In this document: positions 1 through 41,610 of the stretch, piece after piece
How the letters are laid out: each line of letters opens with the position of its first letter
How positions within the stretch are numbered: the first letter of the stretch is position 1
Virus record (IMG/VR): IMGVR_UViG_3300036820_000037
Span: 1 to 41,610 of that record
Length of the DNA stretch: 41,610 nt
DNA from: a virus
Direction: 5' to 3' (one strand)
Made by a program: the position numbers and the translations under genes
The notes under the pieces: generated by a model
Seen by the model: the letters and a program-made list of their open reading frames with translations, nothing else
Told to the model about the DNA's origin: nothing
Database searches by the model: none

Positions 1-1
1 T

Positions 2-241
2 CCCTGGCTCGGCACACTGCAAGTCATCTGCCGAACCTGCGAGACGGAGAACGTGTGGGATCGTCAGCGGGTCATCACGTTCCGCTTCGAATTTGCCGAA
101 GCCGGCACGTTGTCGGCGCCGAGCACGGCGGCCGATACCCAGGCGGCGACGAATAGCGCCGCCGATAGCGCTGAGGCTGGGATAACCAGCGACTATGTCA
201 ACAACGTGAACAGCATCCTGGCAGGGTTGGGATCAGCATGA
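2..241 (+). CDS. DNA-circularisation protein (Mu gpN-like), 3' end only, prophage A
   Basis: The reading frame is open from the window edge (frame starts at base 2) to TGA at 239-241, so only the last 79 or so residues are visible. They align nearly residue for residue with the end of the complete copy at 23894-24385: both share WLGTLQV, the DVWDRQRVITFR-type segment and the AADTQAATN segment, ending in GITSDYV. The family (DNA_circ_N, Mu gpN) is a baseplate/tail component of contractile phages. The stop overlaps the start of the gpP-like gene by four bases (ATGA), which indicates translational coupling. In prophage B a 282-aa gene separates the two; here it is missing, so this copy has either lost the gpN C-terminal part or never had it. 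Confidence 0.85.
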   Translation, partial: PWLGTLQVICRTCETENVWDRQRVITFRFEFAEAGTLSAPSTAADTQAATNSAADSAEAGITSDYVNNVNSILAGLGSA

Positions 242-1356
242 CCGCCAAGAATATCGCGCCCGATCAGGAAACTCTGACGATCTCCACTGGCGGCAAAACC
301 CTGTCGGGTTGGCTAGAAGTTAGCATCACGCGCGGCGTCGAAATCTGCCCGTCGTCCTTTTCCGTCAGCATGACCGAGCGCTTTCCCGGCCAAGCGGCAA
401 AGGCGGTTGTCGATCCGGGATCGCCCTGCACGATCGCGATATCGGGCACGACGATCTTGACCGGCTATGTCGACGCGTTCCTGCCCGGTTACGACGCGGA
501 CAGCCATACCGTCCACCTTTTGGGCCGCTCGAAGACGGAAGATATTGTCGATTGCTCGGTCGACGCGGACGCGGTTGGTTGGGAAATTTATGGCGGCAAC
601 GGCGCGGCGGTCAAGACGATCGCCAGCAAAATTTGTGCGCCCTTCGGCGTCAACGTCGTCATGCCCGACGGCGATTCCGCACTGCCCACCGGCGCCGCAT
701 TTTCCGTCTATCCCGGCTTTCGTTGCTTCCAGCTTATCGAAGAACTATGCCGCTCGGTCGGCATGCTGGCCTGGGACGATGCCAACGGCAATCTCGTGAT
801 CAGCAAGGCGGGAACTGCCGGCCGGGCCGCTTCATCCCTGGTCGAGGGACAGAACATTCTCGCGGCCGAAGCTATGTTCACCATGAACGAGCGCTTCAAT
901 ACCTACAAAGTCGTGAGCCAAGTTCCGAACGATATCACGGGACATATCAGCACCTATGCCTTTGCCAACCCGCAGGATAACGGCGTCCCGCGATACCGCT
1001 TGATGCTGATTCCGAGTGAGACGCCGCTGCAAAAACAATTTTTGCAGCGGCGCGCGAATTGGGAACGGTCTCGCCGCTACGGTCGCTCGCGCATGGCGCG
1101 GATCACGGTGCCGTCCTGGCGCGACAGCGCGGGGAACATCTGGCAACCGAACAGCGTGATCGGCGTCAACGCGCCGAACCTCAAAATCGTCGAGGATCGC
1201 GTCATTTCCGAAGTGACGTTTTATCGCGGCGAGCGCGGGACCTTAGCGACGCTGACGCTGATCGAAAAGCAGGGGCTTACGCCCGAGCCATTCTTCGCCA
1301 TCGGCGCGCTCGGCACGACGACCGGCAACAGTGTCGCGGGGACGATTTCAACATGA
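238..1356 (+). CDS. Baseplate hub protein, Mu gpP-like, prophage A
   Basis: This 372-aa protein belongs to the Mu gpP / T4 gp27-like hub family. These proteins form the central baseplate ring that carries the spike and connects to the tube. The N-terminal region (about residues 20-50, LSGWLEV then RGVEICPSSFSVSMTERFP) matches the prophage B copy at 28655-29713 (LSGWQEV, RGVTSCPSSFMVSLTERYP). Similarity continues through the HLLGRSKTEDIVDCS region and the C-terminal WQPNSV / KIVEDRVI segment. It overlaps the upstream gene by ATGA and the gp45-like gene by ATGA. The ATG at 238 is set by that coupling. An unusual perfect 14-bp inverted repeat lies inside the coding sequence at 1022-1052 and is absent from copy B. 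Confidence 0.88.
   Translation: MTAKNIAPDQETLTISTGGKTLSGWLEVSITRGVEICPSSFSVSMTERFPGQAAKAVVDPGSPCTIAISGTTILTGYVDAFLPGYDADSHTVHLLGRSKTEDIVDCSVDADAVGWEIYGGNGAAVKTIASKICAPFGVNVVMPDGDSALPTGAAFSVYPGFRCFQLIEELCRSVGMLAWDDANGNLVISKAGTAGRAASSLVEGQNILAAEAMFTMNERFNTYKVVSQVPNDITGHISTYAFANPQDNGVPRYRLMLIPSETPLQKQFLQRRANWERSRRYGRSRMARITVPSWRDSAGNIWQPNSVIGVNAPNLKIVEDRVISEVTFYRGERGTLATLTLIEKQGLTPEPFFAIGALGTTTGNSVAGTIST
1022..1052. repeat. Perfect 14-bp inverted repeat with 3-nt loop inside the gpP gene
   Basis: CGCCGCTGCAAAAA at 1022-1035 is followed by the loop CAA (1036-1038) and the exact reverse complement TTTTTGCAGCGGCG (1039-1052). As RNA it makes a hairpin with a GC-rich base and an AT-rich top. It encodes part of PLQKQFLQRR in the hub protein. 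The corresponding stretch of the second gpP copy in this window has a different sequence and no such hairpin. The role is unknown; an RNA regulatory hairpin or a protein-binding site are both possible. Confidence 0.9.
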
Positions 1357-1967
1357 GCGACGACGAAGACCAATCCTCGTACAGCGCCTCGTTCGACTAT
1401 AACGATCGTACCTTCGTAAAAATGCACCAGAGCCTTGGCCGAGTGACGCTGGCCGTCAGCGACGACTCCATGCCAATGCAGCGCCACCAAGTCACCGGCT
1501 ATGTCGGCGAGGTGCGGGATCACAAGCAGCGCATCGGCGAATTTGGTCTTACTTCCGTGCCGCTTTCGGGCGCCATCGCGGCGGTGAGTTATCAATTCGG
1601 CGATCGCGGTTGGGCAACGGTCGTGGGCGTCGAGGATCCGCGCTACCGGCCAGTCGGGCTCAATCCCGGCGAGGCCGCGATCTATGGCGTCGACGGCGCG
1701 GCCGGCAATGGCACCGGTGGCACGATGTGGAAGTGCCTCCAGGCGTTGCTCGGCAAGATCGCGAAGCTGCTTGGTGTCACCATCATCATCGGCGACGGCA
1801 CGACGCAGACGATCACCATCACCACCAACACGCTCAACATCGCGGCCCAGAATCTAAATTTCACCAGCGCATCGGGTGACATTACCGTGAACGGCGTCTC
1901 CCTGGTTCATCACGTTCATTCCAACTCGGGCGGTACGGGCGATGGCGGGCCGCCGGTGGCGAGCTGA
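1353..1967 (+). CDS. Tail spike / baseplate assembly protein, Mu gp45-like, prophage A
   Basis: This 204-aa protein has the gpV/gp45 spike architecture. An OB-fold-like N-terminal half (GYVGEVRDHKQRIGEFG, EDPRYRP) is followed by a central LLGKIAKLLG segment and a beta-helical C-terminal tip rich in ITIT repeats. The tip ends with the motif HHVHSNSGGTGDGGP; in this family the H-x-H of the tip coordinates a metal ion in the needle point. I chose ATG 1353 because it overlaps the hub stop (ATGA) and aligns with the start of the prophage B copy at 29710; the longer open frame upstream is only overlap with gpP. In B the next gene is gp46-like, but here a tape-measure gene follows after 9 bases. Confidence 0.88.
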   Translation: MSDDEDQSSYSASFDYNDRTFVKMHQSLGRVTLAVSDDSMPMQRHQVTGYVGEVRDHKQRIGEFGLTSVPLSGAIAAVSYQFGDRGWATVVGVEDPRYRPVGLNPGEAAIYGVDGAAGNGTGGTMWKCLQALLGKIAKLLGVTIIIGDGTTQTITITTNTLNIAAQNLNFTSASGDITVNGVSLVHHVHSNSGGTGDGGPPVAS

Positions 1968-1976
1968 GGATAGGGC

Positions 1977-4412
1977 ATGGCGGATTTCAACACAGCGTCC
2001 CGGTTCGCCGTTTCGATCACGGCCGCCGATGACACGGCCGACGGTTCAACGAAGGCCGAGCGGTCCCTCGCGGGTTCGCTGAGCCGATCGGGCAAACGCA
2101 CGTCCGATGCCGCCAAGAAGTCAAGCGAAGCGCTATCCCACGCGTTCGGGAGCAGCTTTTCCAAATCCGCCGCGGCGGCCCGGCTCGGTAGCTCCGAAAT
2201 GGCGAAAGCTTTTGACAAAGGCTTTGGCCGCTCCGTCGACCAGGCGAAGAAGAAAACCGACGCGGCCGACAAATCGATCCGCTCGCTCAAGGACCGGATT
2301 GCCGCGCGTTGGCATACCGGCGGGATGGGTAAGGCTTTCGACAGCGTTACAAATGTCCGCTCCGCGACCGGAGAATTTGCCAGCACGCTCGGCGGGGCCT
2401 TCGCGCCATCGGCCAGCCTGACGGCGCTGTTCTCCGGCGCCGGCGCGATGGACCTGATGTCGCATTTCGCCTTGCGCACCAATGATCTCTCGCGCACGTC
2501 GGCTCGCTACGGCGTCTCGCCCGAAATGTTGCAGACGTGGCAGGGCGCGGCCAAGCGGCAAGGCATCGATCCGAAAGCTGTTGACTCGTCGCTCGGTGCG
2601 GTCACCGGCCATCTATACGACTACCAGCACAATCGTCAGGAAGCGACGCAGATCTACAACATGGCGCTGGCCGTCCAGCAGCAGACGGGCGTCAACATGC
2701 TCGCGGCGCTGGGCAAGGACGCCAATACGTTCTTGCGGACCCTCAGCCGGGCCATGCCGAAGCTCAGCCCCGGCGCGCAACAGCATGTAGTCGAAACGTT
2801 CGGCGTCGGGGGCTTGTGGGACCTGCTCCGCAACCCGGCCAGGCTCGACCAGTTGCTCGACAGCATGAAGCGTCTCGGCGTGATGAGTAAGGATCAGGTC
2901 GACGCGGGCAACAGGCTGTATCAGTCGTTCCAGGACGCCGATACCGCGACGGGGCATTTTGCCGACACGATCGAAAGCAGTCTCTCGCCGACGCTGACGC
3001 CGCTGCTCGATAAATACACGTCATGGATTAGCGAGCTTTCCAAAAGCAAGTCCGCGGTCGATGACACCAGTGCCGCCGTAATGGGGCTTACCGGGCTATT
3101 TGGCCTGACGCTGGTCAAGGCTCTCGGCAAGGCGGGGAAGGCGCTTCTAGAGTTCAACGGCATTTGGCTCAAAGGCGAGACCTTAAAAAAGATTAGCGGC
3201 TTGTCTGCTGGCGCCAAGCCCGGCGAAGCGTCCGTTGGACGTGTTGGGCCGTTGACACCAACGGGCGCCGGCATGGTGGGAACCGGCCTTGCCTTCAGCG
3301 TCATCCAAGGGGAGCAGCAACAATTTGAGGATGCTCTCGCGGCAGCGAAAAAAAAGTACGGCGGCGATACGGCTGGTCTTCGGCACTGGTTCCAAGATTA
3401 CAAGAAGGCGCATCCCTTCACCGAGCCGTATGTCCGGGGCGAAAGTATCTTTCATTCGCCGACGCGCGAATTGTTGGAAGGGAGCAGTCTCGCGCCGCCT
3501 TCCGCTTTTGAACTGGCAACACCGAAGGTCTCGCCCCAAAGCTTTACGCCGAGACCGCAAAACTATGTCTCGCCGCGGGGCGGTGCCTTTGCTCAATCCG
3601 GCGCCTGGCAGCTCACGTCGAGCAATGCCTTCGCCCGCCGTATGCACAGCGCGGCGGAAGTAGCGGAATATTTCGAGGCGCGGGGTTGGACGGCTCCGCA
3701 GGCGCGCGGTATCGCGGCGGGCGCCTACGCCGAAAGCCGTCTCGATCCGAACGCGATCAATCCGAAATCGGGTGCCTATGGCATCGGCCAGTGGTTGGGC
3801 GCGCGGAAGGAAGAATTGTTCCGGGCGTTTGGCCCAAGGCCGACGCAGGCTCAGCAGCTCGCGTTCATGAACTATGAGTTGCGCGGCGGCGATCGCGGCG
3901 GTGCGGCGGTGCAGAATGCCCAAACCGATACCGACGCGCTTGATGCCTATATTCGGCGCTTCGAACGGCCCGCGGCAGGCAGCGAGACGACACGCGACTT
4001 GCGCCGTGGAAATGAAGCGTTAGCCGAGTTGCGCGGCAATGATTACGAGACGGCGGACGCTGGCGATGAGCGGCGGCGTCGATCGCGGGGCGAAGATGCG
4101 GATGAGCAGCCGCCCCGCCGCCCCTATGACGACGCTGACGCTGAGCAGCCGCCCCGCCGCCGCCCATCGGCCGATCTTGTCCCGGTGGCGGATAACATCG
4201 TCAGCCTGAGCGATCTTCAACCGATCAATCTGCGTGACCTGATCGACTACGAGCCGATGGAGCACCCCGGCGCGCGCCGCGAGGACAACCGCCAGGAAAT
4301 CGTCATCGTGGTGAAGGGCGACGGCGTCAACATCAAGCGCGCCGATATTCTCTCAAAGAAAGGCCCGGCGGCCGTCAGGCTCCGGGTCGAGAAAACTTTC
4401 AAGTCAACCTGA
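1977..4412 (+). CDS. Tape-measure protein with C-terminal tail-lysozyme domain, prophage A
   Basis: This 811-aa protein is homologous at its N terminus to the tape measure at 21575-23884: both begin MADF, carry SRFAV, share RHWHTGGMGKAFDS-like text (SRWHTGGMGKAFDS in B, ARWHTGGMGKAFDS here) and an ELSRT/DLSRT-SARY segment. The middle has hydrophobic stretches (about residues 365-390) as expected for a tape measure that reaches the cell membrane. Residues about 555-665 form a lysozyme-like domain (HSAAEVAEYFEARGW, AGAYAESRLDPNA, AYGIGQW), with the Glu of YAES the likely catalytic acid; this resembles the phage-tail-lysozyme family. Residues 670-730 are low-complexity, rich in R, D, E and P. 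The short C-terminal tail (KGDGVNIKRADILSKKGPA) again resembles the B protein. The start has a GGATAGGG ribosome-binding site. Tape measures normally precede gpN, so its position after the spike gene is unusual. Confidence 0.82.
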   Translation: MADFNTASRFAVSITAADDTADGSTKAERSLAGSLSRSGKRTSDAAKKSSEALSHAFGSSFSKSAAAARLGSSEMAKAFDKGFGRSVDQAKKKTDAADKSIRSLKDRIAARWHTGGMGKAFDSVTNVRSATGEFASTLGGAFAPSASLTALFSGAGAMDLMSHFALRTNDLSRTSARYGVSPEMLQTWQGAAKRQGIDPKAVDSSLGAVTGHLYDYQHNRQEATQIYNMALAVQQQTGVNMLAALGKDANTFLRTLSRAMPKLSPGAQQHVVETFGVGGLWDLLRNPARLDQLLDSMKRLGVMSKDQVDAGNRLYQSFQDADTATGHFADTIESSLSPTLTPLLDKYTSWISELSKSKSAVDDTSAAVMGLTGLFGLTLVKALGKAGKALLEFNGIWLKGETLKKISGLSAGAKPGEASVGRVGPLTPTGAGMVGTGLAFSVIQGEQQQFEDALAAAKKKYGGDTAGLRHWFQDYKKAHPFTEPYVRGESIFHSPTRELLEGSSLAPPSAFELATPKVSPQSFTPRPQNYVSPRGGAFAQSGAWQLTSSNAFARRMHSAAEVAEYFEARGWTAPQARGIAAGAYAESRLDPNAINPKSGAYGIGQWLGARKEELFRAFGPRPTQAQQLAFMNYELRGGDRGGAAVQNAQTDTDALDAYIRRFERPAAGSETTRDLRRGNEALAELRGNDYETADAGDERRRRSRGEDADEQPPRRPYDDADAEQPPRRRPSADLVPVADNIVSLSDLQPINLRDLIDYEPMEHPGARREDNRQEIVIVVKGDGVNIKRADILSKKGPAAVRLRVEKTFKST

Positions 4413-4434
4413 TAGGTCCTAGGGAACTCGAAAA

Positions 4435-4644
4435 ATGGAAAGCGGCGTGTGTAAATTTTTCAACACCGAAAAAGGCTTCGGCTTCATCGCGCCCGATCTC
4501 GGCGGCAAGGATGTTTTTGTGCATGTTTATGAATTGCAGGATGATCTTGGCGCGCTGAGTCCCGGCGATCGAGTCGAGTACGATATCGGCCACGATGAAC
4601 GGAGCGGGAAGATGAAGGCCGTCAAGGTTCGCTTGCTCGCGTAG
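4435..4644 (+). CDS. Cold-shock-domain protein (CspA family)
   Basis: This 69-aa single cold-shock domain shows both RNA-binding motifs: KGFGFI (RNP1) near residue 13 and DVFVH (RNP2) near residue 27. The N-terminal F-N-x-E-K pattern corresponds to the usual W/F-x-N-x-x-K-G-F-G-F. Proteins of this family bind single-stranded RNA or DNA and act as RNA chaperones. It lies 22 bases after the tape measure and just before a minor tail gene, in the same orientation, so it is co-transcribed with tail genes. That is an odd place for a csp gene; it may be a phage cargo gene that supports late-gene translation. Confidence 0.88.
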   Translation: MESGVCKFFNTEKGFGFIAPDLGGKDVFVHVYELQDDLGALSPGDRVEYDIGHDERSGKMKAVKVRLLA

Positions 4645-4657
4645 CTTGGCCCCGCCG

Positions 4658-5326
4658 ATGCTTAAGATCGATATCCGGCCTGGCCTCAAAGCGTTCCGGC
4701 GCGACTTCGACAACTTCGCCAAGAAGCAGCTTCCGTTCGCGACGGCGCGCGCGCTAACCGAGACGGCCCGGAAAGCCGCGGCGGCCGAGACGCGCGACAT
4801 GAGCCAAATGCTCGACCGACCGACACCGTTCACGATGCGCGGCCCGGCGGTGATGCCCGCGACCAAGAGCAATTTGACCGCCGTGCTCGACATGCGCCCG
4901 ATCCAGGCCGCCTATCTGGCGCCGGAAGAATTTGGCGAGCCGCAGAAGGTTTCCAAGACGGCCGTCTTGGTGCCGATCGACGCGGCGCTCAACAGCTATG
5001 GCAATTTGCCGCCCGGCGCGCTGAAACGCTACAAAGGCCGCAAGGATGTTTTTGTCGGCCGGCTGACGATGAAGTCTGGGCATGTCATCGGCGGCGTGTG
5101 GCAGCGTATCGGTCCGCACTCGGCGCCCGCGCGTGTCGGCCGCTATAAGGGCAAGCCCGCTCAGCCGGCCATTCCAGGTCATCTGAAATTGCTTATTACA
5201 TTCGAGTTGCCCGTCATCCCGAAGGTGCGCCTGGGCCTTCACGATACGGCGCTGGCGACGATTCAGCGGGAGATCGGGCCGGAGCTGACGCGGCAACTCG
5301 CCAATGCGATGCGGACAGCAAAATGA
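4658..5326 (+). CDS. Minor tail / tail-completion protein, gpZ-like
   Basis: This is a 222-aa protein if ATG 4658 is used. TTG 4646 would add four residues, and no convincing ribosome-binding site separates the choices. The sequence starts MLKIDIRPGLKAFRRDF and contains QLPFATARALTETA, the signature opening of lambda gpZ-type minor tail proteins ('facilitates phage DNA penetration' family). A basic C-terminal half with VIGGVWQRIG follows. In related phages this gene acts at the head-tail junction, so its position after a tape measure is out of order. It overlaps the next gene (ATGA at 5323). The assignment rests on family resemblance only. Confidence 0.6.
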   Translation: MLKIDIRPGLKAFRRDFDNFAKKQLPFATARALTETARKAAAAETRDMSQMLDRPTPFTMRGPAVMPATKSNLTAVLDMRPIQAAYLAPEEFGEPQKVSKTAVLVPIDAALNSYGNLPPGALKRYKGRKDVFVGRLTMKSGHVIGGVWQRIGPHSAPARVGRYKGKPAQPAIPGHLKLLITFELPVIPKVRLGLHDTALATIQREIGPELTRQLANAMRTAK

Positions 5327-5673
5327 TCGCCCGACTGGAATTGCCCAACCGCCGCCCGCACCTCGTGGAAGAATTTGAATGGAATGGCCGGCGCTGGCAA
5401 CTCGGGCTCGGTCTCGACGATGCCGGCGCGGTGCGGGAGATATTTCTTGAAGGCCCGAAGGCCGGAACTGATCTTCAGGCGCTCGCTGTTGATGCCGGGA
5501 TCGTGCTGTCCCGGCTGTTGCAGCGCGGCGATACTGTCGCCGAGATCGCGCGGAGCCTGAACGGGCTGGGCCTGACGGGCGACGCGGCGCCGACTTTGAT
5601 CCATGCCGCCGTCGCGCATGCGGCGCGGGCAGAACGGGACATGACGCCCGAATCCCCGCCGCCAGCGGCATGA
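5323..5673 (+). CDS. Small TSCPD-like (ribonucleotide-reductase accessory-domain-like) protein
   Basis: This 116-aa protein begins LPNRRPHLVEEFEW, with a core pattern EIFLEGPKAGTDLQAL then DAGIVLSRLLQRGDTV and IARSLNGLGLTGD. That pattern (G-x-K-x-G-T/S-D-L-Q ... LLQ-x-G-x ... I ... L) is the TSCPD domain seen at the C terminus of class II ribonucleotide reductases and as small stand-alone proteins in alphaproteobacterial prophages. The Cys-Pro-Asp motif that names the domain is not obvious here. It is translationally coupled to the gpZ-like gene. Its role in the phage is unknown. Confidence 0.55.
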   Translation: MIARLELPNRRPHLVEEFEWNGRRWQLGLGLDDAGAVREIFLEGPKAGTDLQALAVDAGIVLSRLLQRGDTVAEIARSLNGLGLTGDAAPTLIHAAVAHAARAERDMTPESPPPAA

Positions 5674-5689
5674 CGGCGTGAAGTCCTCT

Positions 5690-5896
5690 TTAGTTCACCC
5701 GCTCGCCCTCTTTCGGGCCGTGCCGCTGCAATTCTTCCACGGCCCGCAAGATCATCTGCCAGGCGGTTTGCTTCTCGATATCGCCTTGCTGCGCCGCTTC
5801 TTTAACCGTCTTCTCCGCGACGCCTGCCGCTTCGGCGCCATGGCGATCTATCAGCATCTTGGCGGCGCGGAAGGCGTCAATTTCGAGCAGGGGCAT
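5690..5896 (-). CDS. Small hypothetical protein, DUF6961-like
   Basis: The reverse-strand protein has about 68 residues from MPLLEIDAFRAAKML; an upstream start at 5941 would add 15 residues that look unrelated. The pattern AAKMLIDRHGAEAAGVAEKTV, then GDIEKQTAWQMILRAVEEL, resembles a small family common in alphaproteobacterial genomes and prophages that is predicted all-helical. No function is known to me. It is downstream of, and in the same orientation as, the zinc-ribbon membrane protein, and convergent with the tail operon that ends at 5673. Confidence 0.55.
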   Translation of the reverse strand: MPLLEIDAFRAAKMLIDRHGAEAAGVAEKTVKEAAQQGDIEKQTAWQMILRAVEELQRHGPKEGERVN

Positions 5897-5904
5897 AAGG
5901 TGGT

Positions 5905-6342
5905 CTATTCGTTGGCAGGCGCAAATTCCGTATAGACCCACCAGTTATCGTCCCGCTGCTCGTAACGGAAAAGGATATGTCGTTCCTGTGCATTATTGAG
6001 CACCGCATCGGCCTCACAGCGGACCAACTTATCTTCCGACGAAATGGTGTGAATGTTTCTAAGTTCGAGAACGGCGATACCTCCAACCTTGCCAATCGGC
6101 GCTTCAGCAATCGCTTTCGGAACATCATGCGGGCCGTCAGAGCAAGCGTGCCCCGACCCTTCGCCTCCGCTGTATTCTGAATATAAAAGAGCGCCAACGA
6201 CCAGGATGGCAAAACCGATGGTGGCATATTTGGGCCAGTCAATCGGCTTCAGACGATGGCCACAATGCGGACAGTTTTTAGCGTCGCGGGATACCATGCC
6301 AGCGCAAGCCGGGCATGCTGTCGTCCTTGGGGTTTCTGACAT
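5905..6342 (-). CDS. Zinc-ribbon single-pass membrane protein (probable lysogeny cargo gene)
   Basis: The protein has 145 residues from ATG 6342, preceded by GGGGGAAGAA; a longer frame from 6408 lacks a good site. Residues 1-35 hold a zinc ribbon with two pairs, CPAC and CPHC. A transmembrane segment follows at about 38-58 (YATIGFAILVVGALLY). The external or periplasmic C-terminal domain ends NWWVYTEFAP. Reverse orientation within a phage late region and a visibly more A/T-rich sequence than its neighbours are typical of 'moron' genes expressed in lysogens. Superinfection exclusion or stress sensing are possible roles, but nothing in the sequence proves either. Confidence 0.7.
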   Translation of the reverse strand: MSETPRTTACPACAGMVSRDAKNCPHCGHRLKPIDWPKYATIGFAILVVGALLYSEYSGGEGSGHACSDGPHDVPKAIAEAPIGKVGGIAVLELRNIHTISSEDKLVRCEADAVLNNAQERHILFRYEQRDDNWWVYTEFAPANE

Positions 6343-6505
6343 TTCTTCCCCCGCACACTCATAGATTTGGAAGCGGCAATCTTGGCATAGCGGGTTCCCC
6401 TGGTCCATGGCGCCAGAGGCTTCCTAAAAAACGAGGGGAATTTTGCCTGTGGATAACGCGAACCGCGCCGTTGAAATACAACGGCGGTGCGCGCACGGTG
6501 TCCGT

Positions 6506-6761
6506 GGGTGTGATAACCCGGACCAGTGAGGCTAGGAACCGTTTGCCGCGGTTTCTGCCTGAAGCGCGCCACGCTTGTCAGAGTGGCCCGCAGACGACGG
6601 CTTGGCGGCCGTCCGTCAACCGACATTCTATGTCGGGAGGCGGGCGCGATACAATAGCCTCGCGGCGAAAACGTCCGACCTGTCTCACTGGCAGGTTATC
6701 ACCCTCCCGGCACCAGGAACGGTTTTCCTGGGAACGGCTGTGATAGGCCAAAACCAGTGAG
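6506..6761 (+). promoter_or_regulatory. Highly structured gene-free region upstream of the accessory operon (possible structured RNA)
   Basis: The stretch between the reverse-strand gene starting at 6342 and the operon starting at 6757 has no convincing gene but dense symmetry. TGATAACC (about 6511) and CCAGTGAG (6523-6530) on the left have exact reverse complements CTCACTGG (6684-6691) and GGTTATCA (6694-6701) on the right, so they can close a stem around about 150 nt. Inside are local hairpins: CCGACAT-TCT-ATGTCGG near 6620 and GACGGC/GCCGTC just before it. CCAGGAA/TTCCTGG lies near 6715. A third, direct copy of the left arm (TGTGATA...ACCAGTGAG) ends at 6761, overlapping the start of the next gene. 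This could be a leader RNA or a set of protein-binding sites. Confidence 0.45.
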
Positions 6762-7686
6762 CAAAACCCCAATGACCATCACCGAAGGCACCATCGCCGG
6801 CCGCGCGCCGCGCGCCGCCCGATTCGCTACCATCAAAGCCATGCTCAAACGCCAGACGCGCGATCTCTCCCGCGCGCACCGACGCGATGCCGCGACAGAA
6901 CTGCCGACGCTGCACCGCGACGCGCCCCGCGGCGCCCTACAGGCGGGGATCGAGCCGCTGCGGCTGTTGCAGGCCGTTCTCGACCATGCCGATATCATCG
7001 CGCTCGACGTGCCGGAGCGCGGCCGCGTCCGCCAGGCTCACATGCTGGTGACCCTGCCGACGTGGTTGCTCGATCGCGCCACGGTGATCGCCGCCTATGA
7101 CACCGACGATGAGGACACCGATGGCGGGGAGAAGCACCAGGATCTCGAACCCAATCTCGCGGGGTATGAGACCGCCCGTGGCTCCGGCGACCTGGAACTC
7201 GACGAAGCTGATTCGGAGCCGAGCCTCGGTAGTTGCGATGGCAAGATGAACCAAGAGCACTGGGCGGATGGCGATCGTCTCGACCGAGAGCGTGGAGAGA
7301 AGGCGGGTGACTGTGACGATGATGAAGACAGCCATGATCGCGAGTCGGATACGTCCGATTATGAGCCGGAACACGAGGAGCCGAATCTTTCACCGTGCGG
7401 CTTCGGTGTCGGTTCGACACAGAACTGGGGCGTCATTGATGGTGAATGCGGCGGCTATGGCCGTGACAAGCGCGACGATGCAATTCGGTCGCGACTTAAG
7501 GCTCATGCCAGCATGCCGGTCCCGATTGCGGGTCCACCCCCGGCCCGCAATGTCGATGTCGTGCCCGAGATATTTTTACCGACCGGCAACCGTCCGGGCG
7601 GGCTGATCGAAATGAAGAACCAAACCACCGGCGAGACGGGCGTTTGGCGTTTGATCCACGAAGCCGGAAAGGCGGTGCAATCATGA
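6757..7686 (+). CDS. Acidic, low-complexity accessory protein with EPSLG/EPNL-type repeats
   Basis: This 309-aa protein starts at GTG 6757; ATG 6772, five codons on, is an alternative. The N-terminal third is helical and basic-acidic. The middle (about residues 115-230) is dominated by D and E, with recurring short motifs DLEPNL, SEPSLGS, DREGE-like text and EEPNLSP. The C-terminal end (GLIEMKNQTTGETGVWRL) is ordered-looking. Such proteins are common hypothetical proteins in alphaproteobacterial islands and prophages, and I know no assigned function. The gene leads an operon with ATGA overlaps to the Tat-signal protein and on to the S24-like protein, so the three are probably made together. 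Confidence 0.65.
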   Translation: MSKTPMTITEGTIAGRAPRAARFATIKAMLKRQTRDLSRAHRRDAATELPTLHRDAPRGALQAGIEPLRLLQAVLDHADIIALDVPERGRVRQAHMLVTLPTWLLDRATVIAAYDTDDEDTDGGEKHQDLEPNLAGYETARGSGDLELDEADSEPSLGSCDGKMNQEHWADGDRLDRERGEKAGDCDDDEDSHDRESDTSDYEPEHEEPNLSPCGFGVGSTQNWGVIDGECGGYGRDKRDDAIRSRLKAHASMPVPIAGPPPARNVDVVPEIFLPTGNRPGGLIEMKNQTTGETGVWRLIHEAGKAVQS

Positions 7687-8378
7687 CGGACGCATCGCGC
7701 AGAAATTTGCTGAAGGTTGTCGGCATCGCCGCACTGGCGGCTCCGCTGACGGCCGGCTACGCCAGCGCGGCGGTCGCCGATCCGATGGTTGCCGCATATG
7801 AGCGCTGGGTGGAATTGCGTGCGGCGCGTAACGAAGTCAACGACCGATTGATGGAGGCCGAGAACTTCCTGCCGCGCTGGGCATACATGTCGCTTCCCCG
7901 GGTGGACAAAACCCAGGTCTTTTTCGCCAAATATCAGCAGTTCAAGGCTTGTGAACTTTTGGACCTCCAAGACGTGGCGATGCGTAATTCCGAGATCGAG
8001 CAGCACGCCGAACAATACGACGGGATCTGGTGCGACCGGCCCGACGCGGCAAAACGTCTAGGCCGCGCTCGTGAACATTCGGCGGCACGCCTCGATTGGT
8101 GGAAGGCCGAAAAGCAACGGATCGAAGACAAGAGGCACAGTAGCGGCGTTACCGGCCTGGAGGGCGACGTTGAGCGTCTTGAGCATCAAATGAACCTACT
8201 GGAAGAGATGCTTAGGAAGGGGCAATCTCACACGACGGCCGGGCTTCTGGCGAAGCTGCGCTATGCAGTGAGCCTAGCCGAAATCTCCCTTGAGCGAGAC
8301 GACGCGCTGTTTGACGCGGTAACGAGCATCCGCGCCGACGCCGAAAGGCTTCTCGCGCGCCACGGAGAGGCCCTATGA
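7683..8378 (+). CDS. Tat-signal exported helical protein of unknown function
   Basis: This 231-aa protein starts at ATG 7683, which overlaps the previous stop (ATGA). The N terminus TDASRRNLLKVVGIAALAAPL is a twin-arginine signal (S-R-R-N-L-L-K) with a hydrophobic core and a likely cleavage site after the ASA near residue 30. The mature part is mostly charged helix (VELRAARNEVNDRLMEAE, EHQMNLLEEMLRKG) and likely coiled coil. Homologues usually accompany the acidic protein upstream. Its function is not known. The next gene again starts inside its stop codon. Confidence 0.65.
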   Translation: MTDASRRNLLKVVGIAALAAPLTAGYASAAVADPMVAAYERWVELRAARNEVNDRLMEAENFLPRWAYMSLPRVDKTQVFFAKYQQFKACELLDLQDVAMRNSEIEQHAEQYDGIWCDRPDAAKRLGRAREHSAARLDWWKAEKQRIEDKRHSSGVTGLEGDVERLEHQMNLLEEMLRKGQSHTTAGLLAKLRYAVSLAEISLERDDALFDAVTSIRADAERLLARHGEAL

Positions 8379-8824
8379 GCGCACCGATGGCTCGGCGGGT
8401 GGGGAAGGTCACCATCCGGCGCGCCCGCTTCCTGGGCCTTGGCGCCCGCGCCTATGCCTGTACGGTCGACGGCAAGGCCATGGCCCCGCTTCTTCACGAT
8501 GGCGACTTGATGGTGATCGATCCCGACCGCATACCGGCTGCGGGCGACACGATCATCCTATGGCCGGCAGATCGGCGGCGCCGACCCTGTGTTCGCCAGC
8601 TCGCCGATCAATACCGGCGCACCCTTCATGTCGAGACGGTATCGCCCGCCTCGCGTGAGAGTGTCCACCGCGACAGCCTCACGGCGGTTCATGTGGTGGT
8701 TGGCGCTCTCAAGCCCGAGGAAGTGGATCGGGCGCGCCATGGTCCGGATTCGGGCAAGGTCATGTTCCTGCCGCCGCCGCACCTGCCGCGGTGCGAGGCA
8801 TCCCCGACGCCGCGCGCACGGTAG
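8375..8824 (+). CDS. Degenerate S24/LexA-like peptidase-fold protein
   Basis: This 149-aa protein has the S24 core text CTVDGKAMAPLLHDGDLMVID at about residues 27-48, followed by PAAGDTIILWP. It lines up with the G-x-S-M-x-P-x-x-x-x-G-D motif of LexA, UmuD and CI-type proteins. The residue at the nucleophile position is Ala (GKAM) instead of Ser, so self-cleavage by the usual Ser-Lys dyad is not expected. No N-terminal DNA-binding HTH is present. The role may be a remnant or a regulator that binds without cleaving. The gene is coupled to the upstream gene by ATGA. Confidence 0.55.
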   Translation: MSAPMARRVGKVTIRRARFLGLGARAYACTVDGKAMAPLLHDGDLMVIDPDRIPAAGDTIILWPADRRRRPCVRQLADQYRRTLHVETVSPASRESVHRDSLTAVHVVVGALKPEEVDRARHGPDSGKVMFLPPPHLPRCEASPTPRAR

Positions 8825-8835
8825 GCAAACACCAT

Positions 8836-8865
8836 GGCCGCGCCCGGTGCGCGCCGGGCGCGGCC
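8836..8865 (+). terminator. Perfect 12-bp GC-rich hairpin between the S24-like gene and the coiled-coil gene
   Basis: GGCCGCGCCCGG (8836-8847), loop TGCGCG and CCGGGCGCGGCC (8854-8865) form an exact inverted repeat 12 bases after the 8824 stop. Only a weak TCTTC follows, so termination would be partial. It may lower read-through from the accessory operon into the excisionase and integrase genes. Confidence 0.5.
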
Positions 8866-8886
8866 TCTTCGAGAAAGAAGGCACCA

Positions 8887-9147
8887 ATGTCATTCCAATC
8901 AGTAATCGAACTTCATTCCCTGCGGGATCAGCTAAATGTGCTGAAACGCCAGGTTGCGGGCGAAACGAAGGCCCGCGAGCGAGCACAATACGAGCGCGAC
9001 CAGGAAGCCATCCGAGCCGACAGGGCCGAGGCCCAAGTGAGGCATGCCGACCAGCGGACTTCCTACTGGCATGACCGCGCCGAGCGTGCTGAGGCCGCGC
9101 TGCGCTCGCTCGGCCACGCCGAGCAAATGGAGGCCGCCCATGGCTGA
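8887..9147 (+). CDS. Small coiled-coil hypothetical protein
   Basis: The protein has 86 residues from ATG 8887, with the purine-rich site GAAAGAAGG upstream; the open frame upstream of it crosses the hairpin and is not used. The sequence is nearly all charged helix with heptad spacing (HSLRDQLNVLKRQV, then RAEAQVRHADQRT and AERAEAALRSL), so a coiled coil is likely. No catalytic motif is visible. It overlaps the excisionase-like gene by eight bases, and the N-terminal part of that protein is also coiled coil, so the two may interact. Confidence 0.6.
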   Translation: MSFQSVIELHSLRDQLNVLKRQVAGETKARERAQYERDQEAIRADRAEAQVRHADQRTSYWHDRAERAEAALRSLGHAEQMEAAHG

Positions 9148-9505
9148 CACTATTAAGCTTGTCGCCGAATTGAAAAAGACAGCGGCAGATTGGAAGCGGC
9201 GTGCCGTAACGGCGGAATCGGCACTGGCCGAGCTCGGCTTTGTCAGAGCCGGTGACGCGAAGCCGCCTCCCGTCGAGCACAGAGCAGAGAAGGGGAGCCA
9301 CTCCGACCGCGCGGACATTCTATATGGGGTGCCAGCGATCGCAAAATATATGGGCCTCACCACACCGTCATGCCGGGCGCTTTGCGAGCGCGGCGATATT
9401 CCAACGTTCCGAATGAAGGGTCGAATTGTCTGCGCTCGCCGCAAGACGATCGACGCTCATTTAGAACGTCTGGCGAGCGCGCCGGCGGGAGGCGCCCGTG
9501 GCTAG
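9140..9505 (+). CDS. Excisionase-like HTH DNA-binding protein
   Basis: This 121-aa protein starts at ATG 9140. Residues 1-35 are a short coiled coil (KLVAELKKTAADWKRRAVTAE). Residues about 58-110 are a winged-helix/MerR-like excisionase-type HTH: ILYGVPAIAKYMGL, then CERGDIPTFRMKGRIVCARR, the pattern of the HTH_17 family. It ends inside the start of the integrase gene (8-base overlap). That position strongly suggests a recombination directionality factor that controls integrase, though some members of the family are plain repressors. Confidence 0.72.
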   Translation: MADTIKLVAELKKTAADWKRRAVTAESALAELGFVRAGDAKPPPVEHRAEKGSHSDRADILYGVPAIAKYMGLTTPSCRALCERGDIPTFRMKGRIVCARRKTIDAHLERLASAPAGGARG

Positions 9506-10937
9506 CATCCGAAAGCGCAGTTGGTCCTACAAGGGGCAGCAAAAGGAATCCTGGATCGTCGACTATTTTGACTTGGGCGGTAAGCGGCGTCAGAAAACTT
9601 TCGATCTTAAAAAGACGGCTGAAACTTACAGGAAAAAACTCCAACATGAGCTTCACACAGGCGAGCACGTCTCCGGGGGTGAAGAGATCACGGTTCGCGA
9701 TTTGGTAGAACAATTCATCCATCACAGCGAAGTGAGGATGGCGAACAAGGCCATCGGAAGAACGCGACATAACGCAATTAGCTCTATCTTCAAGTGCTAT
9801 GTAATTCCGTATTTCGGCCCCCGTAAGTTTAACGAGCTAACCGGTCGCGATATTGAGGATTGGGCAAATTCGCTGAGGATGCGCGGCCGGAAGGATGGTA
9901 GTGGTCTGGCAGCACAATCGCTGAATCACGCTCTATCTCTGATGAAGATGTTGGAGGATTTTGCAACCAAGCGCGGCGCTTCAAAGCGGCGGATCATGGG
10001 CGATGCTCGAAAAGAGATCGGCTCACTCCAAGGTGATCCGATCCGAACTTTCACGCTGGAAGAGGTTCAACAGTTACTATCAGCTATACCGAAGAGCGCT
10101 CGGGGAAGCAGTCCGCGCGACCATCATTTAATGCTCTGTTACGTTCGGATTGCGGCCTTCTGTGGGTTACGCCTTGGCGAAATAAACGGCCTTAAGCCAG
10201 AGTGCGTCGATTTTGATAAGCATCTAATCCGAGTGCGCCATTCACTGACACGGGTTGGAGAGCTCAAGGGACCCAAGACGAAAGCCGGTGTGCGCGATGT
10301 ACCTATGCCGACGATCGTTGCAGACGCCCTTTACGAATGGCTCAGGCGATATTATGCGCCAAACAAAACCGGAGTATTTTTCACGACTCGGACAGGGTGC
10401 CCTCTCCATCGGATTGACATTAACAATCGGTGGCGACGCCTTCTCCGGAATGCTGGCCTGGCTTCGGGGAGGTCGCTCCACTTTCACGCTCTCCGGCACT
10501 TCGCGGCTAGCTGGATGATTGAACATCAACTGCCGTTGCCTGATGTGGCGCGGGTACTCGGCCACGCAAAATTTGATATGACGCTCCAAATCTACGCGCA
10601 CCCAGTTCACTCACTGAGCCATCATCAGCCCATATTTGACAGAATGGCCGGGGCTGTGATGGAGGGGGTTGCATTGCCGGCGCCCTCCGCCCGTTCACGC
10701 GTACTTGAGGCCCGGTTTGGAGAAGATGAAGAAAGGCGGAATGCTATTCGCAAGCGACTGGTGGTCGAAGGCATTTCGCACGGACGCTTGTGTCAAGCTA
10801 CAGGGCTAAATCAGACGGCCTTGAGTAGATATCTTTCGGGGCAGGCTCGCTTGCCGGATCAATTTGCCCCTGTCCTTCAGGTTTTCGTCAACGAAGGATT
10901 TGACGCCATGATCGGAAAGACTCCGGTGGCGGCCTAG
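9498..10937 (+). CDS. int: Tyrosine-recombinase phage integrase with C-terminal HTH extension
   Basis: This 479-aa site-specific recombinase contains an AP2-like arm-binding N terminus (residues 1-55), a SAM-like core-binding domain (about 62-170) and a catalytic domain (about 185-370). The visible catalytic residues are R225 (FCGLRLGEI), K262 (TKAGVRD), H330-x-x-R333 (HALRH), H356 (LGHAK) and Y366 (QIYAHP). All are present, so it should be active. About 110 residues follow the tyrosine, which is unusual. Residues 415-470 (HGRLCQATGLNQTALSRYL then GQARLPDQ) look like a Cro/CI-type HTH. The gene is visibly less GC-rich than the phage structural genes. It is the last gene before the truncated terminase of prophage B, so an att junction should lie at or after 10938. 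Confidence 0.93.
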   Translation: MASIRKRSWSYKGQQKESWIVDYFDLGGKRRQKTFDLKKTAETYRKKLQHELHTGEHVSGGEEITVRDLVEQFIHHSEVRMANKAIGRTRHNAISSIFKCYVIPYFGPRKFNELTGRDIEDWANSLRMRGRKDGSGLAAQSLNHALSLMKMLEDFATKRGASKRRIMGDARKEIGSLQGDPIRTFTLEEVQQLLSAIPKSARGSSPRDHHLMLCYVRIAAFCGLRLGEINGLKPECVDFDKHLIRVRHSLTRVGELKGPKTKAGVRDVPMPTIVADALYEWLRRYYAPNKTGVFFTTRTGCPLHRIDINNRWRRLLRNAGLASGRSLHFHALRHFAASWMIEHQLPLPDVARVLGHAKFDMTLQIYAHPVHSLSHHQPIFDRMAGAVMEGVALPAPSARSRVLEARFGEDEERRNAIRKRLVVEGISHGRLCQATGLNQTALSRYLSGQARLPDQFAPVLQVFVNEGFDAMIGKTPVAA

Positions 10938-10998
10938 CATTCTTGGCGACAACAGTGCGACAAGAGCCGCTAACTAATTGAAAACAAAGCGCCACTGA

Positions 10999-11538
10999 CC
11001 GCATACGCAGCGCGTCTATGCCTTTTCGAAGGAGCGGATCGGCCGGCGCATCTGGGCCATCAAGGGGGAATCGGGCAAGAGCGGGCAGCGTTCTCCGGTA
11101 TGGCCGAACAAGCGGCCGACGCGGCGAACGAAATCGAGCTACCGGCCGGTGATCCTTGGTGTCAATGCCGCAAAGGATTCGATCCGAGCTCGGCTCCAGA
11201 TCGAGCATCCCGGCCCCGGCTATATGCATTTCCCGGCGGACCGCGACCGGAACTACTTCGTGCAGCTCACCGCCGAGCGGTCGGTTGTGAAGGTCGCGAG
11301 CGGCCAGCGCTACAGGGTGTGGGAGCTGCCGCGCGGGCGCGCGAACGAAGCGCTCGATTGTCGCGTCTACGCCTACGCCGCCTTGTGCGGGCTCATGCAT
11401 TTCGGCGTGAAGTTGAATCGATGCGTGGAAGAGGTGATGGTGATGGCAACCATTGGCCCGACATTGCCACCGGGCCGTCCTGCTTCTTCAACAGCGGCAC
11501 CGTCGCGCAAATCGCTCGCCAGTATGCTGGCGCATTAG
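10999..11538 (+). pseudogene. Large terminase (GpA family), C-terminal fragment
   Basis: An open frame runs from just after an in-frame TGA (10996-10998) to TAG 11536. It contains TQRVYAF, GRRIWAIKGESG and VILGVNAAKDSIRARL, then PGPGYMHFPADRD and NEALDCRVYAYAAL. These are the conserved C-terminal nuclease-domain segments of lambda gpA-type terminases. The whole N-terminal ATPase half (about 400 residues expected) is missing, and the sequence upstream belongs to the integrase of the neighbouring prophage. A GTG at 11149 could restart translation, but the product would be only about 130 residues. So the packaging motor is broken unless its 5' half lies outside this window. Confidence 0.85.
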
Positions 11539-11547
11539 GAGACAGCC

Positions 11548-11811
11548 TTGCGTGATCCGCGCCAAAGCATTTTCTACGGCATGAGCCGGGAACAATTGCA
11601 GGCGGCACTTACAAGTGCGCAGCAAGCCTATGTCGCCCTCTCGACCGGTACCAAGGGCGTCTCGTTTTCCTACACGCAGGGCGATGGCACGAAGTCCGTC
11701 ACCTATGCGCAGACCGACACGATGAGGCTGGTGGCGATGATCGATGAGCTGAAGGAACTGCTCGGGATCGTGCGCCGCGCCCGGCGCCCAATGAGATTCT
11801 GGTATGCCTGA
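11548..11811 (+). CDS. Head-tail joining protein, gpW-like
   Basis: This 87-aa protein starts at TTG 11548, with AGGAG eight bases upstream. The pattern LQAALTSAQQAYVALSTG, then FSYTQGDGTKSVTYAQ, and a C-terminal LVAMIDELKELLGI helix is that of lambda gpW-like/head-completion proteins encoded between terminase and portal. These monomers plug the portal after packaging. It overlaps the portal start by eight bases, and the position supports the call. Confidence 0.78.
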   Translation: MRDPRQSIFYGMSREQLQAALTSAQQAYVALSTGTKGVSFSYTQGDGTKSVTYAQTDTMRLVAMIDELKELLGIVRRARRPMRFWYA

Positions 11812-13444
11812 AGTCAGCATCATCGATCCGTCGACCGGCAAACCATTCCAGCAACCGAAAGCACGCGCGCTGGCGAACGGCGGCGGCGCACCCTTCGATG
11901 CCGCCGATGTTTACGGCGAGCATATGGCGGCGTGGCGGCCATATCTATGGTCGGTCGACGGCGAGCGAAATATGTTCCGCGACCGAATCGTCGCTCGCAT
12001 CAGGGATATCGAGCGGAACGATGGTTGGGCCTCGGGCGGGATTACCCGGATCGTCGACAACGTCATCGGCGCCAATTTTAGGCCGGTGGCAAAGCCGGAT
12101 TATCGGGCGCTCGCCGCTTATTCGGGGAACAAGGCATTCGATGCGGTATGGGCCGACGAGTTCGGTCGCGCCCTCGAAACGAGCTGGCGGACATGGGCCG
12201 ATGACCCGGCGAAATATTGCGACGCGCAGCGCAATCTGACCGTGACGCAAATGATGCGTCTCGCCTTCCGCCACAAGATCATCGATGGCGATGCGCTCGC
12301 GATGCTGCTTTGGATGCCGGAAAGAATCGGGAAGGGGCGGGCGCGGTACAGCACCGCTGTGCAATTGATCGATCCCGACCGGCTGTCGAACCCGCAATTG
12401 CGCTTCGACCAGCAAGCCATGCGCGGCGGTGTTGAAGTCGACGAATGGGGTGTCGCGGTCGGCTATTGGATCAGGCGGGCGCACCAAGGCGATTGGTTTT
12501 CTGCCGCGGAAAGCGTCCATTGGGATCGTGTGCCGCGGGAAACGGCGTGGGGACGCCCGATCATCGTGCATGATTTCGAGCACGATCGGGCCGGCCAGCA
12601 TAGGGGCGCCGGCGGTGTACTGACGCCGGTGCTGCAGCGTCTTCGCATGCTCGTCAAATACGATGCGACCGAACTGGATTCGGCGGTCATCAACGCGATT
12701 TTCGGTGCCTACATCGAAAGTCCGTTCGACCATGATCTCGTTCAGGAGGCGATGGGCGACGATAAGACCCTCCCGGTTTACCAGGAAGATCGGGCGGCCT
12801 TCCACAAAGAGCATCGCACCATGCTTGGCGGCGCAAGGGTGCCGATCCTGTTTCCCGGCGAGAAAATGAACATGCTCACGGCGACACGGCCGACCAGCAA
12901 TTTCGCCGCGTTCGAGCAGGCGGTGTTGCGGAACGTCAGCGCCGCCCTTGGTCTGTCGGCCGAACAGTTGAGCCAGGATTGGTCGCGGACCAATTACTCA
13001 AGCGCGCGCGCGGCGCTGCTCGAAGCCTGGAAAACGCTCTTGCGCCGGCGCAGCGATTTCTCGGTTGGTTTTGCGTCGCCCATCTATTCCGCCTTTCTCG
13101 AAGAGGCGATGGAAGCCGATTATCTGCCGCTGCCGAATGGCGTCGTGCCGGACTTCCTGGAATGCCGAACCGGCTACGCCGGCGTACGTTGGATTGGACC
13201 GGGGCGAGGGTGGGTGGACCCGGTCAAGGAAAAACAGGCGGCCATTCTCGGGATCGAGGGCGGGCTCAGCACCCTCGAAAGCGAAGCGGCGGAGCAGGGC
13301 CGGTATTGGGAAGACGACCTTGAACAGCGGCGTATCGAGATTGCCCGCTATCGCGCCGCGAATGTTCCGCTTCCAAGCTGGGCGCGCATGTCGGTCAGTT
13401 ATGAGGATAAGCCCGAGGAAGAGGTCGGGGGTGCGCCGGCATGA
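11804..13444 (+). CDS. Portal protein, lambda gpB family
   Basis: This 546-aa protein forms the dodecameric DNA channel at one capsid vertex. Family hallmarks are RDRIVARIRDIERNDGWASG and TRIVDNVIGANFRPVA near residues 60-90, RLAFRHKIIDGDALAML, the QLIDPDRLSNPQ segment, and the C-terminal LSQDWSRTNYSSARAAL. Length matches lambda-type portals (about 530 residues). It overlaps gpW upstream and the protease downstream (ATGA at 13441), in the head-gene order seen in lambda. Confidence 0.93.
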   Translation: MPEVSIIDPSTGKPFQQPKARALANGGGAPFDAADVYGEHMAAWRPYLWSVDGERNMFRDRIVARIRDIERNDGWASGGITRIVDNVIGANFRPVAKPDYRALAAYSGNKAFDAVWADEFGRALETSWRTWADDPAKYCDAQRNLTVTQMMRLAFRHKIIDGDALAMLLWMPERIGKGRARYSTAVQLIDPDRLSNPQLRFDQQAMRGGVEVDEWGVAVGYWIRRAHQGDWFSAAESVHWDRVPRETAWGRPIIVHDFEHDRAGQHRGAGGVLTPVLQRLRMLVKYDATELDSAVINAIFGAYIESPFDHDLVQEAMGDDKTLPVYQEDRAAFHKEHRTMLGGARVPILFPGEKMNMLTATRPTSNFAAFEQAVLRNVSAALGLSAEQLSQDWSRTNYSSARAALLEAWKTLLRRRSDFSVGFASPIYSAFLEEAMEADYLPLPNGVVPDFLECRTGYAGVRWIGPGRGWVDPVKEKQAAILGIEGGLSTLESEAAEQGRYWEDDLEQRRIEIARYRAANVPLPSWARMSVSYEDKPEEEVGGAPA

Positions 13445-14307
13445 TCGGCTACCCGCATCTGGCGACAAGACTCTTCAACGTGCCGATCGCTATCACGCCT
13501 GACAAGGCGGAAATCGTGATGGCGGCCCTGGCCGACCGGTTCGGCATCACGCGGCTGTTCCGCGCCAATGGCGATGTTGTCGCGTTCATCGATGATGACG
13601 ACGATCTCGAGCCTCAGCATGCGGCCCGGCACGGTTATGACACGGTGGCCGGCGTTGCGGTGATTCCGGTCAGTGACACGCTGGTCCATAAATTGGGCAC
13701 GCTGCGGCCCTATTCCGGCATGACGGGCTATGACGGCATCCGGCTGAATTTCATCGCGGCCTTGGCCGATCCCGAGGTCAAGGCGATTGTGCTCGATATC
13801 GATAGCCCCGGCGGCGAAGTGGCGGGGTGTTTCGACCTGGCCGACACGATCTTCGCCGCCCGCGGGGAAAAGCCGGTCTGGGCGATCTGCAACGAGGTGG
13901 CCTATTCGGCGGCCTATGCGATTGCGAGCGCGTCGGATCGCATCACGGTGCCGCGCACCGGCGGCGTCGGTTCGGTTGGCGTGATCTGTCTCCATTGCGA
14001 TCTATCGAAGGCGCTGGGACAGGCCGGTATTGCCGTGACGCTAATCCAATACGGTGCGCGCAAGGCGGATGGCAACGAGTACCAGGCCTTGAGCAAGGAA
14101 GCGCTCGCCCGGTTCCAAAGCGATATCGATACGATGGGTGATCTCTTCGTCGCGACCGTCGCGCGGAATCGAAAATTGACGGATGCAAAAGTGCGCGGCA
14201 CCGAGGCGTCAACATTTCTCGGTCAGCGCGGTGTCGATATCGGATTCGCCGACACCGTTATGGCGCCGGACGAAGCGTTCCGCGAGCTATTGGACAAAAT
14301 TCGCTGA
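13441..14307 (+). CDS. Capsid maturation protease, S49 (ClpP/SppA-like) family
   Basis: This 288-aa S49 serine protease is of the lambda gpC type. It shows the oxyanion segment DIDSPGGEVAG (about 119-129), the nucleophile in NEVAYSAAYAIASASD (Ser156) and GGVGSVGVI. The general-base lysine is probably K208 (YGARKADGNEY), 52 residues after the serine, as expected for the Ser-Lys dyad of the family. It cleaves scaffold and portal during prohead maturation. The scaffold-like gene follows after 50 bases as a separate frame. In lambda the equivalent Nu3 is read in frame within C, so here the two functions are split. Confidence 0.9.
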   Translation: MIGYPHLATRLFNVPIAITPDKAEIVMAALADRFGITRLFRANGDVVAFIDDDDDLEPQHAARHGYDTVAGVAVIPVSDTLVHKLGTLRPYSGMTGYDGIRLNFIAALADPEVKAIVLDIDSPGGEVAGCFDLADTIFAARGEKPVWAICNEVAYSAAYAIASASDRITVPRTGGVGSVGVICLHCDLSKALGQAGIAVTLIQYGARKADGNEYQALSKEALARFQSDIDTMGDLFVATVARNRKLTDAKVRGTEASTFLGQRGVDIGFADTVMAPDEAFRELLDKIR

Positions 14308-14357
14308 ATTTTTCCCTGGGCCGGATCAAGCGCCCGTTCCCGCAAGGAGTTGATGAA

Positions 14358-14960
14358 ATGACGATGAAAACCGTGCTGGGCGGCGCGCCTTCGTTCGCCC
14401 ATCTGATCGGCTTCGGCAAACCCCGCGCCGCCGATGACAAGCCTAAGGGTGCGCCCGACGAAGAGGCGGCCGCCGAGGAATCCGAAGAAGAGGAAACCGA
14501 AGGCGACGACAAGGACAAGAAGGGCAAGAAAGCCAAAAAGTCCAAGGCCGAGGAATCCGATGATCCCGACAAGGAAGGCGAGGATGAAGAGGCCGAGGAT
14601 AAAAAACCAGAATCCAAGGCCGCGGATGACGATGAGGACGAGGCCAAGAAGGCGAAGCGCGCCGAGGCGCGTGGCCGCAAAATGGAACGCGAACGCAGTG
14701 CCGCGATCTTCGCGTGTCCCGCCGCCGGCGTTCGACCCGACCTCGCGGCGCAGCTCGCCTTTCACACCAGCATGACGGCGGACCAGGCCATCGGCGTTCT
14801 CACCACGGCGGCTTCGGGTGGACGGCGCGGCATCAACGATCGGATGGCAACAACGCAAATTCCGAATATCGGCGCCGATCCGGGACCCGAAGCGAAGGGT
14901 GCCCTTGGCGTCGCCGCGCAGATTATCGCCGCCGACAAGAAACGCCGCGGCGAAGTCTAG
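14358..14960 (+). CDS. Putative capsid scaffold protein (highly charged)
   Basis: This 200-aa protein starts at ATG 14358 with AAGGAG upstream. Residues 20-110 are an extreme D/E/K-rich tract. After it comes a helical part with MERERSAAIFACPAAGVRPDLAAQLAF and MTADQAIGVL, a pattern usually found at the C terminus of S49 phage proteases and scaffolds ('R...I......G.......A......A.......L'). Its place between protease and decoration protein fits a Nu3-like scaffold. The long acidic tract is unusual. The identification is by position and composition. Confidence 0.6.
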   Translation: MTMKTVLGGAPSFAHLIGFGKPRAADDKPKGAPDEEAAAEESEEEETEGDDKDKKGKKAKKSKAEESDDPDKEGEDEEAEDKKPESKAADDDEDEAKKAKRAEARGRKMERERSAAIFACPAAGVRPDLAAQLAFHTSMTADQAIGVLTTAASGGRRGINDRMATTQIPNIGADPGPEAKGALGVAAQIIAADKKRRGEV

Positions 14961-15013
14961 GCCGCGCGGCAAAAGCATCCACCGCAATTCTCTTCTGAGA
15001 AGGAAGATTCATC

Positions 15014-16057
15014 ATGGTTCTCCCCGTCAGCCAGATCGGCGACAATCCCTGGGTTCCAGGCATCACCGCCGAGACCTATATCCCGGATCAACTGATCGCC
15101 GGCAATCTGAAGCTGGTCAGCGATTCCGTGACCATCACCGGCGGCATCAATTTGAATCGCGGCACCGTGCTCGGCAAGGTGGCCGAAAGCACGCTCGCCT
15201 ATTCTTCGGGCACCGCGTTCGCCTCGGGCAGCATTGCCATCGCGAGCACCGGCCCCGTCAATGGGGATGCGGTGACCATCGGTGGCACCGTCGTCACCTT
15301 CCTGACGCCGCCCGGCTCCTGGCAAGATGAACCGCCCGCCGGCAACAACGTCTACATCGGCACAACCAACGCGCAAACCGCGATCAATCTCGCGGCCTTC
15401 CTGATCGGCTCGACCGATGCGAACCTGATCAAGTTCAAATACTCGCTGAACAATGTCACCATCACCCTGACGGCCGCGGCCACTGGCACCGGCGGCAATT
15501 CCCTGACACTCGCCACGTCTGATAGCACCGCCCTCACGCTTTCCGGCGCGGACCTCTCAGGCGGTGTCGCCAACACCGGCAACGCCACCATCGGCTCCAT
15601 GTCCGTCGGGACGGCATTGAAGGCCGGAAATTACAAGGCGGTTTGCCTCACCGCGACCACGGCGCAGGTCACCGACCCGAACGGTGTCGAGATCGGCATT
15701 GCGACGTTCGGAACGGCCTTCGTCAGTCCGCAGATCAATTTCACGATCACCGCGGGCGGGACGGCGTGCGTCGCCGGCGACACGTTCATCATCGCTGCCG
15801 CCGTGGGTAGCGGTTCCTACAAGCAAGCGGCCGCATCGGCGGTGGATGGCAGTCAGAACCCCGTGGCGATCCTGGCCGACTATGCCGCCGCAGCTTCGGG
15901 CGACTGCACCGGCGGCATCTACATCATGGGCGAGTTCAACATCAACGCACTGACGTTGGACCCGAGTATTTCGGTCGGCGCGGCAAAAGCCGCTCTGGCC
16001 CCGCTCGGCATCTTCCTGAAGGGTGCCGTGTCCGCGGACGACCCGGCCGGCGAATAG
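15014..16057 (+). CDS. Capsid decoration protein (gpD-like) with inserted beta domain
   Basis: This 347-aa protein is far longer than lambda gpD (about 110). Residues 28-68 have the gpD start (LIAGNLKLVSDSVTI then GTVLGKV). The C-terminal part resumes the fold with TALKAGNYKAVCLTATTAQV, NPVAILADYA, GIYIMGEFNINALTL. Residues about 72-185 (VNGDAVTIGGTVVTFLTP, NNVTITLTAAATGTGGNSL) are an inserted repeat-type beta domain also known from tail sheath and other virion proteins. The protein should trim the capsid surface, with the insert projecting outward. The gene is immediately upstream of the major capsid gene. Confidence 0.75.
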   Translation: MVLPVSQIGDNPWVPGITAETYIPDQLIAGNLKLVSDSVTITGGINLNRGTVLGKVAESTLAYSSGTAFASGSIAIASTGPVNGDAVTIGGTVVTFLTPPGSWQDEPPAGNNVYIGTTNAQTAINLAAFLIGSTDANLIKFKYSLNNVTITLTAAATGTGGNSLTLATSDSTALTLSGADLSGGVANTGNATIGSMSVGTALKAGNYKAVCLTATTAQVTDPNGVEIGIATFGTAFVSPQINFTITAGGTACVAGDTFIIAAAVGSGSYKQAAASAVDGSQNPVAILADYAAAASGDCTGGIYIMGEFNINALTLDPSISVGAAKAALAPLGIFLKGAVSADDPAGE

Positions 16058-16122
16058 CCCGCCTGTTCCCTAAATAACGACGCCGCGCGACCCGCGGCCC
16101 ATTCTCCACGAGGACCACTGAC

Positions 16123-17208
16123 ATGGCCGAGGGTACCAATCTCGCATATGACACCGCCGTACTGATTGCGGTCGTGCCGAATCTGAAGCGCGCGACCACC
16201 TTCCTGCTCGACAAATTCTTTCCCAACATCGTGACGTCGGACACCGAGTTCGTCGCGATCGATGTTGATGTCGGCAAGCGGCGTATCGCGCCCTTCGTCT
16301 CGCCGTTGGTCGAGGGGAAGCTGGTCGAGCAGCGCCGCATGCAGACCAATATCTTCAAGCCCGCCTACATCAAGGATAAGCGGGTACCCGATCTGCGCAA
16401 GCCGGTACGCCGCATGATTGGCGAACGTCTCGGCGGCGAGTTCACCGGAGCCGAACGCGAGATGGCCAATCTGGCGGCCGAGATGACGGACCAGATCGAT
16501 GTGTTGACCCGCCGGCTCGAATGGATGGCGGCGCAAGTGCTCGCCACCGGCACCGTCACCATCAAAGGTGACGGTTTCCCGACTTCGTTGGTGGATTTCG
16601 GCCGGTCTTCCTCGCTCACCGTCGCCTTGACGGGGTCCGCCGAATGGACGACGGCGAATGTCATCGGCGGGGCTGCATCGCCGACCACCAATATCGAAGC
16701 CTGGCAGCGCCAGATCCTCAAGGAAAGCGGTGCCACCGTCACCGATATCATTTTCACCACGTCGGCGTGGGAAGGCTTTATCGCCGATCCGCTGCTGAAA
16801 GGCGCCATCTATTACCCGCGCCTAGGCGACAGCGGCAACGTGATCGATCCCGGCGCCCGGATTCAGCGCGGGGCCGTCTACAAGGGGCAGTGGGGCCAAT
16901 ATTCGCTGTGGATTTACAACGAGTGGTATGTCGATAGCGGCACCGAGGGCGGCAACGTCGATCAGGAATATCCGATGCTGACCGATGGCACCGTAATCAT
17001 GAGCGGTCCGGACATGATGGGGACCCGCGGGTTCGGTCAAATCCTCGATCCGGCGTTCAGTTACGCCGCCCTGCCGTTCGCCCCGAAGACCTGGACCGAG
17101 AATGACCCGGCGCAACGGTATCTGATGATGCAGTCGGCGCCAATCACGATCCCCGGCCGCGTGAATGCCTGTCTCGCGGCCAATGTGTGCCCGGCGGTCT
17201 TCAGCTAA
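16123..17208 (+). CDS. Major capsid protein, lambda gpE family
   Basis: This 361-aa protein has the gpE pattern: TTFLLDKFFPNIVTSDTEFVA then DVDVGKRRIAPFVSP near the N terminus, and MQTNIFKPAYIKDKRV. A VLATGTVTIKGDGFP segment sits in the middle, with WTENDPAQRYLMMQSAPITIPGR-type text at the end. It folds as an HK97-type capsid subunit. Length fits the family (about 340). Its neighbours, the decoration protein upstream and the FII-like joiner downstream, reproduce the lambda head order. Confidence 0.93.
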   Translation: MAEGTNLAYDTAVLIAVVPNLKRATTFLLDKFFPNIVTSDTEFVAIDVDVGKRRIAPFVSPLVEGKLVEQRRMQTNIFKPAYIKDKRVPDLRKPVRRMIGERLGGEFTGAEREMANLAAEMTDQIDVLTRRLEWMAAQVLATGTVTIKGDGFPTSLVDFGRSSSLTVALTGSAEWTTANVIGGAASPTTNIEAWQRQILKESGATVTDIIFTTSAWEGFIADPLLKGAIYYPRLGDSGNVIDPGARIQRGAVYKGQWGQYSLWIYNEWYVDSGTEGGNVDQEYPMLTDGTVIMSGPDMMGTRGFGQILDPAFSYAALPFAPKTWTENDPAQRYLMMQSAPITIPGRVNACLAANVCPAVFS

Positions 17209-17249
17209 GGCGGCCGCCCTTCAAATCCCGAAAAACGTAGGAGGCATTA

Positions 17250-17540
17250 TTGCCCGAACTGAAAAAACTCGGACGTGCCGTTATTGCGCGCGGCCGCACC
17301 ATTGCCGTTCCGCATCCGACCAAGCGGAAAATCGTCAACCATACGCCCGAGGGCAAGCCGATCGAGCAGGCCGAGCTCATGCATTTCGGGCCGGGCCAGG
17401 AAATCGAATTGCCCGGCGATGAGATCGTGCGTCTGCGAAAGCTCGGGTATCTCACCGACCCCAGCGCATCGGAGCCGCCCGTCCCGCAAGGCGCGCGCGT
17501 CCTCAACGAGGAATCCGGCGCGAGCGTTTCCGCGCTGTAG
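17250..17540 (+). CDS. Small hypothetical head-module protein
   Basis: The 96-aa product begins at TTG 17250, which sits just after a strong AGGAGG. Residues 1-35 are basic, then LMHFGPGQEIELPGDEIVRLRKLGYL forms a small folded core, and the C-terminal tail is disordered. It lies between the capsid and FII-like genes, where lambda-like phages keep FI-type or small head-completion proteins. No family can be named with confidence. Confidence 0.6.
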   Translation: MPELKKLGRAVIARGRTIAVPHPTKRKIVNHTPEGKPIEQAELMHFGPGQEIELPGDEIVRLRKLGYLTDPSASEPPVPQGARVLNEESGASVSAL

Positions 17541-17543
17541 GCC

Positions 17544-17861
17544 ATGGCGGTCGATTGGGACCAAATGGTCCTGGCACCCAATATGGCCGTGTTCGGAGAA
17601 TGCGCGACCTATTCGCCGAAGGGCGGCTCGCCGTTCCAGGTCACGGGAATCTTCGACGAAGAATATCACGAGGTCGGCCTGCTCGAAGGTCCGGCTATCA
17701 CCAGTGCCATGCCGGTCTTGGGTATCCGCCTTGCGGAATTTCCATCACCACCGAAGCAGGGCGATCAGCTAACCGTCTGTGGAAAGACCTTCGCGGTGCG
17801 CGAGGTTCGACCCGATGGTCATGGTGGTGCCAAGCTCATGCTGAACCTCGCATCATCATGA
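17544..17861 (+). CDS. Head-tail joining protein, lambda FII-like
   Basis: This 105-aa protein starts ATG 17544, four bases after the preceding stop. Its beta-rich sequence with GDQLTVCGKTFAVREVRPDGHGGAKLML at the C terminus is characteristic of lambda gpFII / 'ATP-binding sugar transporter-like' phage proteins, which cap the portal-gpW complex and receive the tail. The final four bases overlap the next gene (ATGA at 17858). Confidence 0.78.
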   Translation: MAVDWDQMVLAPNMAVFGECATYSPKGGSPFQVTGIFDEEYHEVGLLEGPAITSAMPVLGIRLAEFPSPPKQGDQLTVCGKTFAVREVRPDGHGGAKLMLNLASS

Positions 17862-18634
17862 GCGCCATCCGTCCCTATCTCCGTGCCTTGGCGCAACAGG
17901 GCTTGCTCGCGGCCGAGACGATCGCCGGAACGAATATTTTTCTGCCGCGCACCTGGCCGACCAATTCGGCGGTGATGCCGAACATCTCGATCCAGACGCC
18001 GCGCGAGATGAAAGACGACGCGACGCGGGGGAATGGCTTCCCACATTTCGTCACTGTGACCTGGCTACAACTGCGCTGCCAGGTCATGGGGACCGATGCG
18101 GGCCAGATCGAAGACGACCTTGAAACGCTGGTCGACCAGGCTGAGCAGGCGATGATGGCGTTGATCGCGGTAGCGCCGCCGGCTTTCACCACGCCAGTGT
18201 CTACGGCCGGCACCGTCGGCAGCAATGTCCTGACATTCGCGAAGACGCCGCCGCTCCTCTGGTTTGGTCACGCGGTGGCCGATACGACCAGCACCGCGAT
18301 CCCGACAGGCACGAAGGTGAAGTGGTTCTCGCCGGGCAGCGTGTGGTTGTCGGCCAATATTGCCGCGCCAGGTGTTGCCTTGGGTGACGCGATCCAGTTC
18401 ACGCCGCAACGACCCGCACCGTTCCGGCGCATCGTGCGCGGCGACTATGAAATGAGCCTCACCTCGGAAGCCGCCAATCATCTCGGCGAAGCCGTGCTGA
18501 CCTTCGGCTTCGAGCATAGCGAGACATTCCCGCCGATCATCACCGATCGGCTTCAGGGCATGAATATCACCGCCACGGATGGACCGGGCGGCGAGACGCT
18601 CGCTACCGCGACTATCGATCTTCCCACCTCCTAA
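17858..18634 (+). CDS. Neck/tail-terminator-type protein with inserted beta domain
   Basis: The protein has 258 residues from ATG 17858 (overlap ATGA). Residues 1-105 (YLRALAQQGLLAAETI, HFVTVTWLQLRCQVMG) and 190-240 (GDYEMSLTSEAANHLGEAVL) look like a small alpha/beta neck or gpU-like terminator that joins head and contractile tail; position supports this. Residues about 113-183 are an inserted domain with NVLTFAKTPP, VADTTSTAIPTG and LGDAIQFTP. It matches the insert in the sheath protein of the same phage (VLTFSSVP, VTDTTHNTVIPTG, SGDTIVFTTP). Confidence 0.6.
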   Translation: MSAIRPYLRALAQQGLLAAETIAGTNIFLPRTWPTNSAVMPNISIQTPREMKDDATRGNGFPHFVTVTWLQLRCQVMGTDAGQIEDDLETLVDQAEQAMMALIAVAPPAFTTPVSTAGTVGSNVLTFAKTPPLLWFGHAVADTTSTAIPTGTKVKWFSPGSVWLSANIAAPGVALGDAIQFTPQRPAPFRRIVRGDYEMSLTSEAANHLGEAVLTFGFEHSETFPPIITDRLQGMNITATDGPGGETLATATIDLPTS

Positions 18635-18648
18635 CGGAGTTCCTGCTC

Positions 18649-18924
18649 ATGATCTGGGTGAAGCCCATCACGGTGGGGCCGGATAAGCTCGGCCCGATCG
18701 ATCCCGACCGCCGCGACCGGCTGAAGCCCGATGAGTGGCGCGCCGTTCCGGACAGCCCCTATTGGCGGCGCATGGCCCATTACCGCGATGTGCGTCTGCG
18801 CGAGGTCGATCCGAATCCGTCAGCGCCGGTCGAACCGGCGATCCCGACAGCGGTGGTCAAGCCGGCCGCGGCGTCCGTGACGGCACCCCCGGCGCAAGCC
18901 GACAAGCCGAAAGTGCAGGAGTAA
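18649..18924 (+). CDS. DUF2635 protein (Mu gp38-like)
   Basis: This 91-aa protein lies immediately upstream of the sheath, with GGAG before ATG 18649. The pattern WVKPITVGP, then DEWRAVPDSPYWRRMAHYRDV matches DUF2635 (K-P ... V-P-D-x-x-Y-W-x-R-R-x-x-x-x-D-V), small proteins always encoded just before the sheath in Mu-like phages. The C-terminal 35 residues are an A/P-rich tail. The function is unknown, but a role in sheath or tube assembly is likely from conserved order. Confidence 0.75.
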   Translation: MIWVKPITVGPDKLGPIDPDRRDRLKPDEWRAVPDSPYWRRMAHYRDVRLREVDPNPSAPVEPAIPTAVVKPAAASVTAPPAQADKPKVQE

Positions 18925-18927
18925 CCG

Positions 18928-20679
18928 ATGGCTGGGATTCCGATTCCGGGCGTGCCCTCGACGATCCGGGTGCCGCTCTTTTATGCCCAGTTCGATCCGA
19001 GCCAGGCGAACACCCTGCAAACCAATCGGCAGGCGCTGCTGATCGGCCAAATCACCTCGGCGGGCACGCTCAATCCGCCAGCACCGGTGACCGGAGCGGT
19101 CAGTGCGGCGACTGCGCTCAACGGCACCGTGCTGACTTTCTCGTCGGTTCCCGCGGGCGTCGTGGCCGGACAAGTCGTCACCGATACGACGCACAACACC
19201 GTGATTCCGACGGGCGCGATGGTCCTGTCGAAGACCTCGACCACCGTCACGATATCGGAAGAGGTGACCGGTGCTGGCATATCGAGCGGCGACACCATCG
19301 TCTTCACGACGCCCTTTGTCTCGGCCCCCATCCTGGCGAGTTCACAAACCCAGGTGGACGGCCTCTGCGGCGCCGGATCGGAACTGGCTTGGGCCTATTG
19401 GTTCTTCCGCCAGAACAATCAGACCACCACGCTCTACATCCTGCCCCTGCAGGACGATCCCGCCGCCGTCGCCGCCGCGGGCAACATCAATATCGCCGGC
19501 ACGCCGACCCAGAACGGAACGATCCCGCTCTATGTCGATGGGCAATCGGTCCCGGTCCTGGTCACAACGGCGATGTCCGACACCCAGATCGCGGCGGCAG
19601 TGGCGGCAGCCATCGTTGCGGCCGGTCTCACGGTGACCGCGACCGCGACGAGTGCGAATGCTGCGGTGACGGCCAACAATGCCGGCCTGTGCGGCAACGA
19701 TATCGATATCCGGCTCGCCTATTACGGTGCCGCGAACGGCGAAGTCATCCCGCCGGGTCTCACCATCACCGTCACGCCGATGTCCGGCGGTACCACCAAC
19801 CCGGCCACGGGATTGGCGGCAGCCCTGGCCCTCTTGCCGGACGTGTCCTACGATTTCGTCGACCATCCTTATAGCGATGCCGGATCGCTGAACGCGCTGC
19901 AATCCTTCCTCGGCGATGCCACGGGCCAGTGGAGCCCGATGAAGCAGCTCTATGGTGGCGGCTTCACCGCCGCGCGCGGCACATTGGGTGCGCTGCAGAC
20001 GCTCGGTCTCGCGCGGAACGACCAGCACGAAACCATCATGGGCTTCTATGACAGCCCATCGGCGCCCTATGCCTGGTCGGCGGCCCTATGCGGCATGGCG
20101 GCGGCCAGCCTCTCGGTCGATCCCGCGGTGCCGTGCCGCGAGGTCGCGCTGGTCGGCATCCTGCCGCCGCCGGTGGGTTCGCAGTTCCAGCTCTTGGACC
20201 GAAACACCCTGCTCTGGTCGGGCATCAGCACCTTCAAGGTCATCGGCGGTCAGGTCATCGTCGAGCGCGCCATCACCACCTATCAGCTCAACACCTTCGG
20301 CGCGCCCGACAATTCGATGCTGTCGGTCGAGAAGATGTTCACGCTCTATTTCAGCATCCAGACGCTGAAGGACTACGTCACCTCGAACTATGGCCGCATG
20401 AAGCTGGCGGATGACGGCACCCGTCTTCCGCCCGGCGCCAATATCGTCACCCCGACGATCGTCAAGGCCAGTCTCATCGGGTTCTATGACGACGAACTGG
20501 TCGGCAACGGCTGGGCGCAAAATACCGATGCGTTCGCGGCCGGCCTGCAGGTGGCGCGCAATCAGACCGATCCCGACCGGCTCGACGTGCTGTTCGATGT
20601 CATCGTCGAGGATCAGCTCAACATCTTCGCCGTGCTCGCTCAGTTCAGCCAATCGGCGACGCTGGGCCAAGCGGCGTAA
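18928..20679 (+). CDS. Contractile tail sheath protein, Mu gpL-like
   Basis: This 583-aa sheath subunit starts at ATG 18928 after GGAG. The N terminus MAGIPIPGVPSTIRVPLFYAQFD is the family opening. Residues about 55-130 are an insertion shared with the neck protein. Residues about 165-250 carry the common sheath beta domain (NGTIPLYVDGQSVPVLV, TDTQIAAAVAAAI). The C-terminal core has VDHPYSD, GFTAARGTLGALQTLGLARND, EKMFTLYFSIQTLKDYVTSNY and VARNQTDPDRLDVLFDVIVEDQLNIF, which form the helical sheath contacts. It powers tail contraction together with the tube that follows 20 bases later. Confidence 0.93.
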   Translation: MAGIPIPGVPSTIRVPLFYAQFDPSQANTLQTNRQALLIGQITSAGTLNPPAPVTGAVSAATALNGTVLTFSSVPAGVVAGQVVTDTTHNTVIPTGAMVLSKTSTTVTISEEVTGAGISSGDTIVFTTPFVSAPILASSQTQVDGLCGAGSELAWAYWFFRQNNQTTTLYILPLQDDPAAVAAAGNINIAGTPTQNGTIPLYVDGQSVPVLVTTAMSDTQIAAAVAAAIVAAGLTVTATATSANAAVTANNAGLCGNDIDIRLAYYGAANGEVIPPGLTITVTPMSGGTTNPATGLAAALALLPDVSYDFVDHPYSDAGSLNALQSFLGDATGQWSPMKQLYGGGFTAARGTLGALQTLGLARNDQHETIMGFYDSPSAPYAWSAALCGMAAASLSVDPAVPCREVALVGILPPPVGSQFQLLDRNTLLWSGISTFKVIGGQVIVERAITTYQLNTFGAPDNSMLSVEKMFTLYFSIQTLKDYVTSNYGRMKLADDGTRLPPGANIVTPTIVKASLIGFYDDELVGNGWAQNTDAFAAGLQVARNQTDPDRLDVLFDVIVEDQLNIFAVLAQFSQSATLGQAA

Positions 20680-20699
20680 TCGGGTAGCGGAGATCATCC

Positions 20700-21095
20700 A
20701 TGGCAACCCAACTCATCGCCAACAACGAGCCGATCGGCGGCACGGCATTCGTGACCGTCAACGGCGCCACCATCATGCTCGGCGCCAACAACGTGAAATG
20801 GTCCGTCTCGAACGTCGAGCGCGAGAGCAAGAACGGCCTCTCCGGTACGGCGGGTTATCAGACCAAGCCCCGGACCGGTTTCATCGAGTTCGATTTCTAC
20901 GACAGGGGCAGTCAGTCGGTCGACGACATGAACGGCGTCACCTCGGGAGCGGTCGTGCTGGAACTGGAGAACGGCAAGGTCATCTCCGGCTCCAGCATGT
21001 GGGCAACCACGGCGGTGGAAGTCGACCAGGCCGAAGGCACGGGCCATGCCCGCTTCGAAAGCGGCAACGTCCGCGAAGACCTCGCGACAGACTAG
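20700..21095 (+). CDS. Tail tube protein, Mu gpM-like
   Basis: This 131-aa protein contains FVTVNGATIMLGANNVKWSVSN, the TGFIEFDFYD segment, VVLELENGKVISGSSMW and the C-terminal GTGHARFESGNVRED. This is the Mu gpM/T4 gp19-like tube fold that stacks as hexameric rings inside the sheath. Length fits the family (about 120). The ATG at 20700 follows GGAGATCATCC. Confidence 0.9.
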   Translation: MATQLIANNEPIGGTAFVTVNGATIMLGANNVKWSVSNVERESKNGLSGTAGYQTKPRTGFIEFDFYDRGSQSVDDMNGVTSGAVVLELENGKVISGSSMWATTAVEVDQAEGTGHARFESGNVREDLATD

Positions 21096-21145
21096 CGGCG
21101 CGCGCCCCTAATCACCGTCATTCGCTTTGAGGAAAGAGGGAAGAA

Positions 21146-21433
21146 ATGGATATTACGGAATTGGGCGACACGCTGAAGCTGCCGCTGAAAAAGCAGATCG
21201 GGCTTGGCGATCAGAAATGGGACGAGCTGGACTTGATCGAGCCGTCGCTCGCCCAGGTGATGAAGGCCGAAGAGGCGGGGAGCGGCAACATCATGATGCT
21301 GGCGCTGCTATCCGCGGTTACCAAGGTGCCGCAGCTCGCGCTGAAGCAATTGGCCTATAGCGACTTCCGCAAGGCCGATGCTTTTTTAGCGCAATTCGCC
21401 AGCGCTGGCCGCAAGACTGGCGACAGCGAATAG
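21146..21433 (+). CDS. Tail assembly chaperone, zero-frame product (Mu gp41-like)
   Basis: This 95-aa protein lies between tube and tape measure, where tail assembly chaperones always sit. It reads LGDTLKLPLKKQIGLGDQKWDELDLIEPSLAQVMKAEEAG, the E-type chaperone pattern (K-x-P ... L-x-L-x-E-P-t ... q). A slippery heptamer T-TTT-TTA at 21382-21388 lies in the right frame near its end, so a second, longer product is expected. It has a strong GAGGAAAGAGGGAAG upstream. Confidence 0.82.
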   Translation: MDITELGDTLKLPLKKQIGLGDQKWDELDLIEPSLAQVMKAEEAGSGNIMMLALLSAVTKVPQLALKQLAYSDFRKADAFLAQFASAGRKTGDSE

Positions 21434-21573
21434 CGGACCTCGCCGACTGGCGTGGTTGGGCGCCATCCGAGATCGAGGGCATGACCATGACGAAACTGTT
21501 GTGGTGGCACGGCGAAGCGAAGCGTCGCGGGCCGCCCTTGGTCTATGCCATGCTGGTGGTGAAGAAGAAATAG
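21146..21573 (+). CDS. Tail assembly chaperone, -1 frameshift fusion product
   Basis: If ribosomes slip back one base on TTTTTTA (21382-21388), 81 zero-frame codons join a 61-codon open frame that ends with TAG at 21571-21573. The total is 142 residues. The added part begins SAIRQRWPQDW and contains IADLADWRGWAPSEIEGM and KLLWWHGEA, the W-rich, L-L-x-W-x type ending seen in the long chaperone forms of other contractile tails. The frame then stops one base before the tape-measure ATG at 21575, the usual arrangement. This two-product design is well known for lambda gpG/gpGT and Mu-like phages; here it is inferred from sequence. Confidence 0.78.
21382..21388 (+). other. Programmed -1 frameshift slippery site T TTT TTA
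   Basis: The zero frame reads GCT TTT TTA GCG, so the heptamer fits X XXY YYZ exactly. Both tRNAs can re-pair after slipping to TTT TTT. Downstream sequence is GC-rich (AGCGCTGGCC region), which may act as the stimulatory structure. Confidence 0.8.
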
Positions 21574-21574
21574 A

Positions 21575-23884
21575 ATGGCCGATTTCTCCTCCCGGTTCGC
21601 GGTCGCGATCAGCGCGAGCGATGAGACGAAGGCGGGCGCCGATAAGGCGTCGCGCACGCTCGGCGATGCGCTGGCAAAGCCCGCTGGTGCCGCAAAGCTC
21701 ACGGGCTCGAAAGCGGCCGACGCCTTCCAAACGGGCATCAATCGTCCGCTCGATCTGGCGAAACGCAAAACCGGCGAAGTCGATTTATCGATCCGGAATC
21801 TGAAGGATCGACTGGCGAGTCGCTGGCATACTGGCGGCATGGGTAAGGCTTTCGATAGTGTCGGCGCCACGCAGATGGCGACCTCCAGTTTTGCCAACGA
21901 TATCGGTAGTGCGTTTTCCCCGGCCGAGGATCTGGCGGCGTTGCTGGCTGGCGGCAGCCTATTCACCGCTGTCAGCAAATTCGACAGCAGCGCGAATGAA
22001 CTGTCGCGCACAGCGGCGCGCTTCGATATCTCGACCGATGCGTTGCAGCGATGGCGCGGTGCAGTCCGGCTCGGCGGCCTCGACGCGGGTGCCGCGACGC
22101 AATCGATCGACACGCTATCGCGGATAATGGGTGCGGCGAACCATCATCTTCCGGAAGCGAAGGAAGCAATGCAGGCTGCATCCGGAATTGAAGTTCGGAC
22201 GGGCATCAAATTAAATTTTGCCGGGGATTTTGAGCACTTTCTCCGTGACCTTAATCGGGCATTCCAGCACCTTGATGCGCCCACCCAACGCCGGGCCGCT
22301 CAAGCGTTTGGTGTGACGGCGATGCTGGATGAGCTGAAAAAGTCGCCAGCACAACTCGAAAAGGATTTAGCGGACGCGGCGAAGCACCGGAACCTGACGC
22401 CCGAGCAGATCAAGTCTGGGGACGAAGGCAATCGCTCCATTGTCGCAGCGACAGACTCCACCATCGGGTTTGCCCAGGCGGTGGCGGCCAATCTTTCGCC
22501 AGCTTTCACGCCGATTTTCAATGGCTATTCGCATTGGCTCGACGAGCTGAAACAATCGCCGCGCGTGCTCGACGCCGTCGGCGCTGGGGCGGTCCTGCTA
22601 TCGACGGTGCTGACAGGAAAGCTCTTCAAGAGCGTGTCCAGCCTGACGAGCGCGGTCAGCAATTTCAGTTCGACGTGGAAAGACAGTCCTCTTGGAAAAG
22701 GTGCGGCACCAGGCGGTGGTATGGTCCCAGGCGGTGCGCCAGAAGCCGCGCCGACACCAAAGGGAGCGCCCGGCGCGAAGGCGAATTTCAAGCCGCTATC
22801 CGATATGTCCCCGCGCACCGATTGGGGACTTGGACTTGGACTGGCTTACGGCAAAAGCCTGCAAGATCGGCAGCAATGGGACCGCGACTTCGGGGCGGCG
22901 AAGAAGAAGTACGCCGACGATGTCAAAGCGCTTCACGCGTGGATCGTGCAATATAATCACGATCATCCTTTTGTGGCACCGTATGGGCCGGGCACGGCCG
23001 ACGCCTTGGCGCCGCTGACTAAAGAGTCTGGCGCGAGCCATCGCTTTGAGCCGATGACACCGAAAACGATGGCGCCGCGTAGTGATGTCGCCCCATCCAG
23101 CGTGAGGAAGCTGGCGCAATCCAGTGCGCTGGCCTTCGCGCCGAGCAATGCCTACGCGCCGCTCGCTGATTTGGTCGGCCGCGGTGAAGGCGGATATAAT
23201 TCGGTCAATCGCGGCGCCCCCGGCGATTACAAATCCGGCACGGAAAACCTCGCCACCATGACGGTCGACCAGGTCATGGCGGCGCAGCGGGCCGGCAAAT
23301 TCAACGCGGCGGGAAAATATCAGATAACCAAAAACACGCTGCCCGGGGCTGTTGAGGATCTCCAACTCACCGGTCGGGAAAAATTCGATAAAGCGCTACA
23401 GGATCGCATCTTCGCGCAATACCTGATCGGTGATAAGCGGCCGCAAATCCGCGACTATCTCGCTGGCCGCAGCGACGATCTTCACGGCGCCGCGCTTGCC
23501 GCGTCGGAAGAATGGGCGAGCATCGCCGATCCCGACACCGGCCGGACGCGCTATCCCGGTCACAACCGCGCCTCGATCTCGCCGGCCGAAATCGAGGATG
23601 CACTGGAATCTGCCCGCACGCAGCGGCAGGTGCGCCAGGGTGGTGTTGACCGTCTCCGCGCTCCGCTCGACACTGAGGACGCGCAGCAACCGCGCCGCCA
23701 TCCGACCGTCGAACCCGCCGAGTTGCCGCCTGACCTCGCGGCTTATCAGCCAGGTCAGGGCGATAGTTCGCATGAGGTGATGGTGCGGTTTGTCGACGCG
23801 CCGCGCGGGATGCGCGCTGATCTATCTCGGGCAAAAGGGCCGGCCAAGATCGGGGTGCGCATCGAACATTCGATGCCGGTATAA
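21575..23884 (+). CDS. Tape-measure protein with C-terminal muramidase-like domain, prophage B
   Basis: This 769-aa protein sits after the chaperone and before gpN, the canonical position. Residues 1-130 match the prophage A tape measure (MADFSSRFAVAIS, SRWHTGGMGKAFDS). The middle has a hydrophobic stretch around residue 330 (VGAGAVLLSTVLTG). Residues about 530-655 form a cell-wall hydrolase-like domain: LVGRGEGGYNSVNRG, then NLATMTVDQVMAAQRAG and NAAGKYQITKNTLPG, as in phage muramidase/glycosidase proteins, with E in RGEGGY the likely catalytic acid. This domain is not the one found in the A protein. A short conserved tail ends ADLSRAKGPAKIGVRIEH. It should set tail length and open a path through peptidoglycan during DNA entry. 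Confidence 0.85.
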   Translation: MADFSSRFAVAISASDETKAGADKASRTLGDALAKPAGAAKLTGSKAADAFQTGINRPLDLAKRKTGEVDLSIRNLKDRLASRWHTGGMGKAFDSVGATQMATSSFANDIGSAFSPAEDLAALLAGGSLFTAVSKFDSSANELSRTAARFDISTDALQRWRGAVRLGGLDAGAATQSIDTLSRIMGAANHHLPEAKEAMQAASGIEVRTGIKLNFAGDFEHFLRDLNRAFQHLDAPTQRRAAQAFGVTAMLDELKKSPAQLEKDLADAAKHRNLTPEQIKSGDEGNRSIVAATDSTIGFAQAVAANLSPAFTPIFNGYSHWLDELKQSPRVLDAVGAGAVLLSTVLTGKLFKSVSSLTSAVSNFSSTWKDSPLGKGAAPGGGMVPGGAPEAAPTPKGAPGAKANFKPLSDMSPRTDWGLGLGLAYGKSLQDRQQWDRDFGAAKKKYADDVKALHAWIVQYNHDHPFVAPYGPGTADALAPLTKESGASHRFEPMTPKTMAPRSDVAPSSVRKLAQSSALAFAPSNAYAPLADLVGRGEGGYNSVNRGAPGDYKSGTENLATMTVDQVMAAQRAGKFNAAGKYQITKNTLPGAVEDLQLTGREKFDKALQDRIFAQYLIGDKRPQIRDYLAGRSDDLHGAALAASEEWASIADPDTGRTRYPGHNRASISPAEIEDALESARTQRQVRQGGVDRLRAPLDTEDAQQPRRHPTVEPAELPPDLAAYQPGQGDSSHEVMVRFVDAPRGMRADLSRAKGPAKIGVRIEHSMPV

Positions 23885-23893
23885 AAAAGGGCC

Positions 23894-24385
23894 ATGGTCG
23901 ATTTCCCCTTTGCCACGGTGGCGGCGTCGTTCCGCAATGTCACGTTCCAGATCGAGAACGAGCGGATGCAGGGCGGCCGAAGGGGACCTGATCATCAGTA
24001 TCCATTTCGCGACGTGCCCTTTGCCGAAGACACCGGACGCAAGCAGCGCCGGCTACCGCTGATCGGATTTCTGATCGGCGATGATGTCGGCCCGCAGGCT
24101 GCCGCCCTGGTAGCTGCTTGCGAGAAGCAGGGTCCGGGGCCGTTGGTGCATCCCTGGCTCGGCACGTTGCAGGTCGTGTGTCGAAATTTCGAGACGGAAG
24201 ATGTGTGGGATCGTCAGCGGGTCATCACGTTCCGCATGGAATTTGCCGAAGCGGGGCAGGTGCAATATCCCTCCACCGCTGCTGACACCCAGGCAGCAAC
24301 GAATGCCGCCGCCGACAACGCAGAGGCGGGGATCACCAGCGATTATGTCGATGACACGGCGAGCGTGATGGCGAGCCTCGGATGA
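23894..24385 (+). CDS. DNA-circularisation N-terminal-domain protein (Mu gpN-like), prophage B
   Basis: This 163-aa protein starts at ATG 23894 nine bases after the tape measure. It has the DNA_circ_N pattern: FRNVTFQIENERMQGGRR, HQYPFRDVPFAEDTGRKQR then LPLIGFLIGDD and HPWLGTLQV. The end is nearly identical to the partial copy at the window start. In Mu, gpN is one protein of about 500 residues; here the N-terminal domain is its own gene and overlaps the next by ATGA. These proteins are structural baseplate components in spite of the historical name. Confidence 0.85.
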   Translation: MVDFPFATVAASFRNVTFQIENERMQGGRRGPDHQYPFRDVPFAEDTGRKQRRLPLIGFLIGDDVGPQAAALVAACEKQGPGPLVHPWLGTLQVVCRNFETEDVWDRQRVITFRMEFAEAGQVQYPSTAADTQAATNAAADNAEAGITSDYVDDTASVMASLG

Positions 24386-25230
24386 GCGGTATCGCAAGTT
24401 CCCTGGTCGGTCGTGCCGTCAACCCCGTGATGGCGCAGTTCAGCGACCAGGTGACGGCGGCGGCCGCCGATGCCACCGCGACCTATAATGTGGTCTATGG
24501 CCTCGCGGCGCCCGCCGGCGAGAGCTACGGGCGATATTTCGTCGGCACCGATCCGCTGGTCGACTATCAGGATGCCGCAACGGACGTGCCCAACCTGATC
24601 GCCCAGGGCGTGACGCTTAGGGCATCCGTAGCGTCCGCGCTTGCGACGGCATCGGTAGCCATAGAAGGCGACCCAGGCACGTTCGCCGCCTCCATCATCG
24701 CCGTCACGGAAGCACTCCGCGCCGCATGCGCCAATCCGGCCGATGCCGTTAGGTTGCTCGGCGATCTCGCGGGATTTGCGCCGCAGATCAACTTCGCCGC
24801 CGGCGACGCGACCGGTACGGCCATGACGACCCTTGCGCAAAATGCCGCCGCCTTGATGCGGCGTGCCGCCGGTATTTCCCTGGCCCGAGCGTCAGCCACT
24901 TATACGCCGACCTCGCAACAGGATGCGGCGACGGTACTTGATCAGATCGGCGAAAGCCTCGGCGAACTGGCGACGGCCGCCGCCGACGTGTTCGACGACA
25001 ATGCGTATAGTGTACTATTGAGCCTACGCACGGCCGTCTATGCCGACCTCAACACGCGGGGCGCATCGCTGGCGCCGGTCGTGACCCGGACGATGCCGAT
25101 CCCGCTACCGTCGCTCGTGGTTGCCTACCGCCTTTATCAGGATGCCTCGCGCGCCGATGAGCTGACGGCAAGAAATGATCCGCCGAACCCACTTTTCTTT
25201 CCGCTGCAAATCGAAGCGCTGGCGGAATAA
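24382..25230 (+). CDS. C-terminal half of gpN-like baseplate protein (split gene)
   Basis: The 282-aa product is translated from ATG 24382, inside the stop of the N-terminal-domain gene. It reads SGIASSLVGRAVNPVMAQF, then long A/T/D-rich helices. Its end is RTMPIPLPSLVVAYRLYQDASRADELTARNDPPNPLFFP, which carries the LPSLVLAYRLY ... E...RN-x-P-x-P-x-F pattern found at the C terminus of full-length gpN proteins. The split therefore keeps both halves of the family. The prophage A copy of the locus lacks this gene completely. Confidence 0.75.
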   Translation: MSGIASSLVGRAVNPVMAQFSDQVTAAAADATATYNVVYGLAAPAGESYGRYFVGTDPLVDYQDAATDVPNLIAQGVTLRASVASALATASVAIEGDPGTFAASIIAVTEALRAACANPADAVRLLGDLAGFAPQINFAAGDATGTAMTTLAQNAAALMRRAAGISLARASATYTPTSQQDAATVLDQIGESLGELATAAADVFDDNAYSVLLSLRTAVYADLNTRGASLAPVVTRTMPIPLPSLVVAYRLYQDASRADELTARNDPPNPLFFPLQIEALAE

Positions 25231-25239
25231 CGGTCGGGA

Positions 25240-25449
25240 TTACGCCCGCTTCGCGATCGGTTGAATGTCCTGCTCGATCTCGCGGCGATGTTCGGCCCGC
25301 GCCTTGGTCAGATCATGCATCGCCTGGAGATTGATCCAGAACTCATCGGAGGTGCGGAAGTAGCGCCCGAGACGCATGGCGGTATCAACCGTCACGGAAC
25401 GCGTTCCGGCGACGATCTCGCTGACCCGGTTGGAGACCGGGTTTGCGTG
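25240..25449 (-). pseudogene. HigA-type antitoxin, N-terminally truncated
   Basis: The reverse strand from about 25449 to TAA at 25240-25242 reads NRVSEIVAGTRSVTVDTAM, then RLGRYFRTSDEFWINLQAM and HDLTKARAEHRREIEQ. This is the second half of the HigA/XRE antitoxin family (usual text N-R-I-x-E-I-x-x-G-x-R-x-I-T-x-D-T-A-x-R-L). The first 30 or so residues of the HTH (normally starting P-x-H-P-G-E-I-L) are absent, and no start codon is in the right place. No HigB toxin gene is nearby. It is a remnant lying just downstream of the RHH gene. Confidence 0.75.
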
Positions 25450-25456
25450 GGGTGTG

Positions 25457-25630
25457 TCAGCGCCGAGCCTTCGCCTTCGGCTGCTTCTCTAGGCCAGCCT
25501 CGATAAGCCGGCGGATCGCCTCGTTATCGGATGTGAGCCGCTGATCAAAGCGGTATTCGGTGACCGACTTTGCTTGGGCTTCGGTGAGGTAAATGAGTTT
25601 CTTCACCGGAAATTCTGTGGGTTTTGCCAT
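25457..25630 (-). CDS. Ribbon-helix-helix-like small DNA-binding protein
   Basis: This 57-aa protein is on the reverse strand. It begins MAKPTEFPVKKLIYLTEA, then EYRFDQRLTSDNEAIRRLIEAGLE. The short N-terminal strand followed by two helices with R-x-x-S/T-D/E-N-E-A-I-R-R-L-I-E-x-G-L is typical of Arc/CopG-type proteins that act as antitoxins or transcriptional regulators. The start ATG lies only six bases after a good -10 (see promoter entry), so the mRNA may be leaderless. The HigA remnant is immediately downstream. It probably binds the GATATAG repeats in its own promoter and so also controls the rightward gene at 25760. Confidence 0.72.
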   Translation of the reverse strand: MAKPTEFPVKKLIYLTEAQAKSVTEYRFDQRLTSDNEAIRRLIEAGLEKQPKAKARR

Positions 25631-25636
25631 CGGGTG

Positions 25637-25687
25637 AATATAGCCGATATAGCGCGTATTGACAAATGGAAGGGCGCGATATAGGTT
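25637..25687. promoter_or_regulatory. Overlapping divergent promoters with GATATAG direct repeats
   Basis: On the reverse strand, TTGTCA (25660-25665), a 17-bp spacer and TATATT (25637-25642) form a near-consensus sigma70 promoter. Transcription would start at or next to the ATG at 25630. On the forward strand, TTGACA (25659-25664) shares the same -35 bases and points to TAGGTT (25682-25687) with a 17-bp spacer, toward the gene at 25760. Three direct copies, AATATAG (25637), GATATAG (25646) and GATATAG (25678), lie across both promoters, plausible operators for the RHH protein. Confidence 0.6.
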
Positions 25688-25700
25688 ATATATATTAAGC

Positions 25701-25735
25701 GGCCGAACCGGGTGCTCGAAACACCCGATCCGGCC
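25701..25735 (+). promoter_or_regulatory. Leader hairpin before the 150-aa gene
   Basis: GGCCGAACCGGGTG (25701-25714) pairs with CACCCGATCCGGCC (25722-25735) around the loop CTCGAAA, with two mismatches within 14 positions. It lies in the 5' untranslated region just before AGGAGG and ATG 25760. No U-tract follows, so a role in mRNA stability or protein binding is more likely than termination. Confidence 0.55.
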
Positions 25736-25759
25736 TAACCCGAGCAGGAGGATAAGTCC

Positions 25760-26212
25760 ATGCCCAAGGCTAAGGCGAAATTATCACATCCGCGTCGTCG
25801 CGACACGATCGCGGTCCTTCTCGACGAAATCCGGCGGCTCGACGAAAATGCGCGGGCCGTTGAGAGAAAAATGGAAGCGATCGGCGCCAGCGACAAAGAG
25901 CGTTGGCGGGCGCTGTCCGATATGGAGAGTGCGCTTTTTGGCCGGATGAATGTCGTGGAAGACAGCATCCGCGCTCTACGCGCGCACACGCTGGAAAGCG
26001 CACTGATTCAGATCGCCATTGTGCGTAGCCAGCTTGACGCTGGCGCTTGGTCGGCAGAGTGCCAAGAGAAAGAGCGCGACGCGTGTTGTGACGCGCTGGC
26101 ATCGGCCGCAGCGGTCATCGAGGCTCATATCGGAAAGTCCACCGCCGCGAAATACCTTCGCGACAACCACTATCTGCCGGGCGACTGCGCGGCGAACAAC
26201 ACCATCAACTAA
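25760..26212 (+). CDS. Hypothetical helical protein of the accessory island
   Basis: The 150-aa product starts at ATG 25760 with AGGAGG nine bases upstream. The sequence is mostly helix: RDTIAVLLDEIRRLDENAR and AVERKMEAIGASDKERWRAL suggest an N-terminal coiled coil. A C-terminal part has three cysteines (WSAECQEKERDACCDALAS). I recognise no family. It is first in the rightward run of genes behind the divergent promoter. The next gene follows after a 129-base structured gap, so the two may be separately controlled. Confidence 0.65.
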   Translation: MPKAKAKLSHPRRRDTIAVLLDEIRRLDENARAVERKMEAIGASDKERWRALSDMESALFGRMNVVEDSIRALRAHTLESALIQIAIVRSQLDAGAWSAECQEKERDACCDALASAAAVIEAHIGKSTAAKYLRDNHYLPGDCAANNTIN

Positions 26213-26341
26213 TTCCCGGCCGTCACCGGGATGAGACGCGACCATGGGTTCTCCGAGCTTCTCGGCGTCCGGTGGTTGCGAATAGCAACCCCTTGATTCG
26301 CGTCCGGGGCGTGACGGCGCCGGGCGTCGAGGAGACCATGA
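26213..26341 (+). promoter_or_regulatory. Structured leader before the RAMP-like gene
   Basis: Three short hairpins are visible in this gene-free gap: TCCCGG/CCGGGA around 26214-26231, CCGAG-CTT-CTCGG near 26253-26265, and GGTTGC-GAATA-GCAACC at 26274-26290. GAGGAG at 26329-26334 is the ribosome-binding site for ATG 26342; another ATG at 26338 runs into a stop after five codons. No clear promoter was found inside it. It could be a leader that regulates the downstream pair. Confidence 0.4.
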
Positions 26342-27121
26342 ATGGCAATAGGTAAAAAGGTAAAGACTGAGACGACCGAAATTACGGTCATCGAAATCTC
26401 GGAAGGTAGCGTGACACTCGGCATTGTCGGCACGTCGCCTTTCGTGTTCAACCGCATGTCGGAAAAAGCCAAGCGGGAATTGCTGTATCCGCGCGGCGGC
26501 AAGAAGAAGCCCGGCGAGAGCCTGAAGCACGATCCTTTGTTGGAATATCGCGACAGCGTGTACCGCGAAACGGCAAAGGACGCAGTGACGCGGCTGCTAT
26601 TCCCCGCCGCGGCGTTCAAGAAAGCGATTGCCACGGCGGCGCTGGATATGCCAGGCGCGGCGAAGGCAGAAATCGGGCGACTGACTTGGGCCGAAGGATT
26701 CTACGTCCCAATCTATGGTGTTCCGAAACTATGGATGGCCGTCGTCCGAATGAAGGACATCTCGCGGACGCCGGATATTCGAAGCCGGGCGATCCTGCCG
26801 GAATGGTGCTCGATCGTGACGTTCCGCTTCGTGCGACCGAACTTGAACGAGCAGACGATGTTTTCGCTCGGGGTTGGCTCCGGCCGCACCGTTGGGGTCG
26901 GCGACGGCCGGCAGGAAAAGGGCACGCTGTCCATGGGGCAGTATCGGCCCGTGTCGCATACTGATTTGGCGCTGATGAAATTCATGAAGGAAAACGGCCG
27001 CGTTCCCCAGGATAAGGCGCTTGCGAATCCCGAGTTCTTCGATGCCGAGAGCGAGGATTTGTTCCGTTGGTTTCAGGAGGAACGCGTCAAACGCGAAGGC
27101 AAGAAGAAGGAGGACGCGTGA
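26342..27121 (+). CDS. Unknown protein with RAMP/Cas7-like sequence features
   Basis: This 259-aa protein contains an N-terminal strand with SVTLGIVGTSPFVFNRMSEKA (about 23-43) and FPAAAFKKAIATAALDM (87-103). A strand pair GFYVPIYGVPKLWM follows, then LPEWCSIVTFRFV (152-164), and a glycine-rich segment from GSGRTVGVGDGR to KGTLSMGQYR (179-202). The order 'G-x-x-P-F/L ... hydrophobic-P-A/S-x-x-x-K-x-A-I/L ... G-rich loop near the C terminus' is that of RAMP-fold nucleic-acid-binding proteins such as Cas7 and Cas5. This is my reading of the pattern, not a database match. The C-terminal 55 residues are charged helix. It overlaps the next gene by one base and lies upstream of the pentamer array, suggesting a protein-nucleic-acid complex. 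Confidence 0.6.
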   Translation: MAIGKKVKTETTEITVIEISEGSVTLGIVGTSPFVFNRMSEKAKRELLYPRGGKKKPGESLKHDPLLEYRDSVYRETAKDAVTRLLFPAAAFKKAIATAALDMPGAAKAEIGRLTWAEGFYVPIYGVPKLWMAVVRMKDISRTPDIRSRAILPEWCSIVTFRFVRPNLNEQTMFSLGVGSGRTVGVGDGRQEKGTLSMGQYRPVSHTDLALMKFMKENGRVPQDKALANPEFFDAESEDLFRWFQEERVKREGKKKEDA

Positions 27122-27609
27122 TGAAGCCACGCATGGACAAGGAGAAAGTCCGCGAAGTCCTGAAGGCGCTGGATGCAAAGCATCGCCTCACGCCAAACGC
27201 GGTGGTCGAGGCGGCGAAATCGAAGACGTCGCCCCTGCATCCGCTGTTCACCTGGGACGACAAGAAAGCAGCGGTCGAGCGCAGACTCGATGAAGCGAGG
27301 AGTCTGATCGAGCGTTTCAAGATCGAGGTAACGACCACGCATTACACAATGCAGGTGCCGGAGTTTGTCCGCGATCCGACGGTTGGCGGCAAGAATCAGG
27401 GCTATGTCGGCGTGGTACGGTTGCGCTCGGACAAGGAAACGGCGCGCGAAATCGTTATTTCAGAGTTCGGCCGGGCCGCTTCCTGTTTAGCCCGAGCGCA
27501 AGCGGTAGCCGCCGCACTCGGGTTGACGAAGGAAATCGAGAAGCTGCAGAAGCGCATCGTTGCGATTGCTGACGGCCTCCAAGAACGACAGGTCGATGCC
27601 GCCGCCTAG
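27121..27609 (+). CDS. Unknown partner protein of the RAMP-like gene
   Basis: The 162-aa product starts at ATG 27121, sharing one base with the TGA of the upstream gene, so translation is coupled. Residues 10-65 read EVLKALDAKHRLTPNAVVEAA, then KTSPLHPLFTWDDKKAAVERRL, a helical module. Residues 70-110 look like a short beta domain (VPEFVRDP, GYVGVVRLRSDKETA). The C-terminal 50 residues form a helical hairpin (EFGRAASCLARAQAVAAAL, IEKLQKRIVAIADGL). I recall similar two-gene pairs among phage hypothetical proteins but know no function. Immediately after its stop begins the 5-nt-phased noncoding array. Confidence 0.65.
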   Translation: MKPRMDKEKVREVLKALDAKHRLTPNAVVEAAKSKTSPLHPLFTWDDKKAAVERRLDEARSLIERFKIEVTTTHYTMQVPEFVRDPTVGGKNQGYVGVVRLRSDKETAREIVISEFGRAASCLARAQAVAAALGLTKEIEKLQKRIVAIADGLQERQVDAAA

Positions 27610-27625
27610 CGGCATCGATACGCAC

Positions 27626-27866
27626 GGCAAGGCGGTCAAGGTACGGTGAGTGAGGCGCTTTATGGCGAGGTTGGGCTCGACGTGTCGAGGCGTGGTGAGG
27701 CAAGCCAGTCTTGGAACGTCATGACAAGCTGAGGCCGGGTTTGGTGCTGCACGCTTAGGCAAGGTGTGGCGTGATCCGGCGGTCAAGGTTCGATAAGGTT
27801 AGGCCTGCCGTGATGTGGCGTGGCCAAGTAAGGCCCGGCGAGGTCCGGTACGGCGTGGCAAGATGC
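27626..27866 (+). repeat. Noncoding 5-nt-phased GGYNH array (49 units)
   Basis: The 241 bp can be cut into 49 consecutive units, 45 of 5 nt and four of 4 nt (at 27631, 27650, 27709 and 27778). In this register 45 of 49 units begin with G, 47 of 49 have a pyrimidine at position 3, and only three of the 45 pentamers end in G. Examples in order near the end are GGCCC GGCGA GGTCC GGTAC. The units are not identical, so the conserved feature is the phase, not the sequence. All reading frames are broken by stops, apart from chance arginine/glycine-rich text. The array starts 17 bases after the RAMP-partner stop and ends just before a hairpin, so it is probably the 3' part of the same transcript. Confidence 0.85.
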
Positions 27867-27874
27867 TGCAGGAG

Positions 27875-27902
27875 ATGGAAGCGGTGGCAACATCGCTTCC
27901 AT
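27875..27902. terminator. Hairpin between the pentamer array and the convergent membrane-protein gene
   Basis: ATGGAAGCG (27875-27883) and CGCTTCCAT (27894-27902) are exact complements around a 10-nt loop. The hairpin lies eight bases after the array and five bases past the stop of the reverse-strand gene, so it could end both transcripts. There is no T-run on either side, so efficiency as an intrinsic terminator is doubtful. Confidence 0.5.
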
Positions 27903-27907
27903 GTCTG

Positions 27908-28627
27908 CTACTGCGGTAGAGTTAATCGCCATTTCGCTGATTCGGCCAGCCCAGCAGCGTTATTTTCGCAGTTGTTTTCGTCCAACCCCAGCGACATGCA
28001 AGCAGTCAAAAAGTCGCGTCTACTCGGTGCGCATAGTCTCTCCAAAAGAAAGCGCCAATCGTCTTTTGGAACATTTTTGGCGATGGTCGCATGAGACAAG
28101 CACGCATTGTATGTCACGGCGGCGGTGTTGCTCGCGATCTTCTGGTGAATAGGATGGGCGGGGTCAATTTTGAGCAGCGTGTAAAATAGCGGCAAAAAAT
28201 TCCCGAAATCCCTATCGTCAAGAATTTCCAATTCATAAATTCCGGCAGCGAGTTCCCTGCCATCATCATAGGCAAAAGGCCCGGCTAAAAATTTTCCGGA
28301 TTTAACCCGTGTCGGTGGGGCATGCGGCGGAAGACAATTAACATCGCAAGGCATACCGCCCTCAGCCATTCTTCGGGCGCCATCAGGTAGCCATTGTTGA
28401 GAGAGCATAACGATGATGTCGCTGTTGTCCGGAACATTGATTCTTCCGGTGACTGTAAGGCCGCTGGAATTGTCAACGACAACATCCTGAACGTGGGCTG
28501 AACCGTCAGCAAAGGCCGAGGGGGTGGCTGCCGGCAATCCCTGCGCGAAGTAGCCCACAAAATAAAAGAATACGATCAAGCCCGCGATGCTGGCGGCTGT
28601 GCCGAGCCATCGGCCTGTCCTGCTCAT
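27908..28627 (-). CDS. Single-pass membrane-anchored extracytoplasmic protein (cargo gene)
   Basis: This is a 239-aa reverse-strand protein from ATG 28627, chosen because GGAGGAAACAG precedes it; the frame runs 31 codons further upstream without a better site. The N terminus MSRTGRWLG and AASIAGLIVFFYFVGYFAQG form a membrane anchor (about 8-28). The rest is outside the cytoplasm and holds a beta-rich part (VVDNSSGLTVTGRINVPDN, IIVMLSQQWLP), paired cysteines (MPCDVNCLPP) and further cysteines near the end. I recognise no family. It is inserted in reverse between gpN and gpP genes and is visibly more A/T-rich than them, so it is a likely lysogenic-conversion gene. Superinfection exclusion is a guess. 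Confidence 0.7.
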   Translation of the reverse strand: MSRTGRWLGTAASIAGLIVFFYFVGYFAQGLPAATPSAFADGSAHVQDVVVDNSSGLTVTGRINVPDNSDIIVMLSQQWLPDGARRMAEGGMPCDVNCLPPHAPPTRVKSGKFLAGPFAYDDGRELAAGIYELEILDDRDFGNFLPLFYTLLKIDPAHPIHQKIASNTAAVTYNACLSHATIAKNVPKDDWRFLLERLCAPSRRDFLTACMSLGLDENNCENNAAGLAESAKWRLTLPQ

Positions 28628-28654
28628 TCTGTTTCCTCCACACCGCGAGATTGC

Positions 28655-29713
28655 ATGGCCGCCTCTGAAGACGACGAACTGACCGTGCAAACCAATGGCG
28701 CGACCTTGTCCGGTTGGCAAGAGGTCGAGGTGCGCCGTGGTGTCACAAGCTGTCCGTCATCCTTCATGGTCTCGCTTACGGAACGGTATCCAGGCGATGT
28801 CACGGGAGCGATTGTGACGCCAGGCGCGACATGTACGGTTTTTCTCGGGGGCGACCAAATTTTGAATGGTTACATCGATAGGCTTAAGATCGAGATTGAC
28901 GGCAATTCGCACCGAGTCAGCATTGTCGGGCGCGGCCGCGCCGAGGATGTTGTTGATTCATCTGCCGACCCCGATGCGCTTGGCGGTTGGGAATTTCGTG
29001 GCGGCATGCTGGGCGCGACCGTGAGGAAACTAATCGCGCCCTACAATGTCGGACTGCAACTGCCGGATGGCGATGTCTCGTTGCCCAGTGTTGTGTTCTC
29101 GATCCAGCCTGGCGTGACCTGTTACAGCATGATCGAGCAATTGGCCCGCGCGACCGGACAACTTGTGTGGGACGCGTCGAACGGGGATTTGGTAATTGGG
29201 CAGGGAGGCACCGGCGGCCGGGCCGGAAACGCTTTGGTCGAGGGCGCTAATATTGAGGTCGCATCTGCCGAATTTGGCATGGATATGCGCTTTTCGGATT
29301 ATCTAGCCGTGCTGCAAGACGCCGGCCTTATGGGCCACGTCTCTCTTAAAGGCGAGGCAAAAGACAGCGGCGTGACGCGGCATCGCCTCAAGATGATTAT
29401 CGTTGAAGGGACGTTGATCAACAACTACCCGACCATTCGGGCGCAATGGGAAGCGGCGCGGCGCCTCGGGCGCTCCCGCATTGCGCATGTGACAGTCACA
29501 GGATGGCGTGACGTGAATGGGGATCTGTGGACGCCGAACACTGTCTGCTCGATCCAGTCGCCGACGCTGAAAATTAGCGAGGATCGGGTCATCGCGGAAT
29601 GCGTGTGGAAGCGAAGCGATGAGGGTGGCACACAAACCGAGATGATGCTGATCGAGGAAAAGGGGCTGAAGCCGCAGCCTTTTATCCCGGTCGACATTTT
29701 TGGTGTGACATGA
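28655..29713 (+). CDS. Baseplate hub protein, Mu gpP-like, prophage B
   Basis: This 352-aa orthologue of the hub protein at 238-1356 shows shared segments RGVTSCPSSFMVSLTERYP, the VSIVGRGRAEDVVDSSADP region and LGRSRIAHVTVTGWRDVNG. The C-terminal half has IEEKGLKPQPF, where copy A has IEKQGLTPEPF. It forms the ring that holds the spike. The ATG at 28655 lies only 27 bases from the divergent start of the membrane-protein gene, so that insertion has replaced whatever normally preceded this gene. Its stop overlaps the spike start (ATGA at 29710). Confidence 0.88.
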   Translation: MAASEDDELTVQTNGATLSGWQEVEVRRGVTSCPSSFMVSLTERYPGDVTGAIVTPGATCTVFLGGDQILNGYIDRLKIEIDGNSHRVSIVGRGRAEDVVDSSADPDALGGWEFRGGMLGATVRKLIAPYNVGLQLPDGDVSLPSVVFSIQPGVTCYSMIEQLARATGQLVWDASNGDLVIGQGGTGGRAGNALVEGANIEVASAEFGMDMRFSDYLAVLQDAGLMGHVSLKGEAKDSGVTRHRLKMIIVEGTLINNYPTIRAQWEAARRLGRSRIAHVTVTGWRDVNGDLWTPNTVCSIQSPTLKISEDRVIAECVWKRSDEGGTQTEMMLIEEKGLKPQPFIPVDIFGVT

Positions 29714-30294
29714 GCGACACTCCCGATTGGAATGCAGATCATGGGTATGCCGATTTTGGCGGCTATCGCGTGCTCAATTTGAATGCGCGAGTGACGCTGC
29801 CGATCGGAGACAACACAAAACCGATACAGCATCATCAAACGACTGGGCTTCTTGGCGAGACGCGCAACAATCAGCAGCGCCTTGGCGAATACGGTTTTTC
29901 CAGCGTGCCGCTGCCCGGTGCCGTCGCATCGGTAATCTACCAGGGCGGCGGAAGGCACTTCGCCACCATCATTGCGACGGAAGACCCGCGCTATCGGCCC
30001 ACAACGCTCAACCCCGGCGAAAGCGGTGTCTACGCCGTGGATGGGGCCGGAAGTAACGGCGCCGGCGGGGTGATGTGGTGGTGCCTGCAGGCGCTGCTCG
30101 GAAAGATCGCGAAGCTCCTAGGGGTCACCATTCTGATCGGTGACGGCAACACGGTGACGCTGACGCTGACGGGTCAGACGATCAACATCAACGGCAGTGC
30201 GGGGGATGTGGTGGTCGCGGGGGTATCGCTCGTCCATCATGTCCACTCCAACTCGGGCGGAACGGGCGATAGCGGTCCGCCCGTGGCGAGCTGA
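29710..30294 (+). CDS. Tail spike / baseplate assembly protein, Mu gp45-like, prophage B
   Basis: This 194-aa spike protein is orthologous to 1353-1967. GLLGETRNNQQRLGEYGFSS and EDPRYRPTTLNPGE belong to the OB-like half. A central MWWCLQALLGKIAKLLG segment follows, then a thin beta-helical tip (VTLTLTGQTININGSAGD) ending with HHVHSNSGGTGDSGP. The paired histidines are the metal site of the needle tip in this family. The two spike copies in this window are most alike in the last 30 residues. Confidence 0.88.
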   Translation: MSDTPDWNADHGYADFGGYRVLNLNARVTLPIGDNTKPIQHHQTTGLLGETRNNQQRLGEYGFSSVPLPGAVASVIYQGGGRHFATIIATEDPRYRPTTLNPGESGVYAVDGAGSNGAGGVMWWCLQALLGKIAKLLGVTILIGDGNTVTLTLTGQTININGSAGDVVVAGVSLVHHVHSNSGGTGDSGPPVAS

Positions 30295-30440
30295 TCTCGC
30301 GAATGACCACCTCGGCATCGTGCCGATCAGATAATAAGCGGATTGCCAACTCACGCGGGATGTATTGGTTCGCTATCCCGCAGGCTTGGGCGAAAACAAT
30401 CGCCTCAACAAATTCTGCCATCTTAGCGGTGACAAACTCA
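30295..30440. other. Short gene gap between spike and gp46-like genes
   Basis: This 146-base interval is unusual inside an otherwise tightly overlapped tail operon. The forward frame is open but lacks a sensible start before 30441. The reverse strand reads an open stretch containing MAEFVEAIVFAQACG and ANQYIPRELAIRLLSD that might be a small protein or the remains of one. I see no promoter or hairpin that settles it. Confidence 0.35.
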
Positions 30441-30977
30441 ATGAGCGACATCAGCCTGATCTGGGATGCGCTGCTCGGCGGCGCGGATTCCGCCATCGTC
30501 AACGGCCAGATCGTCACCGGCAACGATCTGGTCACGAGCTACATCATTTCGCTGTTCAGTGACCGGCTTGCCGATCCATCGGACGAATTGCCGCCGGGCG
30601 AGACGGACCGGCGCGGCTGGTGGGGTGATACGCTGCTGCAAGAGGATAATCCGGGCGATCTGCTGGGCTCGCGTCTGTGGCTTCTTGCGCGCGCCAAATC
30701 GGACGCGTCGCTGCCCGGCACGGCCAAGGGTTATATCGCCGAAGCACTGCAATGGGTGATCGATGATGGAGTTGTGGCGCAGAACGTCATCGACTGCTTC
30801 TTCCTGAACGGCGACCAGGAACGCCTTTACGCAAGAGTGAAGGCGTATCGGCCTGACGGAAGTTTGGCGCTCGATATCGCTTTCGATTGGGCGTGGCAGC
30901 AATCCGCGCCTGCGGCCACCGCGCCGTTCCCGCTGCTCGATGTCAATTTCGTCCTGAACCAATCTCAACTCGCCTGA
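30441..30977 (+). CDS. Baseplate protein, Mu gp46-like
   Basis: The protein has 178 residues from ATG 30441; a longer frame from 30303 adds unrelated residues. The text DISLIWDALLGGADSAIVNG, then DELPPGETDRRGWWGDTLL and GSRLWLLARAK matches the phage GP46 family (D-R-R-G-W-W-G-D is the hallmark). These proteins belong to the baseplate wedge. The next gene, gp47-like, starts four bases after the stop. Confidence 0.9.
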   Translation: MSDISLIWDALLGGADSAIVNGQIVTGNDLVTSYIISLFSDRLADPSDELPPGETDRRGWWGDTLLQEDNPGDLLGSRLWLLARAKSDASLPGTAKGYIAEALQWVIDDGVVAQNVIDCFFLNGDQERLYARVKAYRPDGSLALDIAFDWAWQQSAPAATAPFPLLDVNFVLNQSQLA

Positions 30978-30981
30978 TCCC

Positions 30982-32097
30982 ATGCCCTTCGCGCGCGACA
31001 CGCTGACTGACCTTCGTCAGCAGGCGATGCAGGATGTCGCGAACGCCGTCCCCGGCGCGAACGGCTTCTTGCGCCGTTCGGTGTTTCGCATCCTGGCCTA
31101 TGTCGTGGCCGGGCTGGTCTACCTGCTCTATGGCTTCCTCGATTGGATCGCCAAGCAGGCAGTGCCGTTCACCGCCGTCGACGAATACGCCCAAGGTTGG
31201 GGCAACCTTGTCGGCGTGGTGCTGGAGAACCCAACTTTCGCCAGCGGTCCCGTAAGTTTTCCCGCCCCTTCCGCCAATGGGCAGACTATCGGCGAGGGCG
31301 TGTCGATCACCCGTGCCGACGGCGCGCTCTATGTCTCGACGGCGGAAATCACCGTGTCGGGCGGCGCCGCGGTCTTCAACGTGTTGGCCGTCGACGCCGG
31401 GGCCGATGCGAACTGCGATGCCAATGTGCAACTTTTTCTGCAAACCCCGATCGAGAACGTGCAGTCGACCGGCGTGGTGCAGGCGCCGGGGATCGACGGC
31501 GGGGCCGATGTCGAGACGCCGGATCACTATCGCACCCGCTACCTGGAACAGTATGCCAATCCGCCGCAGGGCGGTGCGCTGACCGATTACGAGGAATGGG
31601 CGCTCGCGGTACCGGGCGTGACGCGGGCATGGGCGGTCCGTGGCGCCGATCCGGGCACGGTTGTCGTCTATTTCATGATGGACGTATCCGAGGCCGCGAA
31701 TAACGGCTTTCCGCAAGGCACCAACGGCACCGCGTCTTCCGAGACGCGCGACAGCCCGGCGACGGGCGATCAGCTCATCCTGGCGAACGCGCTCTATGCC
31801 CCGTCGAAGCGACCGGTGACCGCGCTGGTCTATGCCTGGGCACCGACGGCACAGCCGGTCGATTACACGGTCGGCGGTCTCGCGGGAAACACGGCGCTCC
31901 AACAGGCGGTGCTGGCGGCGCTCGGTAACCTGCACCTGACGCAAGGCGAGCCCGGCGGCACGTTCGAACCATCGGACTGGTATGGCGCGATCAATATGGT
32001 GCCGAACATCCCCGCATTCACGGTGCCGGTGCCGGCCGCGCCGGTCACGGCGGCCGCCGGGGCATTGCTTACCGTCGGCACCGTGACTTGGGCCTGA
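30982..32097 (+). CDS. Baseplate J protein, Mu gp47-like
   Basis: This 371-aa wedge protein contains LTDLRQQAMQDVANAVPGAN, LLYGFLDWIAKQAVPFTAVDE then LGWGNL-like text (AQGWGNLVGVV). Also visible are TPDHYRTRYLEQYANPPQGG, DYEEWALAVPGVTRAWA and the C-terminal LGNLHLTQGEPGGTFEPSDWY. This is the Baseplate_J family, which forms the wedge arms that change shape on infection. Length fits the family. Confidence 0.92.
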   Translation: MPFARDTLTDLRQQAMQDVANAVPGANGFLRRSVFRILAYVVAGLVYLLYGFLDWIAKQAVPFTAVDEYAQGWGNLVGVVLENPTFASGPVSFPAPSANGQTIGEGVSITRADGALYVSTAEITVSGGAAVFNVLAVDAGADANCDANVQLFLQTPIENVQSTGVVQAPGIDGGADVETPDHYRTRYLEQYANPPQGGALTDYEEWALAVPGVTRAWAVRGADPGTVVVYFMMDVSEAANNGFPQGTNGTASSETRDSPATGDQLILANALYAPSKRPVTALVYAWAPTAQPVDYTVGGLAGNTALQQAVLAALGNLHLTQGEPGGTFEPSDWYGAINMVPNIPAFTVPVPAAPVTAAAGALLTVGTVTWA

Positions 32098-32101
32098 AAA
32101 A

Positions 32102-32701
32102 ATGCGCGTCCCGGTCTATGTCGTCGCGGATTTCGTCGCGGCGTTCCAAAACCTCTTGCCGCGCGGTCGCGCTTGGTCGCGCGAGACGACATCGGTACAG
32201 GCCGGCATTGCCAATGCGTTGATGCCGACCTTTCAGCGGTTCGCATCTCGCGCCGCCGATCTACTGACGGATGCCTTCCCGTCGACGACGTGCGAACTGC
32301 TTCCCGAATGGGAAGCGACGCTCGGATTACCGGACGATTGCGCACCGCCGAACCAAACGCTGGAACAGCGGCAACAGGCGGTGCGCGCCAAGTTCGTCGC
32401 CCGTGGCGGTCAGGATGTTTCCTATTATGTCCGGGTCGCGGCGGCGCTCGACTTCACCATCACGGTGACGGAATACCAGACATTCCGCGCCGGTCGATCG
32501 GTTGCTGGCGACGCGTGTTGCGGGAGTTGGGCGCCGTTCGAATGGACGGTCAATGCCTCGCCCCTGGTCGAGAGTTTTTTCGAAGCGGGTTCTTCTGTCG
32601 CGGGCGATGCGCTCGCCATTTGGGGCAACAGCGAACTCGAATGCACGCTCGATCGCATCAAGCCCGGCCATACGTGCCTGAATTTCACCTATCACAATTG
32701 A
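32102..32701 (+). CDS. Tail protein, Mu gp48-like (DUF2313/YmfQ)
   Basis: This 199-aa protein has the pattern LLPRGRAWSRE at the start, then PSTTCELLPEWEATLGLPDDCAPP, LEQRQQAVRAKFVARGGQ and the C-terminal LECTLDRIKPGHTCLNFTY. These are the consensus features of the gp48 family, which links wedge to tail fibre in Mu-like phages. It starts four bases after the gp47 stop. Confidence 0.9.
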   Translation: MRVPVYVVADFVAAFQNLLPRGRAWSRETTSVQAGIANALMPTFQRFASRAADLLTDAFPSTTCELLPEWEATLGLPDDCAPPNQTLEQRQQAVRAKFVARGGQDVSYYVRVAAALDFTITVTEYQTFRAGRSVAGDACCGSWAPFEWTVNASPLVESFFEAGSSVAGDALAIWGNSELECTLDRIKPGHTCLNFTYHN

Positions 32702-32712
32702 TCTGAGGTCCC

Positions 32713-34446
32713 ATGCAACGGGTCAACAGTTCCGGCGTGGCAACCGCGCTGCCCGCCGATACCGATACGGCGACACCCGGCTTTTTCTCCAATGGCAACC
32801 CGGGGGCCGCAATCCCTGCGACGGTGGTGGATGCCCCATGGCTCAACCGCGTGCAGGAAGAGATCGCGACGCCGATCCTCAATTTGCTCGGCCCGCTGAA
32901 TGCTGCGGACAATACCCAGCTCTATCAGGCGATTCTCAAAGCGGTCGCCAATGGTCTCGCCGCGATCCCGCTGATCTTCGCGCCCTCCAACGTCTCGCCG
33001 GTCGACGGCACGGTGAATGCACCTTGTGCGATCGGCCTCACCGGTTCACCGTTTGAATCGCTCTACAACACCGCCCAACTCGGCATGGAGGTGCAGCTCG
33101 CCACCACCGAGACCGGGTGGACCTCGGCCAGTGGCTTCCCCGCGCCGGCCTATGACAGCGGTCTAGTGCAAAAAATCTCGACCGCATTCACCGTTCCGGC
33201 GGGTACGCTGTCGCCATCCTCAACCTATTACTGGACCTGCCGTTACACCGATTCCAAAGGCAATGTTTCGGCCTGGTCGCAACCCACTGGATTCTCGACC
33301 GCGGCCCTGACGATCGCGACGCCGTCGATCTCGGCGCCGACCAACAATGCGACCAACGTCTCCCCTGCCGTCACGGTCACCACGTCCGCCTTCACGATGA
33401 CCAACGGGACCGATAGCCAGGCGAGCGCGGACTTTGAATTGTGGACCGGTCCCGCTGGAACCGGCAACAACGTCTGGTCGGATGAAGGGGACACCACCAA
33501 TCTCACCAGCAACAGCATCCCGGCCGATCCCCTGTCGAACAGCACCGCCTATTATCTGCGGGTGCGGTACCGGGGTGCCGGCGGTGAATACTCGCCCTGG
33601 TCGGCGGACTGCAAATTCACCACGGCCGCGGCCGCGATCACCCCGCCATCGAGCGCCGGCACCGCCGCGGGCTGCGGCCTCTATGTCGGCGAGATCACCC
33701 TCGGCGGTCATACCTACGCGCTGTTCGCGGCGCAAATGGATGGCGTCTTCCACGATATCATCCTGCCGCGACAGTCGCTCCCCAAAGTATTCTGCGATCC
33801 GGTTTTCACCGGTCCGACCTCGGTCACGGACGGGTTGTCCAACACGCTCGCCATGTACGCCTCGCTCGCGACCTCGGGGCCGTTGCGGGTCGCCTTGGAC
33901 GATCCCTCGCACAACGCCCTGCTTCAACTCACCCAGTGGAATCAGAGGCAATACTACGCGGCGTGCGCATATTCGGATTGGTACATCCCGTCGCGGGATG
34001 AATTGGAGCTGATCTACCGCACCCTCAAACCGACCGCGACCAATAACTGCACCAATACGGCGGGCGGACCGAACTGGGGTTATCCCGCACCAAATACCAC
34101 CCGGTATGACGGCCAGAATATGGGGGTGAACGGCAGCAGTTCCCCGACCGGCGCCGCCTATACCTCGTCCGTCCCGGGACAGACCGCCGCGTCGACGTTC
34201 CAGAAATCCGGCACGGAATTTAGCAACAACGCGATGCTCGATAAACACTCGCTCGCCACGGGCCTACCGGCGCGCGCCGTCTTCTATCTATCCTCGACCT
34301 TCGCCTTGTCGACGTTGCAGAACTCGCATTACGCCGGCGTCTACCAGCGCTTCGACGACGGCTATCAATGCACGGCGGATGCGCTGTTCGGCCGCCAGGA
34401 TCACTACATTGCCATCCGGCCGGTGCGCCGCGTGCTGGTCAGCTAA
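32713..34446 (+). CDS. Tail fibre protein with Ig/Fn3-like repeats and DUF1566-like C-terminal domain
   Basis: This 577-aa protein starts with the typical fibre N terminus (GFFSNGNPGAAIPATVVDAPWLNRVQEEIATPI cut into two runs: GFFSNGNPG and WLNRVQEEI). Residues 95-300 form two or three Fn3/Ig-like repeats (STYYWTCRYTDSKGNVSAWS, NSTAYYLRVRYRGAGGEYS). Residues about 330-577 are a C-type-lectin/FGE-like domain of the DUF1566 type (GLYVGEITLGGHTYALFA, YSDWYIPSRDELELIY, ending HYIAIRPVRRV). Such tips bind host surface molecules. No reverse transcriptase or template repeat was seen nearby, so diversity generation is not indicated. Confidence 0.8.
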   Translation: MQRVNSSGVATALPADTDTATPGFFSNGNPGAAIPATVVDAPWLNRVQEEIATPILNLLGPLNAADNTQLYQAILKAVANGLAAIPLIFAPSNVSPVDGTVNAPCAIGLTGSPFESLYNTAQLGMEVQLATTETGWTSASGFPAPAYDSGLVQKISTAFTVPAGTLSPSSTYYWTCRYTDSKGNVSAWSQPTGFSTAALTIATPSISAPTNNATNVSPAVTVTTSAFTMTNGTDSQASADFELWTGPAGTGNNVWSDEGDTTNLTSNSIPADPLSNSTAYYLRVRYRGAGGEYSPWSADCKFTTAAAAITPPSSAGTAAGCGLYVGEITLGGHTYALFAAQMDGVFHDIILPRQSLPKVFCDPVFTGPTSVTDGLSNTLAMYASLATSGPLRVALDDPSHNALLQLTQWNQRQYYAACAYSDWYIPSRDELELIYRTLKPTATNNCTNTAGGPNWGYPAPNTTRYDGQNMGVNGSSSPTGAAYTSSVPGQTAASTFQKSGTEFSNNAMLDKHSLATGLPARAVFYLSSTFALSTLQNSHYAGVYQRFDDGYQCTADALFGRQDHYIAIRPVRRVLVS

Positions 34447-34450
34447 AACC

Positions 34451-37306
34451 ATGAACCGTCGCATCATCATCCCGCTGCTATTAGCGGCGTTGCTGACGGC
34501 TTGCTCGGCGATCGCGCCCAGCGGACCGTCGCCCCATGTCCCCGCGCCTTCGACGGAACCGGTGACGGCCGCGCCGATCGCGACGCCCGAAACTGCGGCA
34601 CTTCACCGCTTCGGTTCCTTCGCGCCCAACACGGTACTGACGGCGGAGCAGCTCAACGCGGCTTTTTCCGGTGTCTGCCCCATCACCGGGTGCAGTTTCA
34701 GCGGTCCGGTGAACTTCACCACCGGGGGTGCTTTGGTCCTGCCGGTGTGGGTGTCGAATGCCCGGCCAGGTTCACCGGCTCAGGGACAGATCGGATACGC
34801 CAGCGATATCGGTTCGCCGGAACTCTATACCGGGACGAGTTGGCAGGACCTCGGCACCGTCGCGAGCATCACCGCCGAATCGCCCCTGACCGGCGGCACG
34901 ATCACGCGAAGCGGCACGATCGGCCTCGGCATCGTCCCGGTCACGCTGGGCGGTACGGATTTGACCGGGCCATACACCGATGGCCAATTGCTGATCGGCG
35001 ATAGTTCGTCGGGCGGCCTTGATGCCGCGACGCTGACCCCCGGTAATAACATCACCCTGACCTTCGGACATGGGGGCATCACCATTGCCGAAGTGACGAA
35101 TGGCCCGTCGAAGGTGAATGGGGTCGCCTTTCCGACCGATCCCGGCTCGGGCTATCCCCTGGCGGCCGTCATGACCGGCGCCGGCGTCATCAATTATGAG
35201 ACGCTGCCGATCGGTGCCGGCGGGACCGGCGCCACCACTGCGGCAACCGCGGCGGCCAATCTCGGCGTAGCGCCGTCGAGCGCCACCGGGACGGTATCAG
35301 CGGTGACGGGGTCTATTGTTCCCGGCGATGCCCCGGTCTTCACCGACAACAAGGGCACGATCGGCGATAGCGGGATCGTCCCCGGCGGCTCCAGCGCGTC
35401 CGGCGGCGCGCCGCAAGGCCGGCTGACGCTGCAATCAGGCTCGCCGCTGATCACGACCCAGGAAGCGATCTCGGCGGTGTTGGGCGCCAGCACCGTGACC
35501 GCGAGCTACGCACCGGGTGACACGGTAACGCTGACCGGCGGCACCGAAACCGTGAACGCGGTGCTCTCCGTCACCAATACCGATCTTTATTCGGTGACAC
35601 CGCTCGCCGTAGGCACGGGATATTTCACGGGCGATACCGTGACGCTGACTGGCGGCACTTTTACCGGCTCGGCCATCGCCACGATTTCGCAAGCCTCGGC
35701 GATTTCGGTTGCGGTGAACAGCGCCGGCACCGCTTCCTTAGCCATTTATTATACTCCTACCGACACGATCACGTTGACCGGTGGCACCATTGCATCGGGT
35801 TCGATTATAGAAACCGTGCTGACTACCACGGTTATTGATATTGGCGCCGGTAGTAACGGTACTGGTTGCACCAACGAATCAGCCGGTCATTACACGCTCA
35901 CGGGGACAGACGGGACCGGGACGAAATGGACGGCGACGGCTGGCATCACCAGCAATGCTTTCATCGGTCTCACCATCACCGGTGGCGGAAGCTATACCGT
36001 CAACCCGGCGGTCGGGACTATTAGCACTAATTTCAGTGTATCGCCGAGCTTGGTAGGATGTTCCGTCGCGCCATCAGTCGAAATCTCGACCGGAGTTCTC
36101 ACCGCATCGACAACGACGAATACGGCGATATTCTCGACGACGCCGAGCGGGGGTGGGCTGACGCAGAGCGCCACGTCCGGCCACGGCGCCGGGGCGACCT
36201 TCACCGGCGTTTTCAGTGTCTACGCCGCAACTCTTTCCACCAACACGGCCGTCTTTACGGTCAACGCTACGACGCTGACGCAGAGCGCCACGTCCGGCGC
36301 CGGGACCGGCGTGACGTTCACGCCGATCTATCAGCCGAACGCTTTGACCGTGGCGACGGGCGGCATCTACAGCGCCGTGCCGCCGAACTCGGTGAGCCAG
36401 GGCAGCACGTCCGGCTCTGGGGCCGGCGCAAAATTCACGATGTCATGGGCCGTCGGCATGACGGGCGCCACGGCAATCTATTATCAGCCGTTTGGCTCAG
36501 GGCAGAACGTGCCGGTGTGGCTCGGCACATCGTTCGGTTCGGAATCAATCGGCGCGGGCCTCTCCCTGGCGCTCGACAGCAACAGTGGTCATACCGGCTA
36601 TCAGGCTTCCGGAAACGTCTACGATATTTTCGCCGCGATGAACGGATCGACGCTGGTGATCGGGACGGGACCTGCTTGGTCGAGCACCGGTGCGCGCGGT
36701 ACCGGAGCGGGCACCACGCAGCTAGCGCAAGAAAGCGGCATCTGGGTCAACGCGAATGCGATCACGCTGCGCTATGGCAATTCAAGCGGCAACACGCTCA
36801 GCGTGCCGGCCGATGAGGCAACCTACCTCGGCTCGATGTATGCGACGGCCAATGGTCAGACCCGCCTCAATCTCGGCTGCTATCTGGTAGCCGGCGGCGG
36901 CAATAATGTGGCCGGCCTCTACAATGCCTATAACCGATTGCGCGTCCCGTACTGCGAGGGCGACAGCACCACTTCCTGGAGCTACACCGCCGGCACCTGG
37001 CGCGGGGCTGATAGCAGCACCGCCAACCGCATTACCTTCCTCGATGGGTTGGGCGTCACGCCGGTCGGCGCCAGTTATTCGGCCCTGGTCGAGGCGGATT
37101 CCACGGGCATCGATATCGACAGCAGCACTGCGACCCCGATGCTGTTTGGCACCGGCCCCGCTAGCCTAAAGTCGCAGGTGACCGACGATTATATCGGGCC
37201 GCCGCAACTCGGCCTCCATTACCTACAGGCGATGGAACTGGGCACCACGAGCGGCCTGATCACCGGCAACGGCCAAATGTGGCTGCGCGCCAATCTCGAT
37301 AATTGA
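34451..37306 (+). CDS. Large fibre-like repeat protein with lipoprotein signal peptide
   Basis: The protein has 951 residues from ATG 34451; the open frame upstream overlaps the previous gene and is not used. The N terminus MNRRIIIPLLLAALLTAC is a lipoprotein signal with lipobox L-T-A-C, giving acylated Cys18. A proline-rich linker follows. Then come long T/G/S-rich beta repeats with recurring GDTVTLTGGT (about 350-460) and SATSG-x-G-A-G-A/V-x-FT units (about 575-680), and a C-terminal domain with AATYLGSMYATANGQTRLNLG. The repeats and position among tail genes point to a fibre, while the lipobox would place the protein in the cell envelope. It may be a host-surface-exposed protein in lysogens or a fibre with a strange leader. 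Confidence 0.65.
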   Translation: MNRRIIIPLLLAALLTACSAIAPSGPSPHVPAPSTEPVTAAPIATPETAALHRFGSFAPNTVLTAEQLNAAFSGVCPITGCSFSGPVNFTTGGALVLPVWVSNARPGSPAQGQIGYASDIGSPELYTGTSWQDLGTVASITAESPLTGGTITRSGTIGLGIVPVTLGGTDLTGPYTDGQLLIGDSSSGGLDAATLTPGNNITLTFGHGGITIAEVTNGPSKVNGVAFPTDPGSGYPLAAVMTGAGVINYETLPIGAGGTGATTAATAAANLGVAPSSATGTVSAVTGSIVPGDAPVFTDNKGTIGDSGIVPGGSSASGGAPQGRLTLQSGSPLITTQEAISAVLGASTVTASYAPGDTVTLTGGTETVNAVLSVTNTDLYSVTPLAVGTGYFTGDTVTLTGGTFTGSAIATISQASAISVAVNSAGTASLAIYYTPTDTITLTGGTIASGSIIETVLTTTVIDIGAGSNGTGCTNESAGHYTLTGTDGTGTKWTATAGITSNAFIGLTITGGGSYTVNPAVGTISTNFSVSPSLVGCSVAPSVEISTGVLTASTTTNTAIFSTTPSGGGLTQSATSGHGAGATFTGVFSVYAATLSTNTAVFTVNATTLTQSATSGAGTGVTFTPIYQPNALTVATGGIYSAVPPNSVSQGSTSGSGAGAKFTMSWAVGMTGATAIYYQPFGSGQNVPVWLGTSFGSESIGAGLSLALDSNSGHTGYQASGNVYDIFAAMNGSTLVIGTGPAWSSTGARGTGAGTTQLAQESGIWVNANAITLRYGNSSGNTLSVPADEATYLGSMYATANGQTRLNLGCYLVAGGGNNVAGLYNAYNRLRVPYCEGDSTTSWSYTAGTWRGADSSTANRITFLDGLGVTPVGASYSALVEADSTGIDIDSSTATPMLFGTGPASLKSQVTDDYIGPPQLGLHYLQAMELGTTSGLITGNGQMWLRANLDN

Positions 37307-37317
37307 GGGTCTGAACC

Positions 37318-37842
37318 ATGTCGGATGATCTTGCGCCTCTGGTGCAGACGGCCGTTGCCGCCGCTGCCGGGTGTCCCATAAACGGTGTCGCCATCGTCGA
37401 TCCGGCCGACCCGTCGACGTGGCGGATCGACTTCGATTCAAGCTGCACCAGCGATCAGATGGCGGCCGGGAAAGCGGCGGCGCTCGCTTTCAATATCGCG
37501 GCGGCGGAACAGGCGGGACAGCTCGACACCATCCTGGCGGCCGGCCTCACGATCACGTCAACGGGCACGCCGTCGCTCAACGGCACCTATGGGGTTGGCG
37601 CGACCGAGCAGGCGAACATTACCGCGATCGCCAGCGGCCTTAATGCCGGGAAGGTGCCGGACGGCGGCTCGACCTTCGAATATCTCGACGCCACCGGGAC
37701 GCCGCACAGTTTTACCAGCGCGGACTTCATCAATTTCGCCTCGGCGGTGATGAACTATGTCTATGAGACCGATTTGATCGCAGCGGAACTGGCGGCGGGT
37801 GAAAGCGAAAGCTGGCCCGCCGCCACGGCGACGATCCCCTAA
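37318..37842 (+). CDS. Putative tail-fibre accessory protein (DUF4376-like)
   Basis: This 174-aa protein is next to the fibre genes. The C-terminal half has GTPSLNGTYGVGATEQANI then HSFTSADFINFASAVMNYVYE, resembling the DUF4376 pattern of small proteins encoded after phage fibres (T-s-a-e-f-x-x-f-a-x-a-v-a-x-h-v). The N-terminal half (CPINGVAIVDPADPSTWRIDF) reads as a separate beta domain. Function is unknown; fibre assembly is a reasonable guess. Confidence 0.5.
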   Translation: MSDDLAPLVQTAVAAAAGCPINGVAIVDPADPSTWRIDFDSSCTSDQMAAGKAAALAFNIAAAEQAGQLDTILAAGLTITSTGTPSLNGTYGVGATEQANITAIASGLNAGKVPDGGSTFEYLDATGTPHSFTSADFINFASAVMNYVYETDLIAAELAAGESESWPAATATIP

Positions 37843-37901
37843 CCGCGCCACCATCGAAATCACCGACTACGAATTTTTAATCGACGTTGGCGGGGCTAGG
37901 G

Positions 37902-38258
37902 ATGGACGAGGCCAACAGCGGTACGGCGCGCCAGACGCTCGGCCGCATTGAGGAACGCGCCACCGAAGCGGCGGCCAATAGCCGCGCGGCTCGCGAGGAA
38001 ATCGTGGCCCTGGCGCGCGAGCTATCGGGCCTAACGGCATCGCTCAAGGCAATGAACGATCAGATGCAAAGTCACTTTGCCGACGATCGCCGCCACTTCG
38101 ACGACTATGGCCCGCGCCTCGCCACCTTGGAGAAATCCGACGCGGCCACGCGCGCGACCAATAGCGCCAACCGCTGGTGGGTCACGGTGATTGCCACCAT
38201 CGGCGGCGCGGTTGCCGGCGGCCTTGCGGGAAATTTCAGGATTTTCGGGGGGCACTGA
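37902..38258 (+). CDS. Small coiled-coil protein with C-terminal membrane anchor (lysis-module)
   Basis: This 118-aa protein starts at ATG 37902 after GGGGCTAGGG. Residues 8-75 are a coiled coil (EERATEAAANSRAAREEIVAL, then LKAMNDQMQSHFADDRRHF). Residues about 92-112 (WWVTVIATIGGAVAGGLAG) form one membrane segment. Its stop overlaps the lysozyme start by one base. The architecture, coiled coil plus a terminal anchor next to endolysin, suggests a holin-like or lysis-regulating protein. Confidence 0.6.
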   Translation: MDEANSGTARQTLGRIEERATEAAANSRAAREEIVALARELSGLTASLKAMNDQMQSHFADDRRHFDDYGPRLATLEKSDAATRATNSANRWWVTVIATIGGAVAGGLAGNFRIFGGH

Positions 38259-38728
38259 TGGTCGATCTGCGCACGCTCGCCGAGGCCTATACCAAGGCAA
38301 ATGAGGGTTGTCGCCTCGAAGCCTATCAGGACACACGCGGCATCTGGACTATCGGTTATGGCGAAACCGACCCCACCATTGTCCAGGGCGTGGTCTGGAC
38401 GCAAGCCCAAGCGGACGCGCGGTTCGACGCGCGTTGGTCCGAGGCCAACGGGGACGCCGAGAATTGCGTCTCGCCGGTGTGCTGGAACGCCATGGGAATC
38501 GCGCGTCAGGCGGTGCTGGCCGACATGGCCTTTCAACTCGGCTTCCGGGGACTGCGCGAGTTCCAATCTATGCGTCGCGCCTTGGAAGAGCAACGGTGGG
38601 CCGATGCGGCCGAGGATGCGCTGGAAAGCCTCGCGGCGAAGCAGGCGCCGAACCGCTGGGTTCGGCATGCGCGGATCCTGACGGAAGGAGATGCTGCGAT
38701 CGTGAACGGCGCGCTGCCGACATCATGA
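38258..38728 (+). CDS. Endolysin, GH24 (T4-type) lysozyme
   Basis: The protein has 156 residues from ATG 38258. The catalytic triad of T4 lysozyme is fully visible: E16 (ANEGCRLEAY), D25 (QDTRG) and T31 (WTIGYG), with the exact family spacing of 9 and 6. Further family text is QLGFRGLREFQSM and APNRWVRHARI (usually G-L-x-x-R-R). It hydrolyses peptidoglycan between N-acetylmuramic acid and N-acetylglucosamine at the end of the lytic cycle. No signal peptide is present, so it depends on a holin, probably one of the membrane proteins beside it. It overlaps the following gene by ATGA. Confidence 0.93.
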   Translation: MVDLRTLAEAYTKANEGCRLEAYQDTRGIWTIGYGETDPTIVQGVVWTQAQADARFDARWSEANGDAENCVSPVCWNAMGIARQAVLADMAFQLGFRGLREFQSMRRALEEQRWADAAEDALESLAAKQAPNRWVRHARILTEGDAAIVNGALPTS

Positions 38729-38925
38729 TCGCGCATCGCGGTCTCGAAGCCGATCTGGCCGCCTATCAGCAGATCATCGCCGAGTATCGCGCGGCCGTCG
38801 CCGCCAACCCCACAGCAATTGACCCGACGCTGCGCACCACGGCCTTGACCAAGTTCAGGGCGCTTGGCGTCGGCGAAGAATTTGCCGGGTCGTGGCTCGA
38901 TCCGAAACCGAAGCGCCGACGCTGA
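38725..38925 (+). CDS. Small hypothetical protein after the endolysin
   Basis: The 66-aa product is translated from ATG 38725 within the lysozyme stop (ATGA). The sequence is helical (LEADLAAYQQIIAEYRAAVA), with GVGEEFAGSWLDPKPKRRR at the end, a basic tail. There is no signal or membrane segment. No family is recognised, but tight coupling implies a role with the lysis genes. Confidence 0.55.
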   Translation: MIAHRGLEADLAAYQQIIAEYRAAVAANPTAIDPTLRTTALTKFRALGVGEEFAGSWLDPKPKRRR

Positions 38926-38961
38926 ATCAGTCCTTTTTTTGTAAATCCCTGGAGGTCTCCC

Positions 38962-39669
38962 ATGTTCAATCGCTTGTTCGATCGCGACCGGCTGACCGAT
39001 GCCATCGGTCTGTCGTGTGCTGTCGCGATCGTGGTACTCGCCTTGCCGTTCTTCCTGGCCGGGCTCGGGCTGGCGGCGGTGTTCCTGCTGCTGATCATGC
39101 TGTGGGGCGCGGTGAAACTCTTGGTCGCCGTGGGGAGCGATATCTATCGCAACGGCATCCGTAACGAGTTTCAGCGGGCATGCGCCGAGGTCAGCATCGC
39201 GCTGTTGCTGATCCTGACCGTCAGCACGCCGACGTGGGCCGCGACCTCATCGTCGATCGACATCTCGCCCATCACCAATGCCCTCCTTGCCGTCGCGGGA
39301 ACGGCGCTGCTCGCCGTTGGTACATGGGCGGTAGGGCGCGCGGCGCGCTGGATGAATCTCCAAAGCAATGCGACGGCAGTATCGGCGTTCGACGATGCCT
39401 TGGGCAAGGCCCTGGCGGCCGGGCTGCAAAGCAGCAGTGCGCTCATCGCGCAAAAGGGCTGGGACCATATCGACGTGAAGAACGCGACCCTCGCCGCGGC
39501 CGCGCCGATCCTGGTGGCGAAATTCCCCGATGCGCTCAAGGGCGTCGGGATCGACGTGTCCGATCCGTCGCAAACGGCGGCAAAAGTCACGGCGGCACTC
39601 GACCGCGCCTTCCCGGCGGCGGTGACGAAAGCCGCCGCGTCGCCGGCGACGCCGCCGGTCAAGTCGTGA
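38962..39669 (+). CDS. Multi-pass membrane protein, possible holin
   Basis: This 235-aa protein follows an AGGTCTCCC site at ATG 38962. Membrane segments are visible at about 15-55 (GLSCAVAIVVLALPFFLAG, LAAVFLLLIMLWGAVKLLVAV), about 74-90 (VSIALLLILTVSTP) and about 105-122 (ALLAVAGTALLAVGTWAVG). The soluble C-terminal part (QSSSALIAQKGWDHIDVKN, then AAPILVAKFPDALKGVGID) resembles the tail of LLH-type phage holins. Its place after the endolysin supports a holin role, but length is greater than usual. Confidence 0.55.
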   Translation: MFNRLFDRDRLTDAIGLSCAVAIVVLALPFFLAGLGLAAVFLLLIMLWGAVKLLVAVGSDIYRNGIRNEFQRACAEVSIALLLILTVSTPTWAATSSSIDISPITNALLAVAGTALLAVGTWAVGRAARWMNLQSNATAVSAFDDALGKALAAGLQSSSALIAQKGWDHIDVKNATLAAAAPILVAKFPDALKGVGIDVSDPSQTAAKVTAALDRAFPAAVTKAAASPATPPVKS

Positions 39670-39755
39670 CCGCCTTCCTCCGCCTCATGGCCCGTCATGC
39701 CGTGCTCGCCGGACTGATTGTGCTCGGCGGGTGTGCCGTCATCGTCCATTTCTGA
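39666..39755 (+). CDS. Very small lipoprotein-like peptide
   Basis: This 29-codon frame starts at GTG 39666, overlapping the preceding stop. It reads LMARHAVLAGLIVLGGCAVI, in which V-L-G-G-C is a lipobox. Only about 7 residues would follow the acylated Cys, so a spanin function is doubtful. It may be a real micro-lipoprotein of the lysis module or chance. Confidence 0.35.
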   Translation: MTAFLRLMARHAVLAGLIVLGGCAVIVHF

Positions 39756-39777
39756 AACCCCCAAAATCGAGGATCAC

Positions 39778-40332
39778 ATGAACAAGGCAATCTCTCGCCG
39801 TCGGCTCTTTCAACTCGCCGGTGTCGGCTCCGGTGCGGCGCTGCTTGCGGGCTGCGGCCTGCTTGGCACGGTCGAAAGCACGCTCAGCCCGACCAATGTC
39901 AGCACGGTGGTGACGGCCGTCGGCAACATCGGCCAGGTCGCGAGCTACATCACCGCCGTAGTCGCCGCGGTCAACGCTGCGGCCGCTTTCGTCGGCGTCA
40001 CTATCCCGGCCGGTGTCGCGACAGCGCTGACCGATGCCGAGAACATCGCCAACACGCTTGCCAACAACGGTACGGTCCAGGCGGTGCAAACCGCCGTCGG
40101 CAATGCCTTGACCGATGTCGAGACCGTGTTGAGCGGCTTCGGCAGCAATGTCTCGGGCGAACTGCAAATCGCGCTCGCCGACGCGGCGCAGCTCGTGCCT
40201 GAGATCGCGTCGGCGGTCGGCTTGGTCGTCTCGGCGGCAACGCCCTCGGCCGGCATGCGCCGCGCCGGCGCCACCGTGCCGGTGACGATGGTCCTGGCTG
40301 ACCTGAAGCGTATCGCGGCGCTGAAGAAGTAA
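39778..40332 (+). CDS. Tat-type lipoprotein of unknown function
   Basis: This 184-aa protein begins MNKAISRRRLFQLAGVG, then SGAALLAGCG. It has both a twin-arginine motif (S-R-R-R-L-F) and a lipobox (L-L-A-G-C, Cys24), predicting export in a folded state and lipid anchoring. The mature part is an A/V/T-rich repeat-like helix (VVTAVGNIGQVASYITAVVAAV, about 40-60; AVQTAVGNALTDVETVLSG, about 102-120). I know no family. Its position behind holin-like genes suggests envelope action during lysis or lysogeny. Confidence 0.65.
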   Translation: MNKAISRRRLFQLAGVGSGAALLAGCGLLGTVESTLSPTNVSTVVTAVGNIGQVASYITAVVAAVNAAAAFVGVTIPAGVATALTDAENIANTLANNGTVQAVQTAVGNALTDVETVLSGFGSNVSGELQIALADAAQLVPEIASAVGLVVSAATPSAGMRRAGATVPVTMVLADLKRIAALKK

Positions 40333-40334
40333 AC

Positions 40335-40583
40335 GTGGCGCCGCTCATTGTCGGCGCGCTGGCCTTCCTGGCGGCCGCCGCGCCCTATGCCCAGGATGCC
40401 AGCCTGATCGTCACCGGCGTCAAGGCGGCGGTCTCGATCCCCTGTCTCGTGATCGAGATCGTCGACCCGCCGCAACCATCCTGGTGCGCGTCGGTAGCGA
40501 CGGCGGTCAAGGCGGCGGCGCATGCTCCGGTGCCCGCAGCGGCGCCGGACTGGCCGCATATCGCTTATGTGCCGGTGAGGTAG
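40335..40583 (+). CDS. Small exported hypothetical protein
   Basis: This 82-aa frame starts at GTG 40335, two bases after the previous stop. The first 18 residues (APLIVGALAFLAAAAPYAQ) look like a signal peptide with cleavage after AYA-like text. The mature part has two Cys (SIPCLVIEIV, PSWCASV) that could form a disulphide. No function is recognised. It is followed after four bases by another small gene of the same cluster. Confidence 0.5.
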   Translation: MAPLIVGALAFLAAAAPYAQDASLIVTGVKAAVSIPCLVIEIVDPPQPSWCASVATAVKAAAHAPVPAAAPDWPHIAYVPVR

Positions 40584-40587
40584 GGTT

Positions 40588-40956
40588 ATGATCCGGTGTT
40601 TCTTCGTCGAGGCGCTCGGGGATGGCACCGCGCGCCGTGACGGCAAGATCATCAACATCAGCGATCTTCCTCCCGGGGCGATGTGGTACGCGGATTGGTA
40701 CTCACGCAAAGGCCCGGACGGTCATCATCTCATCGTCAAAACGCCTGGTGGCGATTGGCACGTCGACGGGCGGGCCAACAACTGCACGCGCGGCGACGAC
40801 AATAAGCATTACTGCTGGGTGCGCCACGGCGTTCCGCCCCTAATCACCGTCGATAAGAACGGTGACACCTGCGGATGCGGTGCGTCAATCGGTCAGGGAC
40901 CTGGATACCGGGATTATCACGGTTGGTTGCGCGGCGGCGAACTCGTCCCATGCTGA
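40588..40956 (+). CDS. Small cytosolic hypothetical protein, cysteine-containing
   Basis: This 122-aa protein has segments VEALGDGTARRDGKIINISDLPPGAMWYADWY, given here as two parts (VEALGDGTARRDGK and DLPPGAMWYADWY), then HHLIVKTPGGDWHVDGRANN and DDNKHYCWVRHGVPP. The rest is TCGCGASIGQGPGYRDYHGWL. I recall proteins of this pattern as common hypotheticals near phage tails in alphaproteobacteria, function unknown. No signal peptide. The next frame starts just before its stop (ATG 40950). Confidence 0.55.
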   Translation: MIRCFFVEALGDGTARRDGKIINISDLPPGAMWYADWYSRKGPDGHHLIVKTPGGDWHVDGRANNCTRGDDNKHYCWVRHGVPPLITVDKNGDTCGCGASIGQGPGYRDYHGWLRGGELVPC

Positions 40957-41066
40957 AATTCTCGAATGGATGGCTCCGGCAAAAGATCGCGAACGATCCC
41001 GACATTGAGCCGACGGCGGGGGCGGAACTGACGTCGCTCTCTCAACTCTACCCCACAGGAAATCCC

Positions 41067-41610
41067 ATGATCACCATCGCCCTGATCAATCAATCGAGCG
41101 TCGTCAGCCAAGCGGAACTCGGCGCCTTCATCGCGGCCGAGCAGAAGCACCTGACGGCGGATTTCATTCCCGCGTGGGGTCTCGACGCCGTCACCATCAC
41201 GCTCTGCACGGCGGATGCGATCCCGGCCGGCGCATGGCCGCATTACCTGCTCGATACCTCGGATCAAGCAGGCGATTTGGCCTATCACGAAGACGACGGT
41301 TCCCTCCCGGTGATGAAGACCTTCTGTCTCGACGCCAAGAACGACGACGAAGCCTGGACGGTCGCGGCCGATCACGAGATCAAGGAAGCCCTGGTCGATC
41401 CGGGGTGCAATAAAACCGGCCCCGATGGCGTGACCGCGATGGAGTGTTGCGATCCCGTGGAAGACTCGACGCACACCGTCGATGGCGTCGAGTTGAGCGA
41501 TCACGTTCTGCCGGCATGGTTCCAACCGGGCGCGGCCGGGCCCTACGATTTTCAGAACCATCTCACCGCGCCGCTATCGCTCGAAGCGGGCGGCTATCTC
41601 TCGCGCGTCA
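41067..41610 (+). CDS. Partial phage protein with metallopeptidase-like H-E-I-K-E motif, continues past window
   Basis: The frame is open from ATG 41067 (AGGAAA seven bases upstream) to the window end, at least 181 residues. An in-frame ATG at 40950 would add 39 residues and overlap the previous stop. The text reads ITIALINQSSVVSQAELGAF, then DFIPAWGLDAVTITLC and WTVAADHEIKEALVDPG. The last segment resembles a family with D/S-H-E-x-x-E-x-L-x-D-P in which His and Glu residues may bind a metal, as in metzincin-like or related hydrolases. The assignment is tentative because the end of the gene is not visible. Confidence 0.55.
   Translation, partial: MITIALINQSSVVSQAELGAFIAAEQKHLTADFIPAWGLDAVTITLCTADAIPAGAWPHYLLDTSDQAGDLAYHEDDGSLPVMKTFCLDAKNDDEAWTVAADHEIKEALVDPGCNKTGPDGVTAMECCDPVEDSTHTVDGVELSDHVLPAWFQPGAAGPYDFQNHLTAPLSLEAGGYLSRV

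What the first reader, a model, noticed from the sequence alone, without database searches (positions are those of the whole stretch)
26342..27902. Candidate undescribed nucleoprotein system: RAMP-like protein, partner and a 5-nt-phased noncoding array
Two translationally coupled genes (26342-27121 and 27121-27609) are followed 17 bases later by 241 bp that keep a strict 5-nt register. Of 49 units, 45 begin with G and 47 have a pyrimidine at position 3, while the unit sequences themselves vary; a hairpin follows. Selection on phase with free sequence at other positions is what a repeating protein subunit contacting every fifth nucleotide would leave. The upstream protein shows RAMP/Cas7-like features, and Cas7 proteins coat RNA in a regular register (6 nt in known effectors). 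An RNA-coating filament made by this operon is a concrete hypothesis. The register count is seen; the fold and binding are inference.
Basis: partly seen in the sequence, partly recalled or inferred. Interest (0 to 1): 0.92.

Follow-up and report, generated by a model that had tools for sequence, protein, structure and literature searches.

The report
VIPR phage RNA-guided DNA-targeting system
This phage carries a small RNA-guided system of the recently described VIPR kind, in which a CRISPR-like RAMP protein reads a five-base-repeat guide RNA; two of its three guides match, by the published skip-one-base code, a tail gene of a second, related phage module on the same piece of DNA, but not the phage's own version of that gene.

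Summary
The two coupled genes and a GGYNN pentamer array are at the stated place. Lag-5 autocorrelation of G is 0.42 (z 6.9). The array scores 61.5 in a pentamer HMM; the next best site in the window scores 10.3. The register is not strict: the array breaks at 4-nt units. It is not undescribed: a 2026 preprint (PMC13142463) names it VIPR, with Vipr + vap + GGY/NN vrRNAs that recognise dsDNA through the NN dinucleotides with one skipped base. Our profile's only significant PDB hit is the SUSP1 Vipr protein (E 6e-10). Of 143 loci including the window, found by protein sequence alone, 138 carry such an array; four of the other five are truncated. New here: three guides delimited by 4-nt register breaks. 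Two match the same baseplate-hub gene (window 238-1356) at 22/26 and 24/28 bases, in codon register with the skip at the wobble base. The phage's own hub is spared. Across 676 guides, skip-1 gives 9 significant targets, skip-0/2/3 give 1/0/0, permuted guides 0. New member of a known kind.

The parts
26342..27121 (+). vipr: RAMP/Cas7-like protein, 259 aa, with glycine-rich loop VGVGDGRQEKG
   Evidence: 13 invariant columns including G185, G187, R190; SUSP1 Vipr prob 97.6; PDB 36pp_D, E 6e-10; pLDDT 91; Csm / Cas7-type folds
27121..27609 (+). vap: Vipr-associated protein, 162 aa, mostly helical; family phrog_15946; unrelated in sequence to SUSP1 vap1
   Evidence: follows or neighbours vipr in relatives; pLDDT 93; no significant fold match
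27622..27872 (+). vrRNA array of GGYNN units with 4-nt register breaks
27631..27634 (+). 4-nt junction GGCG before guide A
27635..27703 (+). guide A (AA AC GA GA GC AT GA TG TC GT GA GT GA AA); holds one internal 4-nt unit GTGA
   Evidence: 22/26 bases of its first 13 dinucleotides match window 532-570
27704..27707 (+). 4-nt junction GCCA between guides A and B
27708..27777 (+). guide B, 14 units (TT AC AT AA GA CG TT GC AC TA AA GT GT CC)
   Evidence: 24/28 bases match window 877-918
27778..27781 (+). 4-nt junction GGCG between guides B and C
27782..27871 (+). guide C, 18 units; no target found
27875..27902 (+). 3' tail hairpin after the last guide (inner stem, GCAA loop)
   Evidence: z -4.4
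238..1356 (+). predicted target gene: baseplate hub (phrog_177) of a second, partial Mu-like tail module
532..570 (+). target site of guide A (KTEDIVDCSVDAD), in codon register, skip at wobble
877..918 (+). target site of guide B (FTMNERFNTYKVVS), in codon register, skip at wobble
28655..29713 (+). the phage's own hub, 47% identical; not matched (16/28 for guide B, at most 19/32 for guide A)

Best explanation
The locus is a VIPR system carried by a Mu-like temperate myophage. Vipr (26342-27121) oligomerises along a transcript of the array, holding each GGY and presenting each NN. The array holds three guides separated by 4-nt register breaks. Each guide recognises double-stranded DNA by pairing its NN dinucleotides with every first and second base of a triplet, skipping the third. 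Guides A and B point at two places in the hub gene of a second Mu-like tail module, so the system most likely represses a competing phage or satellite while sparing the phage's own hub. Vap assists, as SUSP1 vap1 does, in a way unknown here. Shown here: homology, RAMP fold, array, 1-nt-skip matches in codon register, sparing of the self copy. Inferred: expression, RNP formation, repression, competitor identity.
For: Published definition of VIPR read in the full main text. Profile of 58 homologues hits SUSP1 Vipr by hhalign (prob 97.6), and PDB 36pp_D 'SUSP1 Vipr protein' is its only significant PDB match. AF2 pLDDT 91; all top Foldseek matches are CRISPR Cas7-type effectors. 138 of 143 loci, found by Vipr or vap protein sequence alone, carry a GGYNN array on the same strand; shuffles give none; four of the five without it are truncated. 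The detector also recovers the SUSP1 vrRNAs. Guide B matches 24/28 at window 877; 0 of 2000 permuted guides reach it. Guide A matches 22/26 at 532 in the same gene. Skip test over 676 guides: 9 significant targets with one skipped base, 1/0/0 for 0/2/3, 0 for permuted guides; 8 of the 9 are in coding register with the skip at the wobble base.
Against: No expression data. The guide scaffold is degenerate (G at position 2 in 31 of 46 units). Neither match is perfect (12 of 14 and 10 of 13 dinucleotides). Guide C has no target. The guide A match needs a 4-nt unit read as a full unit, a parse chosen among two. The left tail module is cut by the end of the contig, so its nature as a competitor is not shown.
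Confidence: 0.93

Rival explanations
1. A RAMP filament that coats its own structural RNA, with the phase as the only selected feature.
For: RAMP fold and phased array.
Against: The NN positions carry information: they match coding sequence by a fixed code far above permuted guides, two guides converge on one gene, and the SUSP1 relative is shown to bind DNA in PMC13142463.
Confidence: 0.03
2. An RNA-targeting (type III-like) effector that pairs with messenger RNA.
For: Closest folds are Csm and Cas7-11 subunits.
Against: In both window targets, and in all eight in-register targets, the guide has the same sense as the mRNA and so cannot pair with it; it would pair with the template DNA strand. 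PMC13142463 shows dsDNA binding.
Confidence: 0.02
3. A degenerating VIPR remnant: intact proteins but a decayed array, no longer functional.
For: Degenerate scaffold, irregular unit lengths, imperfect target matches.
Against: Both genes are intact with conserved residues; 45 of 46 five-nt units keep the pyrimidine; guides still match a target in register; close relatives have similarly degenerate units.
Confidence: 0.12
4. A simple tandem repeat without function, or an artefact of composition.
For: Low-complexity look; TRF finds no array here.
Against: 138 of 143 homologous loci keep it on the same strand while the units themselves differ; shuffles never produce it.
Confidence: 0.01

Closest known systems
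VIPR (Viral Interference Programmable Repeat), SUSP1 / P. fulva type II, PMC13142463
   Same: RAMP protein plus small accessory gene in a phage; vrRNA of GGY/NN pentamers; hairpin tail; 1-nt-skip target code; targets in competing phage elements.
   Different: Vipr only distantly related to SUSP1 Vipr; vap unrelated to SUSP1 vap1; guides in one continuous array separated by 4-nt register breaks, instead of separate ~100-nt units each with its own tail. The seven published types could not be assigned because the supplement was not readable.
Class 1 CRISPR effectors (Csm3/Cas7, Cas7-11)
   Same: RAMP fold, glycine-rich loop.
   Different: 5-nt instead of 6-nt register, gapped code, no CRISPR repeats seen, no cas genes seen.
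phrog_4652 / phrog_15946
   Same: Database families of unknown function hit by the two proteins.
   Different: Uncharacterised in the database; this work links them to VIPR.

Membership tests
VIPR | Vipr protein: RAMP fold with RRM core and G-loop, homologous to SUSP1 Vipr | tested here: met
VIPR | Minimal locus: vipr plus a vap gene, mostly in phages | tested here: met
   vap family differs from SUSP1 vap1
VIPR | Noncoding array of alternating GGY and hypervariable NN, 9-16 repeats per guide | tested here: met
   guides of 14, 14 and 18 units; the 18-unit guide is slightly above the published range
VIPR | Structured 3' tail on each vrRNA | tested here: inconclusive
   One strong hairpin after the last guide; none between guides, only 4-nt junctions
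VIPR | Target recognised with one skipped base, mostly at codon wobble | tested here: met
   (sequence matches only)
VIPR | vrRNA expressed and bound by Vipr; dsDNA binding; repression | not testable with these tools
   Needs experiment
Class 1 CRISPR-Cas | CRISPR array with repeats and spacers, cas genes | tested here: not met
   No repeat-spacer array found in the window by tandem or direct-repeat scans; no PADLOC model matches either protein; no Pfam match for the first protein

The most novel reading that the evidence does not exclude
This clade is a distinct VIPR architecture in which many guides are written without spacers in one continuous pentamer transcript, and a 4-nt register break (GGCG|GTC or GGCA|GG) is itself the signal that divides guides, so the RNP filament resets phase at each guide. 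In this phage it is aimed at a second tail module lying in cis on the same DNA.
Probability: 0.4. Interest if true: 0.65.

Novelty: new member of a known kind. Interest (0 to 1): 0.55.

Why it matters
VIPR is a months-old class of RNA-guided DNA recognition, proposed as older than CRISPR. This locus gives an independent computational confirmation of the 1-nt-skip code in a clade far from SUSP1, with natural targets including a hub gene in cis, terminase, tape measure and another phage's vipr gene. It also gives a testable idea of how one continuous array is divided into guides. Homologues in cultured phages of Gordonia, and probably M. smegmatis, make bench tests easy.

Tried and rejected
Search with P0001 alone in IMG/VR found nothing; the alignment A1 was needed. 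Exact scans for guides A and B in IMG/VR found nothing. A shorter guide B scan gave 4 hits; none reaches the level of the window site, the best is 21/28, and that stretch reads through stop codons. Guide C: three IMG/VR contigs share one stretch that matches only in the seed. A shorter seed gave 83 hits, nearly all a conserved VVHKPDPTKSRGQY motif of what looks like a glycosyltransferase family, matching little beyond the seed; two contigs hit a gp25/W-like tail gene, again little beyond the seed. 385 alphaproteobacterial genomes gave no guide C match. Host not identified; hub and portal relatives are spread over Acetobacteraceae, Enterobacterales and others. Rfam: only a sub-threshold sRNA match over the tail. 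Promoter/terminator scan uninformative. Counting substitutions in homologous guide blocks is biased by how pairs were chosen, so it is not used.

Full report
What was checked. The window is a 41.6-kb virus record, linear, of no named host. Its main part is a Mu-like temperate myophage: integrase 9498-10937, portal 11804-13444, S49 protease, major head protein, tail sheath 18928-20679, tape measure 21575-23884, DNA_circ_N 23894-24385, hub 28655-29713, gp45, baseplate J. The finding lies between the DNA-circularisation/hub-like gene 24382-25230 and the hub.

The array. G autocorrelation at lag 5 is 0.42, z 6.9. A pentamer HMM that tolerates slips scores 61.5 at 27622-27872; the next site in the window has 10.3. 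The register is broken: 46 five-nt and 5 four-nt units, and no fixed frame has more than 28 of 48 units beginning with G. Three of the 4-nt units (GGCG, GCCA, GGCG) are each followed by GTC and divide the array into guides A, B and C; relatives are divided in the same way, most often by GGCG or GGCA, into blocks of mostly 7-12 units. A strong hairpin follows the last guide.

What it is. A paper search found the VIPR preprint (PMC13142463; no other paper in the library holds both terms), which describes RAMP proteins of phages with an accessory gene and vrRNAs of GGY/NN repeats that bind dsDNA by the NN bases with one skipped base. A profile of 58 homologues (A3) matches SUSP1 Vipr by hhalign at 97.6%, and its only significant PDB hit is 36pp_D, 'SUSP1 Vipr protein', E 6e-10. 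The AlphaFold2 model (pLDDT 91) matches Csm and Cas7-11 subunits. The second protein is a confident, mostly helical model without a significant fold match and is unrelated in sequence to SUSP1 vap1. The HMM also recovers the SUSP1 vrRNAs, which serves as a positive control.

Do homologues have the array? Relatives were gathered by protein sequence only. Counting the window, 138 of 143 loci have a GGYNN array on the same strand as vipr; shuffled loci give none. Four of the five without it end at or just after the genes; L045 is the one real exception.

What the guides point at. With one skipped base, guide B matches window 877-918 at 24 of 28 bases, 12 of 14 dinucleotides; 0 of 2000 permuted guides reach this anywhere in the window. 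Guide A matches window 532-570 at 22 of 26 bases; its local score exceeds all 300 permutations. Both sites lie in one gene, the hub at 238-1356, and both are in codon register with the skipped base at the wobble position. The phage's own hub, 47% identical, is matched at only 16/28 for guide B and at most 19/32 for guide A. Guide C has no target yet.

What the target is. Bases 2-241 encode the end of a DNA_circ_N homologue, followed directly by hub, gp45 (1356-1967), a tape measure with tail lysozyme (1977-4412) and a minor tail protein (4646-5326). This is a second, divergent Mu-like tail module cut by the contig end. In it the hub follows DNA_circ_N with a 4-nt overlap; in the main phage the VIPR cassette lies between them. 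Whether it is a neighbouring prophage, a remnant or a satellite cannot be told.

Test of the code on the whole clade. For 676 unique guides against 2.7 Mb (both strands) of neighbourhood sequence with arrays masked, the number with a significant target (E<1e-3) is 1, 9, 0, 0 for skips of 0, 1, 2, 3, and 0 for permuted guides. Eight of the nine are in a coding frame with the skip at wobble and the guide in the sense of the mRNA, so the RNA would pair with the template DNA strand and cannot pair with the message. Targets include terminase (hit by guides from two different phages), tape measure, hub, capsid/protease, a RecA-like ATPase, a primase-helicase and the vipr gene of another element (names are my reading of the translations). 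E-values assume equal base frequencies; the permuted control does not.

Verdict. A new member of VIPR, in a clade with punctuated continuous arrays. Expression, RNP formation and repression remain to be shown for this locus.

Noticed in passing
window 1-5935: A second, divergent Mu-like tail module (DNA_circ_N end, hub, gp45, tape measure, minor tail protein) at the left end; a 33-bp perfect direct repeat joins 53-85 and 24203-24235, so an assembly or recombination junction is possible.
   Followed up: partly
L007 2197-3414 (Mycobacterium phage Gorge gp54): Vipr is split between two frames and followed by a vap homologue in the first frame, with a GGYNN array just upstream; either a decayed gene or a programmed frameshift. 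27 mycobacteriophage records hold the vap homologue.
   Followed up: partly
L002 4569-4838 (Gordonia phage Pipp gp43): The annotated hypothetical protein MAGMARLGLTRPGTAWLG... is the vrRNA array translated, so it is very likely a false gene.
   Followed up: yes
L004, L005: VIPR loci on plasmids of Sulfitobacter and Paracoccus, with guides divided by GGCGGTC.
   Followed up: partly
L098 30-62 and L141 1000-1035: Guides from L106 and L108 both match the terminase motif EAIETAQGAHDDP in two different phages.
   Followed up: partly
L031 3232: A guide from L053 matches 16/16 in the vipr gene of L031: one VIPR aimed at another.
   Followed up: partly
L048 5227-6066, L060 5706-6529: Very long arrays of about 170 units in Clostridiales/Faecalibacterium contigs.
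   Followed up: no
L039: Planctomycetota contig of 4.5 kb with five separate array pieces around one vipr.
   Followed up: no
window 27908-28720 (-): 270-aa open frame on the minus strand in a region of lower GC, no family match; may be a second cargo gene.
   Followed up: partly
L045: The only untruncated homologous locus without a detected GGYNN array; perhaps a different consensus.
   Followed up: no
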